This document shows, in pieces, positions 1-64,000 of a stretch of 64,000 nucleotides of DNA. Numbering within the stretch: the first letter of the stretch is position 1; each line of letters starts with the position of its first letter. The position numbers were made by a program, and so were the translations under genes. The notes below the pieces were generated by a model. It had not been told where the DNA came from. It did no database searches and saw only the letters and a program-made list of their open reading frames with translations. Source of the DNA: a virus; IMG/VR virus record IMGVR_UViG_3300045970_000794, positions 298,103 through 362,102 of that record; one strand, written 5' to 3'.

Positions 1-81
1 TTAATCGGGTGGAAGTGGTATAACTAATGTCCCTAATGAAAAAACAATTGCTAATACTAATAGAAATAATATAAGTCCCAT
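1..81 (-). CDS. small membrane peptide (26 aa)
   Basis: A complete 26-codon frame from ATG at 81 to TAA at 1-3. It is almost wholly hydrophobic (MGLILFLLVLAIVF, then a Pro-rich tail), so one membrane segment is likely. It lies 2 nt after the stop of the next gene upstream, which fits the tight packing here. No family is recognised. Confidence 0.45.
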   Translation of the reverse strand: MGLILFLLVLAIVFSLGTLVIPLPPD

Positions 82-83
82 GA

Positions 84-452
84 TTAAAGAATATTAGTTG
101 AAATAAAAATTGCGGCTGGTTTAACATCTAAATAGATTACTAATCCATTACCACGTTTAATACCATACTTAGCATATGGCATATTAACAACACGCACCAA
201 TGGCTTTCTTACACCACTTGCTCTCCAAATGGCTTCGAGGTCTTCTTGAGAAAGAACATGGAATGTATTTCTACCTTCGGTTCTGAATATAGGTTTACCC
301 CTTTCAGCATCTTTAATTATCCTTAATTCAATTGATAACTTATTTGCTTTATTAGCATTAGATTTCCATTTAAAAGAATCCACTGTTAACTTTTCCCTTT
401 TCTTATCGAGTGCCTTTATTTCAGCAGTCAATTCATCAATGTTCTTTTTCAT
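84..452 (-). CDS. hypothetical protein, coiled-coil N-terminus
   Basis: Predicted 122 aa. The open frame extends further upstream, but that part overlaps a separate zinc-ribbon gene in another frame, so the ATG at 452 (MKKNIDEL) is preferred; it lies 4 nt after that gene's stop. Residues 1-45 are rich in Lys and Glu with heptad-like spacing, and the C-terminal half looks globular. Function unknown. Confidence 0.65.
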   Translation of the reverse strand: MKKNIDELTAEIKALDKKREKLTVDSFKWKSNANKANKLSIELRIIKDAERGKPIFRTEGRNTFHVLSQEDLEAIWRASGVRKPLVRVVNMPYAKYGIKRGNGLVIYLDVKPAAIFISTNIL

Positions 453-456
453 ACCT

Positions 457-630
457 TTATGTTGTTTTAAAATTACCACACGATTTACATCCATTTTTAC
501 GACCATCACCTGGTGCATATAAACACCCTCGACATTCATACCAATCAATCACTCTAGGATTTTTTTTAGGTTTGATTTTAATACCCTTTATATTTGCTAC
601 AATGCTTGGTTTAATTATAATACCTTCCAT
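457..630 (-). CDS. small zinc-ribbon protein (57 aa)
   Basis: A 57-codon frame with two Cys pairs, CRGC and CKSC, 12 residues apart in the C-terminal half after a basic stretch (KGIKIKPKKNPR). This is a likely structural zinc site. It sits between the 122-aa gene and the 155-aa gene with gaps of 4-5 nt, as in an operon. Function unknown. Confidence 0.6.
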   Translation of the reverse strand: MEGIIIKPSIVANIKGIKIKPKKNPRVIDWYECRGCLYAPGDGRKNGCKSCGNFKTT

Positions 631-635
631 GATTT

Positions 636-1103
636 CTATTTTTTAAGTAATTGAATATAACCAACCCAATATTCCATAACATCAAATTTTTCGCTTGGTT
701 CTGTATCATCGTCAGTATCATTACACAAATCTTGAAAATCATTTAATGAGTATACATCAACTATACAATTAAATGCACTATGAACATCTTTTAATGTATT
801 GAACTTTTCATTTGCATATGTTTCAACAATCTTACGACCACTACGATTATCTCTAATTGGAACTAAAGCAATATGTGTTTCATATACCTTTTCTTTTTCA
901 TCAATGGTAATACCATGTCTATTAAGAAAAGTAGTCCATTGATGATATAATAAAGGGTGACAAGCTGTAGCCCCAACAAATTTACCGTCTTTAAGACGAA
1001 TTTCACCCATTGAATCCCCAACTTTGAATCCAGTTCCTTCTAACTCGACATCACCTTTTTCAGCGAAGGCAACTATTTTTGTTTTGGTTGTTTTGAATTT
1101 CAT
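636..1103 (-). CDS. hypothetical protein (155 aa)
   Basis: A soluble, acidic protein of unknown function that ends in a charged segment (NDTDDDTEPSEKFD) and WVGYIQLLKK. It is the first gene after a promoter whose -7 box is at 1135-1142, so it heads the operon running down to position 1. No motif recognised. Confidence 0.7.
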   Translation of the reverse strand: MKFKTTKTKIVAFAEKGDVELEGTGFKVGDSMGEIRLKDGKFVGATACHPLLYHQWTTFLNRHGITIDEKEKVYETHIALVPIRDNRSGRKIVETYANEKFNTLKDVHSAFNCIVDVYSLNDFQDLCNDTDDDTEPSEKFDVMEYWVGYIQLLKK

Positions 1104-1134
1104 AACAATTTAGTTTAATTGGTTAATAATACTA

Positions 1135-1185
1135 CAAAGATAATAAATTAAATTGACATTACCAAATATTATTTAATATATTTTA
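1135..1185 (-). promoter_or_regulatory. Bacteroidota-type promoter with upstream block
   Basis: On the minus strand a -33 TTTGG (1162-1166) and a -7 TATCTTTG (1135-1142) lie 19 bp apart, the spacing known for Bacteroidota sigma-70. Upstream of -33 is a 20-bp AT block also found at 2066, 2482, 3882 and 4640. It drives the 155-aa gene. Confidence 0.7.
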
Positions 1186-1189
1186 ATTA

Positions 1190-1387
1190 TTATTTTAATT
1201 CTTTTACATCCTTTGATATCACTACATATTCTTTAAGAAGCTCCTCATATAATGCCTCATCTTGCTCATGCAGCTTATTAAATAATACGCCAATGTTGCT
1301 ATCTTTGGGGGTTAATGATTTATTTTTAATTGCTCCCATTTTACCCCGAATAAGGAATTCCAGTTTTTTAAGGTCTTTACTACTCAT
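1190..1387 (-). CDS. hypothetical protein (65 aa)
   Basis: A small Lys/Glu-rich, probably helical protein (DLKKLEFLIRGKMGAIKNKS, then LHEQDEALYEELLKEYV). It is downstream of the 201-aa gene with a 12-nt gap, so it is probably in the same transcript. Function unknown. Confidence 0.65.
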   Translation of the reverse strand: MSSKDLKKLEFLIRGKMGAIKNKSLTPKDSNIGVLFNKLHEQDEALYEELLKEYVVISKDVKELK

Positions 1388-1399
1388 CGCTAATAATAT

Positions 1400-2005
1400 T
1401 TAAACGTTATCAATTTTCTTTAACTCATTATCAATGTAATCATATACCTCCTTGGCAATGTCACCTGTAACTTCTGAATAAACGCCAGTTCTGAACCGCT
1501 CTTCTGTAGCATTAACATGAACCTCAAGCTTTTTTCCATTATAATCCACATCGTAAATCTCAATCTTAGTGGTAAGAGTCATTGAACTATTTTTAGCTTT
1601 CTTTTCTTTTACCCTAGCCAAGACATCCATAACACCTCGCTTTGCGATATAATTAACATCCATTACCGTGAAACCATTAGCATACATTAAAATGATTTCT
1701 GATATTGGAACGGAGGTTACAATTAATTTATCTGGATTTCTCCAATCTGAACCCATTATTAACGTTTGTCCATCATCCTCTGGATTAGGAATCAAATTCA
1801 CATATTGGAAATTGTATGTTACTGTGTCACCACTCATGTCGTCATCAATCTGAACATCAAATAACGGCTCATCATTCATATCGTTAACCGTGTCCCAATC
1901 CGAAAAACTTTCGAACTCTATAACTTGAACAGGTAAGTTGGTACCCACTACTAAATATTGTTTCTCCTTAACATTTAGGTATACTTTATCAATTGTTGCA
2001 TCCAT
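1400..2005 (-). CDS. hypothetical protein (201 aa)
   Basis: A soluble acidic protein, predicted beta-rich, with a C-terminal helical part (DIAKEVYDYIDNELKKI). It heads a two-gene transcript from the promoter at 2034. No family recognised. Confidence 0.7.
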   Translation of the reverse strand: MDATIDKVYLNVKEKQYLVVGTNLPVQVIEFESFSDWDTVNDMNDEPLFDVQIDDDMSGDTVTYNFQYVNLIPNPEDDGQTLIMGSDWRNPDKLIVTSVPISEIILMYANGFTVMDVNYIAKRGVMDVLARVKEKKAKNSSMTLTTKIEIYDVDYNGKKLEVHVNATEERFRTGVYSEVTGDIAKEVYDYIDNELKKIDNV

Positions 2006-2033
2006 GGTTTATATTGTTTTAAATGATTAATTA

Positions 2034-2085
2034 CAAAGGTATGTAAAATAATTCTTATTACCAAATCTTATTTAATATATTATCA
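2034..2085 (-). promoter_or_regulatory. Bacteroidota-type promoter with upstream block
   Basis: -7 TACCTTTG (2034-2041) and -33 TTTGG (2061-2065), followed upstream by the shared AT block. It serves the 201-aa gene, leaving a 5' leader of roughly 20-25 nt. Confidence 0.7.
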
Positions 2086-2417
2086 GTTTTTTCCACGGGC
2101 TTCTTTATGCTATTCAACTCAATTCTTTTTGGTTCAATTGTTACCTTTACATATTCACCAATAATTAATGTATTCTGGTTTTTAACATATGCATTAACAC
2201 CATTACGAATATATTTTTCGGCACTATCCAATTGAACTACATTGGTACAACTGTCCACAACCTTTTTAATCCGTAAGGAATAACGCTTGAGGAATTCATC
2301 CAATTCAATTTTATACTTCGCTTGTCTGACCTCAGAATCAAAACTATTAAATGTATCGCTAATTGTTTTAATTACACTATCAAACGTATCATTCGCTTTA
2401 TTAAGAAGACTTTCCAT
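2058..2417 (-). CDS. hypothetical protein (119 aa)
   Basis: A largely helical, charged protein: LNKANDTFDSVIKTISDTF at the N-terminus and a basic middle (KRYSLRIKKVVDSC). Its own promoter is at 2450. Function unknown. Confidence 0.68.
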   Translation of the reverse strand: MESLLNKANDTFDSVIKTISDTFNSFDSEVRQAKYKIELDEFLKRYSLRIKKVVDSCTNVVQLDSAEKYIRNGVNAYVKNQNTLIIGEYVKVTIEPKRIELNSIKKPVEKTDNILNKIW

Positions 2418-2449
2418 AGTGTAAAAAAGGTTAATTGGTTAATATGATG

Positions 2450-2501
2450 CAAAGATAAAACAAATAAATGACAATTCCAAATATTATTTGATATATTTTT
2501 T
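2450..2501 (-). promoter_or_regulatory. Bacteroidota-type promoter with upstream block
   Basis: -7 TATCTTTG (2450-2457), -33 TTTGG (2477-2481), then a one-base variant of the shared upstream block. It serves the 119-aa gene. Confidence 0.7.
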
Positions 2502-2632
2502 ATAATGTGAAAATTATTAAATTTCCCTAGGGGACAAAACTCTTACATCCCTTGATAACCCATTATATACATTTTATCTATATCCTTCTGAAAGCCCATA
2601 TGAAAATAAATTGAAAATAATTCACTTTTTAT

Positions 2633-2663
2633 TTGGTAGTTTAATTTATTTTTTGTACCTTTG
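2633..2663 (+). promoter_or_regulatory. plus-strand promoter A, start of a putative short RNA
   Basis: -33 TTTGG (2632-2636) and -7 TACCTTTG (2656-2663) with a 20-bp spacer, facing the 3' end of the DUF932-like gene. The 40 bp around it are nearly identical to the promoter at 4788. No ORF follows it, so a non-coding transcript is the simplest reading. Confidence 0.65.
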
Positions 2664-2667
2664 TTCT

Positions 2668-2745
2668 GTCATTATAAGACATGTTGGTACCACCACAGTA
2701 CCAAGAGGTATACTCCAACCTACACCATATTTTTTTTACCATATA
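2668..2745 (+). ncRNA. putative short structured RNA A
   Basis: This is the DNA downstream of promoter A. It holds a GGTAC/GTACC hairpin, a possible GTTGG/CCAAC outer pairing and a T-run at 2731-2738 that could end transcription, giving about 75 nt. The start of the transcript and the segment GGTATACTCCAAC recur in the sequence after promoter B. The ends are inferred. The rest of 2740-2838 shows nothing recognisable. Confidence 0.4.
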
Positions 2746-2838
2746 TTTAGATATATACATAACCTACATACGTATCAATAACAAAAAGGGAATGAGTATT
2801 ACACCCACCCCCTTAAAGAAAATAATATTAACTAAAAA

Positions 2839-3819
2839 CTATCTTAATACATAATCATTTTGACCTGTAACTTCTAATGCAAAATTAAATGATTGCATAT
2901 TAGTTCTATAATTAGTACCAACACTTAAACTTTCAAGTTGACCATTCTCACGTTTTGGGTGTGATTTAGCATGATTAGTCCAACTAGTTACCCCATTGTG
3001 TAATCCAAAAATTGTATTACCTTTTTGGTTCATTTCTTTTTTAATGTGGGAATATAATGTGTCCATTGCATTTAAAGTTTTACCACTATCAACACCAACC
3101 TTAGCAGTCAATCTATCAACACCTAATAATTCTCTTACTAAACCATCAACTAAATTTTGTGTACAGGCTGTTGAGTGGAATTTATTATAAATCTCAATTT
3201 GTTTCATACTTTCGTTTAATGCTAAACGAATTAAACTTGGTAACTCAACCATTTTACCCTCTAACGACGCACTATGTTTTAACTTCATTTCACCCCTTTT
3301 ATAAAAACGAAAAAATTGATTTGAACAGCTCATTACCATATCTGAAATTCCTACACCTAATCCAGTGCTACCATCATTAGAATCAATAATGGTAATGTAC
3401 TTTTTAATGCTATCATTACCAACTTTTGAAAATCCATCAATAGCTAACTGAATAAACGTTTTACGCCCACCATTCAAACAACCAGCTTTGCTTACATTTA
3501 ACTCACCAAAACCATTCATACCACGTAACACCAATTCAACAACATCATCATTTTGGCTCACATGATAACTAGCTTTGGTAGTGTTAATGATTTCCATACT
3601 TTGAGTATTTAATAACCCAAAATATGTGGTGCGAATTGATTTCTGTTTTTTAGCTTTACCAAATAAGCCAACCATTGGAACTTTCTCAATACGAAAATTT
3701 AAACCATTGTCAACCAAGATTTTTTTCACTTGATTTTTAAGTGCTCTTTCTTGCTTTTTAGCATTATTAGTTTTTTGTGCCATAGCTTCTTTTTCAAAAT
3801 TTACGATTTCTGTTTTCAT
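2839..3819 (-). CDS. DUF932-like protein
   Basis: Predicted 326 aa. It resembles the DUF932 (phage/plasmid-like, TIGR03299-type) family in length and in its C-terminal pattern, where a Leu/Asn-rich helix (LIRLALNESMKQIEIYNKF) is followed by a TNYRTNMQSFNFA-like segment. The start at 3819 (MKTEIV) is chosen because the -7 box is at 3850-3857, and a start at 3852 would lie inside the promoter. The family is common on phages and plasmids and its function is unknown. Confidence 0.7.
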   Translation of the reverse strand: MKTEIVNFEKEAMAQKTNNAKKQERALKNQVKKILVDNGLNFRIEKVPMVGLFGKAKKQKSIRTTYFGLLNTQSMEIINTTKASYHVSQNDDVVELVLRGMNGFGELNVSKAGCLNGGRKTFIQLAIDGFSKVGNDSIKKYITIIDSNDGSTGLGVGISDMVMSCSNQFFRFYKRGEMKLKHSASLEGKMVELPSLIRLALNESMKQIEIYNKFHSTACTQNLVDGLVRELLGVDRLTAKVGVDSGKTLNAMDTLYSHIKKEMNQKGNTIFGLHNGVTSWTNHAKSHPKRENGQLESLSVGTNYRTNMQSFNFALEVTGQNDYVLR

Positions 3820-3849
3820 GATATATAGTTTTAATTGATTAATATAATG

Positions 3850-3900
3850 CAAAGGTAAGTAAAATATTTTAATCTACCAAATATTATTTAATATATTTTC
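3850..3900 (-). promoter_or_regulatory. Bacteroidota-type promoter with upstream block
   Basis: -7 TACCTTTG (3850-3857), -33 TTTGG (3877-3881) and the shared block at 3882-3900. It drives the DUF932-like gene and decides its start codon. Confidence 0.72.
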
Positions 3901-3911
3901 AAATTATTTTA

Positions 3912-4574
3912 CTAATGTTGTACGAAACACACGTTATTCTTAGTTATACAGTAAGTACACTCCAAACCACATTTAATGTTTTTACTACTTGTAACAGGGC
4001 AAATAAATGATTTATGATTTGCTTTTAACTCATTGCAATACTCAATACTACCAAAATTCAATTTACCATTGATGAAACTACTTATTAAATTGAAATTGCT
4101 ATTAGTCTTAATAACACTAAAATCTAATAAACTTTCTACCTTGGTATATACATAAAATTTAATATGTGGAAATAAACCAATAATATCATTCCAAAAATCA
4201 ATATATGATTGACTGAAAAAGTCACCACTAGAATGAATCCTTACCACAGTCCTTTTTGTTTCACTTAATTGTGTTACAATTAATTCCTTTAATAAACTTG
4301 GATTGTTTAAAAACAATTCATGATTAACAGTACGATACAATTCAGTATCTACATATTGAACCTCAGCCTTTTTTGCATAGCAACTTGCTTTGCAGTCCAC
4401 ACAATTTAAACAAGTTTTTACACTTGGTAAATCAAAGATAAGAATATTATGTAACTTGCTATTACCATTAACTAATCTATTCTTATTAATATAGATGTAA
4501 TTAAATAGTAATTCACGAGTATTGGTTTGTTTGCTGTAATCTCTGAATGTCCTAGATAAATCAAAATTGTTCAT
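3912..4574 (-). CDS. Gp88-like phage protein
   Basis: Predicted 220 aa. The order of motifs fits the phage gene-product-88 family: a FDLPSVKTC entry, a Cys cluster (CLNCVDCKASC), then VRIHSSGDFFSQSYIDFW. A second Cys cluster (CGLECTYC) near the C-terminus could bind metal or an Fe-S cluster. The ORF opens further upstream, but the promoter at 4608 places the start at 4574 (MNNFDLS). Family function is unknown; the assignment rests on motif memory. Confidence 0.65.
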   Translation of the reverse strand: MNNFDLSRTFRDYSKQTNTRELLFNYIYINKNRLVNGNSKLHNILIFDLPSVKTCLNCVDCKASCYAKKAEVQYVDTELYRTVNHELFLNNPSLLKELIVTQLSETKRTVVRIHSSGDFFSQSYIDFWNDIIGLFPHIKFYVYTKVESLLDFSVIKTNSNFNLISSFINGKLNFGSIEYCNELKANHKSFICPVTSSKNIKCGLECTYCITKNNVCFVQH

Positions 4575-4607
4575 AGTGTTTCGGTTTAAGTGATTAATAA
4601 CATATTG

Positions 4608-4660
4608 CAAAACTACAAAAAATATTTCATATAAACAAATATTATTTAATATATTTTTCA
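4608..4660 (-). promoter_or_regulatory. Bacteroidota-type promoter with upstream block
   Basis: -7 TAGTTTTG (4608-4615), -33 TTTG (4636-4639), then the shared AT block. It serves the Gp88-like gene. Confidence 0.65.
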
Positions 4661-4724
4661 TATACTATATAAGATATTAATTGTTGGCTCAAACCCTCTG
4701 AAACCCCTATGGCAACTCAAAAAC

Positions 4725-4747
4725 ATTCTTATTCCGTGAATAAGAAT
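4725..4747. repeat. perfect 10-bp inverted repeat (hairpin)
   Basis: ATTCTTATTC and GAATAAGAAT flank a 3-nt loop. No T-run follows on either strand, so this is not a typical terminator. It lies at the left edge of the gene-free stretch 4662-5548, 40 bp upstream of promoter B. Confidence 0.8.
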
Positions 4748-4788
4748 GATAGCAAATTAAAATATTTTGAAAATAATTCACTTTTTAT

Positions 4789-4819
4789 TTGGTAGATTAA
4801 ATTATTTTCACTACCTTTG
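4789..4819 (+). promoter_or_regulatory. plus-strand promoter B
   Basis: -33 TTTGG (4788-4792) and -7 TACCTTTG (4812-4819) with a 20-bp spacer. The flanks match promoter A closely over about 40 bp. It reads into gene-free DNA. Confidence 0.65.
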
Positions 4820-4824
4820 TATTG

Positions 4825-4920
4825 TCATTAAGACGTGACGATACCCACAACGGTCTCGGAAGGTATACTCCAACATGCAATGTTGTCGGTGGAACACTCC
4901 AATATGCCCGCTATTTTCCT
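4825..4920 (+). ncRNA. putative structured RNA B
   Basis: This is the sequence after promoter B. A CAACAT/ATGTTG hairpin with a 3-nt loop (4872-4886) and the segment GGTATACTCCAAC shared with RNA A suggest a second member of the same RNA family. No ORF or clear terminator is seen. Its 3' end is unknown. Confidence 0.4.
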
Positions 4921-4932
4921 ATGGGGAAATAT

Positions 4933-4963
4933 TTGGAATTGTAAATTATTATTTGTAAGTTTG
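4933..4963 (+). promoter_or_regulatory. plus-strand promoter C
   Basis: -33 TTTGG (4932-4936) and -7 TAAGTTTG (4956-4963) with a 20-bp spacer. A TGGGAC/GTCCCA hairpin starts about 15 bp downstream (4977-4992). No coding frame follows. Confidence 0.5.
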
Positions 4964-5171
4964 CATATGATTTAAATGGGACTGCGGTCCCACTGAATTT
5001 GCTCGCTCATTAAATAAATGGGTTAGCCTTGCCATTCCTATTACTGAATATATCAGCGATACGGATTCCTATACCCATTTTTTTGCGAATTTGGGCATCG
5101 GCATAGCTATTTCCAAAAATTTCTGGCGAAAAATATTAACAAAAATTTTTGCACAAGTCCGATTCCTATTA

Positions 5172-5219
5172 GAATATACTATGGAATCTACTGTGGAATA
5201 TACTATGGAATATATTGTA
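5172..5219. repeat. 12-bp tandem repeat, four units
   Basis: Four head-to-tail units of GAATATACTATG type. Units 1 and 3 are identical, unit 2 differs at two positions and unit 4 at three. It is iteron-like and lies in the 870-bp gene-free region. Protein-binding iterons of an origin or a regulator are possible; neither is shown. Confidence 0.7.
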
Positions 5220-5323
5220 AATTCCCTATAGGTGTAGGTAATTTTCTTAGGGGCTATAAAGGTGATTTTATATCATTTTTATGGGGAGTTATAGCTATGG
5301 GAAAAATAAAACGATGAAGCATA

Positions 5324-5337
5324 TACACAATTGTGTA
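5324..5337. promoter_or_regulatory. operator-like palindrome, copy 1
   Basis: TACACAATTGTGTA is a perfect 14-bp palindrome. It differs at one central base from copies at 5525 and 5852. It is a likely dimeric protein-binding site. Confidence 0.55.
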
Positions 5338-5524
5338 CTTATGCTGGCATAGAGGCTCTTAGGAATCTCCATTTTTTACCACATTTTCCCACAAAGCCCC
5401 ATACTTACCCCCATATAGTAAGGGGAACGTGGTTTAGAATGTATAGGGGCATATCTTATTATATTAGGCTATATAAAGCTCTGTAATGGATTAAAAAGTA
5501 TATGGTGGGGCAGAAGTATAAAGA

Positions 5525-5538
5525 TACACATTTGTGTA
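5525..5538. promoter_or_regulatory. operator-like palindrome, copy 2
   Basis: TACACATTTGTGTA, extended by one matching base pair at each end, lies just beyond the stop of the 93-aa gene. Confidence 0.55.
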
Positions 5539-5548
5539 TTAGAGGGGC

Positions 5549-5830
5549 TTAAAATGAGTTAGTATTATCTAGTTCATTTTGTATAAATTGTATGGCTTCC
5601 ATGGGTGACAATTTATTAATATCTCTATATAGCAGTTCATGAGATTGTCTAAGGAGGTGTTTTTGTATAGTTGATTCATCGAATGATTTGGATATAGATT
5701 TAATGGACTCCAAGTACCTTACCCAATTAGAGTTGTTATTATAGTAGCCTAAATTTTCAGAGAATGTTTTAGCTATTCTATCATACTCGATATATTTGAA
5801 TAGATTATATTGTTTATCTTCAAGTGCCAT
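5549..5830 (-). CDS. hypothetical protein (93 aa), KxYxLF family
   Basis: It starts MALEDKQYNLFKYIEYDRI and ends with an SPMEAIQFIQNEL helix. The 147-aa protein at 6849 and the protein near 26386 have the same plan (DKQYQLF and KHYQLY near the start, a (D/E)-E/Q-A-IxxI helix near the end), so this appears to be a small paralogous family. Palindromes at 5525 and 5852 bracket the gene. Function unknown. Confidence 0.65.
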   Translation of the reverse strand: MALEDKQYNLFKYIEYDRIAKTFSENLGYYNNNSNWVRYLESIKSISKSFDESTIQKHLLRQSHELLYRDINKLSPMEAIQFIQNELDNTNSF

Positions 5831-5851
5831 AATAATTTTTTATTGAATAAG

Positions 5852-5865
5852 TACACATTTGTGTA
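5852..5865. promoter_or_regulatory. operator-like palindrome, copy 3
   Basis: TACACATTTGTGTA, again flanked by one extra pair (G...C), about 20 bp upstream of the start codon of the 93-aa gene. That is where an operator would act on its transcription or leader. Confidence 0.55.
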
Positions 5866-5879
5866 CCATGGGATGGGTA

Positions 5880-6008
5880 TTATTCGGTAATATATATACC
5901 ATCAAATTCTTCATCACAAATACAATCATAGTCTTTAATAAATCTTTTTGATTGTGCTATTATTTTATGACCATTGACGACCATTGAAAATTCTATGTAG
6001 TAATACAT
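5880..6008 (-). CDS. hypothetical protein (42 aa)
   Basis: A 42-codon frame starting MYYYIEFSMVVNGHKI and ending DGIYITE. Its start overlaps the end of the next gene upstream by 16 nt, typical of coupled phage genes. Function unknown. Confidence 0.5.
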   Translation of the reverse strand: MYYYIEFSMVVNGHKIIAQSKRFIKDYDCICDEEFDGIYITE

Positions 6009-6106
6009 TTTTCTTCTCTAAGAACTTTAATTTCGAAAAATTCTTGGGTTTTTCTTTGACCTTCTTCTGAGTCAAGGAACTTTTTTAATTCATCTATATA
6101 GCTCAT
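5993..6106 (-). CDS. hypothetical protein (37 aa)
   Basis: A 37-codon frame (MSYIDELKKFLDSEEGQRK...), helical and charged. It lies in a row of four tiny genes served by the promoter at 6459. Confidence 0.5.
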   Translation of the reverse strand: MSYIDELKKFLDSEEGQRKTQEFFEIKVLREEKCITT

Positions 6107-6111
6107 AATAT

Positions 6112-6285
6112 TTATTTATTTTCGATATGATTATGCATTAATTTCAATACCCAAGCGTTTTCAAACTCATACAGTCCACATTCTTCATTAGCTTTTTCTT
6201 CGGTATCATAATATTTTATTTTACCTTCTTTATTTTTCATGAAGTCCATATTTCTAAGGTCTATTATTACAAATTGTCCTTTCAT
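6112..6285 (-). CDS. hypothetical protein (57 aa)
   Basis: A 57-codon frame starting MKGQFVIIDLRNMDFMKNKE with a later YDTEEKANEEC segment. The short beta-strand-like start and the D-T-E-E-K-A pattern are seen in several small phage proteins. Its ATG overlaps the preceding stop by one base. Confidence 0.6.
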   Translation of the reverse strand: MKGQFVIIDLRNMDFMKNKEGKIKYYDTEEKANEECGLYEFENAWVLKLMHNHIENK

Positions 6286-6434
6286 TATAATAATTCTTCA
6301 TTTTTATGTACATTCAATCTAAGAAAATCATTACAAACTCTTTCACCTTCATCGTTATAATAAAGTAAATGAATATAGTCATCAGTTTTAAGTGCTTTCA
6401 AGTCACTCATTTTTAAAACTTCACCTTTTCTCAT
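6285..6434 (-). CDS. hypothetical protein (49 aa)
   Basis: A 49-codon frame (MRKGEVLKMSDLKALKTDDY...), first gene after the promoter at 6459 and translationally coupled to the 57-aa gene through TAATG. Confidence 0.6.
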   Translation of the reverse strand: MRKGEVLKMSDLKALKTDDYIHLLYYNDEGERVCNDFLRLNVHKNEELL

Positions 6435-6458
6435 AAGATTATGTATTTGATTAGAGCA

Positions 6459-6490
6459 CAAATTTACAACAAATAATTTAAATAACCAAA
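6459..6490 (-). promoter_or_regulatory. Bacteroidota-type promoter
   Basis: -7 TAAATTTG (6459-6466) and -33 TTTGG (6486-6490) with a 19-bp spacer, upstream of the four tiny genes. Confidence 0.6.
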
Positions 6491-6493
6491 TTT

Positions 6494-6862
6494 TTATTCA
6501 ACTATTTTAATTTGCCCTCTCATTTCATTGAGTTTATCGTAATGTTCTATCATAATTTTACAGCTATGCGTATGATTGAGCTCACAATTATAATGTATGT
6601 CATCCCAATGGTCTTTTTTATTAATTGTGCATGTGGTACATGGGTTATTTTTCTCATGCCATTCTTGTATTGGTTTATGTGCAATAGCCCACTTTTCATT
6701 ATAAGCATCACGTTTATCCCATGAATCGGTTAATGATACTCTGGTTTCATCATTACCAACATTCGTGATATCAATCTTAATGTATTTGAGCATTTGTTCT
6801 AGAAAATTCAAATTATTTTCTTTTTCGATTACTTCTATGATTTTATCTTTATAACTTCCCAT
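6494..6862 (-). CDS. hypothetical protein with Cys/His cluster (122 aa)
   Basis: A helical first half (YKDKIIEVIEKENNLNFLEQ), then a Cys/His-rich stretch (CTTC, HYNCELNHTHSC) that could bind zinc. Its start overlaps the upstream gene by 14 nt. Function unknown. Confidence 0.68.
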   Translation of the reverse strand: MGSYKDKIIEVIEKENNLNFLEQMLKYIKIDITNVGNDETRVSLTDSWDKRDAYNEKWAIAHKPIQEWHEKNNPCTTCTINKKDHWDDIHYNCELNHTHSCKIMIEHYDKLNEMRGQIKIVE

Positions 6863-7292
6863 TTTCCATTAGTTTTTCGATTAATATTTTACCTTCATTA
6901 AAGGTAGTATCTTTTAGTGTGTCACAGATTTCAGCATAGAACTTTTTGATATAGATGATAGCTTCATCAAAAGGAAGGTTGAACATATCTTTAAGCTCTT
7001 CTGTTGCTGCTACGACATATAAATACTCATGTTCAATTGGTTTTTCTGCATTTACTATATTATCGTATATTGTATCGATAGTAGATTTAAATAAATCATT
7101 ATCACCATGGACTTGAGTGGTTAAATAATTGAATAGATAGTTATAAAACCAAGTTAATTCGGTTTGTCTGAACAATTGATATTGTTTATCATCAATCAAT
7201 TTAGCATCTTCTGGAAAATTAAACATAGGTTGCCAATCAGTTCTGATACAACCATACTTCATTCTCATTCCCTCACCATTAAAATCTCTCAT
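6849..7292 (-). CDS. hypothetical protein (147 aa), KxYxLF family
   Basis: It contains IDDKQYQLFRQTELTWFY at residues ~32-49 and FDEAIIYIKKFY near the end, matching the plan of the 93-aa gene at 5549. All-helical. It is 2 nt from the gene upstream. Function unknown. Confidence 0.68.
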   Translation of the reverse strand: MRDFNGEGMRMKYGCIRTDWQPMFNFPEDAKLIDDKQYQLFRQTELTWFYNYLFNYLTTQVHGDNDLFKSTIDTIYDNIVNAEKPIEHEYLYVVAATEELKDMFNLPFDEAIIYIKKFYAEICDTLKDTTFNEGKILIEKLMENGKL

Positions 7293-7294
7293 GG

Positions 7295-7504
7295 TTATTG
7301 TTCTTTATGGAAGACAGTATTGCCGATGATGATAATATTATAACCATATTCTCTCATTCGATAGTCAGAGATACCCATAGCGGTTCTGAGTTGGTCGAAT
7401 TCGTCTTTAGTTAGTTGATGCACTTCACCTTCGAAAAATTTTGAAGGAAGTAGCTCCAATATTGGCATGCTTAATGCTTTTTGTAATGCTTCGTCTTTAG
7501 TCAT
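7295..7504 (-). CDS. hypothetical protein (69 aa)
   Basis: Small soluble protein (MTKDEALQKALSMPILELLP ...). It is separated by 2 and 12 nt from its neighbours in one operon. No motif recognised. Confidence 0.65.
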   Translation of the reverse strand: MTKDEALQKALSMPILELLPSKFFEGEVHQLTKDEFDQLRTAMGISDYRMREYGYNIIIIGNTVFHKEQ

Positions 7505-7516
7505 ATTGTTTAGTAT

Positions 7517-7816
7517 TTAAGATTTTCTTTGAAAATTTAGTGAACCACTGGCAACGCAACCCCATACATGATATTTTTTACCATAAAATAGCGTAATATC
7601 ATCAATTAATGACCAATCCATATCGCAACCATTAACATTTCCTAGGATATTTGTACTAGAAGTTTTGGAACCGATTATCATATCCAATACCGCATCAATT
7701 GTATATGGTGCAATTTCACTATGGTAATGATAGTATTCACCCATTTTCAAGTGAACCAATTCAGTCATTATGTCATTCCTAATAATCTCATATTTTTTCT
7801 TCTCTTCACTAGTCAT
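7517..7816 (-). CDS. hypothetical protein (99 aa)
   Basis: Begins with a charged helix (MTSEEKKKYEIIRNDIMTEL), then a mixed region with GKKYHVWGCVASG near the end. Operon member; function unknown. Confidence 0.65.
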   Translation of the reverse strand: MTSEEKKKYEIIRNDIMTELVHLKMGEYYHYHSEIAPYTIDAVLDMIIGSKTSSTNILGNVNGCDMDWSLIDDITLFYGKKYHVWGCVASGSLNFQRKS

Positions 7817-7828
7817 AGTCTATAGTAT

Positions 7829-8077
7829 TTACCATTTACGTTTAAATTTATCAATAGCTTCACCGATACGATTAAAATTACCTAGTCGTTTGCCATCTGA
7901 ATCATCATATACACCACCACCACCATAATGATATGTTCTATTAGCGTCCTTATATTGTTGGGTGAACTCTTTAAATCCGAATAATTTTTCAAACCAATTG
8001 GGTGTAAATGTTACCTCAAAAATCAGTCGATTTGATGGTCTAACCTCCACTACTTGTTTAACATTAGTTATTTTCAT
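7829..8077 (-). CDS. hypothetical protein (82 aa)
   Basis: Strand-rich start (KQVVEVRPSNRLIFEVTFTP), then WFEKLFGFKEFTQQY and a Gly-rich turn (HYGGGGVYDD). The stop shares one base with the upstream gene. Function unknown. Confidence 0.65.
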   Translation of the reverse strand: MKITNVKQVVEVRPSNRLIFEVTFTPNWFEKLFGFKEFTQQYKDANRTYHYGGGGVYDDSDGKRLGNFNRIGEAIDKFKRKW

Positions 8078-8286
8078 TAGATTTCAGTTAATAATTGATT
8101 AATAGTCTCATCAATATCTTTACGAATACCTATGTTTTCTTCTAACATAGATTTAAAAAACTCTCTATAAACAACATCTGTCATTATGTTTTCTACGTTT
8201 ACCTCTGAGTAACCAAATTCTTTTAGGTTTTTTACACCACCCTCTAACAAATGTTTTCTAATACCTTTGCTTGTTGTTAAATCCAT
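8077..8286 (-). CDS. hypothetical protein (69 aa)
   Basis: All-helical small protein (MDLTTSKGIRKHLLEGGVKN ... DETINQLLTEI), coupled to the 82-aa gene. No family recognised. Confidence 0.62.
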   Translation of the reverse strand: MDLTTSKGIRKHLLEGGVKNLKEFGYSEVNVENIMTDVVYREFFKSMLEENIGIRKDIDETINQLLTEI

Positions 8287-8293
8287 AATATTA

Positions 8294-8641
8294 TTACTTT
8301 ACGATTTCTTTTAATCTTTTTAATTCAGCACGCAATGTTGCTTCCCATTGTGTAATATGATGTTTTTGCAATCTTATTGCTTCATCCTTATTGAGGGTGA
8401 ACCATTTATTTATTTTAGTAGGACCATAAAGAAAGACATATAATACATTTTCACTATCATCATAGTTATTATGATAATTCCAGCTACCGTTATTAGCTAT
8501 CAATCCTTTACATTCAATAATTTCCAAGTCATCATCTAAAGTGAAAACTGGGTATTCAGTATTAGCTTTCAATACTTTAAGATAGTCTTCAACTATTTGA
8601 CCTCTATTAGAGGGTAATATTACTTTATGTTTTAATTCCAT
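8294..8641 (-). CDS. hypothetical protein (115 aa)
   Basis: Mixed alpha/beta protein. The C-terminal helix (WEATLRAELKRLKEIV) follows a WFTLNKDEAIRLQKHH segment like those of small phage proteins that act on host factors, but the function is unknown. Confidence 0.65.
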   Translation of the reverse strand: MELKHKVILPSNRGQIVEDYLKVLKANTEYPVFTLDDDLEIIECKGLIANNGSWNYHNNYDDSENVLYVFLYGPTKINKWFTLNKDEAIRLQKHHITQWEATLRAELKRLKEIVK

Positions 8642-8676
8642 TGGTATTATTTTATTTTAAGTAAATAATTTAATAT

Positions 8677-8895
8677 TTAATCTCTTGGAATATTCTTTAA
8701 AATGAATGCTTTGTTTTCCTGTTGGCAGTGAGGACAATCAAGCCCGATATATGCATAAGGTCCATTAGGACATCCACATGGCATGTCACAATCGCATACG
8801 AAGTAATCAGTTCTAAATTCAGCATCGCCAGTGAATGGTTGACCACATTTGGAACATTCAAGTTCAAGAGTTATTTTTGTTATTTTATTTGCCAT
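8677..8895 (-). CDS. zinc-ribbon protein (72 aa)
   Basis: Four Cys groups (CSKC, CDCDMPCGC, CPHC) suggest one or two zinc sites. The start at 8895 (MANKITK) is chosen over longer in-frame Mets because it sits in a TGATGG junction with the 75-aa gene, an 11-nt overlap. Function unknown. Confidence 0.7.
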   Translation of the reverse strand: MANKITKITLELECSKCGQPFTGDAEFRTDYFVCDCDMPCGCPNGPYAYIGLDCPHCQQENKAFILKNIPRD

Positions 8896-9112
8896 CGCTA
8901 TTTTTTTTAAAAGATAATTTACCAATCTTTTTAACTGGTGTACATACATCACACCTAGTATATTGTGTTTGTTCTAGGTCACCAGTATTATTAGGCTCAT
9001 GATTACCTTTACGTCCAATACCAATTGAGTAATTCTCACTTATTTTAATGAAAATATTTCCATTTGGTGACTCCCAAACATCATAAATGTCTAAATCTTT
9101 TTCTAGTTTCAT
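8885..9112 (-). CDS. hypothetical protein (75 aa)
   Basis: Contains DVWESPNGNIFIKISENY and a CDVC pair. First gene after the promoter at 9134. No family recognised. Confidence 0.65.
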   Translation of the reverse strand: MKLEKDLDIYDVWESPNGNIFIKISENYSIGIGRKGNHEPNNTGDLEQTQYTRCDVCTPVKKIGKLSFKKNSDGK

Positions 9113-9133
9113 GGCTATAGTATTAATTTTTTA

Positions 9134-9166
9134 CAAAGATATATAAAATAAATTAAAAAACCTAAT
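9134..9166 (-). promoter_or_regulatory. probable promoter
   Basis: -7 TATCTTTG (9134-9141) with a weaker -33 (TTAGG, 9161-9165) at 19 bp. Confidence 0.5.
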
Positions 9167-9170
9167 AAAA

Positions 9171-9353
9171 TTATTTTTTTCTTGTGAAAAAATGTTGTAT
9201 TATTTGTAATGGGAATACCCAAGGGCCAATAAGTGCTAACCACCCATCATTTTTAGATGGTGGTGATTTAGTTTTGCTAGATAATCTATAATAATAGATA
9301 AAATAGATAGAAACAATTAAACCTATTAGGTAATAAGAAATTAAGTAAATCAT
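9171..9353 (-). CDS. small membrane protein (60 aa)
   Basis: Hydrophobic N-terminus (MIYLISYYLIGLIVSIYFIY) and a second hydrophobic stretch (WLALIGPWVFPLQII), separated by a basic loop. It is probably anchored in the host inner membrane. Confidence 0.62.
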   Translation of the reverse strand: MIYLISYYLIGLIVSIYFIYYYRLSSKTKSPPSKNDGWLALIGPWVFPLQIIQHFFTRKK

Positions 9354-9381
9354 AATTTTAAAACTTTAAATTGTTAATATT

Positions 9382-9594
9382 TTAAACGGTACCTAATGTA
9401 TCACCACAATCATTTACAATCCATATAACACCATTTTGATTATCATCAATGTATTTGATTCGATTTCTACACGGTTTATCAGTAAAGCCATCGGCGAACA
9501 TAAGCCCAAAGAAGAATAGGAATGCAATTGTTATTATCATTATTTTACCAGTTAATGTTAATCCATCACCGATATCAAAGCTTGATTTCTTCAC
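9382..9594 (-). CDS. small membrane protein (70 aa)
   Basis: A single membrane segment (KIMIITIAFLFFFGLMFADG), then a soluble C-terminal part with two Cys. It overlaps the 164-aa gene by 20 nt. Confidence 0.62.
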   Translation of the reverse strand: MKKSSFDIGDGLTLTGKIMIITIAFLFFFGLMFADGFTDKPCRNRIKYIDDNQNGVIWIVNDCGDTLGTV

Positions 9595-10069
9595 GTTCTT
9601 TTAGTCTTTTTTTATGTTTTAACATTCGTCTATATAATTCTTCAACAATATCGAATGATACCTGAGTACATCCAATAATAAACTTATCAATACCAAGGTT
9701 TACAATATGTTCACCAATTTTAATTGGAAGGTCTGGTACTTCATAACCTTCTGGCATATCTGATAATTCTAGATTTTTTACAGAATAACTTACGTTTGCA
9801 AGGTCATCAGTAGTTTTAACATCAGCATAATCAACTGGGTATGCACTGAAAAAGCCAAGTCTTCTTAACTCATCATGAGCTGATTCAATAGCATTTTGGC
9901 AAAGGTATATTTTTTTATGTTCAACATCATTGAAGATTAAACCATCTATCATCTTTGACCGATACATAGCAGTAAAATAGGTACCACTGGGTACTTTATC
10001 CCAATGTATCACATGAACAGTTTCTTCTGTTAAATATTTTTTATCCATGGGATTAATCTTTTTTATCAA
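9575..10069 (-). CDS. hypothetical protein (164 aa), tandem paralogue 1
   Basis: Shares a full-length pattern with the next gene upstream (HWDKVPSGTYFTAMY / RWENVPTGTEFRAIY; DGLIFNDVEHKKIYLCQ / SGLIFNNVDDKKIILCQ; PDLPIKIGE / PDLPIRIGD). The two are tandem duplicates. Predicted beta-rich; function unknown. Confidence 0.72.
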   Translation of the reverse strand: MIKKINPMDKKYLTEETVHVIHWDKVPSGTYFTAMYRSKMIDGLIFNDVEHKKIYLCQNAIESAHDELRRLGFFSAYPVDYADVKTTDDLANVSYSVKNLELSDMPEGYEVPDLPIKIGEHIVNLGIDKFIIGCTQVSFDIVEELYRRMLKHKKRLKEREEIKL

Positions 10070-10496
10070 TTAAGTTATCAGCGATTTTACGTACCAAATC
10101 ATTGTCAATAGTTGTACAACCAACTTTGATGTGACCTTCCTTTATTTCAAGTTTATAGTCACCAATTCTTATTGGTAAGTCTGGTGTAACAAAACCTTCT
10201 TGTACATCAAGAATTTCAATATTTCTCATACTACCATAACCACCAAATTCCAATTCAGCAACAGTTCTTATAGTGTTATAATTTAAAGTGAATCCAAATT
10301 TATACCCTAAATTGTTTGGTGCATCTGAACCTTGAGCAAAATCTTGGCATAAAATTATCTTTTTATCATCTACATTATTAAATATAAGACCAGATATTGG
10401 GTTTTCGTTATAAATCGCTCTAAATTCAGTACCAGTTGGTACATTTTCCCATCTGATATATTCAGTAACTTGTTTTCTAATACAATTTTCATTCAT
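10053..10496 (-). CDS. hypothetical protein (147 aa), tandem paralogue 2
   Basis: Paralogue of the gene at 9575, with which it overlaps by 17 nt. The conserved blocks lie at the same relative positions. Function unknown. Confidence 0.72.
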   Translation of the reverse strand: MNENCIRKQVTEYIRWENVPTGTEFRAIYNENPISGLIFNNVDDKKIILCQDFAQGSDAPNNLGYKFGFTLNYNTIRTVAELEFGGYGSMRNIEILDVQEGFVTPDLPIRIGDYKLEIKEGHIKVGCTTIDNDLVRKIADNLIDKKD

Positions 10497-10508
10497 AATA
10501 TTATAGTT

Positions 10509-10721
10509 TTAAAGGTTAACGTATTTGTTAATAAATTTCATGTTGCACGTTATATTGGCTAATGCAAAACAAACTGGAATTGATATTAACATAAGGAACA
10601 TCCAGTTTGGATTCTCAGTAATTAACATAAGGATTGCTGGTGCAACTCCAATGATAAATGGTGTTAAAATACAAAATAATATCCAATAAAAAGAAACCAC
10701 TCCTAATAAAAATTTTTTCAT
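10509..10721 (-). CDS. small membrane protein (70 aa)
   Basis: Two hydrophobic segments (LLGVVSFYWILFCILTPFII and FLMLISIPVCFALANI). The start MKKFLLG and its upstream DNA resemble the remnant frame at 11269. Confidence 0.62.
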   Translation of the reverse strand: MKKFLLGVVSFYWILFCILTPFIIGVAPAILMLITENPNWMFLMLISIPVCFALANITCNMKFINKYVNL

Positions 10722-10723
10722 AA

Positions 10724-11083
10724 TTATTTTTTAAAGGTTAATAATATTACTTCAAGTATATGAATTCTTTTTAGAATATCTTCACTAGTATATGATGGAA
10801 ACCAGAAGCATGAGCTATTGAAGTGTGGGTCATAGTAATTAACATATGGTTTATAAGCCATTAGTTCAATGAGCCAGCAATCGTTACTCTCTAGGTCAAA
10901 TCTATTCTCATTAGCATCCCGCCAATTTACTATTGGTCTGGCACCGTATAGAATACCATTACAAAATCCTTCACCAAATACATCATTCTCTTTAAGTTTC
11001 ACTATAAGATATTTGAGCATTGCTTTATAGATTCGTTTCCTTAAAGCTGGAGTATTTTTAGTGCTTTTAGTTAGTCGTATCAT
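10724..11083 (-). CDS. hypothetical protein (119 aa)
   Basis: Starts MIRLTKSTKNTPALRKRIYK. The longer in-frame start would overlap the upstream remnant. The C-terminus (WFPSYTSEDILKRIHILEVI) resembles that of the fragment at 11067 (WFNDNKRGMTKRIKILKTII), pointing to a local duplication. Confidence 0.6.
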   Translation of the reverse strand: MIRLTKSTKNTPALRKRIYKAMLKYLIVKLKENDVFGEGFCNGILYGARPIVNWRDANENRFDLESNDCWLIELMAYKPYVNYYDPHFNSSCFWFPSYTSEDILKRIHILEVILLTFKK

Positions 11084-11269
11084 TGCAAACGGCTTTATCT
11101 TTAAGTTGAAAATCCATTTCATTAATGATGGTTTTCAATATTTTAATTCTTTTTGTCATACCACGCTTATTATCATTGAACCAGTATCCAAAATAACCAC
11201 CATAATTATTTTTTGGCTTATATTTAAGAAGCCCAGTAAAAATAATACTCTTGATAAAAAATTTTTCAT
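11067..11269 (-). pseudogene. probable remnant of a duplicated gene
   Basis: The frame read from 11269 (MKNFLSRVLFLLGF) stops after 37 codons at 11157 with an ATGA overlap into a 30-codon frame (MTKRIKILKTI...). An alternative frame through the region (FTGLLKYKPKNNYGGYFGYW, then FND) keeps homology with the end of the 119-aa gene but has no start codon. A duplicate broken by a frameshift explains this best; two separate mini-genes remain possible. Confidence 0.4.
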
Positions 11270-11271
11270 AA

Positions 11272-11508
11272 TTATTTAGTTTTATTACGTTTAGCACAGA
11301 ATTTACAATTACCTTTGTGAGCGGCCCAGTCATTGTTTTGACCATAAATAGAGCCAACATACTCACAGCCATCAATGACATATGTATTGATAGGAGTATA
11401 GTTAACAGAATAGCCACTAGGCTTTGTAGCCACATTATCCTCTTGCCGTTTTGGTAAACAAGATGTGATTAAGATTGATATAAGAATCAATGGAATGTAT
11501 CTTTTCAT
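11272..11508 (-). CDS. putative lipoprotein (78 aa)
   Basis: Signal peptide MKRYIPLILISILITSC with lipobox ITSC, then an 60-residue periplasmic or surface part with four further Cys (CEYVG, CKFC). It would be lipidated by the host and exported. Adjacent to a second lipoprotein gene (2-nt gap). Phage lipoproteins often act in superinfection exclusion; no evidence for that here. Confidence 0.68.
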   Translation of the reverse strand: MKRYIPLILISILITSCLPKRQEDNVATKPSGYSVNYTPINTYVIDGCEYVGSIYGQNNDWAAHKGNCKFCAKRNKTK

Positions 11509-11509
11509 A

Positions 11510-11854
11510 TTAGTTTACGATTTGTGATTTCTTTGCTACGATGATACTATCATTTTCTGATATGATGGATTCAATATTAATAACCTTACCAGTGTTTTGG
11601 TTATTGATGATAATAGTTGATTGGTGGCTTTTACCAACGCTATAGGTTGTTGAGTTAACAGCTCCATTAAGTACAGCAACTTTAACATAACTACCGCTAC
11701 CAGTTGACATATCATAAATTTTAAGACCTTTTAATTCTTGAGAAAGCTTTTCTTCAGCACCATTTAATGTATTTCTAGTGGTACCAGCATCTTCACAAGA
11801 AGAGAAAGCGATTGCTAATAATAATACACCTAAAACTAATGTAATTTTTTTCAT
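11510..11854 (-). CDS. putative lipoprotein (114 aa)
   Basis: The start at 11854 gives a signal peptide, MKKITLVLGVLLLAIAFSSC, with lipobox FSSC. The longer frame upstream reads through the promoter at 11886 and is not used. The mature part is soluble and Ser/Thr-rich. Function unknown. Confidence 0.7.
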   Translation of the reverse strand: MKKITLVLGVLLLAIAFSSCEDAGTTRNTLNGAEEKLSQELKGLKIYDMSTGSGSYVKVAVLNGAVNSTTYSVGKSHQSTIIINNQNTGKVINIESIISENDSIIVAKKSQIVN

Positions 11855-11885
11855 AGGATATAAGATTTTAAGTATTAATTTGATG

Positions 11886-11917
11886 CAAAGATAAATAAAA
11901 TATTTTAATCTACCAAA
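11886..11917 (-). promoter_or_regulatory. Bacteroidota-type promoter
   Basis: -7 TATCTTTG (11886-11893), -33 TTTGG (11913-11917). Its spacer and upstream DNA closely match the promoters at 30343 and 54459. It drives the lipoprotein pair. Confidence 0.72.
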
Positions 11918-11945
11918 TAAAAATGCAATTATTTTTATAGCTATA

Positions 11946-12317
11946 TTATTTTTTATGTTTAACTTCACTTGCTCTACGTTTAATATCAGCATCAAGCCAT
12001 ATCATATTAGTATGTTTTATAATTGCCTCATTAACCCATTTAAGGACATCAGTTGGGTTATAATAATGCACATGATTAATATATTCGGATTCTATTTTAT
12101 CTTCAAACATTGCATTAGTACCAATTAAATAATCATCACACCAATCAACAACTTTAATTTTAAACCATAATATCTTAACGATTTTATACGCTTTTAGATT
12201 AACATAATGGCTTGTTGACCAATCTCTAGTCCAAAACTTACTACGCATGTGAGCTTTATAAAGAACACCATCAATTGTTGTGGTGAACGTCTTATTTTCT
12301 TCAATTAGTTCTTTCAT
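11946..12317 (-). CDS. hypothetical protein (123 aa)
   Basis: Trp- and Tyr-rich soluble protein (SKFWTRDWSTSHYVNLKAYK; WFKIKVVDWCDDYLIG) with a basic C-terminus. One nt from the membrane gene upstream. Function unknown. Confidence 0.65.
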   Translation of the reverse strand: MKELIEENKTFTTTIDGVLYKAHMRSKFWTRDWSTSHYVNLKAYKIVKILWFKIKVVDWCDDYLIGTNAMFEDKIESEYINHVHYYNPTDVLKWVNEAIIKHTNMIWLDADIKRRASEVKHKK

Positions 12318-12318
12318 A

Positions 12319-12531
12319 TTAGCAATGTAGTACTAGACAAGATACCATCCAATAAATTAAAAAACAAATAGCTAAACATGCCGCAATACCAAACCAGCAT
12401 AATATACCAAACAAGGTATTTATAATGCGTTCCTCTAAATCTTCATCAAATGTATGTAATACACCGTTACCCATATAATAGGCCCCAACAAAGAATATTG
12501 CAATGCCTATAAACGTTAAAATTGCTACCAT
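12319..12531 (-). CDS. small membrane protein (70 aa)
   Basis: Two clear membrane segments (ILTFIGIAIFFVGAYYMG and LFGILCWFGIAACLAICFLI). It is directly downstream of the CDF transporter gene. Confidence 0.65.
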   Translation of the reverse strand: MVAILTFIGIAIFFVGAYYMGNGVLHTFDEDLEERIINTLFGILCWFGIAACLAICFLIYWMVSCLVLHC

Positions 12532-12542
12532 AGTTTTAATTT

Positions 12543-13460
12543 TTAAATTTTATTATTTCTTACTGAATCTTTTATTTCGATATAAATGGTTGATGCCATT
12601 GGATATTTCTTCGTGACATCAAGTTTGATTTGCTCAATAGTATCTTCAATATCATAAGCTACTTCATCATCTTCAATATCCAATGATAATAATAACATGA
12701 ACTGGTTTTTACCTATGAACATTGTTTGAATCTTATTGATATGTTTTACCATATGATATTGCCCGATAATATGTTTAATATCATTTCTTATTTCCCTCGG
12801 GGCACTCTCACCAATAATTAACTTTCTGAGCTCATTAGAGAGCGTATAAGCGATTATCATCAGAATTAGACCTACAACTATGGAACCGATTGCATCGAAC
12901 ACTGGAGAGACTGTAACAGCTAAAATTGTGGTGATGGCTACAACGATTAATCCGAATAATGCAACCATATCTTCTAGGATAATAACCAATAGGTTTGTAT
13001 CACTAGTATCAATGATTTTACGGAAGAATGAATCCTTACTGATTGTTTTGAATTGATTATAAGCAACTCTGAATGAGTTGAACTCTAAAATGATACCAAT
13101 ACCAAGAACGATGAAGGACCAATAAACATGATGTATTGGTTCTGGCTTTGATAGTTTTTCAATTCCCTCATAAAGCGAATAGAATCCACCAACAAAGAAT
13201 AATAGTATTGCTACCATGAATCCCCAGAAATATTCTTCCTTACCATAACCGAATGAATGTAGTTCGGTTGGAGCTTTAGATGTTCTTTTATTACCAATCA
13301 ACAAGAACACTTGATTGCAACAATCAGCTGTTGAGTGAATGGCTTCGGCCAACATAGCAGTACTAGTAGTAACGACAGCTACAACGAATTTTATGGCTGC
13401 GATGATTGCATTACCAATAAGTGCGACCATAACGGCCTTCATTGAATTAGGTTTAGACAT
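12543..13460 (-). CDS. cation diffusion facilitator (CDF) transporter
   Basis: At 305 aa it has the CDF fold: six hydrophobic segments and a C-terminal cytoplasmic domain. TM2 carries the metal motif HSTADCCNQ (HxxxD, residues ~42-50) and TM5 has LEDMVALFGL. The HS-AD-NQ and ED-A-GL patterns are those of the SLC30A9-like branch. Such proteins exchange Zn, Mn or Fe for protons across the inner membrane. A metal transporter is unusual phage cargo. Its last codons overlap the 103-aa gene by 8 nt, so it is part of the operon rather than an insertion. The substrate cannot be read from sequence. Confidence 0.88.
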   Translation of the reverse strand: MSKPNSMKAVMVALIGNAIIAAIKFVVAVVTTSTAMLAEAIHSTADCCNQVFLLIGNKRTSKAPTELHSFGYGKEEYFWGFMVAILLFFVGGFYSLYEGIEKLSKPEPIHHVYWSFIVLGIGIILEFNSFRVAYNQFKTISKDSFFRKIIDTSDTNLLVIILEDMVALFGLIVVAITTILAVTVSPVFDAIGSIVVGLILMIIAYTLSNELRKLIIGESAPREIRNDIKHIIGQYHMVKHINKIQTMFIGKNQFMLLLSLDIEDDEVAYDIEDTIEQIKLDVTKKYPMASTIYIEIKDSVRNNKI

Positions 13461-13764
13461 TTTGTTTAAGTATTTCTATTAGTTTAATACGCTTAGCTAG
13501 GAACCAAAGGCCACCTTGATTAGTAGGTCTTTTAAATTCTTCGAACTCTTCAATTTCAAGTTTAATCCAGACTCTACCTTTTTCGGATAGATGTGGTGCC
13601 ACTGGCTCTGATGTACAATGCCAAAACGGTCTCACTTTATAACCATTTGTTGGATGACATTCAGCTTCCATCCATTCATTAAATGGAAGGACCTTTGATT
13701 TATTAATGAAGAGTGGTGTTATATCACCATTCTTTTTTACTCTACAAAGTTTATATGCTAGCAT
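13453..13764 (-). CDS. hypothetical protein (103 aa)
   Basis: The central block RPFWHCTSEPVAPHLSEKGR is a pattern seen in small proteins of many phages. It ends with a helix (LAKRIKLIEILKQ). Function unknown. Confidence 0.7.
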   Translation of the reverse strand: MLAYKLCRVKKNGDITPLFINKSKVLPFNEWMEAECHPTNGYKVRPFWHCTSEPVAPHLSEKGRVWIKLEIEEFEEFKRPTNQGGLWFLAKRIKLIEILKQNV

Positions 13765-14102
13765 TATCTATATATTTTTCTAGTTTGACTATTAATACAT
13801 TTTGGGTTGATGCATTTGTATTCACCGAATATCCCTAGGAATCCGCTACGAACAACTGATGAGCCACATCTAATACAACATTTAGTACTACCTTCACGTT
13901 CCATTCTACTTAATGGTGGTTGTGGTGGTGGAGGTGCAACAATAAATGGTTTAATAACAATTGGTGTCTCTTGTGCCAGTTCTTTTTCAGCTGATTCAAT
14001 ATGTGCGCATAATGCGTAATACCCATTACATTTGGTACTGAAATCGCTTTGAATTTGAAAAGCGAACTGAATGAATTTTAGTGTTTCTAGGTGTAGTTTC
14101 AT
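13764..14102 (-). CDS. zinc-ribbon protein (112 aa)
   Basis: N-terminal helix, a Pro-rich linker (VIKPFIVAPPPPQPPLSR), then a C-terminal zinc ribbon (CIRCGSSVVRSGF ... CINPKC). The architecture suggests an adaptor that binds nucleic acid or protein. Function unknown. Confidence 0.68.
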   Translation of the reverse strand: MKLHLETLKFIQFAFQIQSDFSTKCNGYYALCAHIESAEKELAQETPIVIKPFIVAPPPPQPPLSRMEREGSTKCCIRCGSSVVRSGFLGIFGEYKCINPKCINSQTRKIYR

Positions 14103-14106
14103 AATA

Positions 14107-14265
14107 TTAGAGTAAAATTAATGAGTAAATGGTCCACATACTTAGTGATTGATAAATTAGTATTGTCCACATATGCTTCTTTATAAAATTATCATTATCC
14201 CCATATAGCATGAAGAGGCCATAAATCCAGCCAACTAACGGTATCAAATAGATTAATTTATTCAT
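14107..14265 (-). CDS. small membrane protein (52 aa)
   Basis: A 52-codon frame (MNKLIYLIPLVGWIYGLFML ... WTILIYQSLSMWTIYSLILL) with two hydrophobic segments. It fills the gap between two zinc-binding genes. Confidence 0.55.
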   Translation of the reverse strand: MNKLIYLIPLVGWIYGLFMLYGDNDNFIKKHMWTILIYQSLSMWTIYSLILL

Positions 14266-14285
14266 TTTATTTAGATTTTTAGTTA

Positions 14286-14615
14286 TTACTTTCTTGGAAT
14301 ATACTCACAATATGAGGTGTGTATACCATTGACACAACCACAATATTTACAATGGGTTTCAGCTTCAACCTCTTTAATAACATCGAATATTGTTAATTGA
14401 TTAGTTGGTTCTTCAGTGTTCTTTTTACAAGTACAATCACTGAATTTAAAGCTTTTAACCAAATTAACTTCACCGCCATTTAATACGTGTTCACTTAGGT
14501 TTTCCTTCCAGATAGTATCAGTATAACAATCTGGCTCACGACATGCGGCAAATGTTGCCCCACAATGACATTTCATTACTTGAATTCGATTCATGTTAAA
14601 GCTTTTTGTAGTCAT
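14286..14615 (-). CDS. Cys-rich zinc-binding protein (109 aa)
   Basis: Two Cys clusters: CHCGATFAACREPDC near the start and CKYCGCVNGIHTSYC at the end, plus a central CTC. Two zinc sites are likely. Starts at 14615 or at the internal Met (MNRIQVMKC). Function unknown. Confidence 0.66.
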   Translation of the reverse strand: MTTKSFNMNRIQVMKCHCGATFAACREPDCYTDTIWKENLSEHVLNGGEVNLVKSFKFSDCTCKKNTEEPTNQLTIFDVIKEVEAETHCKYCGCVNGIHTSYCEYIPRK

Positions 14616-14785
14616 TTATACCAGTGACCATGAAGTATATCCCAAATAATATAGTTATGACCCATCTATGGGGTTCAACTGTTACATCAGTATTAAGTGT
14701 ACTATATATATATATACGCACCTAGTGTGATACATGATAAGCATCCTAGAAGGATTGAGCCTATTGCAAATATTTTATCTCTCAT
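14596..14785 (-). pseudogene. two-TM membrane gene interrupted at a (TA)7 tract
   Basis: From ATG at 14785 the frame (MRDKIFAIGSILLGCLSCI...) stops at 14702 inside seven TA repeats (14703-14716). Removing one TA joins it to a second hydrophobic stretch (WVITILFGIYFMVTGINDY) that ends with TAA at 14596, giving about 62 aa with two membrane segments. Phase variation by slippage, decay or a sequencing error would all produce this. Confidence 0.45.
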
Positions 14786-14796
14786 AATTTATTTAT

Positions 14797-15000
14797 TTAT
14801 TGAAGTTTACCTTTACAAATAACCATATCCAATTCATAGTTAGGTGGAAATTCACCTCGCCAATCACCATCAACGTTATGTTGACCTATATCAAAGCGAA
14901 CTGAATCGGCTATGATACCTTTGATTCTAAGATGGTCTTTAATTATATCAGAAATTTCTTCTGGAGTTAATCTAACTGTTATTTCTTTTTCGATTTCCAT
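14797..15000 (-). CDS. hypothetical protein (67 aa)
   Basis: Starts MEIEKEITVRLTPEEISDII and continues with a strand-rich C-terminus (ELDMVICKGKLQ). Small alpha/beta protein of unknown function. Confidence 0.65.
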   Translation of the reverse strand: MEIEKEITVRLTPEEISDIIKDHLRIKGIIADSVRFDIGQHNVDGDWRGEFPPNYELDMVICKGKLQ

Positions 15001-15035
15001 GACTATTTTGCTATTGATGTGTCTTTATCTTTAAG

Positions 15036-15218
15036 TTAAAAGATTTTGTTTTTAATATCACTTATAACATATAAAACAAGGCCAATGGCCATAGCAATTA
15101 AGAATATGACTGACTTAGTGTAGAAAATTTCAAAGTCATTGGCGTTAGCATTAACTAATGCTTGGATATAAAACCCAATAAAGAATGCCATTATGAATTT
15201 TGCGATATGTCTTAACAT
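15036..15218 (-). CDS. small membrane protein (60 aa)
   Basis: MLRHIAKFIMAFFIGFYIQA and VIFLIAMAIGLVLYVISDI form two membrane segments. The longer ORF start lies in the promoter region, so ATG at 15218 is used. Confidence 0.62.
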   Translation of the reverse strand: MLRHIAKFIMAFFIGFYIQALVNANANDFEIFYTKSVIFLIAMAIGLVLYVISDIKNKIF

Positions 15219-15240
15219 GATTTTAAGTATTAATTTGATG

Positions 15241-15272
15241 CAAAGATAATACAAATATTTTTAATAACCAAA
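15241..15272 (-). promoter_or_regulatory. Bacteroidota-type promoter
   Basis: -7 TATCTTTG (15241-15248), -33 TTTGG (15268-15272), upstream of the membrane gene at 15036. Confidence 0.68.
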
Positions 15273-15289
15273 TTTTTTGTGAATTATTT

Positions 15290-15472
15290 TTAAAATGGTA
15301 ATATTTCTTTTGATTGTTCTTTTTCGTATTCCTTTTTGAATCGTTCAAATTCAGCATCAAATCCATTTCTAATAATGACAGCTGGATTGAAATTCTTAGT
15401 TTTCAACCAAGCAATTTTTCCCATTTGCTCAGCTGAAAACCTAATTGATTGAACTTGAGATTTTTGTTTCAT
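15290..15472 (-). CDS. possible ribbon-helix-helix protein (60 aa)
   Basis: SQVQSIRFSAEQMGKIAWLK, a later FNPAVIIRNGFD, and a charged tail. A short beta strand followed by two helices would fit a ribbon-helix-helix DNA-binding protein. The match is weak and the function is unproven. It lies just left of the cassette array. Confidence 0.5.
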   Translation of the reverse strand: MKQKSQVQSIRFSAEQMGKIAWLKTKNFNPAVIIRNGFDAEFERFKKEYEKEQSKEILPF

Positions 15473-15486
15473 ATTTGTAATACAAT

Positions 15487-15511
15487 TATAACAGCAATAA
15501 GTAAGTTAGTG
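15487..15511 (-). other. degenerate attC-like site 0
   Basis: On the plus strand TATAAC and GTTAGTG flank AGCAATAAGTA. The GTTA box lies 5 bp from the stop of the 87-aa gene. It is weaker than the other sites and marks the left end of the array. Confidence 0.35.
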
Positions 15512-15516
15512 AGCAT

Positions 15517-15780
15517 TTAAGCATCACTATATTTAATAAACATAGTATCCATGAATTTTTTAACATCATTTAATTCACCTTGATAACATCTTCCCATACC
15601 ACAAATCGTATAAATTGGAAATTCGTTATCTTTTACATTTTCAAATATATTCAAGTTATGCTCTATTACAATCTTATAATCCCTATATGTTTCAATTTCT
15701 TCAATTTTCCCTTTAACAAAACGCTCACTAACATCGTGTATAGCACATTGCTGTTCATTTTTCAAATTATCTTTTTCCAT
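15517..15780 (-). CDS. cassette protein (87 aa), unknown
   Basis: Soluble protein with YRDYKIVIEHNLNIFENV and a CGMGRC motif. It lies between sites 0 and 1, so it is probably the last cassette. Function unknown. Confidence 0.62.
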   Translation of the reverse strand: MEKDNLKNEQQCAIHDVSERFVKGKIEEIETYRDYKIVIEHNLNIFENVKDNEFPIYTICGMGRCYQGELNDVKKFMDTMFIKYSDA

Positions 15781-15815
15781 ATTATTAAATTTAGTATTTC
15801 AAATTAAGTTCTCGT

Positions 15816-15846
15816 TGGCAACGTGCTATACACGCAGCCGTTATGT
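15816..15846 (-). other. attC-like site 1 (short form)
   Basis: 31 bp: TGGCAAC, 17 bp holding a CGTG/CACG stem, then GTTATGT on the plus strand. It has the same length and layout as site 4. The long complementary arm seen at sites 2, 5 and 6 is missing. Confidence 0.55.
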
Positions 15847-15851
15847 TTAAT

Positions 15852-16016
15852 TTAATTTTTTAACCGCAATTTATCTCCCACCCATTCAAGTTCTATCATT
15901 TCATCATGTTTTCCCTTGTTAATAATATCCAGTGCTGTATCAACATCAGATAAATTGCTAACTACTTTCACCATTTCATCAAGAGTCATACATTTTAACA
16001 TTTCAAGTTTTTCCAT
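15852..16016 (-). CDS. cassette protein (54 aa), unknown
   Basis: A 54-codon frame (MEKLEMLKCMTLDEMVKVVS... ending WVGDKLRLKN), all-helical. It is the only frame between sites 1 and 2. Function unknown. Confidence 0.6.
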   Translation of the reverse strand: MEKLEMLKCMTLDEMVKVVSNLSDVDTALDIINKGKHDEMIELEWVGDKLRLKN

Positions 16017-16044
16017 AAGTTTATCTATTAAAAATTAAACTAAA

Positions 16045-16163
16045 ACATAACAACAAATATAAGTTATTATTTTCAGTGTTCCAAATTAAATTATCTGTTT
16101 ATTTATACGTTTGTTTTTTAATTAAGTTTCAGTTATAACAACTTATATTTGCAACCGTTAGCA
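16045..16163 (-). other. attC-like site 2 (long form)
   Basis: Plus strand: ACATAAC (16045-16051), then CAAATATAAGTT (16054-16065) which pairs perfectly with AACTTATATTTG (16140-16151), then GTTAGCA (16157-16163). The 119-bp length and a stem with a large variable loop are like Vibrio-type attC repeats. No ORF lies inside. Confidence 0.72.
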
Positions 16164-16193
16164 GCTATTAAAACAGTACGCTCGTTCCTCGCC

Positions 16194-16214
16194 TGCTAAC
16201 ATCGAATAAGAAAA
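16194..16214 (-). other. attC-like site 3, first arm
   Basis: TGCTAAC followed by CGAATAAGAAAA, which pairs with TTTTCTTATTCG at 16437-16448. The box is the exact reverse complement of the GTTAGCA of site 2, 30 bp away. The two arms of this site enclose a gene. Confidence 0.6.
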
Positions 16215-16224
16215 ATAAAAATTA

Positions 16225-16419
16225 CTACTGTTGTGGTTCATCGAGTGGTGGTGGTTTTAAATACCATTTTCCGTTATCATCAACAAAAAAACTTTCAGGC
16301 TTCATCTGTTCATATCCCCAAGAACAAAAACCTTTGCAGTTTTTATTTTCGCATACATTATTAAATTCTCCCCATTCCTGTCCACACAATACACATATAA
16401 GTTTTTTTTCGTGTTCCAT
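16225..16419 (-). CDS. cassette protein with Cys cluster (64 aa)
   Basis: CVLCGQEWGEF followed by CENKNCKGFC: a four-to-five-Cys zinc-ribbon-like unit, then a Pro-rich tail (YLKPPPLDEPQQ). It lies between the two arms of site 3, unlike neighbouring cassettes. Function unknown. Confidence 0.62.
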   Translation of the reverse strand: MEHEKKLICVLCGQEWGEFNNVCENKNCKGFCSWGYEQMKPESFFVDDNGKWYLKPPPLDEPQQ

Positions 16420-16436
16420 ATACCGTAATTTTTACA

Positions 16437-16460
16437 TTTTCTTATTCGCAGCCGTTAGGC
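16437..16460 (-). other. attC-like site 3, second arm
   Basis: TTTTCTTATTCG, then CAGCC and GTTAGGC. On the minus strand the box reads GCCTAAC, a perfect RYYYAAC, and supplies the TAA stop of the 71-aa gene. Confidence 0.65.
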
Positions 16461-16670
16461 GTAATTAAAAGTAATCCTAACTTTAGCCTTAAATTCTCTA
16501 TATCCGTTTTCGTTTTCAATAGTCATTTCTTGTAATATGTCCTGAATGAATATCAGTGCATCATCTGTTATTTCAGTTCCTTTAGGGTAAGTCTTTGAAT
16601 AACTACGCCTAACACCACCTATATTTAATTGCTGGCTATCTGCGTTATTAAAGGTCTGTTCGTTGTTCAT
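16455..16670 (-). CDS. cassette protein (71 aa), unknown
   Basis: MNNEQTFNNADSQQLNIGGV... ending FKAKVRITFNYA. Its TAA stop is part of the attC box, typical for cassette genes. Predicted beta-rich C-terminus. Function unknown. Confidence 0.62.
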   Translation of the reverse strand: MNNEQTFNNADSQQLNIGGVRRSYSKTYPKGTEITDDALIFIQDILQEMTIENENGYREFKAKVRITFNYA

Positions 16671-16706
16671 AATTTCGTGTAATTTGATAGTTTAGTATTT
16701 CAAAAT

Positions 16707-16737
16707 CAGCAACTAAACATAGCTGTAACCGTTAGCA
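16707..16737 (-). other. attC-like site 4 (short form)
   Basis: 31 bp: CAGCAAC, 17 bp, GTTAGCA. A CAGC/GCTG pairing is possible. Closely related to site 9. Confidence 0.55.
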
Positions 16738-16741
16738 ACAA

Positions 16742-16951
16742 TTAGTGCTGCCCATACCTCAAATGAATGTTATCATAATCTGTATCGTGATAAGCACCGT
16801 TCTCTTGTTTATGTTTCTTTATACATTGATATAAGTATATTTCGGTTAATCCTACCAAAGAACAATCACCTTTATCCCAACTATTATACAGTTGTTTAAT
16901 CTCATCATCGTTCAAATCTAATAAACTTTCTATTGTGTTCTTTTCATCCAT
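16742..16951 (-). CDS. cassette protein (69 aa), unknown
   Basis: Start at 16951 (MDEKNTIESLLDLNDDEIKQ). The frame stays open upstream only because it reads through the attC-like site 5. Acidic, helical protein ending HLRYGQH. Function unknown. Confidence 0.65.
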   Translation of the reverse strand: MDEKNTIESLLDLNDDEIKQLYNSWDKGDCSLVGLTEIYLYQCIKKHKQENGAYHDTDYDNIHLRYGQH

Positions 16952-16963
16952 AAATCTAACTGT

Positions 16964-17055
16964 TGCTAACAAGCAATATATGTAATTGCCTATTAAGGTT
17001 TGTAAAATTTTTAAATTTTGTGCAAGGCAACTACATATATTGCCAACCGTTAGGT
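16964..17055 (-). other. attC-like site 5 (best preserved)
   Basis: 92 bp. Plus strand TGCTAAC (16964-16970) and GTTAGGT (17049-17055) bracket two arms that match over 17 of 18 bp (GCAATATATGTAATTGCC against GGCAACTACATATATTGC). On the minus strand the R'' box is ACCTAAC, 4 bp after the stop of the 97-aa gene. This site alone meets the attC layout: boxes, imperfect palindrome and an AT-rich loop. Confidence 0.78.
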
Positions 17056-17059
17056 TCAA

Positions 17060-17353
17060 TTAAATTATTGTTTTGATTTTATTTAGATAATCAATATATC
17101 GAGAAGATGAACCGCTACCATACAATTTTTCAGCTTTCTCAGACATACCATATAAAGATATTAAAAAATAATCACCATATTCAGATGCTTTGTTCCTAAA
17201 TCCCCACATTTCATGTTGTCTTATCTGAAATTCATCTTCAGTGAGGTTATCCATATCAATAAATAATTTATCGTATGCTTCCCAAAATTGTGTCATCACA
17301 ATTCTAACTTCTTCTTTTAATTCTTGTGAAGTTGTTTGTTCTCTTATATTCAT
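17060..17353 (-). CDS. cassette protein (97 aa), unknown
   Basis: Helical protein (SQELKEEVRIVMTQFWEAYD ... RYIDYLNKIKTI) of unknown function, lying alone between sites 5 and 6. Confidence 0.66.
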   Translation of the reverse strand: MNIREQTTSQELKEEVRIVMTQFWEAYDKLFIDMDNLTEDEFQIRQHEMWGFRNKASEYGDYFLISLYGMSEKAEKLYGSGSSSRYIDYLNKIKTII

Positions 17354-17386
17354 ATTTTTTAATTTGTAAAATAATTATTTAACTAA

Positions 17387-17440
17387 ACCTAACAAATGAT
17401 AAACAACATTAAAACGATTGTTTATCATCGGACGTTATGG
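17387..17440 (-). other. attC-like site 6
   Basis: 54 bp. ACCTAAC (17387-17393), ATGATAAACAA paired perfectly with TTGTTTATCAT around an 11-nt loop, then GTTATGG (17434-17440). Both boxes and the stem are clear. It is followed after 15 bp by site 7. Confidence 0.75.
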
Positions 17441-17455
17441 CTCATTAAAACGAAG

Positions 17456-17476
17456 CCATAACAGCAAATATAACCA
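17456..17476 (-). other. attC-like site 7, first arm
   Basis: CCATAAC, then GCAAATATAACCA, the perfect complement of 17930-17942. As in site 3, a gene lies between the arms. Confidence 0.6.
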
Positions 17477-17537
17477 ATGCTGTCAGTGCTTCGATTTAAG
17501 TTTTGCGATTAAAAGTTTTTAAAAATTGCCATCGCAC

Positions 17538-17813
17538 TTAAAAAGTTTCAAGTATTTTTCCTGTTGGTTCAACAAAATCAATTACACTTGTTTCACCATT
17601 TTCTTTTTCTACACCTATTTGCCCAGTTAACCTAGAATTAATAGTTTCAAATTTATGCAATTCGCATCTAAAAGAAAATGTATCTTTTAACTTGGTTTGC
17701 AACTCAACATTCCAACCGTCATTGGATTGGTCAAACAAATGGTTCAATGCAAATTCTTTAACAATCAATTTAACCATTTTCATTCTTAATGATTTTTTAC
17801 TTTTTACTTTCAT
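17538..17813 (-). CDS. cassette protein (91 aa), unknown
   Basis: Basic N-terminus (MKVKSKKSLRMKMVKLIVKE), then a beta-rich part (FSFRCELHKFETINSRLTGQ). Located between the two arms of site 7. Function unknown. The flanking 17814-17920 holds no further frame. Confidence 0.6.
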   Translation of the reverse strand: MKVKSKKSLRMKMVKLIVKEFALNHLFDQSNDGWNVELQTKLKDTFSFRCELHKFETINSRLTGQIGVEKENGETSVIDFVEPTGKILETF

Positions 17814-17920
17814 ACTTTTAATTTTAAATTTATATAAATATAATGTTTTTATTTAAGATAATCAATATTTTCTCACGCTATTTTTAAAAACTTTTTTGCG
17901 GTGTTTCAATTAAGCATTAG

Positions 17921-17953
17921 TGTTAGCACTGGTTATATTTGCAGCCGTTATGG
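17921..17953 (-). other. attC-like site 7, second arm
   Basis: TGGTTATATTTGC (17930-17942), CAGCC, GTTATGG (17947-17953). The next ORF's stop codon starts at the adjacent base. Confidence 0.62.
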
Positions 17954-18196
17954 TTAATTACCAATTCCAGCTTTGCATTTTGGACATTTAATATAACTAT
18001 CATGATTGTATCCGCAAAATGAACACTTACGTAATGGTAACTCAACCATAACATTAGATAAATCCAATTTTTTGATGTCATTAATTAAGCACAAAACTTC
18101 GTCTGCCCTTATATTATACGTTAGTGCATGGATATAATTATTTGCTTCGCTATTTATTTTTTCGTTATCTTTATAGTCACGAAGTTTTTTTTCCAA
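17954..18196 (-). CDS. cassette protein with zinc ribbon (80 aa)
   Basis: Helical N-terminal part and a C-terminal zinc ribbon (CSFCGYNHDSYIKCPKCKAG). Function unknown; stop directly abuts the site 7 box. Confidence 0.66.
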   Translation of the reverse strand: MEKKLRDYKDNEKINSEANNYIHALTYNIRADEVLCLINDIKKLDLSNVMVELPLRKCSFCGYNHDSYIKCPKCKAGIGN

Positions 18197-18244
18197 TTCA
18201 TTAATTATTTAGTCTTTTTTCATATAATTCATTTTAAACTGTAT

Positions 18245-18264
18245 TTATCTGAGTACCGTTAGTG
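18245..18264 (-). other. degenerate attC-like site 8
   Basis: TACC then GTTAGTG (18258-18264). The minus-strand box CACTAAC holds the TAA stop of the 94-aa gene. No complementary arm is visible. Confidence 0.4.
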
Positions 18265-18543
18265 GCAATTTTCTATGAACAGTCTAAACTTCTTACCATC
18301 TTTGGAAATAAATTCGATTGAGTTAGTATTTTGTTGTAAATTATCGTCTAACTCTTTTTGCTGTTGCATTTCTATTATAATTTTTCCGTAATCATGAATT
18401 GTCGCACATTCTTGTGGCTCATCGTTATCGAATTTAAACATAAGCCTTCCAGTTTGGTTAGCAAGTTTAAAACTGCCACTAACATCAGCTATATTCAATG
18501 CCGAGTTCTGTGGCGTAATTGAGTTTTGTTCTTCGTTTTTCAT
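18259..18543 (-). CDS. cassette protein (94 aa), unknown
   Basis: A GSFKLANQTGRLMFKFDNDE segment, then a helix (KIIIEMQQQKELDDNLQQ) and a final strand (EFISKDGKKFRLFIE). Stop embedded in the site 8 box. Function unknown. Confidence 0.62.
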   Translation of the reverse strand: MKNEEQNSITPQNSALNIADVSGSFKLANQTGRLMFKFDNDEPQECATIHDYGKIIIEMQQQKELDDNLQQNTNSIEFISKDGKKFRLFIENCH

Positions 18544-18576
18544 TTTATCTGTTTATTAAATTTTGAAATACAAAAT

Positions 18577-18606
18577 TGGCACTAAATATAGCTGTAAACA
18601 TTATAC
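18577..18606 (-). other. attC-like site 9 (diverged short form)
   Basis: Shares most of its 30 bp with site 4 (ACTAAA-ATAGCTGTAA), with ATTATAC in place of GTTANNN. The methyltransferase stop lies inside it. The box has lost its G, so it may be inactive. Confidence 0.45.
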
Positions 18607-19575
18607 CCCATTTAAGAGCGACCCGAAAATGTGAGCGATTATATCAACAGTCCATCCGTTTCCGAGCATTTTTTTTGATTGGCTTTCTGAAACAATATCA
18701 GTAAAGTAATTTTCGGGAACTGTTTGTAATCTGCAATACTCTTTCAAAGTGTAATATCTAAATGGTAGCTTGTTTTTAAAAGCGTCCTTATGCCTACCTA
18801 TTGGCATTGTAGTTAAAACATTGTCTTTTTCAACAGTAGTTAGGCAGTTGCTTTTATTAGTGTTAGTTGCTCTTACTTCCAAGCATTGCGTAATCGGTAC
18901 ATCTTTGTTGTAGTCATCTCTTACACCTCGCTCATTCAATCTTCTACCTAAAATAGTAGCTTTATTCAACCTTCGCCCTCTTATTGCACTTGGGTTAATA
19001 AAATCGTCAGTTTCAAGTATATCAATAAGGTTTATTGCTTTGTCGGTTGGCTGTGTAATTTCAAAGTTTGCCCAATACAAACGAACCCTATTTTGTGCAG
19101 TAACTAAGCTACTGTTAATCGCAACAGGTTCAACCCCTAAATACTCGCTAATTACTTGCTCATATTCTTTTTTCATTACTACATTTTCAAGTAACCAGTA
19201 TTTAGGTTTCAATTCTTTAACCAATCTAACAAACTCAAAAAATAGTTTGCTTCGAGGGTCATCAAAGTTTAACTGTTTGCCACTAAAACTAAATCCTTGG
19301 CATGGGCTACCTCCAATCAATAAATCAACTTTAGGTAAGTCTTTTGCAAATACTTTAGTTACATCGCCTAATTGTATTGTTTTCGGGTAGTTGGTTTGTG
19401 TTACTTTAATAGCGTGTTTATCAATCTCACTCGCAAAGTAGTTATCATATTCAATCCCAACTCTATTAAGTGCTATTTGTCCACAACTCATTCCATCAAA
19501 AAGAGAAAGAACAGAAGAAAAACGGGGCATAACACCGTGTATAGGTAATGTGGGGTTTTGTGGTAATTCAATCAT
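18601..19575 (-). CDS. DNA cytosine-5 methyltransferase
   Basis: At 324 aa it has the C5-methyltransferase motifs in order: motif I SLFDGMSCGQIALNRVG (SAM binding, ~24-40), motif IV GGSPCQGFSFSGK with the catalytic Pro-Cys, motif VI ENVV, motif VIII QNRVRLYW and motif X MLGNGWTVDIIAHI at the end. The overall form is DNMT3-like, as in many phage solitary enzymes. The target sequence cannot be read. No restriction endonuclease is nearby, so a solitary methylase that protects phage DNA from host restriction is likely. It is the largest cassette, between sites 9 and 10. Confidence 0.93.
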   Translation of the reverse strand: MIELPQNPTLPIHGVMPRFSSVLSLFDGMSCGQIALNRVGIEYDNYFASEIDKHAIKVTQTNYPKTIQLGDVTKVFAKDLPKVDLLIGGSPCQGFSFSGKQLNFDDPRSKLFFEFVRLVKELKPKYWLLENVVMKKEYEQVISEYLGVEPVAINSSLVTAQNRVRLYWANFEITQPTDKAINLIDILETDDFINPSAIRGRRLNKATILGRRLNERGVRDDYNKDVPITQCLEVRATNTNKSNCLTTVEKDNVLTTMPIGRHKDAFKNKLPFRYYTLKEYCRLQTVPENYFTDIVSESQSKKMLGNGWTVDIIAHIFGSLLNGV

Positions 19576-19609
19576 TTGTTCTCGTATTTAAGTTATTACT
19601 ATTTTGACA

Positions 19610-19656
19610 GGGTAGTGCTTCGTATTCCCACACTACCCATACACGAAACGTTATAA
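19610..19656 (-). other. attC-like site 10, right end of array
   Basis: GGGTAGTG/CACTACCC stem (19610-19617 and 19631-19638), then GTTATAA (19650-19656). Beyond it the genes return to the overlapping operon pattern. Confidence 0.45.
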
Positions 19657-19664
19657 GTAATTTA

Positions 19665-19931
19665 CTAAATGTTTGGATGATTAGTAAAACATTTATTGCA
19701 TTGTTGATTATTTCTACTTATTTGAATTAATTCACCACCACAATCACATTTATTAAACATACTTATAACAGTAGGTATATTCAAATTTTTAACTCGTTCT
19801 TGTTCGTATTTAATACCTTCATCAAATGCTTCCAAAAACCAACCAAACCATTCGTCTTTAGCCATTTCACCACGCATATCTTTTGTTGGTAAATCGTCAA
19901 TTATCTTATTAATTATTTTATTTTTATCCAT
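19665..19931 (-). CDS. zinc-ribbon protein (88 aa)
   Basis: Start at 19931 (MDKNKIINK) is supported by a rare, good Shine-Dalgarno (GGAGG) just upstream. An earlier ATG at 19946 would include it as coding. C-terminal ribbon CDCGG ... CNKC. Function unknown. Confidence 0.66.
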   Translation of the reverse strand: MDKNKIINKIIDDLPTKDMRGEMAKDEWFGWFLEAFDEGIKYEQERVKNLNIPTVISMFNKCDCGGELIQISRNNQQCNKCFTNHPNI

Positions 19932-19932
19932 T

Positions 19933-20082
19933 TTAATTTCCTCCATTGTTAAGTAATGATTTTATGCCCTCATCTTTTAAAAGTAAGAGCATAATATCTA
20001 ATTCATTTTCTGTTATTGTTTCTTCGTCAAGTTCTGCTAATGACAAATACAATCTACGTTTTAAATCTAAAATTTCATCCAT
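19933..20082 (-). CDS. hypothetical protein (49 aa)
   Basis: Short helical protein (MDEILDLKRRLYLSLAELDE ...). It ends 1 nt before the next ATG. Acidic; function unknown. Confidence 0.58.
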   Translation of the reverse strand: MDEILDLKRRLYLSLAELDEETITENELDIMLLLLKDEGIKSLLNNGGN

Positions 20083-20083
20083 G

Positions 20084-20434
20084 TTAAATATCACCTTTAA
20101 GCCACAATTTATAATCATCTTCTGTCATTCCCAAATATGCTGATAAACTTAAAGTACTATCAGAATTATGCCATTCATCAATCTTATCATCAATGGTATC
20201 ACCAATGGTTTTAACATATTTAATTTTTAGATTCATTTCAATGGTGTGTTCTACCTGAGTAATCGCCCAGTCAATTTTATCAACATCCATTTGGTCAACA
20301 GCATCATTAATTGGTAAATCCAAATAATAATTAGAATACATTCTTTTAAACATTAAATGCTGCTCTTCAGTGCATTTAGCTAGAAGGTCTTTTAGAATAG
20401 TCTTAGCAGCTTTTATTAAAGTTTCGTTTTTCAT
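20084..20434 (-). CDS. hypothetical protein (116 aa)
   Basis: All-helical (IKAAKTILKDLLAKCTEEQH ... DYKLWLKGDI); a DQMDVDKIDWAITQVEHTIE segment is reminiscent of small phage proteins. One nt from its downstream neighbour. Function unknown. Confidence 0.67.
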   Translation of the reverse strand: MKNETLIKAAKTILKDLLAKCTEEQHLMFKRMYSNYYLDLPINDAVDQMDVDKIDWAITQVEHTIEMNLKIKYVKTIGDTIDDKIDEWHNSDSTLSLSAYLGMTEDDYKLWLKGDI

Positions 20435-20435
20435 A

Positions 20436-20627
20436 TTATTTAAATAAAAGATTAAATAAATAATAGACTGGAGTTAGGAATGCGGGTGTTACATACAACC
20501 ACAATAAAACAGATACCCACCCTTCTTTATTGAATTTATACCTATCAAAAATATTAATATTTTTATTTTCGTCTTCTAGTGCCCACATAATTACGAAGCA
20601 ACTAACTACTAATGTATATCCCCACAT
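20436..20627 (-). CDS. small membrane protein (63 aa)
   Basis: Hydrophobic ends (YTLVVSCFVIMWAL and WVSVLLWLYVTPAFLTPVYY) around a charged loop, so two membrane segments are likely. Confidence 0.6.
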   Translation of the reverse strand: MWGYTLVVSCFVIMWALEDENKNINIFDRYKFNKEGWVSVLLWLYVTPAFLTPVYYLFNLLFK

Positions 20628-20646
20628 ATTATTTTATATTAAATTA

Positions 20647-20733
20647 TTAAATATCATTTTCATCATCAATCACCCACCACATGAAACCACAGGCCAATCC
20701 AATTACCACTACTTGTATAAAAATTTCCATCAT
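20647..20733 (-). CDS. small membrane peptide (28 aa)
   Basis: MMEIFIQVVVIGLACGFMWW then an acidic tail. One membrane segment, with the same plan as the 25-aa peptide at 20880. Confidence 0.45.
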   Translation of the reverse strand: MMEIFIQVVVIGLACGFMWWVIDDENDI

Positions 20734-20737
20734 TATT

Positions 20738-20878
20738 TTATATTAACCAAAGTTTGTTAAAGTAATATATCTGATTATCAGTCAGATTCTTAACCCATTC
20801 ATCAAAATAGATATGATACTTAATCGAATTGTTTTCATACCATTCATATCTCAAATATTGATATAGCCTATCATTCAT
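20738..20878 (-). CDS. hypothetical protein (46 aa)
   Basis: Tyr-rich 46-codon frame (MNDRLYQYLRYEWYENNSIK ... YYFNKLWLI). It fills the space between the two membrane peptides with gaps of 1-4 nt. Confidence 0.5.
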   Translation of the reverse strand: MNDRLYQYLRYEWYENNSIKYHIYFDEWVKNLTDNQIYYFNKLWLI

Positions 20879-20879
20879 A

Positions 20880-20957
20880 CTAATACAAATCAAAATCATC
20901 ACCAACAATTATCCACCATAGGACAATCAATACACCCATAAACATCATTAATTCCAT
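20880..20957 (-). CDS. small membrane peptide (25 aa)
   Basis: MELMMFMGVLIVLWWIIVGD then DDFDLY. One membrane segment and an acidic tail, similar in plan to the 28-aa peptide at 20647. Confidence 0.45.
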   Translation of the reverse strand: MELMMFMGVLIVLWWIIVGDDFDLY

Positions 20958-20960
20958 GAG

Positions 20961-21239
20961 TTAAACTGTATTAATATTAAATTTAATAAGAATTACCATC
21001 TTCAACCAATCGTAAAACATTTCATCAGTGAACGATGCAGTCTTATCATCATTAGTTCTATAAACCGATTGACCATTTACTCTATAGAATAGGTCATAAT
21101 AGATTTTTAGAGTAACACCATCTTTACTGAAAACAACGTTGTTGAACTCACCGTCAGTTGGTGAATACGCTATACCGTATTTCTCTAAGGTAGTAACCAA
21201 TTTATTTATTGTATGCTCAAGTTTAGTAATTGGTGCCAT
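20961..21239 (-). CDS. hypothetical protein (92 aa)
   Basis: Mixed fold: helix (ITKLEHTINKLVTTLEKYGI), strands (VVFSKDGVTLKIYYDLFYRV), C-terminal helix. Function unknown. Confidence 0.66.
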   Translation of the reverse strand: MAPITKLEHTINKLVTTLEKYGIAYSPTDGEFNNVVFSKDGVTLKIYYDLFYRVNGQSVYRTNDDKTASFTDEMFYDWLKMVILIKFNINTV

Positions 21240-21241
21240 TT

Positions 21242-21382
21242 TTATATATAATAAAGGTGAATATATTGTTTTTTATATGTTACCATTCCACTGCTATAGT
21301 GATGAAAATGAAATTCTCTAGTTATATCATCCTTATAAAGTTGATATGCGTAATCGACATCCATTAATTCTTTAGTTCCCAT
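21242..21382 (-). CDS. hypothetical protein (46 aa)
   Basis: 46-codon frame (MGTKELMDVDYAYQLYKDDI... YIHLYYI), 2 nt upstream of the 92-aa gene and directly downstream of the promoter at 21405. Confidence 0.52.
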   Translation of the reverse strand: MGTKELMDVDYAYQLYKDDITREFHFHHYSSGMVTYKKQYIHLYYI

Positions 21383-21404
21383 AATAAGATTAAATTAATT
21401 TCTA

Positions 21405-21437
21405 CAAAGATAATACAAATAAGTTAATAAAACAAAT
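21405..21437 (-). promoter_or_regulatory. Bacteroidota-type promoter
   Basis: -7 TATCTTTG (21405-21412), -33 TTTG (21433-21436), heading the operon of small genes down to 19665. Confidence 0.65.
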
Positions 21438-21651
21438 TTTCTATCAAATATTTTTCATCTAAAATTTTGCGTGGGATTCCATGGCAGTCTAACCAATAAT
21501 GTATGATAATGTCAGTGAAGGGACTAATATTCCCAAACTCACCTTGCATTCTTCCATTTTTATCTGGAACCCTACCCATAAGTTGGTCATCTGTTAGTAA
21601 ATTCTTACGTTCTTCCCACGTCAATTCTCTATAATAATCCTCTTCATTCAC
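21424..21651 (-). CDS. hypothetical protein (75 aa)
   Basis: Begins NEEDYYRELTWEERKNLLTD; acidic and Trp-containing. Its 3' end overlaps the -33 box of the promoter at 21405. Function unknown. Confidence 0.62.
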   Translation of the reverse strand: MNEEDYYRELTWEERKNLLTDDQLMGRVPDKNGRMQGEFGNISPFTDIIIHYWLDCHGIPRKILDEKYLIENLFY

Positions 21652-21656
21652 TGAAC

Positions 21657-21926
21657 TTATGACTTAACCTCAAATAAATCTTCGATATCATCATCATAAA
21701 TCCAATTAAGGGCTTCTTCAGCTCCACGATAGATAAGGTTATCTTCATCCATTTCTTCCCAATCACCTTCATTAATGTCCTCAAGGTTAGTTGAACCATC
21801 AAGAATTGATATCTTAGCATCAATGATTAAATGGTTAGGGTTACGAAATGTACTATACTCTGGTAGCCAAGTTTTCATGGCGGTTAAGCCATCAATTTGT
21901 CTTTGAATTGCTGCTTCTGTTCTCAT
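21657..21926 (-). CDS. hypothetical protein (89 aa)
   Basis: Contains TAMKTWLPEYSTFRNPNHLI and an acidic C-terminus rich in Glu and Asp. Overlaps the membrane gene upstream by 35 nt. Function unknown. Confidence 0.64.
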   Translation of the reverse strand: MRTEAAIQRQIDGLTAMKTWLPEYSTFRNPNHLIIDAKISILDGSTNLEDINEGDWEEMDEDNLIYRGAEEALNWIYDDDIEDLFEVKS

Positions 21927-22167
21927 TTTTGAAACGTTTATTAATAATACTTAAAACTTTATATAATATGAACAATACTAAAACTGAATCTACTATTGGC
22001 CATAAAATTGATAATATAATATAAGGTGTGACTCCATCGTCTTCATAATCATCTACATCGTAAGTGCTTTTAGCATTACTATTACCAATATTAATACTCC
22101 TAATAACCATTAGGAATATAAAGGTAACTACGAACCCGATAATATATGTTACTATGTATGTCATCAC
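21892..22167 (-). CDS. membrane protein (91 aa)
   Basis: Two membrane segments (IVTYIIGFVVTFIFLMVI; YIILSILWPIVDSVLVLFIL) with an acidic loop between and a basic C-terminus. ATGA overlap with the 132-aa gene. Confidence 0.66.
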   Translation of the reverse strand: MMTYIVTYIIGFVVTFIFLMVIRSINIGNSNAKSTYDVDDYEDDGVTPYIILSILWPIVDSVLVLFILYKVLSIINKRFKNENRSSNSKTN

Positions 22168-22562
22168 TCATTTAATTCTTCAATTATTGTATATTGTACT
22201 GGCGTTGATAATTCGATTTTATAACCATTAGTATTTCCACCATCGAATGTGTAAATGTTATCATAAAATAAATATGCGCCATCATCGATTTTGCAATCAT
22301 CACAATTAATTATTTCATCAAAAAGAAACCAACTGGTAGCACCACCAGTTAGCATTACTCTAACACGAAAAATCTTCTTTCTTCGATTCAAATATTCCGT
22401 TCGGAAGAAACCATTCATTACATGGGATTTGATTTGGTCAGCAGTTAAGCTTTCCTCACGATTTTCGGAACGATATAAACCATCATCACCTTTAAGCCAT
22501 AGTGAATCCCCATTCCTAGTTTTTGTAATGTCACGATATCCTATTTTATCCATATTTCCCAT
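22164..22562 (-). CDS. hypothetical protein (132 aa)
   Basis: Soluble protein with a CDDC pair and strand-rich C-terminus (GYKIELSTPVQYTIIEEL). Start at 22562 or at the next Met (MDKIGYRD). Function unknown. Confidence 0.66.
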   Translation of the reverse strand: MGNMDKIGYRDITKTRNGDSLWLKGDDGLYRSENREESLTADQIKSHVMNGFFRTEYLNRRKKIFRVRVMLTGGATSWFLFDEIINCDDCKIDDGAYLFYDNIYTFDGGNTNGYKIELSTPVQYTIIEELNE

Positions 22563-22577
22563 AATTTAATATTTTTA

Positions 22578-22844
22578 TTATAATTTTTTCCAAGTAGAAT
22601 CTGGAATTTCATCTGGTTTTCTAAGATTATTGATAATTCCAACTTTACCATTATCCAATTCAAACCAAATAAATTTATTTTCTATGAATATACGAACAAT
22701 TTTATTAACGCCACTATCATATCCATATGAATATGTTCCACCCCATTCTATAGTATCACCAACACATATTTTACCATAAACAATGTGATTAGCTTCATTA
22801 ATACTATCTATACCCATTATTTTCCAATCTAATTTATCTTTCAT
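22578..22844 (-). CDS. hypothetical protein (88 aa)
   Basis: Start at 22844 (MKDKLDWKIMGIDSINEANH), because the longer frame overlaps the membrane gene upstream. Central GDTIEWGGTYSYG; beta-rich. Function unknown. Confidence 0.62.
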   Translation of the reverse strand: MKDKLDWKIMGIDSINEANHIVYGKICVGDTIEWGGTYSYGYDSGVNKIVRIFIENKFIWFELDNGKVGIINNLRKPDEIPDSTWKKL

Positions 22845-22854
22845 AATTAAATTT

Positions 22855-23043
22855 TTACCAAACAAACCAAATAAAATACAAAGGTCCACCTATTACCATC
22901 AAACCTAATAGAGTCCAACTAGCTGATGCTACCTTATACCATAAGTCTTCTCTTACAGTATCATAGTCCATCAAGGACCAAGTAGCCGATGCTATTAATA
23001 AAAGAGTAAGTGTAATTGTTGAATATATTTTAAATTCTAACAT
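22855..23043 (-). CDS. small membrane protein (62 aa)
   Basis: Two hydrophobic segments (ITLTLLLIASATWSLM; SWTLLGLMVIGGPLYFIWFV). Overlaps the upstream gene by 7 nt. Confidence 0.62.
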   Translation of the reverse strand: MLEFKIYSTITLTLLLIASATWSLMDYDTVREDLWYKVASASWTLLGLMVIGGPLYFIWFVW

Positions 23044-23291
23044 GATTTTTCTTTTAAATAGTTTTTAAATTTGATTCTATCCTTTGCTTTTAATTCCTTA
23101 CCATTCCTTCCAACGTGAAATTTAAAGCACTTATAGCATTTATATGCAACAACTTTATGAATAATATGTGGTTTTGAATTAACATGCTTAGCGCATATAA
23201 TAGCTTCTTCCAATGTATTAAACTTCTTCTTTGGTTTCATCAGTGGAATACCAGTTTTAAAATCATAATGAATAATTGTTTCACATTCCAT
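23037..23291 (-). CDS. hypothetical protein with CxxC (84 aa)
   Basis: FNTLEEAIICAKHVNSKP then YKCYKCFKFHVGRNGKELK. The Cys pair followed by FHVGR and a basic tail resembles small phage proteins that read as nucleic-acid binding; not proven. Confidence 0.66.
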   Translation of the reverse strand: MECETIIHYDFKTGIPLMKPKKKFNTLEEAIICAKHVNSKPHIIHKVVAYKCYKCFKFHVGRNGKELKAKDRIKFKNYLKEKSC

Positions 23292-23294
23292 AAC

Positions 23295-23522
23295 CTATTC
23301 TTTATTAATAGCCACCATTTGATTCTTCAAACCAACAATTGCTTTAGTTCTCATTGCTCTACTTAATAAAGCACCGCCAGAGGCAAACATTGTAATGCTA
23401 CAACTGTCTTTATTCCATTCTTCCATGGATTTAGTACCAGTCTTTTCCATTTCATTAATTAAGTCAAGGAATAAGTCTTCTAACTCTTCCCTTGTATAGT
23501 TTATGAGGTCTGTTCTTTCCAT
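23295..23522 (-). CDS. hypothetical protein (75 aa)
   Basis: REELEDLFLDLINEMEKTGT, then a Gly/Ala-rich segment. Three nt from each neighbour. Function unknown. Confidence 0.62.
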   Translation of the reverse strand: MERTDLINYTREELEDLFLDLINEMEKTGTKSMEEWNKDSCSITMFASGGALLSRAMRTKAIVGLKNQMVAINKE

Positions 23523-23525
23523 GAG

Positions 23526-24065
23526 TTAAATTTCCCCTCTATATTTTATTAATAATTTACTGAGAGACCTTCTTGTCTGATATTCTTTATCATCTTCACC
23601 ATCTAACCTATGGTTTGGTGAACCAATGAAGAATTCAATTTGCTCTGGTGAAAGATTCAATTGTCTCAACATATTAAGCTTATTTGGTGCTCCATTAATA
23701 TAATCCATATCAATAGTATCCAAGTAATCTCTATGATAATTACGAATCAACATCGGTTCTGGTTCACCAATAGGTCTTCCATTTAGAAAGTTACCATTAG
23801 CTTTAAGTTCATTGATAGCACCCTCATCCAGAGGTCTAACAACACCTTTATCAACACCATAAGCTTGATTACCATCACCAACAATAATAACATTATCTTG
23901 GTCCTTCAAGTGTTCAGCCGCCCTTAAAACCATTTCTGGGATATTATCATGTGGTGGAACAACAAGCACACCAATATTTTCGGGTTGTATTCCGATATAA
24001 CCACCGCCAATAAGGGAAGGGCCAGCAACACCAATTTTTTTTATTCTATTTTTAGCAATTTCCAT
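23526..24065 (-). CDS. hypothetical protein (179 aa)
   Basis: Starts with a strand and Gly-rich loop (KKIGVAGPSLIGGGYIG) and has a second strand motif (NVIIVGDGNQAYGVD), giving an alpha/beta look. No catalytic signature is recognised. Ends in a basic helix. Confidence 0.66.
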   Translation of the reverse strand: MEIAKNRIKKIGVAGPSLIGGGYIGIQPENIGVLVVPPHDNIPEMVLRAAEHLKDQDNVIIVGDGNQAYGVDKGVVRPLDEGAINELKANGNFLNGRPIGEPEPMLIRNYHRDYLDTIDMDYINGAPNKLNMLRQLNLSPEQIEFFIGSPNHRLDGEDDKEYQTRRSLSKLLIKYRGEI

Positions 24066-24067
24066 GA

Positions 24068-24424
24068 TTAATCTTTTGTTAATAGTAAACTAATAGCATT
24101 CATAGCTAAACCGAAATGATTATTAAACTCTTGGTTTGTCACTTCAACATATTCACCTGGTGCTATATCAATTTCAACACAATCATTTGTATCAATCATA
24201 ACATTACTATTGTTTTTACGGACATCAATTATAATACCGTCAACAGCTGCATGTGTTAAACTATAAATGTGTCTAATTTTAGTAATTTTGATTAGCTTCG
24301 TATTATTTAATTTATAACATTGACCAATAATATTGGGGAATGTCTTCATTAATTCTTTAGTTTCATCTTCATCAAGCTTTAATATTGCTTCATGAAGCTT
24401 TCGTCTTTCAGCTGAATAGTCCAT
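24068..24424 (-). CDS. hypothetical protein (118 aa)
   Basis: Helical N-terminus (SAERRKLHEAILKLDEDETK) followed by strands (CYKLNNTKLIKITKIRHIYS). Two nt from the 179-aa gene. Function unknown. Confidence 0.64.
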   Translation of the reverse strand: MDYSAERRKLHEAILKLDEDETKELMKTFPNIIGQCYKLNNTKLIKITKIRHIYSLTHAAVDGIIIDVRKNNSNVMIDTNDCVEIDIAPGEYVEVTNQEFNNHFGLAMNAISLLLTKD

Positions 24425-24428
24425 TTAG

Positions 24429-24614
24429 TTATAAATTTTCAATTTCAGCTTTAACACCATACCAAAACACTTTACCAGTTTCAGCAATCATTTCGTCAGC
24501 AACAGCTGTTGCAGCTGCTTTAACTATTGCATTAGCTTTTTCAAAATCGGTTATTGGTTCTGGGAATATTATCCCAGCAAATTTAGCAAATAATTGCTTA
24601 GCTTTATCTCCCAT
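24429..24614 (-). CDS. hypothetical protein (61 aa)
   Basis: Ala-rich helical protein (FEKANAIVKAAATAVADEMI). It may be amphipathic; function unknown. Confidence 0.58.
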   Translation of the reverse strand: MGDKAKQLFAKFAGIIFPEPITDFEKANAIVKAAATAVADEMIAETGKVFWYGVKAEIENL

Positions 24615-24626
24615 CTTGTTTAATAT

Positions 24627-24815
24627 TTAAATTTTATTAATGTAAAAGTTATTTTCACAGAGTCTATTGCCTTTACCTAGCTCAACGTTCTGTTCAACTA
24701 TGTCACGAATCATGGACTCTGTGATTATGAATTCTTTCTCGTCTTGATTCTGATATTCTTCATCAGTCATCTTATCATTTTCAATGAAAAATTGGACTTT
24801 AAGTACTGGCTTCAT
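24627..24815 (-). CDS. hypothetical protein (62 aa)
   Basis: KVQFFIENDKMTDEEYQNQD... ending FYINKI; small acidic protein in the operon. Function unknown. Confidence 0.58.
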   Translation of the reverse strand: MKPVLKVQFFIENDKMTDEEYQNQDEKEFIITESMIRDIVEQNVELGKGNRLCENNFYINKI

Positions 24816-24816
24816 G

Positions 24817-25125
24817 TTAATTAACGTTTTCTCTTGTTGATAATATTTCTTTAATCTTATTATAGTAATAAGTTAAACCATTGAATTCTCTATAATCATC
24901 AATAACAGCAATAAGCTTATGGTCAATAACATTACCTTGGTCATAATCCCAAACAATTAGTTTAGCAACATCAAATGGATGCGTTATTGGCAACGACTCT
25001 ATGTTTCGATTAAACAGTGCCGATTGTTTAGCGGTTACTGACCTCTTCAAAGCTAAAAGCCTTTTAGTATCAAGCTTATTTAATTGAGCTTCATTTAAAA
25101 ATGTAATCTCTTTTTTCTGTGACAT
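24817..25125 (-). CDS. hypothetical protein (102 aa)
   Basis: Helical N-terminus (FLNEAQLNKLDTKRLLALKR), then an alpha/beta part with ITHPFDVAKLIVWDYDQG. One nt from the next gene. Function unknown. Confidence 0.64.
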   Translation of the reverse strand: MSQKKEITFLNEAQLNKLDTKRLLALKRSVTAKQSALFNRNIESLPITHPFDVAKLIVWDYDQGNVIDHKLIAVIDDYREFNGLTYYYNKIKEILSTRENVN

Positions 25126-25143
25126 GATAATTTTATTTAAAGT

Positions 25144-25473
25144 TTAACAATAAAGCATCCATTTTTTAATTTGGTTAATTGTTTCAACATCTTCAACTAG
25201 CTTAACAGTTTTAATCATTAGTATGTGTAAATCGAAATTAATTTTAGTTTCAATACCATTACGTTTACCAACTTCAACAGCCACTACCTTATAAGCTAAC
25301 CTATCAAGGTAAATCTCTTTGATTTGGAAATAGTGTACACCATCATCCAATGGTCCCATTTCAACTATTTGGTCTATATTACATAACCAATTTGGTCTGA
25401 ATTCAATTATACAACCATTTAACCCATTTTTATTACCACTCTTAATGGTAACATTAGTGATTTCGCAAGCCAT
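25144..25473 (-). CDS. hypothetical protein (109 aa)
   Basis: Predicted beta-rich (EITNVTIKSGNKNGLNGCII; YKVVAVEVGKRNGIETKINF). Function unknown. Confidence 0.64.
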   Translation of the reverse strand: MACEITNVTIKSGNKNGLNGCIIEFRPNWLCNIDQIVEMGPLDDGVHYFQIKEIYLDRLAYKVVAVEVGKRNGIETKINFDLHILMIKTVKLVEDVETINQIKKWMLYC

Positions 25474-25477
25474 GATA

Positions 25478-25984
25478 TTATTTAATTAAGTCTTTAAACA
25501 TTTTATCCGAAATTTTCTGATATGTAGCAGCCAATTTAGTCTGTAAGAATTTGAATGAACGTACAATTGGGTCATGAACTACAAACCATACTGCTGAAAA
25601 AGGCCAGTAACTCATCCAAACAAGGATTCTACTCTTATTACGCCAGAAGCTTATCTGTTCAGCATATACTTTATTACCATTTTCTTTACATTTAGCTCTT
25701 AAATCATTCAAAAATAGATACCATTTAACGAATGACCATACTACACCTAGTAATAAGTAACCTAAAAATACACCTATAATAGTAAATGGATTATCAATTA
25801 TCCAACTACCAGCGGATAAATAATCTTCTTTACCACCAAAAACACCAGTAAAAACAAGAAAACCAATAAGGAGTATGGTAGCTCCAGTTCCACTTTGTTC
25901 TTCTTTTTCAATAAAAGCAATCATTGCGATTACTACTGCGGTTAATAATAACCAAAACCATAAGGTACCTACTGCAAATAACAT
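25478..25984 (-). CDS. membrane protein (168 aa)
   Basis: Four hydrophobic segments, for example GTLWFWLLLTAVVIAMIAFI, ATILLIGFLVFTGVFGG, NPFTIIGVFLGYLLLGVV and MSYWPFSAVWFVVHDPIV. It heads the operon after the promoter at 26020. Role unknown; probably host inner membrane. Confidence 0.68.
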   Translation of the reverse strand: MLFAVGTLWFWLLLTAVVIAMIAFIEKEEQSGTGATILLIGFLVFTGVFGGKEDYLSAGSWIIDNPFTIIGVFLGYLLLGVVWSFVKWYLFLNDLRAKCKENGNKVYAEQISFWRNKSRILVWMSYWPFSAVWFVVHDPIVRSFKFLQTKLAATYQKISDKMFKDLIK

Positions 25985-26019
25985 AATTTTTAAGTTTATA
26001 ATTTATTTAATTGAGACTA

Positions 26020-26050
26020 CAAAGATATAAAAATATTTTAATAAAACAAA
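26020..26050 (-). promoter_or_regulatory. Bacteroidota-type promoter
   Basis: -7 TATCTTTG (26020-26027), -33 TTTG (26047-26050). Drives the long operon from 25984 leftwards. Confidence 0.66.
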
Positions 26051-26056
26051 TTTTTA

Positions 26057-26389
26057 TTAAGATATTTTATAATGTGGTCCAGATTCCTTCACATTAACCA
26101 ATATATGTGGTGGTGTTGGAGCTAAACACATAGCATTATTAATTGATAATAGTATTTTAACATATTCAGCTTCTGAATAATTAAGATGCTTTAATGTCTG
26201 GCTAAATTTTATACCATTACCATCATCAAACATGGTCATGAACTTTTCATTCCTAATATGTTCACTCCAAATGTTAGAGTCTGATGCGAATATTGAGTAC
26301 TCAGTACCCTTTTTCTTTTCAGTAACAATAATAACATACTCGACATTGCCATCTTCATCTTTAGTGATGAATTTTTGAGGTTCTTTCAT
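26057..26389 (-). CDS. hypothetical protein (110 aa)
   Basis: Mixed protein with EYVIIVTEKKKGTEYSIFAS near the start and a C-terminal PHILVNVKESGPHYKIS. Four-base overlap with the gene upstream. Function unknown. Confidence 0.64.
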   Translation of the reverse strand: MKEPQKFITKDEDGNVEYVIIVTEKKKGTEYSIFASDSNIWSEHIRNEKFMTMFDDGNGIKFSQTLKHLNYSEAEYVKILLSINNAMCLAPTPPHILVNVKESGPHYKIS

Positions 26390-26613
26390 TGTAAATAATT
26401 TTTAATTTTAATTTTTGCTTGTTCAAACGTGAGTCCACCGAACTCATATATTAATTCTTGATTGAATCTTAATATAAATAACCTAGCAATTTCACCTTCA
26501 TACCCAAATAAATCATATATTAATGTAAAAGATAATGGATATCGCTCTTTAAGATATTCAATAGTTGAACCATATTCAACTTCCCAATCATTTTTATATG
26601 CAAACATTAGCAA
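26386..26613 (-). CDS. hypothetical protein, KxYxLF family (start uncertain)
   Basis: The ATG frame gives 75 aa. The same frame stays open to about 26697 and reads NEKHYQLYAKERFKELFIHT, which matches the conserved N-terminus of the proteins at 5549 and 6849. No ATG, GTG or TTG precedes this part, so the gene may start at a rare codon (ATT or ACG). A short ATG frame (MKNITNYMLK..., 32 codons from 26703) overlaps it and could be a translational lead-in. Confidence 0.55.
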   Translation of the reverse strand: MLMFAYKNDWEVEYGSTIEYLKERYPLSFTLIYDLFGYEGEIARLFILRFNQELIYEFGGLTFEQAKIKIKNYLQ

Positions 26614-26704
26614 ATCCCACCTACTTGAATCAAGTTGGTTAATGGTTGTATGTATGAATAGTTCTTTAAACCGTTCTTTAGCATATAATTGGTAATGTTT
26701 TTCA

Positions 26705-28714
26705 TTAATTTCTTGCGTTGTCTAAAGGTTGGTATCTCATAACCAATACAGAGTGAGCTTTAAAAAATCCAATAATATTTTCATCCAACTCTCTGTAAGA
26801 TTCTTGAAAAACCCTAATAAAATTATCACTAAGTGTATATGAATATTTTTTATTAACTTTCCTCGGGTAATTATTAGCGTACTTGATTTCCATGGTACGT
26901 AAATCGAATTCATTACGATATATGTAATCATTACCAACAGTAGTTTTCTTAGTGAAAAAATAATATACATATTCACGGTCACTATGATATAGTGTGACAT
27001 CAGTATTATGATTAATAAATTCTAATGTTTCACTCATTCGTAGGAACGAATTAATCATATCTGTTCTACCATTAACATTACCTTTCTTCTTATCAGTCGA
27101 TGACATATTATCAGCTATTAGATTCGCATGTTCAATACTAATATTAGCAATTTCATCATCAAAGTTAATGCGTGTTAATATTGGATGATATAAGCTATGA
27201 ATACATGACCTAATATCTAATTCAATTGGGGTATTATTAACATCACACATTATTATTGCACCATACTTAGTCAATTTCTTTGCTTGCACTACATGTATAA
27301 CTGCTGAATTATTGAATTTAAATTTATCAAAATTAGGGTGATACGATAATATACCCATTAATCGCATTCTAACGTTATAATTAGTTAACTTTGAAGTGCC
27401 CTCAAATACAGAATCGATAAACTCGTAAGTATTAGTTTTTGGCGTATTTAGCAAAATATTTCTAATAGTATCAGTAATAACTAATTCTTCATCGGCAACA
27501 ATAACATTTCTAGTTGTATTAGATATTTCCGATATTTCATTTAATACTATATTAGTATCAGTACTCGGTAAGTTAATTGGGTTATTACTTTGGGTATACA
27601 CTATATGCATTAATTTAGCTTTATCATCCCATTTAGTAATACTTTCAACTTCCTTATATGTATTAATTGTATTACATAAGTAATGGTATTTAGCATTTAG
27701 ATACGATAATCTAGCACCATATTCAGTTTTACAGCGAGATAATCGCAATTTAGTGGCACTTAATTTAGTGTCATTATTGGGTATACATATAATTGGTACA
27801 TATGATTTAATATTTTGTGAGAAACCAATTGGGTCAGCTTTACCACCTCTTGGGATATATTTATTAGCCATTTCATTTGAAAATTCACTATCAGATACTT
27901 CATGGATTAATTCATCAAGATATCTGAATTGTCTAGATGCTGGGTTCATAACATCTGACGTAAATCCAAATCTTGATAGATTAATTTTAGCACCGTTTGA
28001 TTTACCAATCGATGATAAGTCCGATTTTAACTTCTTTAATAGTAAATCAGATTTATTCACCTTTATCTGAGTTGTGGGTAGTACATTATTAATTAATGGA
28101 TTCTGTTCAACAACTGGAATAATGTCAGCACTATTCATTTTATTTTGAATTCTAACTTTAGTGTCACGATTCAATTTAATACTAGCCATTATTGTTGCAT
28201 AGTAATTTAAGAAATTACCATTCATTAACTCTCTATGGGCTATATCATAAGCAGTCGAAGCTTCATTAGAGCTGTTAAATACACCTAAATTATATGCATC
28301 ATTTTCGAACATGATTCTAGACCTCCATTTTCCATTAGGCAATTCAGTACCACCTCTATTAGATTTAGTAGATACTAGTTCAACTTTAGCTACTGGTTCT
28401 GCAATATGTTCAACCACAGCAACAGGTTTAATTGATTTAATTAAATTCGCTGGGTCTGCCTTATACTCAACCTTTGAATTATCAATCGATATTGTATAAT
28501 CCTCAGTTTCAGCAATATTATATAAATCAAGACACTTTACAATCTCATTTTTTACATATTTGCTGAATCTAATCGATGAGAATAACGAATACTTATCATC
28601 GTAATGACTAACAATATTATTTTTTTTCTTATTAACAACTTTATAGCTAAGAGCTACTGTTGCTACTTCTTTTTCACCAAATAATTTTTTTGTTAATTTT
28701 TTAAATAGTCCCAT
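26705..28714 (-). CDS. large protein with AP2-like domain (669 aa)
   Basis: The largest gene of its neighbourhood. Residues ~126-175 (LPNGKWRSRIMFENDAYNLG, then VFNSSNEASTAYDIAHRELM) fit the AP2/ERF-like DNA-binding module found in phage HNH endonucleases and integrases. No HNH, GIY-YIG or integrase motif was found in the remaining 500 residues. The N-terminal ~110 residues are Lys-rich; the C-terminal region is of mixed fold. A DNA-binding role is likely but the activity is unknown. Confidence 0.7.
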   Translation of the reverse strand: MGLFKKLTKKLFGEKEVATVALSYKVVNKKKNNIVSHYDDKYSLFSSIRFSKYVKNEIVKCLDLYNIAETEDYTISIDNSKVEYKADPANLIKSIKPVAVVEHIAEPVAKVELVSTKSNRGGTELPNGKWRSRIMFENDAYNLGVFNSSNEASTAYDIAHRELMNGNFLNYYATIMASIKLNRDTKVRIQNKMNSADIIPVVEQNPLINNVLPTTQIKVNKSDLLLKKLKSDLSSIGKSNGAKINLSRFGFTSDVMNPASRQFRYLDELIHEVSDSEFSNEMANKYIPRGGKADPIGFSQNIKSYVPIICIPNNDTKLSATKLRLSRCKTEYGARLSYLNAKYHYLCNTINTYKEVESITKWDDKAKLMHIVYTQSNNPINLPSTDTNIVLNEISEISNTTRNVIVADEELVITDTIRNILLNTPKTNTYEFIDSVFEGTSKLTNYNVRMRLMGILSYHPNFDKFKFNNSAVIHVVQAKKLTKYGAIIMCDVNNTPIELDIRSCIHSLYHPILTRINFDDEIANISIEHANLIADNMSSTDKKKGNVNGRTDMINSFLRMSETLEFINHNTDVTLYHSDREYVYYFFTKKTTVGNDYIYRNEFDLRTMEIKYANNYPRKVNKKYSYTLSDNFIRVFQESYRELDENIIGFFKAHSVLVMRYQPLDNARN

Positions 28715-28743
28715 AATTTCTAGTTTTTAATTTTATTAATTTA

Positions 28744-29358
28744 TTATTCTCTTTCTGGATTGATAATCATACCCCCTACCGATGTATTCGCCAAATCAAA
28801 TCCATTGGCCTTTAGCAAGGTCTTTAGTTCGCTAATGTACCATGAAAATTCATGAGTCCCGACCTTTTTATGACCAACTTCATTAATATCATCCAGTAAC
28901 CGATACAATTTTGACAATGGTAGATTATGCCAAGTATACTTACTCGATGGTGATAGTATCTCATTCATTGTATTTATTGCTTGTTCAATACCAGCTTGTT
29001 TAGAATCATCATAACCACCTTTCACGGCTTTCTCTCTACCTTCATTAAGATATTCAACAATAGCATCAGCTATATCATGTTCAATTAATCCTAATGCACG
29101 ATTATATATTTCTAAATTACCATTTTGAACTAATTTAGTTAGTCTTTTCACCACAATATCAGCAATCAACCTAGCTTGAACCACTTCAATCAAAGAGGAA
29201 ATGGTTGGTAATTCTGAAACACATAATGATTTCATGCTATGACTGTGTTCGGTTTTTTGAACCAACCATATACCTGGGTACAAATCAATATCAGTATCTA
29301 TTCCAACTGGAACATACTTTCTACCTACTTTTTTATATAAAGTTTCACCATTATACAT
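28744..29358 (-). CDS. hypothetical protein (204 aa)
   Basis: Start at 29358 (MYNGETLYKKVGRKYVPVGI), since the longer frame overlaps the next gene. The N-terminus forms a short beta module (YKKVGRKYVPVGIDTDIDLY), the rest is helical (DAIVEYLNEGREKAVKGGYD). Function unknown. Confidence 0.66.
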   Translation of the reverse strand: MYNGETLYKKVGRKYVPVGIDTDIDLYPGIWLVQKTEHSHSMKSLCVSELPTISSLIEVVQARLIADIVVKRLTKLVQNGNLEIYNRALGLIEHDIADAIVEYLNEGREKAVKGGYDDSKQAGIEQAINTMNEILSPSSKYTWHNLPLSKLYRLLDDINEVGHKKVGTHEFSWYISELKTLLKANGFDLANTSVGGMIINPERE

Positions 29359-29830
29359 TTTTACTGGTATTCCATTTGTTAATAGCTTGCATAACTGCAT
29401 ATGTAAAATTAGCGAAATCACTATAATAATCAACATCTGGCCTAGCTAATGATGTTTGAATTATAACGTCCGATTTTCGTGTATAACCTTCTTCAATACC
29501 AATAACCATAGGCTTATTAGTAGTACTATACTTACCTAGTTCGTACAAGGTAATTGGACAATTAGTTGCATTAGTGAACCAGAAAACAATAATATCAGCT
29601 TTCGCCAATTTATCATGTTCCCAGCATATCTGCTCCATTTCAGTGTCTTTATTGAAGTCATCACGTCTAGGATTGTATACAGTTAATTTAGGTATCTTAC
29701 CTAACCTATTCACTAATTGTTCTTGCCAATCTGGACAGTTAGATATACCACCAGCAAGGAACAATTTACAGTTCTCGTTAATGGTTTCGATTGAATAATC
29801 TTCGTTGGGTGCTATTACTATTTTAGCCAT
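29351..29830 (-). CDS. nucleoside 2-deoxyribosyltransferase-like protein
   Basis: At 159 aa with FLAGGISNCPDWQEQL, VYNPRRDDF, the segment QICWEHDKLAKADIIVFWF, and PITLYELGKY. These are the landmarks of the Nuc_deoxyri_tr2 branch of the nucleoside deoxyribosyltransferase superfamily, including the acidic residue in the TLYELG helix that serves as nucleophile in the family. The expected role is cleavage or exchange of the N-glycosidic bond of deoxynucleosides or nucleotides. Confidence 0.8.
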   Translation of the reverse strand: MAKIVIAPNEDYSIETINENCKLFLAGGISNCPDWQEQLVNRLGKIPKLTVYNPRRDDFNKDTEMEQICWEHDKLAKADIIVFWFTNATNCPITLYELGKYSTTNKPMVIGIEEGYTRKSDVIIQTSLARPDVDYYSDFANFTYAVMQAINKWNTSKNV

Positions 29831-30312
29831 TATATCATGTGTTTAATTTTATTGTGAGCATAATCATTTAATTTATGACGAATTAAACGTTGCCCCAATG
29901 AATTGAAGAATGGGTAAATTACGATATCATTTGTTAATTTGCTAATATGGTCGCTAATTTCAGCCATATGACTATCAACATCACCAGTCATAAGATATTC
30001 TAACAGATGCTCTGGTACTGCTGTTGAGTGAAATTTTTCGAAATCAACTTCGGTTCTAACAAAGTTTTCATATATTTTAATAACATCAGCACAGAACTCA
30101 TCATAACTAGTGAAAAATAATTCCTTCTGATTAAGTCTCGTTAGGATAAAATAAGGCAATGTACATATCACTCTATTGAACGACATCATTTGTTCTTTAT
30201 AGGGTTTATACATTTCAACAAACGTATTTTCAATGTATTTCTTTACATTGTCGATAGTTTCTTCAGTAAACTGGTCACGTTTCTCAACGTATTCTTCATG
30301 ACTAGCAATCAT
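29830..30312 (-). CDS. hypothetical protein (160 aa)
   Basis: Almost wholly helical (TEETIDNVKKYIENTFVEMY ... FFNSLGQRLIRHKLNDYAHN). It heads an operon with the deoxyribosyltransferase-like gene (1-nt overlap). Function unknown. Confidence 0.66.
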   Translation of the reverse strand: MIASHEEYVEKRDQFTEETIDNVKKYIENTFVEMYKPYKEQMMSFNRVICTLPYFILTRLNQKELFFTSYDEFCADVIKIYENFVRTEVDFEKFHSTAVPEHLLEYLMTGDVDSHMAEISDHISKLTNDIVIYPFFNSLGQRLIRHKLNDYAHNKIKHMI

Positions 30313-30342
30313 AATTTTTTATTTAATGGTTAATATTTTATG

Positions 30343-30374
30343 CAAAGATATAAAAAATATTTTAATCTACCAAA
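30343..30374 (-). promoter_or_regulatory. Bacteroidota-type promoter
   Basis: -7 TATCTTTG (30343-30350), -33 TTTGG (30370-30374). The 31-bp core is identical or nearly so to the one at 54459 in front of the DGR. Confidence 0.74.
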
Positions 30375-30392
30375 TAAATTTACAACTATTTT

Positions 30393-30863
30393 TTACTTTC
30401 TTTTTAAAGCTTCCATTTTTAGTGCTAAATCAGCTAATCTATCTTGCGCTTTCTTCGCTGAAGAGATAGCATTTGAATGTGCTGTTCCTAAATTAGACTG
30501 CGCTTTCTCTAAATCCCTTTGAGCTCTTTTTATTTGATACTCTAACTCTCTTCGTTCTTTAGTAATCTTAGCACTTTCAACTCGAACGGATTCATCAACA
30601 ATCCGACACTCTCTGATTGGTAAAACACCAAGCATTGGCATTGGCATATCTGGTATATTACTAGAATACCAAGTTATAGTTGAGCGGGCTGGACCTATTT
30701 TAGTATAGATTTTAGCTTTCTTAATATCATCAGTCCAAGAAGTGTCATTATAATCTCTATTGCGACAATACTGCCCTTTATGATTAATAACAACAAACAT
30801 TTCAAGATTAACAGGTGCCGTTCTAATTAGAACAGCATCCTTATGCAAAATAGTTTTACTCAT
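30393..30863 (-). CDS. hypothetical protein with C-terminal coiled coil (156 aa)
   Basis: Start at 30863 (MSKTILHKDAVLIRTAPVNL). The first half is beta-rich. The last 60 residues (RRELEYQIKRAQRDLEKAQ, then SAKKAQDRLADLALKMEALK) form a clear coiled coil, suggesting oligomerisation. Function unknown. Confidence 0.68.
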   Translation of the reverse strand: MSKTILHKDAVLIRTAPVNLEMFVVINHKGQYCRNRDYNDTSWTDDIKKAKIYTKIGPARSTITWYSSNIPDMPMPMLGVLPIRECRIVDESVRVESAKITKERRELEYQIKRAQRDLEKAQSNLGTAHSNAISSAKKAQDRLADLALKMEALKRK

Positions 30864-31410
30864 ATAATTTATAGGTTGGGCTAGTTTCACTTATTTTAAA
30901 AATTGATGGGTCTGCGGGGCTTAAATTAATTGACATTATCCAAACGGCATCCTCATCCCAGAACATTTTACCATTATGAATAAAGACACTAACTTGTGAT
31001 ATTTCAATAAGCATTCTCAATATCAATTGGTCAACAACTTCTGATTTAGATAAATTAGTTGAATTCCTTATAAAAAATTGTTTGAAGAATACTTCATCTT
31101 CAACCTTTTCAATGATACTATCATACGAATTACCTTCATACGATGGTTTAGATGTGATAGTTCGTAAGCAATCCTTAATTTTATGATAAATTATCCCTTG
31201 ACTAACATCTGGAAACCCGCTGTAATGCTGTTTAAATATTGATTGAATACATGTTTTATATTCTTCATCTGTTTCCCAATTATAATGACGTTTAGCCATC
31301 AAAATGATATGCGTTTCCAAATGCTCTGGTGTCCAGCAATTGCCATCGTCATATATTGGCTTTTTATTTTCTAAAAATTCACCAATTTGTTTAAGTGTTG
31401 TTGATTTCAT
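30856..31410 (-). CDS. hypothetical protein (184 aa)
   Basis: Helical protein with several Trp and Tyr (HYNWETDEEYKTCIQSIFKQ). Overlaps the coiled-coil gene by 8 nt. Function unknown. Confidence 0.64.
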   Translation of the reverse strand: MKSTTLKQIGEFLENKKPIYDDGNCWTPEHLETHIILMAKRHYNWETDEEYKTCIQSIFKQHYSGFPDVSQGIIYHKIKDCLRTITSKPSYEGNSYDSIIEKVEDEVFFKQFFIRNSTNLSKSEVVDQLILRMLIEISQVSVFIHNGKMFWDEDAVWIMSINLSPADPSIFKISETSPTYKLYE

Positions 31411-31422
31411 ATTATTTATTTA

Positions 31423-31881
31423 TTAGATGTATAAACTACTTGAAAAAACTGTATTACCATAGGTAATCGTACCAAAACTATTAATAACATAGACCCTAGC
31501 TGAATACCAATTTTGTGGTAATGTGATATCAGTTGAGTAAACACCTAACCCAGTACCACATAATACATTGTTATTAGTTATATCAGGCATTGTTGGGTTA
31601 AATATACTAATTAGTTTATAGCAAATGCCTCGCTGTATTTGATGATTACCACCATCAGTCAATACTTTACCGAATAACGTTACATCAGTACTATGAATAC
31701 CATAAATCGTTGGTGCGCATGTGTAAACTGACTCTTTAATATACTGATTATTTGCATTAGTATTATACTCAGAATACCTTGAAGTTGAATCAACAGTACT
31801 TTTAATGACTGGTGAATCATCTTTTTTACATGAAACTAATGACAGAACTACTAGTACTAATAATATTTTTTCATATCCCAT
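31423..31881 (-). CDS. putative lipoprotein with fibre-like beta domain (152 aa)
   Basis: Signal peptide ending in lipobox LVSC (MGYEKILLVLVVLSLVSC). The mature part (GKVLTDGGNHQIQRGICY ... CGTGLGVYSTDITLP ... SARVYVINSFGTITYG) has the same repeat layout as the C-terminal domain of the tail-like protein at 60176 (ITHDGYDVIIARGVCWS ... YYVRAYAVNSAGTAYG). The domain is common in Bacteroidota surface proteins. Its location and role on the infected cell are unknown. Confidence 0.7.
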   Translation of the reverse strand: MGYEKILLVLVVLSLVSCKKDDSPVIKSTVDSTSRYSEYNTNANNQYIKESVYTCAPTIYGIHSTDVTLFGKVLTDGGNHQIQRGICYKLISIFNPTMPDITNNNVLCGTGLGVYSTDITLPQNWYSARVYVINSFGTITYGNTVFSSSLYI

Positions 31882-32230
31882 TTAATTTTTTAGTTATCCA
31901 TTCTTGAATTTTACCATCCAACACTTCTTTAATTACATCAGCATGACACGATTGGGGTGCGCAATAACAAACTAAATTAATATCACCTTTCTTCGCATGT
32001 TTATACATATTGTTTAATATATTGCAAATCTCTTCATCCTTATTAGCTATCTTATCCAGCAAATATTCCCTATACGATTCAATAGCTTCATCCCTTGTCG
32101 AACAATGGAACTCGGCTTTTGTTTGATTCAATGGTTTAATCGTAAACGGACATCCTAATACGGAACCACGACCAACATAATAATCATTTGATGTTTGAGG
32201 ATGTGTACGTTTATTAACAACCGTTATCAT
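31871..32230 (-). CDS. DUF4326-like protein
   Basis: At 119 aa, YVGRGSVLGCPFTIKP, EAIESYREYLLDKI and NLVCYCAPQSCHADVIKEVL are the hallmarks of DUF4326, a small phage-associated family of unknown function with conserved Cys and His that may bind metal. Confidence 0.8.
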   Translation of the reverse strand: MITVVNKRTHPQTSNDYYVGRGSVLGCPFTIKPLNQTKAEFHCSTRDEAIESYREYLLDKIANKDEEICNILNNMYKHAKKGDINLVCYCAPQSCHADVIKEVLDGKIQEWITKKLNGI

Positions 32231-32619
32231 ACAAATAAACCCTTTTCAACCAAATATGTTACATTCATTGATGTTGCAACAACCCAAAATGTATGCGTTT
32301 TTCTTGGTTCAAACATTGGTGGTTCTGGTTCACTATACCCAGTGGCACCGTAATTATAAGCCGATGAACCTGGTGTATACCAACCTTCAATCTTTTTGGT
32401 TTGACCAATTATAATACCATCCATTGTTTTATGTGGTTGAAAGAGAAGTTTCCTGTAAGCACACCCATACTTTGGTCCATCAATAGTTTCTTTCGGTTTA
32501 ACAATATCAAGCACCATACCTTCGTATGTCCTGTCAGACATTTCATTTTTAATGTATACAGCTCTAGAGAAGCTAACATCAAATTGAATCGCTCTACCAA
32601 ATAATTTATGTTGTTTCAT
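32227..32619 (-). CDS. hypothetical protein (130 aa)
   Basis: Strand-rich; contains KYGCAYRKLLFQPHKTMDG and a Pro-rich loop near EPEPPMFEP. Four-base overlaps on both sides. Function unknown. Confidence 0.66.
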   Translation of the reverse strand: MKQHKLFGRAIQFDVSFSRAVYIKNEMSDRTYEGMVLDIVKPKETIDGPKYGCAYRKLLFQPHKTMDGIIIGQTKKIEGWYTPGSSAYNYGATGYSEPEPPMFEPRKTHTFWVVATSMNVTYLVEKGLFV

Positions 32620-32837
32620 AACATCGATTTTGATTTCATTAATATATCCCGACTATTTGTTGGGACCGCACCAGCATTCATTGCTTTGCTTCTAATCCAC
32701 TTATTTGTTAAATCATAGTGTGGGTGACCTTTTCTTACTCCGTGGAAGTAAATACGCTTTAAACCGATGCTACTGGCAAATGCATGTAACTCAGCTAGTG
32801 AATCAGCAACCATATGTACTCCATCAGTATAAATCAT
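32616..32837 (-). CDS. DUF4031-like protein
   Basis: At 73 aa, HMVADSLAELHAFASSIGLK, a short loop, then HPHYDLTNKWIRSKAMNAGA fits DUF4031 (small phage and bacterial proteins of unknown function). The order of the His, Asp and basic residues matches my memory of the family. Confidence 0.75.
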   Translation of the reverse strand: MIYTDGVHMVADSLAELHAFASSIGLKRIYFHGVRKGHPHYDLTNKWIRSKAMNAGAVPTNSRDILMKSKSML

Positions 32838-32840
32838 AAT

Positions 32841-33107
32841 TTATTTATTTTCCTCACCTCTCAGTGCATTAGCAATTTCTTGAAACTGGTTCGCATGTGT
32901 TGAATCTAGAACGATTTCATCCCAGTTTCCAAACCTACAGCGATAGCCAAATATGTATTTAATCCCATACCATAATCGTTTCCAAAATGGTCTAGTAGCT
33001 AGGTATACGTGAATATATACCTCCCTTTCATCTGGCCATCTATGTATAATCCATTGATGTTCATCTGAATTACAAACACATAAAATAATATCTACTTCTT
33101 TTTCCAT
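32841..33107 (-). CDS. conserved phage protein (88 aa)
   Basis: ILCVCNSDEHQWIIHRWPDE, a short strand, WKRLWYGIKYIFGYRCRFG and WDEIVL form a pattern that recurs in many phage genomes. Function unknown. Confidence 0.7.
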   Translation of the reverse strand: MEKEVDIILCVCNSDEHQWIIHRWPDEREVYIHVYLATRPFWKRLWYGIKYIFGYRCRFGNWDEIVLDSTHANQFQEIANALRGEENK

Positions 33108-33128
33108 TAGTGTTTATGTTTTAAAATG

Positions 33129-33160
33129 CAAAGATATATAAAATTTACTTAAAATGCAAA
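33129..33160 (-). promoter_or_regulatory. Bacteroidota-type promoter
   Basis: -7 TATCTTTG (33129-33136), -33 TTTG (33157-33160) with a 20-bp spacer, upstream of the 88-aa gene and divergent from the kinase-like gene. Confidence 0.66.
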
Positions 33161-33182
33161 TATTTATAATAAAAAATATATA

Positions 33183-34154
33183 GTGTATATAAAAAATTCT
33201 TCAATAGCCAGTAAATTCAGTCATTTAATTAGAGAATATGACAATAATCAAGTAACCATTGATGGTGAACTTGATGATTATATATTCCCATATCTAAAAT
33301 ACGGTGAACGTGATGGTGCTATTAACTATATAATAAATAAACTACCTACTAGTGAAAGAACACTGTTTATTAACCTACTGGAGATATGTGACGAGTTAAG
33401 AAAGTATCGTATAGATACTTCAGAAATATTAAATACTGGTAATTGGGGTGTAAAACCTAATGGTAAGGTAGCATTATTCGATATAGGGTTCGGAAATTGG
33501 TTTGAAATGTTCGATGAAGAGCCTCAAGAACTAAATCTTGATGAAGTTTCTGATACCTATATACAAAAATATACCAATATAGCACAAAAAGTAACCCAAA
33601 AATTAAATTTTAATGATTTAAAGTACCTTGGAAGTGGTGCTAATGGGTCAGCATTCCAAGTTAATAATGATAAAGTGTTAAAAATTACAGCCGATAGGTC
33701 TGAAGCAGTCAATTCAAACAAGATTATAGGTAATAATTTGGACTCTATTGCTGATATATACGGTATATATTCATTAAAAATAGATGAAAAACCATATTAT
33801 GTTATAATTTTAGAGGAATTGGACCGAAGTAACATCAAAAACATCTTGAGGGTGTACAATAAATTAGAGAAATGGTTCACAAAACGGATGAATAGACACT
33901 ATGACCCTAAGATTTTGGGTGTAATAGGTAAAAAACACCCTATGGTGAGTGCTTTTCTAATGGATTTAATTAATACGGGGTATACTCCCGCATGGGAAAA
34001 ATGGGTAGATAAGCTTAGAACTAACGATACATATGATTGGAATCGTATAAGTGAACTATCAGAGTGGTTTAAAGGGTCAAAAACCAATGATAACTATATA
34101 ACTGATACACCCCCAGAGGATATACAAGCACTTATATCATCATTATATAGGTAA
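33183..34154 (+). CDS. protein-kinase-like protein with reversed lobe order
   Basis: At 323 aa (GTG start), residues ~145-215 look like a kinase N-lobe: a Gly-rich loop (YLGSGANGSAFQV), DKVLKITADRSEA with the ATP-binding Lys and a possible helix-C Glu, and a hinge-like YYVIILEEL. The expected catalytic and DFG segments do not follow it. A similar segment lies earlier, at ~75-107 (ILNTGNWGVKPNGKVALFDIG). The order is thus C-lobe-like then N-lobe-like: either a permuted kinase or two partial copies. The usual HRD Asp is not evident. It is one of few plus-strand genes. Confidence 0.6.
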   Translation: MYIKNSSIASKFSHLIREYDNNQVTIDGELDDYIFPYLKYGERDGAINYIINKLPTSERTLFINLLEICDELRKYRIDTSEILNTGNWGVKPNGKVALFDIGFGNWFEMFDEEPQELNLDEVSDTYIQKYTNIAQKVTQKLNFNDLKYLGSGANGSAFQVNNDKVLKITADRSEAVNSNKIIGNNLDSIADIYGIYSLKIDEKPYYVIILEELDRSNIKNILRVYNKLEKWFTKRMNRHYDPKILGVIGKKHPMVSAFLMDLINTGYTPAWEKWVDKLRTNDTYDWNRISELSEWFKGSKTNDNYITDTPPEDIQALISSLYR

Positions 34155-34158
34155 TATA

Positions 34159-35235
34159 CTATATAGTTTCACCCAAATCCCTATATTTAAACTCCACAAC
34201 CTTATCAACTAGAACCGACATTCTATTTAATGTGGATGTCATCATTAAAAATCCATGATTTTTAAGGTTTAGTACGATTGATTCTGGAGGGTGACCAATA
34301 CTAGCAGTTAATTTATCCATATAATCACAGATAACATCAAATTCACGCATATCACCACATGGGTAATACTTATCCAAGGTTATTGCTATATCAATATATG
34401 CGTGTCCGTGAATCATAAAATTGAATTGTGGGTATCTTTCATACAATTTTAACTGAACTGGTGTGTCAATTGATGGTTTCTGTTCTTTTACACCATAATA
34501 TTGAACATCACCATTAACTAATTTAGTTGGAACAAAGTCAGTTACTTGTAGCTTATCCTTTGGGGTTGAACGTGCTGTAACTAACACACCATCATCCAAT
34601 TTAAACGATGGGAACATAGATGCACATCTAGTAGATGCATTGCCGAAGTAACGACCACCTCTTTCATTCTCAACCATTTTACTCACTTTATGAATGATTT
34701 TAATGAAATCATTTAACCCATTCATTTCATGTTCATGTGATGTATCTACTGATATTAGTAGCGTTTCATCAGAGTATCTAGCTGGAACTCTTATTGATTC
34801 ATTAGTCCACTTACATAATTTAAATATGGCAACGGATAACTCATTAATATAATATGTATCAACCCAAGCATTACCTAGGGCATCAATTAATTTAAACTTA
34901 AATAATTTACCTTTATCGATACTGATAACTGAGTTAGCATGCATTTTGAATATGCGGGCAACAGCTTCACCTTCATTACGGTCTTCTCTAAGAACTTTAG
35001 ATACGATTAATACTGACCCAACTTTCTTTATTGGGTATATTTTATCAACAGCATTATCAACATTAGGCATCCAGATAACTAAATCATAGATTTCAGCTAA
35101 CTTAGCAGCATTTTGTAGGTCTTCAATTGACCCACCGTTAATTAAATCAGCATTCAATAATGTCTCATCCATTTGGCTAACAATATTAGATGCTTTCGGT
35201 GTACCAAAATCACCACCAACGATTAATACTTTCAT
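34159..35235 (-). CDS. class II aldolase/adducin-like protein with N-terminal extension
   Basis: At 358 aa, the first ~170 residues form an alpha/beta domain (KVLIVGGDFGTPKASNIV; IYDLVIWMPNVDNAV). From ~185 the order GGRYFGNASTRCASMF, then KPSIDTPVQLKLYERYP, FMIHGHAYI and a late LNLKNHGFLMM follows the class II aldolase/adducin fold, with HGHAY as probable metal site and an acidic CGDMREF. Substrate unknown. A phage copy with such an N-terminal domain is unusual. Confidence 0.66.
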   Translation of the reverse strand: MKVLIVGGDFGTPKASNIVSQMDETLLNADLINGGSIEDLQNAAKLAEIYDLVIWMPNVDNAVDKIYPIKKVGSVLIVSKVLREDRNEGEAVARIFKMHANSVISIDKGKLFKFKLIDALGNAWVDTYYINELSVAIFKLCKWTNESIRVPARYSDETLLISVDTSHEHEMNGLNDFIKIIHKVSKMVENERGGRYFGNASTRCASMFPSFKLDDGVLVTARSTPKDKLQVTDFVPTKLVNGDVQYYGVKEQKPSIDTPVQLKLYERYPQFNFMIHGHAYIDIAITLDKYYPCGDMREFDVICDYMDKLTASIGHPPESIVLNLKNHGFLMMTSTLNRMSVLVDKVVEFKYRDLGETI

Positions 35236-35252
35236 ATTATTTAATATTTAAA

Positions 35253-35483
35253 TTAATATTCTAAAGCTTTAAGTTTATATTCAACAACTGTTATAACTTC
35301 TTCCATTCTAGCACATCTTTCAATCCACCGTTCTTCATCAGCCTCTCTTTCTGAGTTCACCCCATGAAACATAGCATCATGCAACATTCTAGTTGTTGGA
35401 ACTACTGTTTCGTAATACGTTAATATCGACTGTAAATCAGTAATCGATAATTTCTTTAATTTTTCTTTATTGAAGTGTGCCAT
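35253..35483 (-). CDS. hypothetical protein (76 aa)
   Basis: All-helical (EKLKKLSITDLQSILTYYET ... EEVITVVEYKLKALEY). Function unknown. Confidence 0.63.
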   Translation of the reverse strand: MAHFNKEKLKKLSITDLQSILTYYETVVPTTRMLHDAMFHGVNSEREADEERWIERCARMEEVITVVEYKLKALEY

Positions 35484-35486
35484 AGT

Positions 35487-35939
35487 TTAGTTTTTTAATT
35501 GAAGTTTACCACATATTGTACATATAAACACACCAGCACCATTATCCATAAAATTATGTTTACCATCAACGCATGGACTATAATTTGGTTCCACCGAACC
35601 ACATAATTGACATAATCTAGGACGTGGTTCATTAATTCCTCTGCTGTAGATGTGACTAGGACAAGTTTGTGGTGTATACTGATATGCTTTTTTAGTACTC
35701 AATGAGTCTAACACAGCTTCAGCGATGTCACATAGTTTACTTTCAAGCTTTTCATAGTCTTTTGAACCATGTTCGAATTCACATTGCAACCCGCCAAAGT
35801 AGCGATATTGGTCTTTATATTCGTCTTTAACAATATCATTTGCTGGTGTGTAACAGAAATCAAATGTTTTAGATTTAATGAAGATGGTATTACCAGCCAC
35901 ATCAATTGTTATGTTCTTAAAATAGTGTTGTAGATTCAT
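35487..35939 (-). CDS. zinc-ribbon protein (150 aa)
   Basis: Mixed N-terminal domain, then two Cys pairs (CQLCGSVEPNYSPC; FICTICGKLQ) that form a C-terminal zinc ribbon. Function unknown; three nt from both neighbours. Confidence 0.67.
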   Translation of the reverse strand: MNLQHYFKNITIDVAGNTIFIKSKTFDFCYTPANDIVKDEYKDQYRYFGGLQCEFEHGSKDYEKLESKLCDIAEAVLDSLSTKKAYQYTPQTCPSHIYSRGINEPRPRLCQLCGSVEPNYSPCVDGKHNFMDNGAGVFICTICGKLQLKN

Positions 35940-35942
35940 AGA

Positions 35943-36464
35943 TTATTTCTTGATTGATTTAGGTAATTCACCTTTGCTTAATATTTCATTAGCCTTATCA
36001 AGCTTATCTTGGAATATCGGAGCATCCTTATATTTTTCTAGTGAATCATCAATTTGGATATTTGATAATTTATGAATAAAACGTCTAGGTAGTTTAACAT
36101 TTGATAAGTTAATAGCGACCTCGAATAATGGTGCCACTTCTTTTGGTTTTAGACCCGCAAGACCACAACCAATTTCTGTCACAAGAAATGTTAATTCTGG
36201 ATGGTTAATAGCACATTGAATGAATCTATCAACATATGGTTTAATTTCATCAATACTTAATGTTCTTCTGATTGAGTGGTCTTTTGTTGGAATACCGTAA
36301 GTCCTTCCTTGCAAACCATCGGCTTGCCCCCATTTTGCACCAAAGCCAAGTGCTTGTTTTGCAGCACCAGCACCATGTTTCCCACCTTGATTAGAACCGA
36401 AAACAAATATTTCATTTTCAGCTAATTTAGTGATATATTCTGGTGATGAATCTAAAATATCCAT
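35943..36464 (-). CDS. A1S_2505-family phage non-structural protein
   Basis: At 173 aa, IFVFGSNQGGKHGAGAAKQA, then WGQADGLQGRTYGIPTKD and LVTEIGCGLAGLKPKEVAPLF are characteristic of the A1S_2505 family of phage and bacterial proteins with a macro-like alpha/beta core. The molecular function is not known; ADP-ribose-type ligand binding has been a common guess. Confidence 0.75.
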   Translation of the reverse strand: MDILDSSPEYITKLAENEIFVFGSNQGGKHGAGAAKQALGFGAKWGQADGLQGRTYGIPTKDHSIRRTLSIDEIKPYVDRFIQCAINHPELTFLVTEIGCGLAGLKPKEVAPLFEVAINLSNVKLPRRFIHKLSNIQIDDSLEKYKDAPIFQDKLDKANEILSKGELPKSIKK

Positions 36465-36484
36465 AATTATTTTAATTTAAAATG

Positions 36485-36515
36485 CAAAGATATAAAATTT
36501 ATATTAAAAAAACAA
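36485..36515 (-). promoter_or_regulatory. Bacteroidota-type promoter
   Basis: -7 TATCTTTG (36485-36492), -33 TTG (36513-36515), for the A1S_2505-like gene and its operon. Confidence 0.66.
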
Positions 36516-36523
36516 GTTTTTTA

Positions 36524-36555
36524 TTGACTATTTTAAAAAAAAATACGTATTTTTG
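36524..36555 (+). promoter_or_regulatory. plus-strand promoter
   Basis: -33 TTGAC (36524-36528) and -7 TATTTTTG (36548-36555) with a 21-bp spacer, divergent from the promoter at 36485. The ATG of the 223-aa gene is 15 bp beyond the -7 box. Confidence 0.62.
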
Positions 36556-36570
36556 GTAAAAATCAAACGT

Positions 36571-37242
36571 ATGGAAAGAAATATAAATTTTAATGTTAAT
36601 TTAACTATGTCCCTAGAGGATATAAAACTATTAGTAACCCTTGAAAAATATAATTATAGAGGTTTTACTGGTGCTGATATCAATGATGAAACTAGACCAA
36701 TACTGCATGGCTTCATTGCTAAGGGTATCGTATTCAATTCACAAAATGATGCTGGTGATGTTGCGTTATTCTTAACACCACTTGGTGAACAAATTTTAGA
36801 TAAATATCTTACTAGTATTAAAATTTTACATCATAGAAAAGAAATTTTAGATGAAATTAGTGAAGATATTGCAAAACTTAAAAATGAGAAAACTATCGAT
36901 GAATTAATGATTCATGATTATTACAAAATAAATCAAAAAATGTATCAACTCACTAGTGATAATGAGAGATTAAGTAATTCATCTTTAATCCAAATTTTAA
37001 ATCCTAACCCTATTGAATTTGAAAGTGATGGTGAAATGGAAGAATGTGTTATGGTGGGATGTAATGACGGAGTTCTTATTACTGGCCGTCAAGGTTATGG
37101 AGGACCAGACAAGTATACAGTACATAACCCATTGGCATATGAACCTACTAGTAAACTTAATATTAATATTGATGGTACTGTTGGTCTGGGTGACACAACA
37201 CCAAATGCTTTACTACAAGTAAAACGTAGTTCATTAGATTAA
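36571..37242 (+). CDS. hypothetical protein (223 aa)
   Basis: Start at 36571 (MERNINFNVNLTMSLEDIKL), because an earlier TTG frame begins inside the promoter. The N-terminal ~80 residues resemble a winged-helix-like fold; a helical linker follows. The C-terminus (KLNINIDGTVGLGDTTPNAL) looks like a short fragment of a fibre-type protein. Monocistronic with its own terminator. Function unknown. Confidence 0.62.
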   Translation: MERNINFNVNLTMSLEDIKLLVTLEKYNYRGFTGADINDETRPILHGFIAKGIVFNSQNDAGDVALFLTPLGEQILDKYLTSIKILHHRKEILDEISEDIAKLKNEKTIDELMIHDYYKINQKMYQLTSDNERLSNSSLIQILNPNPIEFESDGEMEECVMVGCNDGVLITGRQGYGGPDKYTVHNPLAYEPTSKLNINIDGTVGLGDTTPNALLQVKRSSLD

Positions 37243-37250
37243 AAAGAAAA

Positions 37251-37273
37251 GGAGGTAATTTACCTCCTTTTTT
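37251..37273 (+). terminator. Rho-independent terminator
   Basis: GGAGGTAA and TTACCTCC around one base, followed by T-rich DNA (TTTTTATT), 8 bp after the stop of the 223-aa gene. A preceding A-run makes it able to work on both strands. Confidence 0.8.
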
Positions 37274-37279
37274 ATTACT

Positions 37280-37303
37280 TAACCGTAGCGTTCTTACTCC
37301 AGA
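37280..37303. repeat. displaced copy of the 3' end of the DUF3228-like gene
   Basis: 23 of 24 bp match 38431-38454. Read on the minus strand it encodes SFWSKNATVK and a stop, against DFWSKNATVL and a stop in the intact gene. The endonuclease gene lies exactly between the two copies. Confidence 0.85.
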
Positions 37304-37344
37304 ACGATTTTTTTTAAATTAACTGATATTTATAATTAAATATT

Positions 37345-38439
37345 ATGATAACTAAAACACAAAATTTCATATTAAAAGCAAAGCATATTCATGAAGATAA
37401 GTACGATTATTCATTAGTTGAGTATAATGGTTCTTATTACAAAGTTAGTATAATATGTAAAATACATGGAATATTTAAGCAATCACCAAATAATCATTTA
37501 AATGGGCAAGGCTGTGCTATTTGTGGTCGAATTAAAACACAAGCTAAACAAATGTCTAATGTTAATGATGTTATAGCTAAAGCAAAATATATTCATAAAA
37601 ATAAATATGATTATTCATTAGTTCAATATAAAAATGAAAAAAGTAAAATAAAAATAATATGCCCAACGCATGGTATTTTTGAACAAACACCTGATAATCA
37701 TATTAATAATAAAACTGGGTGTCCAAGTTGTAGTTGTAATAAAAAATTAACACCATTAGAGTATATTACAAAAGTAAATTTAATTCATAAATCCAAATAT
37801 AATTATTTAATTATGAATTATTGTGGTGTGAATAAGAAAATAAAAATAATATGCCCAATTCATGGTGTGTTTGAAATTAAAGCCTCTCACCACGCTAGCG
37901 GTGTTGGTTGCTCTAAATGTTCAAATAAACATAAATATACTACCAATGAATTTATCATTGAGGCTAGTAAAATTCATGGAAGTAAATATAGTTATAAATT
38001 GTCTGAGTATTTAAATGCGAAAACTAAAATAATTATTACTTGTCCAATGCATGGTGATTTCATGCAATCACCAACATCACATTTAAGTGGTAAAGGATGT
38101 CCAACATGTAATGAAAGTAAAGGTGAAAAAGCGATTAGAAATTACTTAAATAAACATAATATTAGCTTTATTCCTCAACATAAATTTAATGATTGTAAAA
38201 ATATTAAACCATTGCCGTTTGATTTCTATCTTCCAGATTATAATACATGCATTGAATACCAAGGTGAACAACATTATAGACCAATTAAACGTTTTGGTGG
38301 TGTTAATGCTCATGAAAAATTAAAAGAAAACGATAACATTAAAAAAGAATACTGCGAATCACACAATATTCTTTTGATTGTCATATCAAATATAAATGAA
38401 GTGATTTATAATTTAAAAAAATTAATCATAAAACCGTAG
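37345..38439 (+). CDS. free-standing homing endonuclease-like protein, four zinc repeats
   Basis: At 364 aa, four tandem repeats of ~65 residues each carry the pattern IHxxKYxY...IICxxHGxFxxxxxxH...GCxxC (DUF723-like zinc modules). The C-terminal ~100 residues (ISFIPQHKFNDC, then PLPFDFYLPDYNTCIEYQGE and QHY) match a PD-(D/E)XK, Vsr/very-short-patch-like nuclease core (candidate Asp, Glu-x-Gln, His). Two relatives lie at 55305 and 57743. Its TAG stop is in the repeated 24-bp segment and it overlaps the DUF3228-like gene end by 14 bp. DNA cleavage at that gene's 3' end is the likely role. Confidence 0.78.
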   Translation: MITKTQNFILKAKHIHEDKYDYSLVEYNGSYYKVSIICKIHGIFKQSPNNHLNGQGCAICGRIKTQAKQMSNVNDVIAKAKYIHKNKYDYSLVQYKNEKSKIKIICPTHGIFEQTPDNHINNKTGCPSCSCNKKLTPLEYITKVNLIHKSKYNYLIMNYCGVNKKIKIICPIHGVFEIKASHHASGVGCSKCSNKHKYTTNEFIIEASKIHGSKYSYKLSEYLNAKTKIIITCPMHGDFMQSPTSHLSGKGCPTCNESKGEKAIRNYLNKHNISFIPQHKFNDCKNIKPLPFDFYLPDYNTCIEYQGEQHYRPIKRFGGVNAHEKLKENDNIKKEYCESHNILLIVISNINEVIYNLKKLIIKP

Positions 38440-39220
38440 CATTCTTACTCCAGAAATCTACTGATGCCAAATACTTTTCTTTATTCAATGGAACTCCAGA
38501 ACCACCACACATCACACCTTGAAGACTTAATATTTCTCGAATATCTTTATTGCATACACCTTCGTCTGGCACTTCTATTAAATTAGCAATTTCATCAACA
38601 CCTTTTTCTATTAACCCCATTATCTGTTCAACAGCTATCTTTTGAAATTCTTCAGTGTTATATCCAGCATTCCTAATCATAGTCTCTGGCTTCATATGCT
38701 CTTCATTAGGATGAGATTGACCAAGAATGGCAACAATACCCCAATCAGCATCAAAACCGAATATTTCAGTAGCATTATCCTTACCTTTAGATTCAATTTC
38801 AATTTGTTCTTTTGAATAAAGGACCAGTACCAACCACTCAGCTATTGGTTTACCAAGAGGTAATTCCAACCAGCGAGAGAATATTGGTAATTCATCATCA
38901 GTTCTAGGTGAATAACCACTTCTTAAATACTGATAATTCTCAAGGGTAATAGGCATTGAACCGACCTTGACATCTGTAAAATTTGGTACAACTAATAATT
39001 TACAAAATGGAGCATATCCCTCTATAATTCTTGCATTACCAAGAATCGTTTTAAAATGATTATCACCATTTAATTTAATAATAGTATTCATATCTTCAAG
39101 GCATCCAAATCCAGTAGTTAGTATCGCTGTAAATTCTTCAATAGTCATATTCAATACCTTAGTACCACCAAAGTTTTTATCAAAATGTCTGTATGCGAAA
39201 TCGGTTACTTTAATATTCAT
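38426..39220 (-). CDS. DUF3228-like protein
   Basis: At 264 aa, the segment PETMIRNAGYN and the C-terminus GGSGVPLNKEKYLASVDFW resemble DUF3228, a family of unknown function. The last nine codons are duplicated on the other side of the inserted endonuclease gene, so the present 3' end was probably delivered or rebuilt during homing. Confidence 0.68.
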   Translation of the reverse strand: MNIKVTDFAYRHFDKNFGGTKVLNMTIEEFTAILTTGFGCLEDMNTIIKLNGDNHFKTILGNARIIEGYAPFCKLLVVPNFTDVKVGSMPITLENYQYLRSGYSPRTDDELPIFSRWLELPLGKPIAEWLVLVLYSKEQIEIESKGKDNATEIFGFDADWGIVAILGQSHPNEEHMKPETMIRNAGYNTEEFQKIAVEQIMGLIEKGVDEIANLIEVPDEGVCNKDIREILSLQGVMCGGSGVPLNKEKYLASVDFWSKNATVL

Positions 39221-39224
39221 TTGT

Positions 39225-39383
39225 TTAAGTTTTTATAACAGTTTTTAATTTACGAAAATCACAATCATCACACCACTTATCATCAAAAGGCGAACATTTT
39301 TGTAATGATGTTGCAGTACATTCAGTTTTATCTAAAAATTCATATTTAGCTAATGTTAATTTCTGAATCAGTAATATTTTCAT
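39225..39383 (-). CDS. Cys-rich small protein (52 aa)
   Basis: 52-codon frame (MKILLIQKLTLAKYEFLDKT, then ECTATSLQKCSPFDDKW and CDDCDFRKLK). Four to five Cys in the second half could bind metal. Overlaps the membrane gene upstream by 38 nt. Function unknown. Confidence 0.52.
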   Translation of the reverse strand: MKILLIQKLTLAKYEFLDKTECTATSLQKCSPFDDKWCDDCDFRKLKTVIKT

Positions 39384-39710
39384 TGCGGATTACATCACCT
39401 TTATACTTTTTTATTTTCACTTTGCTATTAAAAATGCCTTTATTATATGATTTTCCATCCCTGTAATATTTTCTACTACTACCACTACTACCAGCACCTA
39501 ACGATATACCAGCAAATAGACCACCATAGATGATGATTGCTGCAACAAATTCTCTTCCAATGATGATAAGTAAATCCCAAAAGAATTGACCGAATGTTAA
39601 CGTGCTAAAGTTATGTACTATGTCCCAAAGGCCATATACCAACATATATACTCCCAAAAAAAACCCACTAATGATAGCGACTGCAATGATTAAAATACCT
39701 AAAATTTGTC

Positions 39711-39714
<4 letters not shown>
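39346..39714 (-). CDS. membrane protein (122 aa)
   Basis: Hydrophobic segments GILIIAVAIISGFFLGVYML and FVAAIIIYGGLFAGISLGAG, then a basic soluble tail (KSYNKGIFNSKVKIKKYKGD). Four-base overlap with the upstream gene. Confidence 0.65.
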
Positions 39715-39976
<262 letters not shown>

Positions 39977-39977
<1 letters not shown>

Positions 39978-40486
39978 TATTTTTTATTTAATATTGGTAA
40001 TAATTTTCTTTTAACGATGTCAATGGTTGCAATAACATTACGAGCATCCTCATCAGTAAATAGACTTTGTTTACCCTTATTATGGATTCTAGCTACAATA
40101 TTCTTCAATTCATTACCAGCAAGCATGGCACGCTCATTCTCGGTCATTTTACCCCTACTCTCAATCTGCTTTTTAAGTTCAGACATCGGAATGCGTCTCT
40201 TAACATTCTTATACCTTTCAACCTTATTCTTAGGTTTAGTAATTAAATTATTATACTCTTCAATGTAATTATCATCAGCTTTAATGATATCATTGAATAT
40301 TGATTCGACATAATTAGTTGCCTCATCACCAAACATATTTTGTTTAATTAATAAGAAATACTTCTTGAAATCATCACCATATTCATTAGTGAAAATAACA
40401 CCAATTCGCTTATTCTCTTGGATAAGCAACATGGTAGTGAATAAATCAAATTCATTTATTTTTACTTCATTATCGATTATTGCCAT
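39977..40486 (-). CDS. hypothetical protein (169 aa)
   Basis: All-helical with basic clusters (NVKRRIPMSELKKQIESRGK). First gene after the promoter at 40510. Function unknown. Confidence 0.66.
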
Positions 40487-40509
40487 TATCTTTAAATTTT
40501 AATTTGATG

Positions 40510-40541
40510 CAAAGATAATACAATTTATTTAAAAAACCAAA
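40510..40541 (-). promoter_or_regulatory. Bacteroidota-type promoter
   Basis: -7 TATCTTTG (40510-40517), -33 TTTGG (40537-40541), just downstream of a terminator, as expected at an operon boundary. Confidence 0.7.
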
Positions 40542-40552
40542 CTTTTTTACAT

Positions 40553-40591
40553 AAAAAAAGCCCCATTATTTTGGGTCCTATCTTATTGGGC
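40553..40591 (-). terminator. probable Rho-independent terminator
   Basis: On the minus strand GCCC and GGGGC arms, with an inner CCCA/TGGG pairing, are followed by seven T. It overlaps the stop of the 140-aa gene. Confidence 0.5.
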
Positions 40592-41005
40592 TACTGCCAT
40601 CGCTTTTCCAGCTTTATTTACAATGTTTTTAATTTTAATTAATTCATCCAGTGTAAATTCATAATGACCTTCACCATTAGACATTTTTTCTCTATTTAAT
40701 TTTTTTCTGAACAATGACCTTGCCGATGCATTATCAGAATCTGACCATAATTGGCGAATAACTTCAGCATGATTAATCATAGGATTGTTCAATACTGAGG
40801 AAACTGAAGCATATAAAGCTTTTCCACCCTTTTCATCAGAATTAAGAGCTACACCAACATCAGAATCCTTTTGTGGTTCCTCAGTTTCTGGTTTCTTAAT
40901 ATGTGGCTCTGGTTTCCTAGGAGCTGGATTATTATTAGTTTCTTCCTTTTCTTCTAAAAAGCTTTCTCTTAACTTTAGTCTTAATTTTTCTTGAATATCT
41001 TTCAT
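40583..41005 (-). CDS. hypothetical protein with disordered N-terminus (140 aa)
   Basis: Residues ~15-50 are rich in Glu, Pro and Asn and probably disordered (APRKPEPHIKKPETEEPQ). The C-terminal part is helical (FTLDELIKIKNIVNKAGKAM). It could be a phage particle or scaffold-type protein, but this is not shown. Confidence 0.64.
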   Translation of the reverse strand: MKDIQEKLRLKLRESFLEEKEETNNNPAPRKPEPHIKKPETEEPQKDSDVGVALNSDEKGGKALYASVSSVLNNPMINHAEVIRQLWSDSDNASARSLFRKKLNREKMSNGEGHYEFTLDELIKIKNIVNKAGKAMAVAQ

Positions 41006-41047
41006 GGCAATATCATTTTCATATAAATATCCAAAAAAATAGTAAAA

Positions 41048-41455
41048 TTAATCCTCAGAGTCGAATAATTCATTTAAACGTCTAACTCTATCATCTGGGT
41101 TTAATAGCAATAACCAATCAATTGATGACATGTAAGCTGAAAAATTACTAAATGCCAATGGTTCAGAAGCTTCAGCTATTCTTAATGCTGGCTCTTTCTT
41201 CAATTCAGAATACATATCATATTGTAAATCAACAATCTTATTCTGAATCTTAATTACTTCATCATTAAACCACGGATATATTATTTCATATACTTCATCT
41301 GCATTTAAATTACCGAATATTGATATTAGCTCAGAAATTAAATCACCAGGGTTTAACTTCTTACCATTCGCTAGGTCAAAAATGAAGATACTAGTTAATC
41401 CAGTAAGGATAAACCGATAATTTCGTTTAACATATTTTAATATAATCTCTTCCAT
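41048..41455 (-). CDS. hypothetical protein (135 aa)
   Basis: Begins EEIILKYVKRNYRFILTGL and has an NADEVYEIIYPWFNDE segment. Both have counterparts in the 147-aa protein at 44220 (ILKYLYRHYDVRIDG; NTYEIVKDWYYRLRRD), so the two are probably paralogues. Function unknown. Confidence 0.65.
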   Translation of the reverse strand: MEEIILKYVKRNYRFILTGLTSIFIFDLANGKKLNPGDLISELISIFGNLNADEVYEIIYPWFNDEVIKIQNKIVDLQYDMYSELKKEPALRIAEASEPLAFSNFSAYMSSIDWLLLLNPDDRVRRLNELFDSED

Positions 41456-41460
41456 TGAAT

Positions 41461-41841
41461 TTATTCGATATCAATATAAGTATCTGGTAATGTTATGAAA
41501 TCCCAGTACTTTGCAGCGTTTTCAGTCATTCGAGTGTATATTACTTTTTCTCTAATCCATTCACTGTATATAGTATGAGCTAACATTTTGTCCAATCCGA
41601 ATGTTTCACTTAATAATGCAGTAATTTTATCCGAATCAAAATATTTTGTTTTACTAGTATCAGAATCGTGTAAACCTAAATCATTCTTCTTGAAAATATA
41701 AACCATCGAACCTTTTACCACAACATATGAATGCCGTTCAATCAGTCGAACCGCTTTATAATATAATTGAGCTGGGATGCCTAGACATTCCAACTCAATA
41801 TATCTTTTTTTAATTAATAAATTTCGCTCATCTTGTTTCAT
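41461..41841 (-). CDS. hypothetical protein (126 aa)
   Basis: Start at 41841 (MKQDERNLLIKKRYIELECL), where TAATG couples it to the sigma factor gene. A YSEWIREKVIYTR segment is similar in plan to the 135-aa neighbour. Function unknown; the coupling could point to a sigma-related role. Confidence 0.63.
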   Translation of the reverse strand: MKQDERNLLIKKRYIELECLGIPAQLYYKAVRLIERHSYVVVKGSMVYIFKKNDLGLHDSDTSKTKYFDSDKITALLSETFGLDKMLAHTIYSEWIREKVIYTRMTENAAKYWDFITLPDTYIDIE

Positions 41842-42716
41842 TATTCTTGGTAATGAACAGCCCAATTATTAGAAATGGCTTTACGTTGAAGTATCTTAAT
41901 TGAATTATCCCTTATCTGTCTGATTCTCTCACGACTTCTTTCTAAGATTACACCAATCTCAGCCAATGTTTTTGGCTTTTCACCAGTTAAACCATATGAT
42001 AGTATGATTACCTCACGCTGAACTGGTGATAATACACTAAGCATTTTCTTAATTTTTTCAGTTTCATCTTCGGAAGTTAAGATGTAATCAGTTAATTCGC
42101 AGTTATTATCTGCTGTGATATCAACCAATGTACTACCATCCTCATCAAGTTTAAAGTCTAATGATTTAACTTTAGTTTGATTGATTTCATAGATTTGCTG
42201 AAGCTTATCTAATGTGATAGTACCTTCCAACAATTCGAAAAGTTCATCTTCACTTGGTTCACGATTAAATTTAATCTCAAATTTATTTTGAGCATTTCTA
42301 ACCTTATTAGCATCCATCAGTTTATTATTAGGAATCCTAATTAAACGGCCGTAATTGCTTTTATAAACCATAATACTTTGTCTAATCCACCATACCGCAT
42401 ACGAAATGAATTTAAATCCAGTGCTTGGGTCAAACTTTTTAGTTGCACTGATTAAACCCTCATTTCCTTCATTTACCAAATCTTCTAATTTACACCTATC
42501 ATCCACAAATAATTTTGCAACACTTACCACAAATCGTAAGTTAGATGTAATTAATATTTCATGCGCTACTTTATCACCATTAATTGCTCTTTCAGCATAC
42601 ATTAATTCTTCTTTAGGTGTTAATAATGGATATTTACTGATATCTTGTAAATATCTTTTAAATGCCTCTGAATCGTGCACTGTTATTTTAGGTGTAATAA
42701 CCAAAGTTTTCATCAT
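41841..42716 (-). CDS. sigma-70 family RNA polymerase sigma factor (SigA-like)
   Basis: At 291 aa it holds region 1.2/2.1 (LLTPKEELMYAERAINGD), region 2.3-2.4 (LEDLVNEGNEGLISATKKFD, then FISYAVWWIRQSI), region 3 and region 4 with a HTH (LAEIGVILERSRERIRQIRD). It lacks the long N-terminal region 1.1, like the short primary sigma factors of Bacteroidota. It probably directs host core polymerase to phage promoters; which class cannot be read from here. Confidence 0.93.
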   Translation of the reverse strand: MMKTLVITPKITVHDSEAFKRYLQDISKYPLLTPKEELMYAERAINGDKVAHEILITSNLRFVVSVAKLFVDDRCKLEDLVNEGNEGLISATKKFDPSTGFKFISYAVWWIRQSIMVYKSNYGRLIRIPNNKLMDANKVRNAQNKFEIKFNREPSEDELFELLEGTITLDKLQQIYEINQTKVKSLDFKLDEDGSTLVDITADNNCELTDYILTSEDETEKIKKMLSVLSPVQREVIILSYGLTGEKPKTLAEIGVILERSRERIRQIRDNSIKILQRKAISNNWAVHYQE

Positions 42717-42798
42717 AATTATTTCGTTTTAATATTTAGTTCTCTATTTAGGTCTCGTTTTTTAATTGTGTTATAAACTAATGAATATAGCGTCAAGA

Positions 42799-43260
42799 TT
42801 ATAAATTTAAATTTTTAACACTTTTTAATAAATCTTTTTCTAATAAACTAATTCTTTTGTCATATAGTTTCTTACCTTTAACTAATGCGATTTTAATTTT
42901 AACCAATCCCTTTTTATTAATGAATAGTGAGAGTGGTACGATAGTTAAGCCACCAATTTTAATCTCATTGGTTAATTTGCTTAGCTCACGTTTAGTTAAT
43001 AGTAGTTTCCTATCTCTTAATGATTCAACATTGTTATATGTACCTTCTTTATATTCAGAAATGTGCATATTTTTAATGAATAACTCATTTTTAGTAAATT
43101 GACAATATGATTCTTTGATTGATACTTTGGTATTCCTAATGGATTTAACCTCTGGACCAACCAATTGAATGCCAGCAATAAATTCCTCGATTATATGATA
43201 CTCATACTTAACTTTCCTATTTTCAGAAATAGTTTTATTATTTTCACTAACAATTTTCAT
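42799..43260 (-). CDS. smpB: SsrA-binding protein SmpB
   Basis: At 153 aa it is normal for SmpB. Matches include YEYHIIEEFIAGIQLVGPEV followed by KSIR, the SIKESYC(x)F block, and a C-terminal basic tail that would act as codon-anticodon mimic on the ribosome. SmpB brings tmRNA to stalled ribosomes. No tmRNA gene was found in the window. With RNase R (45309) it forms a ribosome-rescue pair. Confidence 0.95.
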   Translation of the reverse strand: MKIVSENNKTISENRKVKYEYHIIEEFIAGIQLVGPEVKSIRNTKVSIKESYCQFTKNELFIKNMHISEYKEGTYNNVESLRDRKLLLTKRELSKLTNEIKIGGLTIVPLSLFINKKGLVKIKIALVKGKKLYDKRISLLEKDLLKSVKNLNL

Positions 43261-43361
43261 ATCAATTTTAATTTATTATTAATTTCAAACCAATCTACCA
43301 TTGTCACACCACCAAAAGTAAACTCAGTTCTTAATTTTAAGATTTGCGTTTCTGTTATCAT
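43257..43361 (-). CDS. hypothetical peptide (34 aa)
   Basis: 34-codon frame (MITETQILKLRTEFTFGGVT ... NNKLKLI) whose TGA overlaps the smpB ATG (ATGA). Could be a short leader gene coupled to smpB. Confidence 0.42.
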   Translation of the reverse strand: MITETQILKLRTEFTFGGVTMVDWFEINNKLKLI

Positions 43362-43562
43362 ATTATGGTTTTTTTATTGGCTTCGCCTTTGTGGGTTATT
43401 AAAATGTTGCTCTTTTTTTAATTTTTTCATTTTGTTTATCTTCTTTCTCTTTGTCTAAAATTAATAATAATTGATGAGCTATCAAATATAAAAGATATAT
43501 TAGAAATTATTTAACTCGTGGAAAGCTTTTTTATTCGTCAATAATAGTTTATCAGTGTCCAT

Positions 43563-43742
43563 TTAATTCAAATTCTTTTTAAACACGTCATCATATTTTT
43601 CTTTTGCACTACTGCTGAATAATTTCCAAACAATATACATTAAAAATACTAATGACAGTACAATTAATACTAGTTTCCATAAGAAACAAAATAACATTAT
43701 TAAAATTGCCATGGCCAATGCGGCCCAAAATAAAGTTTTCAT
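43563..43742 (-). CDS. small membrane protein (59 aa)
   Basis: 59-codon frame with a long hydrophobic stretch (AALAMAILIMLFCFLW; LVLIVLSLVFLMYIVW) and a charged tail (SSSAKEKYDDVFKK). 12 nt from the nucleotidase gene. The 200 bp to its left (43362-43562) hold only tiny, doubtful frames (20 and 18 codons) and a GGC/GCC hairpin. Confidence 0.58.
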   Translation of the reverse strand: MKTLFWAALAMAILIMLFCFLWKLVLIVLSLVFLMYIVWKLFSSSAKEKYDDVFKKNLN

Positions 43743-43754
43743 AATTAATTTAAT

Positions 43755-44204
43755 TTAAGGTTTTATTAAATAAGCTAGTACCGAATCCCAATCTGGAAAT
43801 CGTTTACTACCAAAGAAAATTTGTTCCCACTCGGGTTTTAATAACCCTTTTTGTACACAATCATCAATCAAATACCTACCACGTGAAAGCGTTTTATCTA
43901 CACATATATGTAATTTATCACATTCAGCCAAACCAAGATGCTTTTCAACCCATAACCTTTTTTCCATATAACATAATGGATTATTAACTGAGGGTGCCGT
44001 CAGCAGAATAACATTGTATTGTTCTTTAAGCTTAAAATAAGCCTCAACAGCACCATCAATCGGTTCCAGATTTTCAAAAAACTTTAATTGAGATTGTGGG
44101 TAACTGATATTTGGGTTTTTATACCTAGCTAAAATGAATGCATGATAATAATCACACATAGTATCATCTAAATCAATATTACAAATCTCTTTCTCTAATT
44201 TCAT
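43755..44204 (-). CDS. 5'(3')-deoxyribonucleotidase-like HAD phosphatase
   Basis: At 149 aa, the HAD motif I is NIDLDDTMCDYYHAF (nucleophile Asp), motif II VILLTAPS, and motif III/IV KTLSRGRYLIDDCVQKG. The size and the DDT-CDY, TAPS and LIDD landmarks fit the NT5C branch that removes 5'-phosphate from deoxynucleoside monophosphates. It may adjust dNMP pools during host DNA breakdown. Confidence 0.85.
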   Translation of the reverse strand: MKLEKEICNIDLDDTMCDYYHAFILARYKNPNISYPQSQLKFFENLEPIDGAVEAYFKLKEQYNVILLTAPSVNNPLCYMEKRLWVEKHLGLAECDKLHICVDKTLSRGRYLIDDCVQKGLLKPEWEQIFFGSKRFPDWDSVLAYLIKP

Positions 44205-44219
44205 TTATATAATTATAAG

Positions 44220-44663
44220 TTAATATTCAGTATTAAGCAGTGAACTATACATAGTTCTTTCAGTTGCTTCAACAATTTTATCCTCTCTCCATTCCTCGTA
44301 AAAGGCCCGAATAATTGCTTCAGTATCATAGCACATTATTAGTGCTCTATAAAGTTGTTCCCAAGTTAATTCAGTGCCATAAGCATCAACCACTTTCCAA
44401 TCAACCATTGTTAATATAACATCACAATTTTTTAAAAAATCGTAAACATGACGGGCCAAATCTCTTCTAAGCCTATAGTACCAATCTTTAACGATTTCAT
44501 ACGTATTGCAGAAATTAAAAACATTTAAAACTTCGTAATAAACATCAGAATAAACATCAGAATATTGCTCACTAAACCTATTAAAAATTACAGTTCTAGC
44601 ACCATCAATACGAACATCGTAATGTCTATACAAATATTTTAAAATATATTGTTCCTCAGTCAT
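44220..44663 (-). CDS. hypothetical protein (147 aa)
   Basis: Helical; begins TEEQYILKYLYRHYDVRIDG. Probable paralogue of the gene at 41048. Function unknown. Confidence 0.66.
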   Translation of the reverse strand: MTEEQYILKYLYRHYDVRIDGARTVIFNRFSEQYSDVYSDVYYEVLNVFNFCNTYEIVKDWYYRLRRDLARHVYDFLKNCDVILTMVDWKVVDAYGTELTWEQLYRALIMCYDTEAIIRAFYEEWREDKIVEATERTMYSSLLNTEY

Positions 44664-44672
44664 GTTCCAATT

Positions 44673-44704
44673 GCAAAACTATAAAAAAAAATTGACAATT
44701 CCTA
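44673..44704 (-). promoter_or_regulatory. probable promoter
   Basis: -7 TAGTTTTG (44673-44680) with a -33 TTAGG (44700-44704) at 19 bp, the same variant -33 as at 9161. Confidence 0.5.
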
Positions 44705-44710
44705 ATAAAA

Positions 44711-45307
44711 TTACAACTTTATCTTATTATCCTCAAACTCAGCGATTAATTTAATCCTACTCCTACGATGAATACCACGTATGGTTGATGCCTTCATCTT
44801 CAATTCAACAGCAATATCCTTCAATTGAATGGAATCAATTACGTGTCTATTGAAAATAGTCCGTTCCAAATCATTCAATTTAGTATCAATTAATTTCAAC
44901 ATCAATTCAGCATCTACTTGTTGACTATCCTCAAGTTCTTTCTCATTATAGTAACTTAATGATTTATTAGCAATGTCAACCTGACATTCATCACAATAAT
45001 TTAATGCAATATTCTTTTTAACACTCTTACGCCTATATTTATCAATGCAAAAGCATTTGAATAACATATAAGCCCAAGTGATAAATGCACCTTTTTCTGG
45101 GTCAAATTTATCTAAATTATTGAATAATTTAATATAAGCTTCTTGGCACCAATCACTAGCTTCATGAGAATCATTCGCATATTTGTAACATACGATGAAT
45201 AATGTACTATATGTCTTACGATATAATTCATAAAATGCTGAATGTTCACCAGCAATAGCTGATTTAATTACAGAATAGTCAATTAATATAGTGTTTTTAT
45301 ATTCCAT
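44711..45307 (-). CDS. ECF-type RNA polymerase sigma factor
   Basis: At 198 aa it has sigma region 2 (FYELYRKTYSTLFIVCYKYA, then WCQEAYIKLFNNLDKFDP and FITWAYMLFKCFCIDKYRRK) and region 4 with a HTH (IQLKDIAVELKMKASTIRGI, then HRRSRIKL). No region 3: ECF layout. It is 1 nt upstream of RNase R. It probably serves a second class of phage or host promoters. No anti-sigma gene is adjacent. Confidence 0.88.
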   Translation of the reverse strand: MEYKNTILIDYSVIKSAIAGEHSAFYELYRKTYSTLFIVCYKYANDSHEASDWCQEAYIKLFNNLDKFDPEKGAFITWAYMLFKCFCIDKYRRKSVKKNIALNYCDECQVDIANKSLSYYNEKELEDSQQVDAELMLKLIDTKLNDLERTIFNRHVIDSIQLKDIAVELKMKASTIRGIHRRSRIKLIAEFEDNKIKL

Positions 45308-45308
45308 A

Positions 45309-47234
45309 TTAATTATATTTAGATAATTCGAACGCCCTTCTATCCAAAGAAACGCTCTTAACTTTAACCATTATCTCATCACCGAGTTTTAATTTATACC
45401 CACTACTACCAACAACGCAATAGTTTGATACATCTGATGTGAATTGTTCATCGGGAATGATATCACCCAATCTCATCAATCCCTCACATTTAGAATCAGC
45501 TAATTCAACAAATACACCGCTTTCAATTATACCAGTTACCACACCCATGAATATCTTACCAACTTTATCAGCCATATATTCAGTTTGTTTGTATTTAATT
45601 GATTCACGTTCGGCTTTCTGAGCTTTACGTTCTCTTTCAGATAAGTGAGAACATTTACCTTCTAATCGATTACCATTAACATTAAACTTGCTATCTAAGT
45701 ACCTAGTTAATAATCTATGTACCATTATGTCTGGATAACGTCTAATTGGTGATGTGAAATGACAATAATCTTGAAACCCTAAACCATAGTGACCAACATT
45801 ATGTGTTGTGTAGGTTGCTTTAGACATTGTACGAACGATTAATCGGTTAACCATATTTTCCAATGGTTTACCCTCAAGCTCTTTAATTATTTTTTTAAAA
45901 CTAGCTTTAGTATCAGCTGGGTTTTTAGTATTAACTTTTAAATCGAATTGAGCTAAGAATGTTTTTAATTCTTCAATCTTTTCATCATCTGGTAACTCAT
46001 GAGCTCTGTTCACCATCGGTAAACCATTCAATCTAGCGTATTCAGCTACTTTTCTATTAGCTAATAACATATATTCCTCAATCAAATTATTAGAATCCAA
46101 TGATTCCTTCACAATAATTTTAACTGGTTTCTTGTTTTCATCTAATTCGAATTTAAAGCTAGGGCTTTTCATTTCAATAGCACCTTTACTTATTCTAATA
46201 GCTCTCATTTTCTTAGCTAAATCATTTAGTATTACTAAATAATCACCTAAGAATGCACCTGATGGGTCACTAATAAATCTATTATCATCGCCACGGTCAA
46301 TACATTCTTGTGCGCTTTCATATGTAAACCTATGTCTAGAACATATTACAGTTCTACCCATCCAAGTGTTCATAATTTTAGCATCCTTATTCATTGTCAC
46401 AACCACTGAGAAACATAACCTATCTTCAAATGGTTTCAAAGAACAAATGTCATTCGACAAATATTCTGGAATCATTGGTATCACTCTATCAACTAGATAG
46501 ATTGATGTACCACGTGAATATGCCTCAGCATCGATAGATGTTTCTGGTCTTACGTAGTGAGACACATCAGCAATATGAATACCAATTTCATAACAACCCA
46601 TATCAACTTCTCTGAATGATAATGCATCATCAAAGTCTTTAGCATCAACAGGGTCAATCGTGAATGTAGGTACTTTACGGAAATCTCTTCTCTTTTTAAT
46701 TTCACGTTCAGTTATCTCTCTACTGATACCTTCAGCTTCGTCCAATACATCTTGTGGGAATTCGGTTGGTAAACCATATTCTTGGATAATTGCATGCATT
46801 TCAACATCATTATCACCAGCATCACCTAACACTTCAACAATCTTACCTAATGGACATTTATCTTGTGGTCTCCACTCGATTAATTCAGCAATAACTTTCT
46901 GACCATTTGTGGCTCCATTTAAGCGTGTTAGAGGCACGTAAAAGTCAACTGATAGTTTTCTATTATCTGGACGAAAAAATGCGAAATTATCGCTTATATC
47001 AATCCTACCGACAAATTTATCTTTGTATCTCTTAACAACTTTTATAACTTTAGCTTCTAGAGGTCTATCTTGAGACTCTATAACTTTTATTTCAACCGTA
47101 TCTAAATGTAACGCTTGATTAATATTTTCTTTTTGAACATAAAGGTCCTTAGCCATTTCATCCGATTGGAAATATGCTGACCCACTTAAATTCAATGTAA
47201 TTTTACCTTTATAGGTATCCCCTACTTTTATCAT
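45309..47234 (-). CDS. rnr: ribonuclease R (RNB exoribonuclease)
   Basis: At 641 aa it has N-terminal cold-shock-like OB domains, the RNB catalytic domain with TIDPVDAKDFDDALSF (the metal-binding Asp cluster), GIHIADVSHYVRP and HFTSPIRRYPDIMVHRLLTRY, and a C-terminal S1 domain (GKIFMGVVTGIIESGVFVEL). It is somewhat shorter than typical RNase R (700-800 aa), lacking an N-terminal helix-turn-helix extension. The enzyme degrades structured RNA 3' to 5', acts with SmpB/tmRNA on non-stop mRNAs, and could recycle host RNA. Confidence 0.95.
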   Translation of the reverse strand: MIKVGDTYKGKITLNLSGSAYFQSDEMAKDLYVQKENINQALHLDTVEIKVIESQDRPLEAKVIKVVKRYKDKFVGRIDISDNFAFFRPDNRKLSVDFYVPLTRLNGATNGQKVIAELIEWRPQDKCPLGKIVEVLGDAGDNDVEMHAIIQEYGLPTEFPQDVLDEAEGISREITEREIKKRRDFRKVPTFTIDPVDAKDFDDALSFREVDMGCYEIGIHIADVSHYVRPETSIDAEAYSRGTSIYLVDRVIPMIPEYLSNDICSLKPFEDRLCFSVVVTMNKDAKIMNTWMGRTVICSRHRFTYESAQECIDRGDDNRFISDPSGAFLGDYLVILNDLAKKMRAIRISKGAIEMKSPSFKFELDENKKPVKIIVKESLDSNNLIEEYMLLANRKVAEYARLNGLPMVNRAHELPDDEKIEELKTFLAQFDLKVNTKNPADTKASFKKIIKELEGKPLENMVNRLIVRTMSKATYTTHNVGHYGLGFQDYCHFTSPIRRYPDIMVHRLLTRYLDSKFNVNGNRLEGKCSHLSERERKAQKAERESIKYKQTEYMADKVGKIFMGVVTGIIESGVFVELADSKCEGLMRLGDIIPDEQFTSDVSNYCVVGSSGYKLKLGDEIMVKVKSVSLDRRAFELSKYN

Positions 47235-47285
47235 ACTTTTTTTTTTATTTTAATTCCATTGTTTACCTGATGGTTTTTCAACTGT

Positions 47286-47663
47286 TCACCCAGTATATGC
47301 ATCATATTTATAATAAAGATTATCTATATCATAAAGTCTTCTATTTATCTCTTCAAGTTTAGCTAACTGAAGGTCACGGTTTAATTCTGGCGTTGTTCCG
47401 TTAAATAAACCATTACCATAAGGAGCTTCATCATCATCGTCATCACAAACATCACCTTCTTGATTAACTAATATATCATCTAATGTGATACCACTATCAA
47501 ATGGTTTTGACATTCCAACTATTACTAGTTTATTTTTAAAACATTTAGTATATTCAAATATAAAATACTCAACGATTATATTATGGTTGAATCTAATAGT
47601 TATTTTTTCACTAGCACCATCAATATCCGACCAATCAATGTTATTATCCGTACAAAAAATCAA
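47286..47663 (-). CDS. hypothetical protein (125 aa)
   Basis: Contains an acidic run (CDDDDDEAP) and a C-terminal helix (LAKLEEINRRLYDIDNLYYK). Overlaps its upstream neighbour by 20 nt. Function unknown. Confidence 0.62.
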   Translation of the reverse strand: MIFCTDNNIDWSDIDGASEKITIRFNHNIIVEYFIFEYTKCFKNKLVIVGMSKPFDSGITLDDILVNQEGDVCDDDDDEAPYGNGLFNGTTPELNRDLQLAKLEEINRRLYDIDNLYYKYDAYTG

Positions 47664-47952
47664 CTAATATAGTTAAATTAGGGTGTACTTCATTAATTTT
47701 ATATTTTAACGTAACTTGATATTCGTTAATATTATTATTAGAGTTAAACACACCCATTTCAACATGTGATACATCTTTAAAAATATTATCACCACCGAAA
47801 TGAATGATACAATCCTCGAATGATATTAAATCAGAACATTGTGCCTTATCAGTCAGTAGTTTAAAACCTTCCCAAAATCTGGTTACACCATGCTTTTCAA
47901 AGATTTCTTTAATACTTTTATCTCTTTCTTCACTAGATGCATTCATTTTCAA
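47644..47952 (-). CDS. hypothetical protein (102 aa)
   Basis: FEKHGVTRFWEGFKLLTDKA and a strand-rich second half (NINEYQVTLKYKINEVHPNL). Function unknown. Confidence 0.62.
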   Translation of the reverse strand: MKMNASSEERDKSIKEIFEKHGVTRFWEGFKLLTDKAQCSDLISFEDCIIHFGGDNIFKDVSHVEMGVFNSNNNINEYQVTLKYKINEVHPNLTILVDFLYG

Positions 47953-48463
47953 CTATGTACTTTTTCGCTTCTTCATATGTCATACCTTCTGACATACGTT
48001 TTCTTAGGATGTAAGCACCTAGGCATACGCAGTTTTCACTAGTACCCCATGGTTCACTAGTTTTATGACATGGGCAGAATTCAACGTGGAAATTAGAATT
48101 TTGATTAAGAATTGCATCATCCAATTCCAATCTGATTTGTTCTTTCCTTGCTTTATTTTGTGCTCTAACCATTACAATGCTAGCCATTAATGAATTCAAT
48201 TCATCTTCAGTCATTTTTAAAACGTTAGTAAAACGTTCATTTTGTGATAATATACCAGAATACATTGCTTTTTGGAATTTTAATCCATCAATGATTGATA
48301 ATTTATTTTTACCACCAGTTTCAGCATTACCATCCAATGAGAATTCATCATCAGCGATTGTTGTTAATTTTTTTAATTGAGCATTAACATCTTTTAAATC
48401 ATCAATAGTTTTAGTAGTTTCAGATTCCAAAAAGTTTAGCAATAATTGCAATTTCATTTCCAT
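47933..48463 (-). CDS. hypothetical protein with C-terminal Cys cluster (176 aa)
   Basis: Long helices (LLNFLESETTKTIDDLKDVN; MASIVMVRAQNKARKEQIRL), then FCPCHKTSEPWGTSENCVC near the end, a likely zinc or metal site. Function unknown. Confidence 0.66.
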   Translation of the reverse strand: MEMKLQLLLNFLESETTKTIDDLKDVNAQLKKLTTIADDEFSLDGNAETGGKNKLSIIDGLKFQKAMYSGILSQNERFTNVLKMTEDELNSLMASIVMVRAQNKARKEQIRLELDDAILNQNSNFHVEFCPCHKTSEPWGTSENCVCLGAYILRKRMSEGMTYEEAKKYIVENECI

Positions 48464-48465
48464 TC

Positions 48466-48735
48466 TTAATATTTTTTTTTAATTATGTTATTTTCCGTTA
48501 TGTAAAAATACCTAACGAGTTTTTGAGCAAATATTGGGTTATATCCAAAAGCACCACATAAAAATGAACTTTCAGAAAAAAAACAAGTGTTATTTGATAA
48601 ATTTATCGCAATACATTCGTTATCAGAAACCCAGTTTTCCCATGTCATTTCTGGGTCTACTTCTTTCCACGTATCAATAGCAATAAATTTAATGTACTTA
48701 TAATTTTTTTGATATTCGCTTTCTATTTCACTCAT
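48466..48735 (-). CDS. hypothetical protein (89 aa)
   Basis: ATG at 48735 (MSEIESEYQKNYKYIKFIAI). A promoter-like sequence overlaps the start region (TATATTTG at 48739-48746), so the mRNA may be nearly leaderless. Function unknown. Confidence 0.6.
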   Translation of the reverse strand: MSEIESEYQKNYKYIKFIAIDTWKEVDPEMTWENWVSDNECIAINLSNNTCFFSESSFLCGAFGYNPIFAQKLVRYFYITENNIIKKKY

Positions 48736-48738
48736 GTA

Positions 48739-48769
48739 CAAATATAATAAATTTTAATGTATAATGCAA
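48739..48769 (-). promoter_or_regulatory. possible promoter without leader
   Basis: -7 TATATTTG (48739-48746) and -33 TTG (48767-48769) with a 20-bp spacer. The ATG is only 3 bp from the -7 box, so transcription would start at or next to the start codon. Confidence 0.4.
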
Positions 48770-48775
48770 GGAATA

Positions 48776-49000
48776 TTAAAGATATTTTGAATTGTAATAA
48801 GTTTCTGGCGTATCATTTAATAATATCTTCAAATCACCTAAAATTAATTCATTTATTTCTTTTTTCAATTTTAATTTACACCCCATTAATTTAATTGCTT
48901 CATATGTGCGATTAGGAAATAAACTAATTAATTCATTTTTAGTTGAATTTTTATACGTTTTAATTAATAAATTAATTTCTTTTTGACTCCATTTTATCAT
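48776..49000 (-). pseudogene. truncated homing endonuclease (Myb-like N-terminus only)
   Basis: The 74-aa frame starts with a SANT/Myb-like HTH (WSQKEINLLIKTYKNSTKNE ... YEAIKLMGCKLKLKK) and then reads ILGDLKILLNDTPETYY, the segment that in intact LAGLIDADG-type endonucleases leads into the catalytic domain. It stops eight residues later. The catalytic part is lost. Confidence 0.5.
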
Positions 49001-49119
49001 TTTGGTATTTATTTAGATTGTTGTTATCCTTTTAATATACCTTGATATTGAAAAAATCAACTTACTATAAAAATAAATTTGATAATTGAATGAACCCGCA
49101 TATATTCCAATTTTTCTCA

Positions 49120-49653
49120 TTATTCAAAATTTAGTTTAGTTTTACAATACTCAAAAAAGGTTAAACCACTCTTAGTTAAATCATCAAACATAAACTTAGC
49201 ATAACCCATATATTTACCAATAGCGTTCATATCTAACTGCATTGGCGAATCATCAATACGACCATTTAATTTATAAAATGTCATTGTCGCATACTTTTCA
49301 GCAAATCGTTCTTCTTCAATTAAATGATTTAAAAAATCCTCATATACTGTAATAGCACCAACTAAACTATCAATAGCATCAACACCTATTTTACGAATTC
49401 TAAGATAGTGACCAATCTCATGTAAAATAATATGATATTGATTAACCAATGAAACGTATCTGATTTCATTTAAATTTAATATGATACTAATTGGGTTAGT
49501 AGCGGCAAATGCTCTAGAATATGGTGGTGGAAATTTATACGCCTTAATTGGTATGTTCTCTTTATCAATTAAATCCACCAATCCAGTGAAATTTAAATTA
49601 TCAGCATTACCTAATGAAATTAAGTAATCTCTAACTGAAATATCTTCATTCAT
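49120..49653 (-). CDS. putative zinc metallopeptidase (HEXXH)
   Basis: At 177 aa, YHIILHEIGHYLRIR holds the HExxH zinc motif at ~80-90; a downstream EERFAEKYATMTFYKL could supply the third ligand (Glu). The layout is close to the ImmA/IrrE-like branch (HExGH plus a later E-x-x-A). The target is unknown; such phage proteases may cleave repressors or host proteins. Confidence 0.7.
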   Translation of the reverse strand: MNEDISVRDYLISLGNADNLNFTGLVDLIDKENIPIKAYKFPPPYSRAFAATNPISIILNLNEIRYVSLVNQYHIILHEIGHYLRIRKIGVDAIDSLVGAITVYEDFLNHLIEEERFAEKYATMTFYKLNGRIDDSPMQLDMNAIGKYMGYAKFMFDDLTKSGLTFFEYCKTKLNFE

Positions 49654-49706
49654 AATTTAAAACATTAAAAATTTAAGTACCATTAATTCGTTTAATAGCA
49701 CTTTTG

Positions 49707-49737
49707 CAAAGATACATATATTTATTTAATATAACAA
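49707..49737 (-). promoter_or_regulatory. Bacteroidota-type promoter
   Basis: -7 TATCTTTG (49707-49714), -33 TTG (49735-49737), for the metallopeptidase gene. Confidence 0.65.
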
Positions 49738-49757
49738 GTATTTTTAAACTTATTTTT

Positions 49758-50540
49758 ATGAAAATTTTTAGTCAAGAAGAAATTAATGAAATTATTAGAT
49801 TATACACTATTGATATGTTAGGTACACCAACGATTGGTAAAAAGTTTAATATCAGTAAAAGAACCATCAATAATTTATTAAATAAAAATAATATTATTAT
49901 TGGTAAATCTGGTGGTAAATTTAAGGGTGGTAAAAAAATATCTGATAAAAAATATCGTGAAAAAAATAAAGAAAAAGCTAAAAAATACCAAGAAAACTAT
50001 CACCCTATATATTATCAAGAAAACAAAGAAATGCTAATTGATAAACATAAAACATATCGTGAAAATAATAAAGAAAAAGAGCAAATACGACATAAAATAT
50101 ATCGTGAAAATAATGCAGATAAAATTAAAATATATCGAATTTCGTATAAAGAAATTAGAAATTTAAAACATATTGAAAAAATGAAAATAAACCCACTTTA
50201 TAAATTAAAACATAATATTCGAGGTTTAATAAAAAATGGATTTAAAAGTAAATATTATATTAAACAATCTAAAACACAAGATATTTTAGGTTGTTCGTTT
50301 GAAGAATTTAAACTACATCTTGAATCACAATTTGAAAATTGGATGAACTGGGATAATTTTGGTAACTCTATTGATGGTATTATTGAACCAAATAAAACTT
50401 GGGATATTGACCATATTATTCCAATATCTTTAGCTAAAACAGAGGAAGATATAATTAAATTAAACCATTTCACTAATTTACAGCCGCTATGTAGTTATGA
50501 AAATCGTTTCATTAAACGAAATAAATTACTAAAAACATAA
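49758..50540 (+). CDS. HNH homing endonuclease
   Basis: Start at 49758 (MKIFSQEEINEIIRLYTIDM); the longer frame reads through the promoter on the other strand. N-terminal HTH (GKKFNISKRTINNLLNKNN), a very basic middle (Lys, Arg, Asn repeats) and a C-terminal HNH domain (TWDIDHIIPISLAKTEED ... NLQPLCSYENRFIK). Free-standing mobile nuclease; its last 29 bp overlap the end of the convergent gene. Confidence 0.88.
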   Translation: MKIFSQEEINEIIRLYTIDMLGTPTIGKKFNISKRTINNLLNKNNIIIGKSGGKFKGGKKISDKKYREKNKEKAKKYQENYHPIYYQENKEMLIDKHKTYRENNKEKEQIRHKIYRENNADKIKIYRISYKEIRNLKHIEKMKINPLYKLKHNIRGLIKNGFKSKYYIKQSKTQDILGCSFEEFKLHLESQFENWMNWDNFGNSIDGIIEPNKTWDIDHIIPISLAKTEEDIIKLNHFTNLQPLCSYENRFIKRNKLLKT

Positions 50541-50889
50541 ATAATATTACAGTCACACCAATAATAAACCCATTGAAAAAATCAGCTGGGCTAAATTTAA
50601 TAATTGTTTTTTTATTGTAATTATCTAATAGTGAACCATATATCCGTTTGGAGCAGCTTCCAATTAGTTGCATTGTGATGGGTCCATGAGCATTTATCGT
50701 TTGCCTTAGGGCTCCATTAATCTTATTTAATTCAATCTTCTTAACTCTTCTTAACTTCTCAATGGTATTCAAGTTATCCTTTTCATACTCATCGAAAATA
50801 GCTATTAATTGTTCGATATCTTTTTTAGAGAATTCATTAACAAGCTTTTGTTCCAATCTACCTTTTCTGGTTCTTATTACATTAAACAT
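50512..50889 (-). CDS. membrane-anchored hypothetical protein (125 aa)
   Basis: Helical, charged N-terminal ~95 residues and a C-terminal membrane segment (FFNGFIIGVTVILFMFLVIY). The 3' end is overlapped by the HNH endonuclease gene. Tail-anchored topology is likely. Confidence 0.66.
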   Translation of the reverse strand: MFNVIRTRKGRLEQKLVNEFSKKDIEQLIAIFDEYEKDNLNTIEKLRRVKKIELNKINGALRQTINAHGPITMQLIGSCSKRIYGSLLDNYNKKTIIKFSPADFFNGFIIGVTVILFMFLVIYFV

Positions 50890-50912
50890 TTAGTTCTTTT
50901 ATAATAAATATC

Positions 50913-51311
50913 CTAATCTAATTCTAAATGACTAGTTATTTTATCAATTTCATCAGCCCAAAATGGACCAATTCCAACGCAAGTATTTGTTGGATTACCT
51001 TTAAATTCAGTCAACCCAGCATCAGTGATTAAAATTGATGGGATTTTAGCTGATTGTGCGGCCGCATAAATGCTTAATAGTTCAGCTTCATCTTTACATT
51101 TAACAACAATTTTAGTGAATCGGCCATTTAACCAATTGTCCCAAGCACCACCTTTTTTAAGATGTAATATGAATTTACATGGGTCAAGTGTGCGCATAGC
51201 ATTAACTAATACCGCAACTGAAGCATGGGCAACTTGTGCACCATATTTACCACGTCTAACCTTTAAATCATTCCTCCAAACTAAAACCATTTTTGTTTTC
51301 CTATTTTCCAT
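50913..51311 (-). CDS. pth2: peptidyl-tRNA hydrolase 2 (Pth2)
   Basis: At 132 aa it fits Pth2: MVLVWRNDLKVRRGKYGAQ, AHASV (catalytic region), a Lys/Glu-rich middle ending IVVKCKDEAELLSI, and the C-terminal TDAGLTEFKGNPTNTCVGIG. Pth2 frees tRNA from prematurely released peptidyl-tRNA. It is the archaeal/eukaryotic-type enzyme, not the bacterial Pth, which the host should already have. Confidence 0.93.
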   Translation of the reverse strand: MENRKTKMVLVWRNDLKVRRGKYGAQVAHASVAVLVNAMRTLDPCKFILHLKKGGAWDNWLNGRFTKIVVKCKDEAELLSIYAAAQSAKIPSILITDAGLTEFKGNPTNTCVGIGPFWADEIDKITSHLELD

Positions 51312-51318
51312 AATAAAA

Positions 51319-52146
51319 TTAAGATTTATATGTTTGATTATCTTTTAAAATTCGTCTTATCAAATAAATACTAATATTAAACATTTCAGATAATTGTTTA
51401 GTAACTTTAAAACCATTATTTTTATATTCACTAATAATTTCGTTAATGACTGCATTATCAAATTCAACATAATTTGGATTCCCACTTTTCAATTTACTAT
51501 TTGACATTAAAATTCTACCATTTTCAGTAATATCAGTACGCTTACCATTAATATCTAATCTTTTTTTACAACTAGAACTAATTAATTTTTTAAATGAATC
51601 AGTTTTATAATAACTATTTTCTGATTGTTTTTTTTTAATTTCATTAGCTTTAATTTCACCATATCTTTCAACATAATTTAATTTTAATTGCTCAATCATT
51701 TTATTTGCTTTTTCTTCACCCCAACGCTCAACAAGTGTTTTATCTTTTTGAAAATCAGATAATTTTTTACGCTGTTCATTAGTAAGTGGCTTGCGAATTT
51801 GTTCTTTTGATTTTTCACCAATAATTCGTTTAGTTTCTTCACTATGCTTCCAGCCACTACAACCATGACCACCTTTAGTTGAATTATATCCTTCACCAAT
51901 AAAAGTATTGTATTTTTCAATATAATAAATTTCTAAATAATTTAAATCATCAACCGATACAACCCCCTCCAATACTTCCCATTCAAAATTATCAGGTCCA
52001 TATTTTTTAATTGCACGATGAAAATGATATTTTGACCCACGCAATGCATTTTTAATGTGTTGATTTTTACGCTCTTCTAATGTTTTAATGGTCTGACCAA
52101 TATATTTCAATCCATTAATTTTGTTTGTTACTAAATAAATTACCAT
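51319..52146 (-). CDS. GIY-YIG homing endonuclease
   Basis: At 275 aa the GIY-YIG domain is at the start (VIYLVTNKINGLKYIGQTIK, Arg/His and Glu further on, YNSTKGGHG). A basic linker with an NUMOD-like GWKHSEETKRIIGEK follows, and the C-terminus (ISEYKNNGFKVTKQLSEMFN) is a HTH. It sits between pth2 and the DGR. Confidence 0.9.
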   Translation of the reverse strand: MVIYLVTNKINGLKYIGQTIKTLEERKNQHIKNALRGSKYHFHRAIKKYGPDNFEWEVLEGVVSVDDLNYLEIYYIEKYNTFIGEGYNSTKGGHGCSGWKHSEETKRIIGEKSKEQIRKPLTNEQRKKLSDFQKDKTLVERWGEEKANKMIEQLKLNYVERYGEIKANEIKKKQSENSYYKTDSFKKLISSSCKKRLDINGKRTDITENGRILMSNSKLKSGNPNYVEFDNAVINEIISEYKNNGFKVTKQLSEMFNISIYLIRRILKDNQTYKS

Positions 52147-52229
52147 ATTTATATGTTTATATATAAATATAATGAATATTCTAAAAAGTCAAAGTATCAT
52201 TACCCCACACAATGACTTGTTTAACTTTT

Positions 52230-52745
52230 TTATTTAAAATAAATATCTTTATATAAATCGATAAAATAATTCCCAATATAATAAGCCAAATCTTCACTTT
52301 TTAAATAAAGGGCCGAGGGAACAATCATATCACTAATATTGTAATCAGTGCTATAACAGGAAAACACACCGCTATTTTTATTAAAATAAGCGAAATATTT
52401 CATTTGAGAGTCATTATCCCAATCTGGATACCAGCCTTCATTTAATGCTTCGATAATTATACTTAATTTATAATAAGCAATTAAATGTTTATCTTTAAGC
52501 AATTTTAAGTCAATTGGTATTATATTAAGTTTAATACAAGCATCTTCAAACGAAGTAACACCCAATTTTTCACCAAAAATATATAAATTAGCTTTTATTA
52601 TTTTATTTCGTTCATTTAAATCGCCAACGCCTAAAATATCAAATATTTCATCTGAGTTTTTAATTGATATATAACTGAACTTTTCTTTAATTGTGGTAAT
52701 CCACCCATCAAAAGTTTGGTGTGGATTATAAAAATCTGGTTTCAT
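52230..52745 (-). CDS. DGR variable protein 2 (171 aa)
   Basis: The N-terminal ~95 residues are helical (FDILGVGDLNERNKIIKANL; SFEDACIKLN). Then comes a conserved IIEALNEGWYPDWDNDSQMK, and the variable segment at ~125-145 (SGVFSCYSTDYNISDMIVPS). The last 27 residues (LYLKSEDLAYYIGNYFIDLY, KDIYFK) are shared with variable protein 1. The Gly-Trp and SGVF...LYLKS frame suggests a scaffold holding a diversified binding face, probably a ligand-binding protein. It overlaps the RT by 20 nt. Confidence 0.9.
   Translation of the reverse strand: MKPDFYNPHQTFDGWITTIKEKFSYISIKNSDEIFDILGVGDLNERNKIIKANLYIFGEKLGVTSFEDACIKLNIIPIDLKLLKDKHLIAYYKLSIIIEALNEGWYPDWDNDSQMKYFAYFNKNSGVFSCYSTDYNISDMIVPSALYLKSEDLAYYIGNYFIDLYKDIYFK
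52312..52373 (-). repeat. DGR variable repeat 2 (VR2)
   Basis: 62 bp. Eight differences from the template, each at a template adenine: changed to C, G or T. Two neighbouring codons changed N to S and N to D. The GC-rich CCCTCGGCC end (initiation of mutagenic homing) matches VR1 exactly, and a 14-bp block beyond it (CTTTATTTAAAAAG) is also identical. Confidence 0.92.
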
Positions 52746-53691
52746 TTATATGTTTTTTAAGTAAATGTTTTCCGTTACAATGTTTAATCCAACCATTATA
52801 TGATGCAAATGACTTTTTATTAGGATTATTTTTCATCATCCGAATGAAATTTATTTTAATACCTTTTCGTAATAATATATGGGTATGATAAAATTTATAC
52901 CCAACAAAATCAACACCTCTATCTTTAACTGGAAATATCTGATAATTAGATTTTATTTTTAATAATAGTTTAGATTCAATATACCACTTAATATCACCTA
53001 ATAATTTATGTAATTCACTTTTACTAGATGAGAATATTACCATATCATCAGCATATCTAAAATAATATTTAACTAATTTTTCTTCTTTTAACCAATGGTC
53101 AAAATATGTTAAATATAAATTAGCAAAATACTGACTAGTATAATTACCTATTGGTAGACCATCCGTTGAATCAATAATCTCATCTAATAACCATAATAAA
53201 TCACTATCTTTTATTTTTCGTCTAATTATTGATTTTAGTATATCATGACTAATACTAGGATAAAATTTACTAATATCTAATTTTAAACAATATTCAGTAT
53301 TTTCAATATCTTTTAATGATTTTTTAACCGCATTAGCGGCACCATGTATTCCCCTACCTTTTATGCAACTATAAGTGTTACTAGTAAATATATTTACAAA
53401 TATCGGTTCCAAAATATTCATAATCGCATGATGGATAATTCTATCTGGATAATATGGTAAGGAAAAAATTAAACGTTCTTTACCCTCATTTATAATAAAG
53501 GTTTTATATTTAGATGTTTTAAATGTTTTATTAATTAATGATTCATGTAATCTTAAAATATTTAAATTTCTATCTTTATCAAATGAAATAACATCACATC
53601 TATTTTTCTTACCTTTTCTAGCTTTAGAATCAGCCAATTCTAAATTTTCAATAGATATTATTTTATCATATAAATTATTAAATCGTTTCAT
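52726..53691 (-). CDS. DGR reverse transcriptase
   Basis: 321 aa from ATG at 53691 (MKRFNNLYDKIISIENLELA); a GTG at 53733 extends it by 14 residues. The start MKRxxNLY...ENLELADSKARKGKK is typical of DGR RTs. RT domains in order include LPYYPDRIIHHAIMNI, YCLKLDISKFYPSI (first catalytic Asp), LPIGNYTSQYFANLYL (the (I/L)GxxxSQ signature that separates DGR RTs from group II intron RTs with QGxxxSP), FRYADDMVIFS (YADD active site) and VDFVGYKF. It makes error-prone cDNA from template RNA, misreading adenines, to rewrite the variable repeats. Confidence 0.97.
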   Translation of the reverse strand: MKRFNNLYDKIISIENLELADSKARKGKKNRCDVISFDKDRNLNILRLHESLINKTFKTSKYKTFIINEGKERLIFSLPYYPDRIIHHAIMNILEPIFVNIFTSNTYSCIKGRGIHGAANAVKKSLKDIENTEYCLKLDISKFYPSISHDILKSIIRRKIKDSDLLWLLDEIIDSTDGLPIGNYTSQYFANLYLTYFDHWLKEEKLVKYYFRYADDMVIFSSSKSELHKLLGDIKWYIESKLLLKIKSNYQIFPVKDRGVDFVGYKFYHTHILLRKGIKINFIRMMKNNPNKKSFASYNGWIKHCNGKHLLKKHINETRFL

Positions 53692-53768
53692 CCCTTTGTT
53701 ATTAATAGTTACGGTCTCTAATGATACTAGCACCTATTTAAAATTTAAATTTTTTACCATGTTGGTAA

Positions 53769-53782
53769 GGTTTATGTTATTA
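53769..53782. repeat. left arm of inverted repeat around the DGR template
   Basis: GGTTTATGTTATTA, the perfect complement of 53865-53878. It lies 21 bp beyond the template end. A second small hairpin (GTTATTAA/TTAATAAC, 53776-53783 and 53791-53798) shares bases with this arm and would compete. Confidence 0.85.
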
Positions 53783-53803
53783 AGTAAGATTTAATAACAA
53801 GTT

Positions 53804-53865
53804 GCTGAGGGAACATTCATATTACTATTATTGTAATTAGTGTTATAATATGAAAACACACCGCT
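53804..53865 (-). ncRNA. DGR template repeat (TR)
   Basis: Lies between variable protein 1 and the RT. On the minus strand it reads AGCGGTGTGTTTTCATATTA at its start, then mostly AAC and AAT codons (virtual translation SGVFSYYNTNYNNSNMNVPS), the codons that give widest diversity when A is mutated. The terminal CCCTCAGCA differs from CCCTCGGCC in both VRs, as template and target ends do in known DGRs. Expected to be transcribed as part of a longer RNA with the RT. Confidence 0.93.
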
Positions 53866-53878
53866 AATAACATAAACC
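53865..53878. repeat. right arm of inverted repeat around the DGR template
   Basis: TAATAACATAAACC, a perfect 14-bp partner of 53769-53782. It abuts the start of the template homology to one base. Enclosed loop of 82 nt. Confidence 0.85.
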
Positions 53879-53884
53879 AGAATT

Positions 53885-54436
53885 TTACATATAAAGTATC
53901 TCATACTCTCTAAGCGCAATTTTAATAGCATGTTTAGCTAATCCTTCGCTTTTTAAATAAAGGGCCGAGGGAACATTCATATTACTAATATTGAAATAAG
54001 TGTAATAATATGAAAACACACCGCTTTTAATTTCAAACCAATTATAATATTTATAATCATTTTTAGTAAAATCTGGATACCAACCTTCATTTAATGCTTT
54101 AATAATCGTTTTTAATTTTTTATATGCAATATCATTTGGTGTATCATATTGTAAACTAAATACTCCGTTCTGGTCTACATTAAGAACATTACAAGCATCC
54201 TCAAATGACTTAACTCGCTCAATAATGTTTTTTTCTTGTTTGAAAAACTTAGATAAAACAATTTTTTGTTTCTCATCTGATGCTGCAAACATTTCATTTA
54301 CTTCATTCTCAGTGAATTCAATGAACTCATCAAAATGATTCCGACTAGCATATTCTTCCAATTTTTTTTTCCAACTAAAACATGCAATGTCATGTATTAA
54401 TTTTAAATTTTTTCTAGATATTTGTTGTGTTTTCAT
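53885..54436 (-). CDS. DGR variable protein 1 (183 aa)
   Basis: A helical N-terminal domain (LIHDIACFSWKKKLEEYASR; FIEFTENEVNEMFAASDEKQ) unlike that of protein 2, then the shared IIKALNEGWYPDFTKNDYK module. The variable stretch is SGVFSYYYTYFNISNMNVPS (~138-158), and the shared tail LYLKSEGLAKHAIKIALREY ends it. First gene after the promoter at 54459. The variable segment carries Tyr, Phe and Ile where the template has Asn or Tyr. Confidence 0.9.
   Translation of the reverse strand: MKTQQISRKNLKLIHDIACFSWKKKLEEYASRNHFDEFIEFTENEVNEMFAASDEKQKIVLSKFFKQEKNIIERVKSFEDACNVLNVDQNGVFSLQYDTPNDIAYKKLKTIIKALNEGWYPDFTKNDYKYYNWFEIKSGVFSYYYTYFNISNMNVPSALYLKSEGLAKHAIKIALREYEILYM
53964..54025 (-). repeat. 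DGR variable repeat 1 (VR1)
   Basis: 62 bp. Five differences from the template, all at template adenines: four A to T and one A to G in the last codons. Confidence 0.92.
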
Positions 54437-54458
54437 AATTTAATTATTTAATTTAATG

Positions 54459-54490
54459 CAAAGATATAAAAAATATTTTAATCTACCAAA
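54459..54490 (-). promoter_or_regulatory. Bacteroidota-type promoter of the DGR
   Basis: -7 TATCTTTG (54459-54466), -33 TTTGG (54486-54490). It would transcribe variable protein 1, template RNA, RT and probably protein 2. Confidence 0.74.
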
Positions 54491-54501
54491 TAAAAATACA
54501 A

Positions 54502-55020
54502 CTATTTTTTTGGTATTGGTTTAAGCATAATAATTAATCTAGTACCTTCAAAAACTGGGGTTTTTTCAGCGATACAAACACCAGAGAGTTCATTAATCAC
54601 TTTCTCTAATATTTGATACCCGAATTCTTTATGAGACATTTCACGGCCTTTAAAAAAGACTGAGGTTTTAACTAAATTACCTTTAATTAACCACTCCTTA
54701 GCATGTTTAAGTTTAAAATTTAAATCATTCTCATCGATAGCTGGTCTTAATCTTAATTCTTTAACCTCAACCTTAACTGGTTTCTTCTCAGCTTTTTTCT
54801 TTTCGTAAATATATTTTTCAAAATCAACTACTTTACAGATTGAGATTTCTGGATTATTAGCATTTATTTCTAATAAATCTAGGTCTAGGTCATCAGCAAT
54901 TTTAATAGCTTCTTGAAGTGAGTAAATACCCACAGTTACATTATCACCAACAAGTCTAACTTGTTTAGCTCTAATATCGGAATTGATTTTATACCGATTA
55001 AATTTATTTTTTTCTTTCAT
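54502..55020 (-). CDS. infC: translation initiation factor IF-3
   Basis: At 172 aa it is full-length. The N-domain reads RYKINSDIRAKQVRLVGDNV, GIYSLQEAIKIADDLDLDLL, EI. A basic linker follows (EKKKAEKKPVKVEVKELRLR), and the C-domain (FKLKHAKEWLIKGNLVKTSV; FKGREMSHKEFG; RLIIMLKPI) has the IF-3 ribosome-binding pattern. IF-3 keeps 30S subunits free and checks start codons. A phage copy could redirect initiation to phage messages. It has its own promoter at 55050. Confidence 0.94.
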   Translation of the reverse strand: MKEKNKFNRYKINSDIRAKQVRLVGDNVTVGIYSLQEAIKIADDLDLDLLEINANNPEISICKVVDFEKYIYEKKKAEKKPVKVEVKELRLRPAIDENDLNFKLKHAKEWLIKGNLVKTSVFFKGREMSHKEFGYQILEKVINELSGVCIAEKTPVFEGTRLIIMLKPIPKK

Positions 55021-55049
55021 TTAATTTTTTAGAAATTATTATTTAAATA

Positions 55050-55081
55050 CAAAAGTATAAAAATAAATACAATAATGCAAA
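55050..55081 (-). promoter_or_regulatory. Bacteroidota-type promoter
   Basis: -7 TACTTTTG (55050-55057), -33 TTTG (55078-55081), spacer 20 bp, for infC. Confidence 0.62.
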
Positions 55082-55137
55082 TTATTTATTTTTTTTATAA
55101 TTTTATTATATTTATAAGTATAAACAAATTATAACAT

Positions 55138-55308
55138 ATGGAAAAAAATAGGCAGCGGTCACGTAAAAATGATGAAAATAAAACAGATTCAATGACAATT
55201 AGAATTGAACCTAAATTAAAAGAGCAATATTTGAAATTTTGTGAAGATAATGGATATTCATATGGAAAACGGTTGAGATTATTAATTAAAAAAGATTTAG
55301 ATAAATGA
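55138..55308 (+). CDS. ribbon-helix-helix protein (56 aa)
   Basis: 56-codon frame: a basic, disordered start (MEKNRQRSRKNDENKTDS), then MTIRIEPKLKEQYLKFCEDN and GYSYGKRLRLLIKKDL, a MetJ/Arc-type strand followed by two helices. Its TGA overlaps the ATG of the endonuclease (ATGA), so the two are co-expressed. It may regulate the endonuclease gene. Confidence 0.68.
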   Translation: MEKNRQRSRKNDENKTDSMTIRIEPKLKEQYLKFCEDNGYSYGKRLRLLIKKDLDK

Positions 55309-56177
55309 GTAAAAAATTAACAATTGATGAGATAATTAATAAAATTATTGATAATGATTACGATTTTTCACAATCAAATTATGTATCATTAGATAAAAAA
55401 ATAATCGTAATTGATATTGACGGGTTTGAGCATTTAATAAGACCAGATAGTTTATTAGTTGGAAATAAATTAAATATTAAAAGTGTTATCAATAAAGAAA
55501 ATTATTTAATTAAAAAATTTAATAAAATTCACAAAAATTTATTTGATTATTCTAAATTCACATATATAAATTCTGACACTAAAATTGATATCATATGTCA
55601 GACCCACGGTATTTTTAAACAAACTATTAATAATCATTTAAGAGGTAAAGGATGTCCTAAATGTAATGGTAAAAATAAAAGTAATAATGATATTATCAAT
55701 GAGTTTAAATCAACTCATGGTAATAAATACAATTATTCAAAAGTAACATATAGTGGGATTAAAAATAAAGTAATTATTATATGTCCAAAACATGGTGAAT
55801 TTAAACAATCACCAGAGGAACATATTAAAGGTTGTGGATGTCCAATCTGTAAAGAATCTAATGGTGAACGTAAAATTAGGTTATTTTTAGAATCAAATAA
55901 TGTTTCATATATACCACAACATAAATTTAATGATTGTAAAAATATATTAAGTTTACCATTTGACTTCTATTTACCTGATTATAATACATGTATCGAATAT
56001 CAAGGTGAACAGCATTATAGACCTATCGAATATTTTGGTGGTATTAAACAATTCAATAAACAAATAATTAATGATAAAATAAAAATGGAATATTGCCAAA
56101 ACAACAATATTCCATTAATAATGATTAAATATGGTGAAAACATATTTGAAACATTAAAAAAATTTTCTAATATTTAA
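55305..56177 (+). CDS. homing endonuclease-like protein, zinc repeats and PD-(D/E)XK core
   Basis: At 290 aa, two full zinc repeats (FDYSKFTYINSDTKIDIICQ...; YNYSKVTYSGIKNKVIIICP...) follow a ~60-residue N-terminal segment unlike the other two members. The nuclease core is SYIPQHKFNDC, then PFDFYLPDYNTCIEYQGEQH. Its 3' end overlaps the phosphoesterase gene end by 11 bp. Confidence 0.76.
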   Translation: MSKKLTIDEIINKIIDNDYDFSQSNYVSLDKKIIVIDIDGFEHLIRPDSLLVGNKLNIKSVINKENYLIKKFNKIHKNLFDYSKFTYINSDTKIDIICQTHGIFKQTINNHLRGKGCPKCNGKNKSNNDIINEFKSTHGNKYNYSKVTYSGIKNKVIIICPKHGEFKQSPEEHIKGCGCPICKESNGERKIRLFLESNNVSYIPQHKFNDCKNILSLPFDFYLPDYNTCIEYQGEQHYRPIEYFGGIKQFNKQIINDKIKMEYCQNNNIPLIMIKYGENIFETLKKFSNI

Positions 56178-57741
56178 ATGTTGTGAAATCGCCATTGGAA
56201 AATGTGATTAATTGAGCCTTACCATCTTGATGTATTATACAATGTGTTTGAGACCAACTACTTGGGCCTTCATTATACCCCACTCTAAGGTTTGTTGATG
56301 TTCCAACTTGTAGAACACCATCCTTTCTACCGCAACTATGGCTATGTCCAATAATCATCTTAGTATTTAATCTTCTAAATTGTTCTAATGAACCCCTAGA
56401 ACCATTAGCACCTACATCACCATGTTGAGCTAATTCCCATTTTTTAACTACATAACTATCTGAGCGATTTAACGTCTTAATTTTAGGGTAGTGTTTCTTA
56501 ATTATCCATGGAATTACACCATCTTTAGCTTCACCACTCAATATCGCAGCACTATATTGCATATATTCCAATGAATTTTTTGGGGTATTAGTTTTACGCC
56601 AATCGGTATTGATTAACCAACGGTCAACAAAATCATCATGGTTACTTCTAACAATAACAACATTATAGTTTTTGAATTTATCTAATTCGACTAACATTTC
56701 ATCAACTTCGTTTTTCAATGAATTTTTATTATTCATTTCTTTCTCATATTGAGTGAATGGGTTATCCATTTCATGATGATTAATTGAATGACCATTGAAT
56801 ATATCATGCATAATAACATGTTGTGGCTTTAATCTATTCAATAATTCTAACGTTTTTTCAATAACTTCATTGTCTTGGTCACCAACATGGTAATCACCCA
56901 AAACTATAGCGGCCGCTGAATCAATCGTTGTAACTTCACCTTTATCAACTCTATAAAATAAATCAGTAAAAGCACCAGCTTCATTGGCAGTTACCTGTCT
57001 TGCAAAAAATATTTCATCATCTTTTATTTCAACCACTACAAACCCGTATGTATGATGAAACTCACCCTTTTTACCAGCTTTAGAATCAGTGTAATCCTTA
57101 ATGGTGACAGCACCAGTGGTCATCATCATTTTAGGCTTTTGCGTATGTAACACAGGAATTGACATCATTTGCACTTTAGGTGCACCAAAAATACAAGAAT
57201 TAATACCTGACACACCTTCTAACCCAGACATTGGATTTACAGCTGTTGGTTGAATCTTAAAATCACCCATAATAGAAACGTACTTATGAACATTATGTCT
57301 AGCCGCATCTAAATATGGTAGGACTTCTTTTTCCCAATACTCATAATCTTTATCTGTGAAGATTGATGTTGGGTTTTTGTATCTACCAGCGATGATGTGG
57401 ATATCCGCATCTAAAAACTCAGCATATGCTTCCATATTTCTTAAAAGCCTTGTATGCACAGCGGTATTATTCTGGGCCCAACTAATAAGGAATCTTTTCT
57501 TTTCTTTATTAAAAACTCGCTGTTTAGCAAGTTCATATTGTTCTGAAGGTGTTTCAGTTACTTTTTCTTTAAAATGTAATCGTTCAAACCATTTTCGAAT
57601 AGTTCGTTCCGATACACCTAATTGAAGACCCAAATTAAATGCAATTTTTTCAACAGTTAAATTTGAATCTTTCCGACCATAATAAGCGTTTTTTAATGTT
57701 ATCTTATCTTGTTCAGTTAATTTTTTAAAACTTTTTTTCAT
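56167..57741 (-). CDS. calcineurin-like metallophosphoesterase, T5 A1-like
   Basis: At 524 aa, residues 1-60 are a HTH (VEKIAFNLGLQLGVSERTIR). The catalytic core follows from ~280: GDYHVGDQD, FNGHSINHHE, VIVRSNHDDF (a GNHD-like motif with Ser), AQHGDVGANGSRGSLEQF and IIGHSHSCGRKDGVLQVGTS. The plan resembles A1-type proteins of T5-like phages, which help degrade host DNA. The N-terminal HTH suggests DNA targeting. Nuclease action is inference. Confidence 0.78.
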   Translation of the reverse strand: MKKSFKKLTEQDKITLKNAYYGRKDSNLTVEKIAFNLGLQLGVSERTIRKWFERLHFKEKVTETPSEQYELAKQRVFNKEKKRFLISWAQNNTAVHTRLLRNMEAYAEFLDADIHIIAGRYKNPTSIFTDKDYEYWEKEVLPYLDAARHNVHKYVSIMGDFKIQPTAVNPMSGLEGVSGINSCIFGAPKVQMMSIPVLHTQKPKMMMTTGAVTIKDYTDSKAGKKGEFHHTYGFVVVEIKDDEIFFARQVTANEAGAFTDLFYRVDKGEVTTIDSAAAIVLGDYHVGDQDNEVIEKTLELLNRLKPQHVIMHDIFNGHSINHHEMDNPFTQYEKEMNNKNSLKNEVDEMLVELDKFKNYNVVIVRSNHDDFVDRWLINTDWRKTNTPKNSLEYMQYSAAILSGEAKDGVIPWIIKKHYPKIKTLNRSDSYVVKKWELAQHGDVGANGSRGSLEQFRRLNTKMIIGHSHSCGRKDGVLQVGTSTNLRVGYNEGPSSWSQTHCIIHQDGKAQLITFSNGDFTTFKY

Positions 57742-57742
57742 T

Positions 57743-58642
57743 TTAATTTTTTTTTAAAAGACTTATTATTTTATTAGGAATCTCATTATATTTAATTATA
57801 ATTAGATTTATATTATTTTTATCACAATATTTTTTTTTAATCACATCATTTAATTTAACATCAATTAAATACTTTTCACCACCAAAAAATTCAATTGGCT
57901 TATAATGTTGAATTCCGTTAAATTCGATGCATGTATTATAATCTGGTAAATAAAAATCAAATGGTAATGGTAGTTTATTTCTACATTCATTAAATTTATG
58001 TTGCGGAATGAATTTGATATTATTTTCCAATAATAGTAGTCGAATATTATTTTCACCTTTACTTTCTTTACAGATTGGACAACCAACACCTTTCAAATGA
58101 TTATGGGGCGTTTGGATAAATTCACCATGTTTAGGGCAAATAATTGTTATTTTGACATGTGATGTTATGTACTTAATTTTAGAATAGTCATATATTTCAC
58201 CATGAATTAACTTAGCTTTTTCAATAAAACACTTATTACCAACCCTTCTATTAAGAAAAGTACATTTTTCACAACGGCTACCTTTTAAATGATTATTTGG
58301 GGTTTGTTCAAACTCACCATGGGTGGGACATATTATTTTAATATTAGTGTTAAAATTAATATAATTAACCAATGAGTAATCATATTCATCACCATGAATT
58401 AACTTAGCTTTTTCGATAAAACACTTATTACCTAATCTCTGTTTTACATAACTACATTTTTTACATCCATCACCACTTAAATGAGCACTAGCCCTTTGAT
58501 TAAATATACCATGCTCTTTGCAAATAATATTCACATAATTTTTACTTTCAGTATAATTAACTAATGAATAATCATATTTTTCACCATGAATTAACTTAGC
58601 TTTTTCTATAAACTTTAAATTTTTTTCTAACATACTTACCAT
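57743..58642 (-). CDS. homing endonuclease-like protein, three zinc repeats
   Basis: At 299 aa, three KAKLIHGxxYDYS ... IICxxHGxFxQ ... HLxGxxCxxC repeats, then FIPQHKFNEC, PLPFDFYLPDYNTCIEFNGI and QHYKPIEFFGGEKY. Closely related to the proteins at 37345 and 55305. It lies in the operon between a HTH fragment and the A1-like gene, 1 nt from the latter. Confidence 0.78.
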   Translation of the reverse strand: MVSMLEKNLKFIEKAKLIHGEKYDYSLVNYTESKNYVNIICKEHGIFNQRASAHLSGDGCKKCSYVKQRLGNKCFIEKAKLIHGDEYDYSLVNYINFNTNIKIICPTHGEFEQTPNNHLKGSRCEKCTFLNRRVGNKCFIEKAKLIHGEIYDYSKIKYITSHVKITIICPKHGEFIQTPHNHLKGVGCPICKESKGENNIRLLLLENNIKFIPQHKFNECRNKLPLPFDFYLPDYNTCIEFNGIQHYKPIEFFGGEKYLIDVKLNDVIKKKYCDKNNINLIIIKYNEIPNKIISLLKKN

Positions 58643-58666
58643 TTTATTATAAATATCCAGTAAAAC

Positions 58667-58822
58667 TTAAAATTCAAAGTTAATATATTTTCTAACTGTT
58701 CTTTCTGACCTTCCAAAGAATTTCATTAACGTTAGCATCCTATCATCCCAAGTTAATTCTTTGTTTATGTAAACGCTTTTTGCGTATTCAATGTCATTCT
58801 CACTTAAATCTTTAAACTTCAT
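58667..58822 (-). CDS. short HTH protein (51 aa), possibly a gene fragment
   Basis: 51-codon frame, FKDLSENDIEYAKSVYINKE ... FFGRSERTVRKYINFEF. It matches the N-terminal HTH of the A1-like protein in plan (FKKLTEQDKITLKNAYYG ... GVSERTIRKWF). Separate small regulator or the leftover 5' end of a gene split by the endonuclease; the DNA is too diverged to tell. Confidence 0.55.
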   Translation of the reverse strand: MKFKDLSENDIEYAKSVYINKELTWDDRMLTLMKFFGRSERTVRKYINFEF

Positions 58823-58891
58823 TATAAAACTGTATTAAACATATGCCAACCATCGTAATAATTAGCATTTTATTTTTAACCCCAATCGGAA

Positions 58892-59932
58892 TTACCCCTT
58901 ACCCTTCAAATCCTCAATACTATAGTTGTTGTTGATAGCTATCAACGCTTTTGCGATATGTTTCGATACGCTAACAACTTCAATTTTTTCTTTTCCTCGT
59001 TGTTCATCAAGATTGATATCATGCTCCATACTAGTAAATGATGCTAAATCATAATTCAATGAATCACTAACAATCAGTTTTTCTAGTTTAGAATTACCAA
59101 TATTGTAATAAGCTTTTCCCGATAATACGCCATGAGTAGCAATCGCTCTAACTGATGCACCACCTTCATCAATGATAAGGTCAGCCGCTTTACATAAAGT
59201 ACCAGCAGTATCAACTATATCATCAACAAGAATAACATGTTTTTCAGCAACATTACCAATAAGAACCATATCATCAATTTCATTGGCTTTAACTCTGGTT
59301 TTGTCAATAACAACATAACCCATTTGTATGGCGAACTTTTCTTTTAATAAATCTCGTAAGTATTTAACTCTTTTAGATGCACCAGCATCTGGAGCACATA
59401 GAACCCATTCTTTACCAGATTTATCTTCTTTTACCATTTCAGCAATGTGATGAGCAAATAAGTATCGACCTTCAATATGTGTTAATGGTATCTTGAAAAA
59501 TCCTTGAATCTGGTCCGCATGTAATTCAAACGTAACTACAGCATCAGCACCACGATTTTCAATCATTTCGGCGATTACCTTAGCACCAATTGGTGCTCTA
59601 GCTCTATCCTTTTTATCTTGACGAGCATATGGGAAATATGGTAATATAACAATAATCTCTTTAGCAGATGCTCTTCTAACAGCATCAATGGCTAGATTAA
59701 GAGCCATTATTTTATCGGATGAATTTGGTGATGTCATTATGTACACCCTAGCACCACGAACACTATCTTTAATATCAACAATTAACTCGCCATCAGAGAA
59801 CTTCTTAACATAAATCCCACCCTTAGTTAATGTACTACTGGTCGAATATTTCTTACATTGAGTTTGGAACTCAGTAATAACATTGAAAACTAAATCTTCT
59901 CTTTGGTCAACGGATAATAAAATTGATTTCAT
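58892..59932 (-). CDS. prs: ribose-phosphate pyrophosphokinase
   Basis: At 346 aa it carries the PRPP synthetase landmarks: KKFSDGELIVDIKDSVRGAR near the start, VILPYFPYARQDKKDRAR (ATP-binding flexible region), TFELHADQIQGFF, CAPDAGASKRV, and the PRPP-binding loop VILVDDIVDTAGTLCKAADL. It makes PRPP from ribose-5-phosphate and ATP for nucleotide and NAD synthesis. Slightly longer than bacterial Prs (~315 aa). Confidence 0.95.
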   Translation of the reverse strand: MKSILLSVDQREDLVFNVITEFQTQCKKYSTSSTLTKGGIYVKKFSDGELIVDIKDSVRGARVYIMTSPNSSDKIMALNLAIDAVRRASAKEIIVILPYFPYARQDKKDRARAPIGAKVIAEMIENRGADAVVTFELHADQIQGFFKIPLTHIEGRYLFAHHIAEMVKEDKSGKEWVLCAPDAGASKRVKYLRDLLKEKFAIQMGYVVIDKTRVKANEIDDMVLIGNVAEKHVILVDDIVDTAGTLCKAADLIIDEGGASVRAIATHGVLSGKAYYNIGNSKLEKLIVSDSLNYDLASFTSMEHDINLDEQRGKEKIEVVSVSKHIAKALIAINNNYSIEDLKGKG

Positions 59933-59949
59933 ATTATTGTTATTTTTTG

Positions 59950-59981
59950 CAAAGATAGTAATAATTTTTTAATAAAACAAC
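59950..59981 (-). promoter_or_regulatory. Bacteroidota-type promoter
   Basis: -7 TATCTTTG (59950-59957), -33 TTG (59978-59980), for prs. The remaining 190 bp up to the fibre genes show no recognisable plus-strand promoter of this type. Confidence 0.66.
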
Positions 59982-60175
59982 ATTTTTTCAATTTTTATCA
60001 CATTAAAATCAATTACTTATACAATTATCACTAAATGGTTTCATAAGTTATTGAAACATAATTAATTACGTTTTGTAAAATTAAAAGATGTTTATGTATG
60101 GGCGTGAAAATGAATATTTATTATTGTAAACATTACATTACAAAATAAAATATAATACAAAAAAAAATTAAAATT

Positions 60176-61462
60176 ATGGCACAATTTATTAAAATTGAAT
60201 GGGATGCAAGTCCATCACCAATTTCGGGATATAATGTATATCGTGGTGGTGCTGACGGCAATGAATCAAATGTACCACTTAATACTTCACCAATTACGGA
60301 TACATTTTATGACGACTATACAATATTTCCTGGTAAGGTATATTGCTATACCGTTACAGCTGTTTTAAACGGTGTGGAAAGTACCAACTCACTAAAAATT
60401 TATACTGAGCCAATTGGATTTATTAATTCACCAGCACAATTAGATTTAGGTGCTTTCGCTGGATTTGGTTTGCTAGCAGCGACTACAATTACTAACGTTC
60501 CTGGAACTGGAACCACATCAGACGTAACTGGTGATGTTGGTGTATTTCCAGGTTCATCAATCACTGGTTTTGAATCAGTTAGAATTTCTGGTTCATACCA
60601 TTTAGCTGATTATGTAGCTGGTTATGCACAAAGTTCATTAACAAATACGTTTCTTACTGGTATGGCATTAACTGGTGCAACCTCAGTTCCAGCCGATTTG
60701 GGTGGCCTTGTTTTAATACCAGGAATTTATTCAGCCGCTACTTCAGCTGCCATTACTGGCGTTTTAGTATTGAATGCTGAAGGTAATCCAGATGCTGTTT
60801 GGGTTTTCCAAATAGGTTCAACATTAACTACTGCTGCTGGCAATAGCACTGTTGTCCTAGTTGGTGGTGCTCAAGCAACAAACGTTACTTGGTTAGTCGG
60901 TTCTTCAGCAACTATGGGTGTTGATACAATTTTCGCTGGTAATGTTATTGCATATGCATCAATCACAGTAAATACTAACGCATCTGTTTGCGGAAGATTA
61001 GGTGCTAGAACAGCTGCAATTACATTAGATAAAAATGCTATTATTATTTACGGTTCTTGTTATGAGCCTTTGCCAGCATCGCCAGCAAATACACCACCAG
61101 AACCACCAAGTGCACCAACAGGTGTTCACGTTGATGATTTAAATGCTGATGGTTTAGTTAATAATATTCCAATATTACCAATTGTTACAACGTCAGTTAT
61201 TAGTATGTTGTCAGAAACTTCCGCAAATGGTGGTGGTAACATAACACATGATGGTTATGATGTTATTATCGCACGTGGAGTTTGTTGGAGTACTAACATC
61301 AATCCATTATTAACTGGAAGCCATACAATTGATGGTTCGGGTGTTGGTGTATTCACATCTTTAATTGCAAATTTATTACCATTCACAACGTATTATGTTA
61401 GAGCTTACGCTGTAAACTCTGCTGGTACTGCTTATGGTGATAACGTAATGTTCATCAATTAA
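60176..61462 (+). CDS. tail-fibre-like protein with FN3 and ice-binding-like (DUF3494) domains
   Basis: At 428 aa it has three parts. Residues 1-80 are fibronectin III-like (IEWDASPSPISGYNVYRGG). Residues ~88-300 fit DUF3494, the ice-binding beta-solenoid (FAGFGLLAATTITNVPGTGT, then SDVTGDVGVFPG; AGNVIAYASITVNTNASVCG, then RLGARTAAITLD). After a Pro-rich linker, ~340-428 form a Bacteroidota surface beta domain also found in the lipoprotein at 31423. No signal peptide, so a virion fibre or adhesin is likely; ice binding itself is unproven. Confidence 0.78.
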   Translation: MAQFIKIEWDASPSPISGYNVYRGGADGNESNVPLNTSPITDTFYDDYTIFPGKVYCYTVTAVLNGVESTNSLKIYTEPIGFINSPAQLDLGAFAGFGLLAATTITNVPGTGTTSDVTGDVGVFPGSSITGFESVRISGSYHLADYVAGYAQSSLTNTFLTGMALTGATSVPADLGGLVLIPGIYSAATSAAITGVLVLNAEGNPDAVWVFQIGSTLTTAAGNSTVVLVGGAQATNVTWLVGSSATMGVDTIFAGNVIAYASITVNTNASVCGRLGARTAAITLDKNAIIIYGSCYEPLPASPANTPPEPPSAPTGVHVDDLNADGLVNNIPILPIVTTSVISMLSETSANGGGNITHDGYDVIIARGVCWSTNINPLLTGSHTIDGSGVGVFTSLIANLLPFTTYYVRAYAVNSAGTAYGDNVMFIN

Positions 61463-61475
61463 AATAATAATGAAT

Positions 61476-61500
61476 TCCCACAAAGGTTATCTTTGTGGGA
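61476..61500 (+). terminator. 10-bp hairpin between fibre genes
   Basis: TCCCACAAAG and CTTTGTGGGA around a 5-nt loop, 13 bp after the stop. The T-run is weak, so it may attenuate rather than end transcription. Confidence 0.6.
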
Positions 61501-61533
61501 GCTTATTAAATAAACATAAATAAACTTAAAATT

Positions 61534-62640
61534 ATGGCCTCAATATTTCAAAGATTAAAAATACCAACTTCAATTTCAACCGTATCAACAGGATTATTTA
61601 ATTCATTAATGGATTATTTTGATAAAGGTATAAGTGGTATATTTTTCACAACACCAATTCGTTATTCTACTAGCTATGGTATAACAGCAAATCCTAATGG
61701 TGGTCAAGCACATGCAACTAGATTGTTAAGTGAAATAAATAATGTAGATATAGTTTCAACAAACGGTGATAGTGTAAAATTAATGACTGCATTACCAGGT
61801 TATTCTATAACTGTAAAAAATAATGGATTAAAAAATTTATTAGTTTACCCATACGAATTGGATAAAATTGATGAAGAACTAGCTGACGTTCCAATAACAA
61901 TGCTACCAGAAGAAACAAGAGTCTTTAAATCAATTAGTGATTCTCGTTGGGAAAGTATGCCAAATAGTCTTCAAACTATTACCTACGTGTTGAGTGGTAA
62001 TTCATTGCCAACAACACCATCAGTTTATGACTTAAAATTAGCGTCTACTTTTGCCATTCTTACTGATGGTGCGATTACAATTAGTAATCCACAATTAATA
62101 ATACCTTATGGACGTTCTGGTGAAGCAAGTTTAACACCAACAACTGGTATAACATTTATCAATGGCTCTGATGCTGGATTAAGCGCTAGTGCTGTGACTG
62201 ATTCAAATACTTTATTTAATGAATTAGTTGTTTTGACTGGTTATACTTTCGGTGCAGTTAATTTAGAAACCGTGAATGTTGGATATGGTGCTGGTACATT
62301 TATGTCTGGCGTTTATATTGGCTCAACTAGTATAGTAACATCAGCCTCTCAAACTATAAAATTAGTTGGTGATGGTGATTATATTTTCATAAGTCAAGGT
62401 GCTATGACATTCGGTGCATCAACAACAATTGAACTAACACATGGTGCGCAAGCTAGTAGAGTATATTGGGTATCTGTAGGTGCTATTACTACTGGTGCAG
62501 TTAATATTCTTAAAGGAAACTTTATCACATCAGCTGCAATTAATATCGGAGCAACAAATGATATTGAAGGTAGACTATTATCAACATTAACCTCTGAAAT
62601 AACAATAGATGGTATAGCAACTAATATTTACTTACCATAA
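61534..62640 (+). CDS. second ice-binding-like (DUF3494) structural protein
   Basis: At 368 aa, the N-terminal ~150 residues are specific (IFQRLKIPTSISTVSTGLFN; a strand domain with VTVKNNGLKNLLVYPY-like repeats). The rest, from LASTFAILTDGAITISNP to IEGRLLSTLTSEITIDGIA, follows DUF3494. Paralogous to the C-terminal part of the previous gene's solenoid. Probably a virion or tail component. Confidence 0.72.
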   Translation: MASIFQRLKIPTSISTVSTGLFNSLMDYFDKGISGIFFTTPIRYSTSYGITANPNGGQAHATRLLSEINNVDIVSTNGDSVKLMTALPGYSITVKNNGLKNLLVYPYELDKIDEELADVPITMLPEETRVFKSISDSRWESMPNSLQTITYVLSGNSLPTTPSVYDLKLASTFAILTDGAITISNPQLIIPYGRSGEASLTPTTGITFINGSDAGLSASAVTDSNTLFNELVVLTGYTFGAVNLETVNVGYGAGTFMSGVYIGSTSIVTSASQTIKLVGDGDYIFISQGAMTFGASTTIELTHGAQASRVYWVSVGAITTGAVNILKGNFITSAAINIGATNDIEGRLLSTLTSEITIDGIATNIYLP

Positions 62641-62659
62641 TTAAAAATTTCTTAATACA

Positions 62660-62959
62660 ATGAAAAATAAACAACCATTAAAAAAATCAATAGTGATTGA
62701 ACCTATTATTGATGTTAAAAATGATATTGTAGTTTGGTCTTACAACACAAAACGCAATAAATCACAAATAGTTGATGAATCTAACCAATTAATTAATGAA
62801 ATTGGTGATTATAAACTTGAAAATTTAGATTTAATTAAAAAAATGATAAATCTTCATAATGAATATAGGTTCCCAATAGCTCAACTTACTGACACTAGTA
62901 AAAAAAGTGTTGATATAGCACACCAGTTTTTAATTTTCTTAAAAGAAACAAGTAAATAA
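62660..62959 (+). CDS. hypothetical protein (99 aa)
   Basis: Helical small protein (LKKMINLHNEYRF-like; KSVDIAHQFLIFLKETSK) between fibre genes. A chaperone or linker for the fibres is possible. Function unknown. Confidence 0.6.
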   Translation: MKNKQPLKKSIVIEPIIDVKNDIVVWSYNTKRNKSQIVDESNQLINEIGDYKLENLDLIKKMINLHNEYRFPIAQLTDTSKKSVDIAHQFLIFLKETSK

Positions 62960-63029
62960 ACAATAATATGATATTAGTAGCCATTTAGTTGGCTATTAAT
63001 ATTGTAATTTGTAAAAAACTATATGAAAA

Positions 63030-64000
63030 ATGAACGATATAATTATTGATTACAAAAAACATCTTAACATAGGGCTAGGCGGTAGTATAATAACAAATGG
63101 ATTACCATGTATCTCCGCATGGGTAACTGTTGGTTCAAAAATACCGAATGTTCTTCGGACTACCTTATCCAATGAGACACCTAAAATAATTATACCAACT
63201 CCAACAATAAATAACAATAGACAATTAAGTTTTTTAAAGGTTAATAATTACGATACAGTTAGTACAATAGTTTTAATTAATGTAAATAGTGGTGATGGTA
63301 CTAGCTATAACATGAATTTAATTAATGTATTATTATCACCACAAGAAACATTATTTTACACCATTTTAGATGGGTTTTACATTATGGATTATAATGGTAA
63401 AACTAAAAATATACAAAATAATATTGAAGTGACACCCGTTACTGGTATTACTATTAGTGGTACGGTTAATTTAGATTTATACTATACAAAAAATGAATCG
63501 AATCTATTATTATTCGATAAATCTAATATCGGCCATACTCATTCACAATATTTAACTGGATATACAACTGGATATACAATTGATTTAAACTCGTATTCAT
63601 TAACTGGACATACACACACAATCGAATCATTAAGTGGTGTTAGTACTACTATTTTCAATAATTACACTGGTGCTACCAACCCACATGGTATTACAATTAG
63701 TCAGTTGAGTGGCGTATCATTGAATACTTTCACAACATATACAGCGACAACATTAAGTGCAGTTATAACAGCTTTAGATTCTGTATTAGCATATGCTTCT
63801 TTATATGAAAACAATGCAAGTGGAACAACTATAAATGTAAGTAACACAGGCCAAACAGGTTGGGTTACAGCTGTACTCGCTGCGAATCATTTAACTACTT
63901 TAACAAAGAATAGTAAATCTGATAGAATCACAATATTAAGTGGTGCTTCTGGAACATTTCAAATTGGATTTACAGCTAATGTTAGCGTATCAAACACAAC
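63030..64000 (+). CDS. tail-fibre-like protein, 5' part only
   Basis: ATG at 63030 (MNDIIIDYKKHLNIGLGGSI); the frame is open to the end of the window (323 codons). It contains IGHTHSQYLTGYTTGYT and SLTGHTHTIESLSG and the ATNPHGIT element. HTH-Q/T repeats of this kind are common in phage tail fibres, where the His bind metal along the shaft. The C-terminus is not visible. Confidence 0.8.
   Translation, partial: MNDIIIDYKKHLNIGLGGSIITNGLPCISAWVTVGSKIPNVLRTTLSNETPKIIIPTPTINNNRQLSFLKVNNYDTVSTIVLINVNSGDGTSYNMNLINVLLSPQETLFYTILDGFYIMDYNGKTKNIQNNIEVTPVTGITISGTVNLDLYYTKNESNLLLFDKSNIGHTHSQYLTGYTTGYTIDLNSYSLTGHTHTIESLSGVSTTIFNNYTGATNPHGITISQLSGVSLNTFTTYTATTLSAVITALDSVLAYASLYENNASGTTINVSNTGQTGWVTAVLAANHLTTLTKNSKSDRITILSGASGTFQIGFTANVSVSNT

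Follow-up and report, generated by a model that had tools for sequence, protein, structure and literature searches.

How did a run of small genes, all in one orientation and each set apart from its neighbours by related palindromes, come to be assembled in a phage genome? The window analysed here, a stretch of 64,000 nucleotides, belongs to a 362-kb viral record that encodes portal, major head and tail fibre genes, and at ~15.5–19.8 kb it carries 10 folded sites (A–J) between 11 small genes, all on the minus strand. The initial annotation had read this locus as an integron-type cassette array inside a phage, a reading that our results support for its mode of operation, though not for an ordinary CALIN of the known integron class. 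We consider it very likely that the locus is an array of gene cassettes belonging to an integron-like recombination system of tailed phages, whose host is probably a member of the Bacteroidota. Sequence comparison provides the evidence, namely the anatomy of the array, a rule linking the two ends of each cassette, the conservation of hairpins, the sharing of gene bodies between phages, the linkage, in sister phages, to a recombinase and an attI-like site, and the remnant of such an enzyme.

Anatomy of the array

The array (Table 1) extends from a lone R' box at 15505 through hairpins A–J (15729–19653) to a final R'' box at ~19766. It lies where the initial annotation had located it and is built as described there, from units of one gene each that share an orientation and alternate with related imperfect palindromes bounded by TAAC and GTTA, but it is slightly longer than the ten units counted. 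On the plus strand, each site reads TAAC, one or two nucleotides (A, AA, AT, or AC), an arm, a loop, the second arm, four to six nucleotides (often CAGCC or CAACC), and GTTA. Imperfect, attC-like hairpins with the R''/L''/L'/R' layout occur at all ten sites, and each interval from the GTTA of one site to the TAAC of the next holds one body. Long-range stems are found at several sites, several genes begin within a hairpin loop, and a whole gene is held inside the loop at sites C and G. The boxes had been described as RYYYAAC/GTTRRRY-like, but a strict GTTRRRY fits only two of the ten R' boxes (sites C and E). Nor does the strict core GTTRRRY/RYYYAAC define the arrays in our wider comparison, where 42 of 73 units carry T at position 5. 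Rfam scans gave no relevant match.

Table 1. Sites and cassette genes of the array, in window positions
Feature	Position	Strand	Remarks
Site 0, leftmost R' (GTTAGTGAGC)	15505..15514	+	Preceding hairpin absent or decayed; partner is R'' of site A; no attI motif of the kind found next to integrases
Cassette gene 1, 87 aa	15517..15780	-	Start codon in loop of site A
Site A, TAAC...GTTA hairpin	15729..15843	+	17-bp arms at 94%; folding z -2.8
Cassette gene 2, 54 aa	15852..16016	-	
Site B hairpin	16048..16160	+	Contains TTTG-N20-TATATTTG (Bacteroidota-type promoter consensus) directed at gene 2
Site C	16197..16457	+	Arms CGAATAAGAAAA / TTTTCTTATTCG, separated by 208 nt; gene 3 within loop
Cassette gene 3, 64 aa	16225..16419	-	
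Cassette gene 4, 71 aa	16455..16670	-	Start within loop of site D
Site D hairpin	16610..16734	+	
Cassette gene 5, 69 aa	16742..16951	-	
Site E hairpin	16967..17052	+	19-bp arms at 95%; folding z -4.6
Cassette gene 6, 97 aa	17060..17353	-	
Site F, 48-nt hairpin	17390..17437	+	First 40 bases letter-identical in at least 119 viral stretches; folding z -4.2
Site G	17459..17950	+	18-bp arms at 94% around gene 7; a further inverted repeat, 17511-17529 / 17877-17895, is nested inside
Cassette gene 7, 91 aa	17538..17813	-	
Cassette gene 8, 80 aa	17954..18196	-	Zinc-ribbon-like CxxC motifs; every Pfam match under cut-off
Site H hairpin	18049..18261	+	Stem weaker
Cassette gene 9, 94 aa	18259..18543	-	Stop codon inside R' box of site H
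Site I	18480..18603	+	R' decayed to ATTA
Cassette gene 10, 324 aa	18601..19575	-	C5-cytosine DNA methyltransferase, PF00145, E 6.2e-41
Site J hairpin	19530..19653	+	
Cassette gene 11, 93 aa	19665..19946	-	
R'' of last cassette (CTTATAAC)	19760..19769	+	No complete hairpin after R''

Promoter-like boxes (TTG-N18-22-TANNTTTG) directed toward the gene occur in six hairpins, against 0.66 expected. The idea of a promoter in every hairpin was rejected, as only a minority carry one.

Cassette ends and the sharing of bodies among phages

The bases following GTTA at the left end of a body are the reverse complement of those preceding TAAC at the right end of the same body, as in GTTATGGCT at site F with AGCCATAAC at site G, or GTTAGTGGCA at H with TGCCACTAAC at I. 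This end rule applies to all 11 bodies of the window, one of them decayed. Matching runs average 4.9 bases between the two ends of the same cassette (0 of 200,000 permutations) and 0.7 between the two boxes of a palindrome, which in the window show scarcely any match past TAAC/GTTA. The stem scores of sites folded with their own arms sum to 188.5, whereas the best permutation reached 154 (0 of 100,000), and individual sites score between 14.5 and 22; among 824 TAAC/GTTA pairs from the rest of the window, the 99th percentile is 11.5. Folding energy by itself is clearly unusual at sites A, E, and F only. The rule has a further regularity in viral units, where positions 1–6 (required to match) and 8–10 after GTTA pair, as does position 11 in 75%. 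At position 7, by which no unit was chosen, A on one side faces G (in reverse complement) on the other in 189 of 191 strict units from viral loci and in 72 of 73 units of a smaller set; the corresponding A.C mismatch is found in 6 of the 11 window bodies. Such matching ends, specific to each unit, look like the footprint of units that were once circular.

Arrays of the same kind occur in dozens of viral contigs. The loci were gathered by hairpin and site motifs, so that abundance figures are biased, but the collection is independent of the end rule, the mismatch, gene direction, and recombinase linkage. Many loci are fragments or near-duplicates. Among the collected loci, 150 copies of the site-F core lie between many different bodies, with 25 different 6-mers before TAAC and 63 after GTTA; these flanks are self-complementary in none of the 150 sites, as expected for junctions of different cassettes. 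The hairpin pattern derived from site F was found in none of 396 Bacteroidota genomes. Among the matches listed, some huge phages carry arrays or copies of site F, such as LR756500 (462 kb) and IMG/VR records of 310–465 kb, and a portal gene is present in 12 of 25 tested records, including the window's own. Blastn against phages retrieved chiefly methyltransferases, plus LR756500, and against plasmids no match; searches with the flanking genes yielded no relatives for 20084-20434, and CDF transporter relatives (56%) without arrays. The pattern YGCA[GR]CCGTTA-N5/6-AATTA, used as a negative control, led to one true array among 63 viral loci and to no array among 107 genome loci.

Bodies of 222–516 bp are common to otherwise unrelated contigs at 88–95% identity, both ends falling exactly at GTTA and TAAC; this evidence comes from arrays outside the window, whose own bodies were not found elsewhere. 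The same body is present in 6 of 325 pairs of units with the same hairpin. Conversely, four clean pairs combine a near-identical body with a different right hairpin (L337/L265, L281/L257, L189/L420, and L425/L520). Since a crossover at R' alone would keep the body and its right hairpin together, these four pairs suggest that the TAAC end probably recombines too. The pair L452/L453, considered as a body with swapped hairpins, was set aside because its right hairpins are related.

Recombinase, attI-like site and gene direction

A tyrosine recombinase of 266–268 aa is encoded in 8 of the 25 array contigs of our first set (it was not seen in the other 17, mostly fragments), and it adjoins the array, by script, in 7 of the 8. 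In six contigs of these sister phages, an attI-like site, ATATATA..A running directly into GTTA, lies beside the recombinase gene, and the end rule ties this junction to a cassette. Because the site directly precedes the GTTA of the first body, the order within a cassette, starting on the recombinase side, is GTTA, body, TAAC, hairpin, and the spacer asymmetry of the sites, consistent with that of Vibrio sites, supports the same polarity. Relative to it, all 11 window genes are antisense to attC, as are 181 of 183 genes across viral loci (2 sense), whereas the arrays of Bacteroidota chromosomes have sense genes (14 to 1 by script counts).

Like the integron integrases IntI1 and IntI4, the phage enzyme is a tyrosine recombinase, and it scores best with the models for XerA/XerC/XerD and for integron integrase, though always under cut-off (138–159 bits with TIGR02249, for which the NCBIfam cut-off is 265). 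IntI4 (2a3v) is its second-best PDB match, the alignment being in two pieces only. The KxxKDR and HxLRH motifs are separated by 53 residues in the phage recombinases, compared with 100–101 in IntI1 and a Vibrio IntI, which means that the IntI-specific domain is absent. In the phylogenetic tree, from which L383 was left out owing to a wrong reading frame, the phage recombinases form a supported clade (98/90) together with a single protein from a Bacteroidota chromosome. A tree that joins them to IntI in one clade was rejected (p 0.007), as was one that joins them to Bacteroidota recombinases of ~345-380 aa (p 0.008). Two phage integrases, those of Cellulophaga phage Ingeline and of Polaribacter phage Freya, are their sisters, similar in length and 37–40% identical; no array was found at Ingeline.

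The initial annotation had proposed a search for IntI in the rest of the genome. A PF00589 search of the window's 362-kb record was empty, and neither a catalytically complete recombinase nor, as in complete integrons, an integrase with PF00589 plus the IntI-specific domain was found there. What the record does contain, at its positions 15083-17160, is a 116-aa remnant of the phage recombinase described above, together with a second array of three cassettes. In this remnant roughly the first 107 residues are fused to the last few and the catalytic domain is gone, which explains the empty search. It is followed by the junction of TTGATATATAGTA with GTTATGTG, recognized by eye as the attI-like site that is absent from the window, and then by the small antisense array. 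Given that the recombinase of this second array has no catalytic domain, the window array would be either frozen or served in trans by the recombinase of a co-infecting phage or of the host.

We propose that each cassette consists of GTTA, an antisense gene, TAAC, and a hairpin, and that the phage tyrosine recombinase, a member of the Xer/IntI superfamily without the IntI domain, acts on the hairpin when this is single-stranded and folded. Circular cassettes would thereby be joined, between G and TTA, to array hairpins as well as to the attI-like site that immediately precedes the recombinase gene, while crossover at the TAAC end would allow genes and hairpins to be reshuffled separately. We infer the role of this particular recombinase, the circular intermediates, the strand used, and the expression of genes from promoters near the hairpins. 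The array may serve to carry small accessory or anti-host genes, such as methyltransferases. The decayed R' of site I and the lack of a full hairpin at site 0 and at the last cassette fit this scheme less well.

Known integrons and alternative readings

Integron arrays and CALINs share with the window array the folded sites with TAAC/GTTA ends, the matching ends of each cassette, the single-gene units, and the presence of DNA methyltransferase cassettes. The initial annotation knew of no established description of a large array in a Bacteroidota phage, but CALINs in phages are already published: Qi et al. (2023, PMC9892861) described 17 of them, sites without integrase, in virulent phages, including a small one with two methyltransferase cassettes in Polaribacter phage P12002L, whose odd gene directions they ascribed to mosaicism. 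One of its sites, P12002L_attC2, recombined with attI1 through IntI1 in E. coli, between G and TTRRRY, and no recombination was detected for its top strand (PMC9892861). The window could accordingly be an ordinary CALIN, made of known-class cassettes taken from host integrons by a canonical IntI, next to which the phage recombinase would be an unrelated integrase. We regard this as improbable. The activity of class 1 IntI on that P12002L site speaks for it, as do the position of ordinary phage integrases (Ingeline, Freya) as sisters of the array recombinases and the end rule of the canonical Vibrio superintegron (here V. anguillarum phage p16, MK672802), where the ends match over 5–7 bases after GTTA and the spacers are similarly asymmetric (TAACAA... 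and ...GGGCGTTA). However, the Vibrio match never exceeds 7 bases, has no fixed mismatch at position 7, and accompanies genes in the attC direction, whereas viral arrays have 6 bases, the A.C mismatch, and 3–4 more bases, with genes against attC. Also speaking against the known class are a recombinase that lacks the IntI domain and adjoins the array with an attI-like junction, the absence of the site-F pattern from the 396 Bacteroidota genomes, and the IntegronFinder 2.0 survey, which reports hardly any complete IntI integrons in Bacteroidetes (PMC9024848).

The palindromes could instead be mobile hairpin elements (MITE- or REP-like) scattered between ordinary phage genes, to which the identical hairpins beside different genes would correspond well. 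We give this very little credence, as hairpin insertion explains neither the matching unit-specific bases at both ends of every gene unit nor the sharp-ended bodies in unrelated phages. A function as transcription terminators, one of the outcomes that the initial annotation had named as fatal to its own reading, or as regulatory hairpins within a phage operon would suit their intergenic position and the promoter-like boxes in some of them, but seems scarcely credible: terminators need neither TAAC/GTTA ends, nor unit-specific end matching across genes, nor loops that hold a whole gene, as at sites C and G.

Returning to the integron-like system, we lean slightly towards the view that it represents a separate integron class that is common to phages and chromosomes of Bacteroidota, escapes integron software, and relies on a recombinase that never had or has lost the IntI domain. 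In phages, both hairpin ends would be used, genes and hairpins (partly promoter-carrying) would behave as two independent decks, and genes would be kept reversed. Bacteroidota proteins of ~345-380 aa annotated as 'site-specific tyrosine recombinase/integron integrase', for example on a plasmid of Chryseobacterium sp. SNU WT5 (by eye), lie next to arrays that follow this end rule and mostly show the A/G mismatch, and their 58–59 residues between the two motifs imply that they too lack the IntI domain. They differ from the phage systems in their sense genes, the recombinase 3' end facing the array, and an N-terminal extension.

Integrons are defined by IntI and were reported as nearly absent from Bacteroidota (PMC9024848). 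Our data suggest that phages, and the phylum that probably hosts them, run a parallel cassette economy marked by another recombinase, by reversed genes, and by a simple diagnostic signature, for which reason standard searches miss these arrays. Whether recombination of folded sites needs the IntI domain, and whether site-specific capture of cassettes is how phages build up sets of accessory genes, can now be tested. The fixed A.C mismatch, the reversed genes, and the exchange of bodies and hairpins appear, judging from the sequences compared, to be new signatures. In the open-licence literature we found no description of the recombinase-array association, the reversed genes, or body/hairpin exchange, and the accessible text of PMC9892861 describes no recombinase, attI-like site, end mismatch, or reversed genes. 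In P12002L itself (NC_028924, 29240-32800), which our strict script did not flag, inspection by eye reveals the window's site type together with antisense genes.

Cassette arrays in the phage and in Bacteroidota

The phage that carries the window array also possesses a second, smaller antisense array (L292), and the catalytic domain of the recombinase adjoining it is deleted. Arrays of the phage type also occur in Bacteroidota chromosomes and one Chryseobacterium plasmid (L381, L386, L392, L384, L388, L389, and L403), where they are sense-oriented and adjoin recombinases of 344-391 aa. In a related phage, one gene within the array region codes for a polyvalent-protein-type ADP-ribosyltransferase (PF18760).

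A recombinase beside tet(X3)

In Acinetobacter baylyi plasmid pJAT2044 (NZ_CP104735, L407), a tyrosine recombinase with 46-47% identity to those beside the sister-phage arrays lies directly upstream of tet(X3), whose flanks, GTTATGTGCCATTTTT and GTTAGTAGCCGTTTTT, resemble degenerate cassette ends of the phage-array type, with A/G at position 7. This recombinase, together with such flanks, hints that the recombinase-tet(X) pair derives from a Bacteroidota cassette platform.

Other genes in the window

Coordinates of the features discussed
Feature	Sequence	Position
Second array	G000:C1	15083-17160
Recombinase-tet(X3) region	L407	130-2151
ADP-ribosyltransferase gene	L331	10263-10787
Reverse-transcriptase-like ORF	window	52726-53733
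CDF transporter-like gene	window	12543-13460
Related gene 1	window	37345-38439
Related gene 2	window	55305-56177
Related gene 3	window	57743-58642

The window's phage carries a 335-aa reverse-transcriptase-like ORF containing FRYADDMV and a cation-efflux (CDF) transporter-like gene with relatives at 56% identity in two further viral contigs. Three mutually related genes have repeated zinc-binding-like Cys motifs and a common C-terminal block around LPFDFYLPDYNTCIE; judged by eye, their products appear endonuclease-like.

What the first reader, a model, noticed from the sequence alone, without database searches (positions are those of the whole stretch)
52230..54490. Complete diversity-generating retroelement with two target genes
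Seen: an RT with YADD and the LPIGNYTSQ signature, a template repeat, and two variable repeats. Aligning 62 bp, the template differs from VR1 at 5 positions and from VR2 at 8. All 13 are adenines in the template strand sense and none is at any other base. The template's virtual translation is dominated by Asn (AAY) codons. Known: adenine-specific variation is the hallmark of mutagenic retrohoming. Inference: the phage diversifies two surface or binding proteins, possibly to change host attachment.
Basis: partly seen in the sequence, partly recalled or inferred. Interest (0 to 1): 0.88.

Follow-up and report, generated by a model that had tools for sequence, protein, structure and literature searches.

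The report
Phage mutagenic retroelement with non-tail targets
A giant phage carries a genuine gene-diversifying retroelement, but the two small proteins it diversifies belong to a family that in related phages lies among DNA-replication and recombination genes rather than tail genes, so it probably varies something used inside the host cell rather than the part that grips the host.

Summary
Window 52230-54436 (minus strand) holds a complete diversity-generating retroelement (DGR): target1/VR1, TR, structured spacer RNA, RT, target2/VR2. All TR-VR mismatches (5 and 8) fall on TR adenines. One in each pair is a fixed IMH/IMH* difference, leaving 4 and 7 that look mutagenic (P about 2.5e-6). The RT is closest to the solved Bordetella-phage DGR RT. 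The nearest relatives look active: two 12,963-bp copies differ at only 8 bases, all in one VR and all opposite TR adenines.

The 'surface protein / host attachment' inference is not supported. Both targets belong to phrog_11581 (unknown function), show no secretion or membrane signal, and confident models find no PDB fold match. In nine relatives whose DGR diversifies a tail or tail-like protein beside the RT, the same TR also has VRs in remote phrog_11581 genes 13-57 kb away. Where annotated, most of those sit in replication/recombination or counter-defence regions. One such remote target was already published (Quimbyvirus); its spread, its conserved placement, and DGRs with no other detected target are, as far as I could find, new. 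Best reading: a real, probably active DGR diversifying small non-virion binding proteins.

The parts
53885..54436 (-). Target gene 1 (183 aa, phrog_11581 family)
   Evidence: ORF; phrog_11581 E=2.7e-18; contains VR1
53964..54025 (-). VR1 (variable repeat)
   Evidence: 62 bp, 5 mismatches to TR, all at TR adenines
53945..53971 (-). Candidate IMH at the 3' end of VR1 (CCCTCGGCCCTTTATTTAAAAAGCGAA)
   Evidence: 26/27 identical to the VR2 flank but different from TR
53804..53865 (-). TR (template repeat), between target 1 and RT
53785..53811 (-). Candidate IMH* at the 3' end of TR (CCCTCAGCAACTTGTTATTAAATCTTA)
   Evidence: diverges from both VR flanks; the TCAGCA versus TCGGCC difference recurs in L009
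53688..53788 (-). Structured spacer RNA between TR and RT (two hairpins)
   Evidence: 31-sequence alignment: 94.4% of cells paired, 11 of 12 pairs with compensatory change, 0/500 shuffles reach it; weak Rfam RT-17 and RT-14 matches
52726..53733 (-). DGR-type reverse transcriptase, 335 aa from GTG; likely real start ATG at 53691 (MKRF...)
   Evidence: best solved relative 8ub7 at 150 bits, next 75; phrog_1423 E=4e-123; xGxxxSQ motif; start placed by comparison with L009
52230..52745 (-). Target gene 2 (171 aa, phrog_11581 family), overlaps the 3' end of the RT ORF by 20 bp
   Evidence: ORF; phrog_11581 E=5e-18; 42% identical to target 1
52312..52373 (-). VR2 (variable repeat)
   Evidence: 62 bp, 8 mismatches to TR, all at TR adenines
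52293..52319 (-). Candidate IMH at the 3' end of VR2

Best explanation
A functional diversity-generating retroelement in a jumbo phage, probably of Bacteroidota. TR RNA with its structured spacer is copied by the DGR RT with errors opposite adenine, and the mutated cDNA replaces VR1 and VR2 at IMH (mechanism inferred from family knowledge; anatomy and adenine signature shown here). Both targets are small, probably non-virion phrog_11581 proteins; the VR encodes a beta strand and the following loop, which probably forms a variable binding surface. Most likely (inferred) they act inside the infected cell against varying host partners such as defence or replication factors, rather than as tail adhesins.
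For: DGR: adenine-only mismatches, P about 2.5e-6; RT closest to the Bordetella-phage DGR RT; adenine-pattern TR/VR pairs in 73 of 81 loci tested, window included, with 1745 of 1783 mismatches at A (the detector favours A, so this purity is partly by construction); covarying spacer RNA. Activity in nearest relatives: L009 and L062 differ at 8 of 12,963 bp, all in one VR and all at TR adenines; L008 adds 3 more. RT tree places the window with L008/L009/L062 at 97/82. Non-virion targets: all 59 aligned targets hit phrog_11581; no membrane or signal-like segment in either window target; remote adenine-specific VRs in phrog_11581 genes of phages whose cis target is a tail or tail-like protein: Versailles 14/14, BI-TP1 14/14, cr52_1 12/12, cr56_1 16/16, cr60_1 14/16, four IMG/VR phages 8/8, 16/16 and 15/15, 10/12, 7/9. 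Remote genes neighbour SbcC, RecT, helicase-loader and replication-initiation genes or methyltransferases and a tRNA ligase. The commonest named families beside cis small-target DGRs are methyltransferases and terminase; no tail family is among the 25 listed.
Against: No experiment. Non-virion status is inferred from genome position and the lack of export signals; phage structural proteins also lack signal peptides. One search shows only the top 25 of 201 families. Gene order in this 362-kb genome is poorly known. cr60_1 (2 of 16), L074 (2 of 12) and L075 (2 of 9) have some non-adenine mismatches. In the crAss-like phages the remote genes lie among hypothetical genes, so their module is unclear. 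There are no population data for this phage itself; a search for VR variants found none.
Confidence: 0.72

Rival explanations
1. The targets are virion receptor-binding proteins: small lectin-like tips displayed on the particle, as Mtd is in Bordetella phage BPP-1.
For: Most described phage DGR targets are tail proteins (PMC8144416). The VR segment of this family matches the C-terminal VR of tail targets over 26 columns. The Versailles homologue was annotated 'tail protein' by its depositors.
Against: Similarity to tail targets is confined to the VR, so that annotation may come from the VR alone. The gene lies in replication/recombination or counter-defence regions in several phages whose DGR already has a separate tail target. 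The window genes lie far from terminase and sheath.
Confidence: 0.2
2. A DGR that has become silent: parts intact, few VR substitutions, no current retrohoming in this phage.
For: Only 4 and 7 substitutions among about 20 adenines; all four in VR1 are A to T. Relatives typically show 10-18. No variant of this VR was found in IMG/VR.
Against: RT ORF intact with YADD and xGxxxSQ; TR, IMH/IMH* and the spacer RNA are conserved; the nearest relatives are variable, although one of their VRs has equally few TR-VR differences (5 in L009).
Confidence: 0.2
3. Ordinary paralogous genes with decaying repeats, or a group II intron or retron RT next to chance repeats.
For: Targets 1 and 2 are paralogues (42% identical).
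Against: The TR lies outside the target ORFs and its mismatches to each VR fall only on A. The RT scores 150 bits to the DGR RT against 75 or less for other solved RTs and stays far below the group II and retron cut-offs.
Confidence: 0.02

Closest known systems
Bordetella phage BPP-1 DGR (bRT, Mtd)
   Same: RT, TR, VR, adenine-specific change, IMH/IMH* logic
   Different: One tail-fibre target, a known Avd accessory protein and a 134-bp VR (PMC6199706); here a 62-bp TR, two small phrog_11581 targets on either side of the RT, no accessory protein identified
Quimbyvirus DGR (Benler et al. 2021, PMC8008677)
   Same: A second target outside the structural module, near methyltransferases and a tRNA ligase; the homologous gene in BI-TP1 has this same setting
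   Different: There the same DGR also targets a tail-module protein and both targets are called C-type lectins; here both targets are phrog_11581 and the models match no PDB fold. That the Quimbyvirus protein is of the same family is inferred from its setting
DGRs of crAss-like Buchavirus and Bacteroides phage Versailles
   Same: Related RTs; each has a remote phrog_11581 target
   Different: The main cis target is a tail protein; no phrog_11581 target beside the RT
Rfam RT-17 RNA (RF03020)
   Same: The TR-RT spacer of relative L031 passes the curated cut-off
   Different: The window's own copy scores 25.1 bits, below the 40.4 cut-off

Membership tests
Diversity-generating retroelement | RT of the DGR lineage (xGxxxSQ motif, YxDD) | tested here: met
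   GLPIGNYTSQ and YADD; best solved hit is the DGR RT 8ub7
Diversity-generating retroelement | TR near the RT with VR(s) inside ORFs | tested here: met
Diversity-generating retroelement | Mismatches restricted to TR adenines | tested here: met
   13 of 13 (11 of 11 without the IMH position), P about 2.5e-6
Diversity-generating retroelement | IMH at VR differing from IMH* at TR | tested here: met
   VR flanks 26/27 identical to each other and unlike TR; same contrast in L009. Function not tested
Diversity-generating retroelement | Ongoing VR variation in populations | tested here: inconclusive
   Shown for near relatives; no second genome of this phage found
Diversity-generating retroelement | Avd or other accessory protein (common, not universal) | tested here: inconclusive
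   No PF05635 match in the genome, but the control search also rang nowhere
C-type lectin DGR target | C-type lectin fold around the VR | tested here: inconclusive
   Models at pLDDT 91 and 87 show helices plus a beta hairpin; no PDB fold hit below E=1. No positive control could be run, and a strongly reduced lectin fold is not excluded
phrog_11581 | Profile match | tested here: met
   2.7e-18 and 5e-18 for the window targets; all 59 aligned members match
Phage tail receptor-binding protein | Encoded in the tail module | tested here: not met
   Non-tail neighbours, far from terminase and sheath
Phage tail receptor-binding protein | Present in virions | not testable with these tools
   Needs proteomics
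Rfam RT-17 | Gathering score | tested here: not met
   25.1 bits against 40.4

The most novel reading that the evidence does not exclude
Bacteroidota phages use DGRs to hypermutate an intracellular protein family (phrog_11581) deployed against variable host defences or host replication factors: a phage-borne diversified counter-defence repertoire, in some phages coupled through one TR to tail diversification so that entry and intracellular conflict are diversified together.
Probability: 0.35. Interest if true: 0.85.

Novelty: new variant of a known kind. Interest (0 to 1): 0.52.

Why it matters
Phage DGRs are usually read as host-range switches acting on tail fibres. Here most of the nearest RT relatives with a detected target (57 of 69 loci) instead diversify small proteins that look non-structural, and several phages whose DGR has a tail target also diversify one of these in trans. 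If they act inside the cell, phages possess targeted hypermutation for intracellular conflict, and the long-standing question of what non-tail DGR targets do becomes testable in isolated Bacteroides phages (Versailles, BI-TP1) that carry the gene.

Tried and rejected
Fourth TR-like hit at genome 287388-287423: gapped and in an unrelated ORF, rejected as chance. Pattern search for VR variants of this phage in IMG/VR: none. Search with target 1 alone in viral contigs: no confirmed relatives. Pfam Pox_C4_C10 hit to target 1 (19.5 bits, below cut-off, 1 of 59 members): rejected. Avd by PF05635: control empty, so inconclusive. Detector run with C, G or T as the free base: finds pairs in fewer loci (2, 40 and 19 of 81, against 73 for A) and mostly less pure ones; I did not trace each, but VR-VR pairs and swapped TR/VR are expected among them. 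cr109_1 (no RT annotated in the stretches read) and BT-TP2 gave no remote VR. One ORF chosen for L189 in alignment A8 was not the target gene; no conclusion rests on it.

Full report
Observation. The cassette reads on the minus strand as target 1 (54436-53885) with VR1 (54025-53964), TR (53865-53804), spacer, RT (53733-52726; likely true start ATG at 53691) and target 2 (52745-52230) with VR2 (52373-52312). TR-VR1 has 5 mismatches and TR-VR2 has 8 over 62 bp, all at TR adenines. Position 60 (A in TR, G in both VRs) is a fixed difference that recurs in relatives L009, L062 and L008 and belongs to the IMH/IMH* boundary, so the mutagenic count is 4 and 7. With 21 adenines in 62 bases the chance of that pattern is about 2.5e-6. 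The two VR flanks agree at 26 of 27 bases while the TR flank diverges, as expected for IMH versus IMH*.

RT. The closest solved protein is the 8ub7 reverse transcriptase (150 bits over residues 16-314; the next RTs reach 75). That this entry is the Bordetella-phage DGR RT rests on my own knowledge. Group II and retron models score far below their cut-offs. In a tree of 78 RTs the window groups with L008/L009/L062 (97/82), all with small-protein targets. RT relatives in genomes are mostly from Bacteroidota, which suggests, without proving, a Bacteroidota host. The record is a 362,102-bp virus contig with a terminase and a probable tail-sheath match below the curated cut-off.

Activity. IMG/VR relatives L009 and L062 are identical over 12,963 bp except 8 positions, all in one VR and all opposite TR adenines; L008 adds 3 of 3. 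Across six near-identical locus pairs of small-target DGRs (not all independent) I count 64 of 67 differences inside detected VRs. No second genome of the window's own phage was found.

Spacer RNA. Between TR and RT lies a conserved two-hairpin element. In 31 sequences 94.4% of cells pair, 11 of 12 pairs show compensatory change, and shuffled or slid controls fall far below. It relates to Rfam RT-17: L031 passes the cut-off, the window does not. By analogy with BPP-1 (own knowledge) it probably serves cDNA priming or RT recognition; this is inference.

Targets. Both window targets, and all 59 aligned family members, match phrog_11581, unknown function; Pfam and NCBIfam give nothing reliable. 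Neither window target has a membrane-like or signal-like segment; one of the 59 passes the 19-residue threshold. Models of target 1 (pLDDT 91) and of relative L019 (pLDDT 87) show helices, a beta hairpin and a C-terminal helix; in target 1 the VR covers the second strand and the following loop. Foldseek against the PDB finds nothing below E=1. A profile comparison with tail-type targets aligns only the 26 columns of the VR. Benler et al. called the Quimbyvirus counterpart a C-type lectin, and no positive control was possible, so the fold question stays open.

Where the family sits. Of 69 RT-related viral loci with a detected target, 57 have small targets and 12 have targets of 230 aa or more. 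Among neighbours of the small-target cassettes the commonest named families are DNA methyltransferases and terminases; no tail family is in the top 25 of 201. In phages whose cis target is a tail or tail-like protein, the same TR has remote VRs in phrog_11581 genes: Versailles 14/14 mismatches at A; BI-TP1 14/14, cr52_1 12/12, cr56_1 16/16, cr60_1 14/16; IMG/VR phages behind L059 8/8, L072 16/16 and 15/15, L074 10/12, L075 7/9. From record coordinates the separation from the TR is about 43 kb in Versailles, 46-57 kb in BI-TP1 and the crAss-like phages, and 13-41 kb in the IMG/VR phages. In Versailles the gene lies between a recombination mediator and a replisome organizer. Around the IMG/VR remote genes the commonest named families are metal-dependent hydrolase, recombinase, SbcC-like, endonuclease, replication initiation and helicase loader. 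In BI-TP1 it lies among methyltransferases and a tRNA ligase, the setting Benler et al. described for the second Quimbyvirus target (PMC8008677). In the crAss-like phages the neighbours are mostly hypothetical proteins. L062's phage has a fourth, remote member about 47 kb away with 5/5 mismatches at A, one of them the IMH position.

Interpretation. Shown: a complete DGR, adenine specificity, recent variation in close relatives, family membership of the targets, and adenine-specific VRs in remote homologues outside tail modules where annotated. Inferred: the mutagenic mechanism in this phage, a non-virion role, and action on host partners inside the cell. I found one published precedent for a non-structural phage DGR target; the breadth and syntenic placement shown here were not found in the papers I could search, though bulk surveys such as PMC8144416 probably include many of these sequences among uncharacterised targets. 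I could not read its supplements.

Noticed in passing
L005 3647-3946, L026 6947-7243 and others (alignment A5): A conserved protein of about 99 aa (phrog_19665, unknown function) directly downstream of the RT in about 22 of the 46 small-target DGR loci examined; no match found in the window's genome. Possible DGR accessory or simply a linked gene.
   Followed up: partly
60176-61462 and 61534-62640 (+): Two ORFs with ice-binding-like (PF11999) domains, the first also with a fibronectin type III match, in a phage genome; possible adhesins.
   Followed up: no
41841-55020: Host-like translation and RNA genes in the phage: IF3, peptidyl-tRNA hydrolase 2, RNase R and a sigma-70 factor by profile, and an SmpB-like ORF judged by eye only.
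   Followed up: partly
L185 3894-4328 (genome behind L062): A fourth target of the same DGR, about 47 kb from its TR: 5 mismatches to the TR, all at adenines including the IMH position.
   Followed up: yes
ON453897.1 10181-10762: WAK79127.1 of Bacteroides phage Versailles is annotated 'tail protein' but is a phrog_11581-like DGR target in a recombination/replication operon; the label probably comes from its VR.
   Followed up: yes
56167-57741 (-): 524-aa protein matching a phage 'DNA transfer protein' family (phrog_1745, E=6e-155) near the DGR.
   Followed up: no
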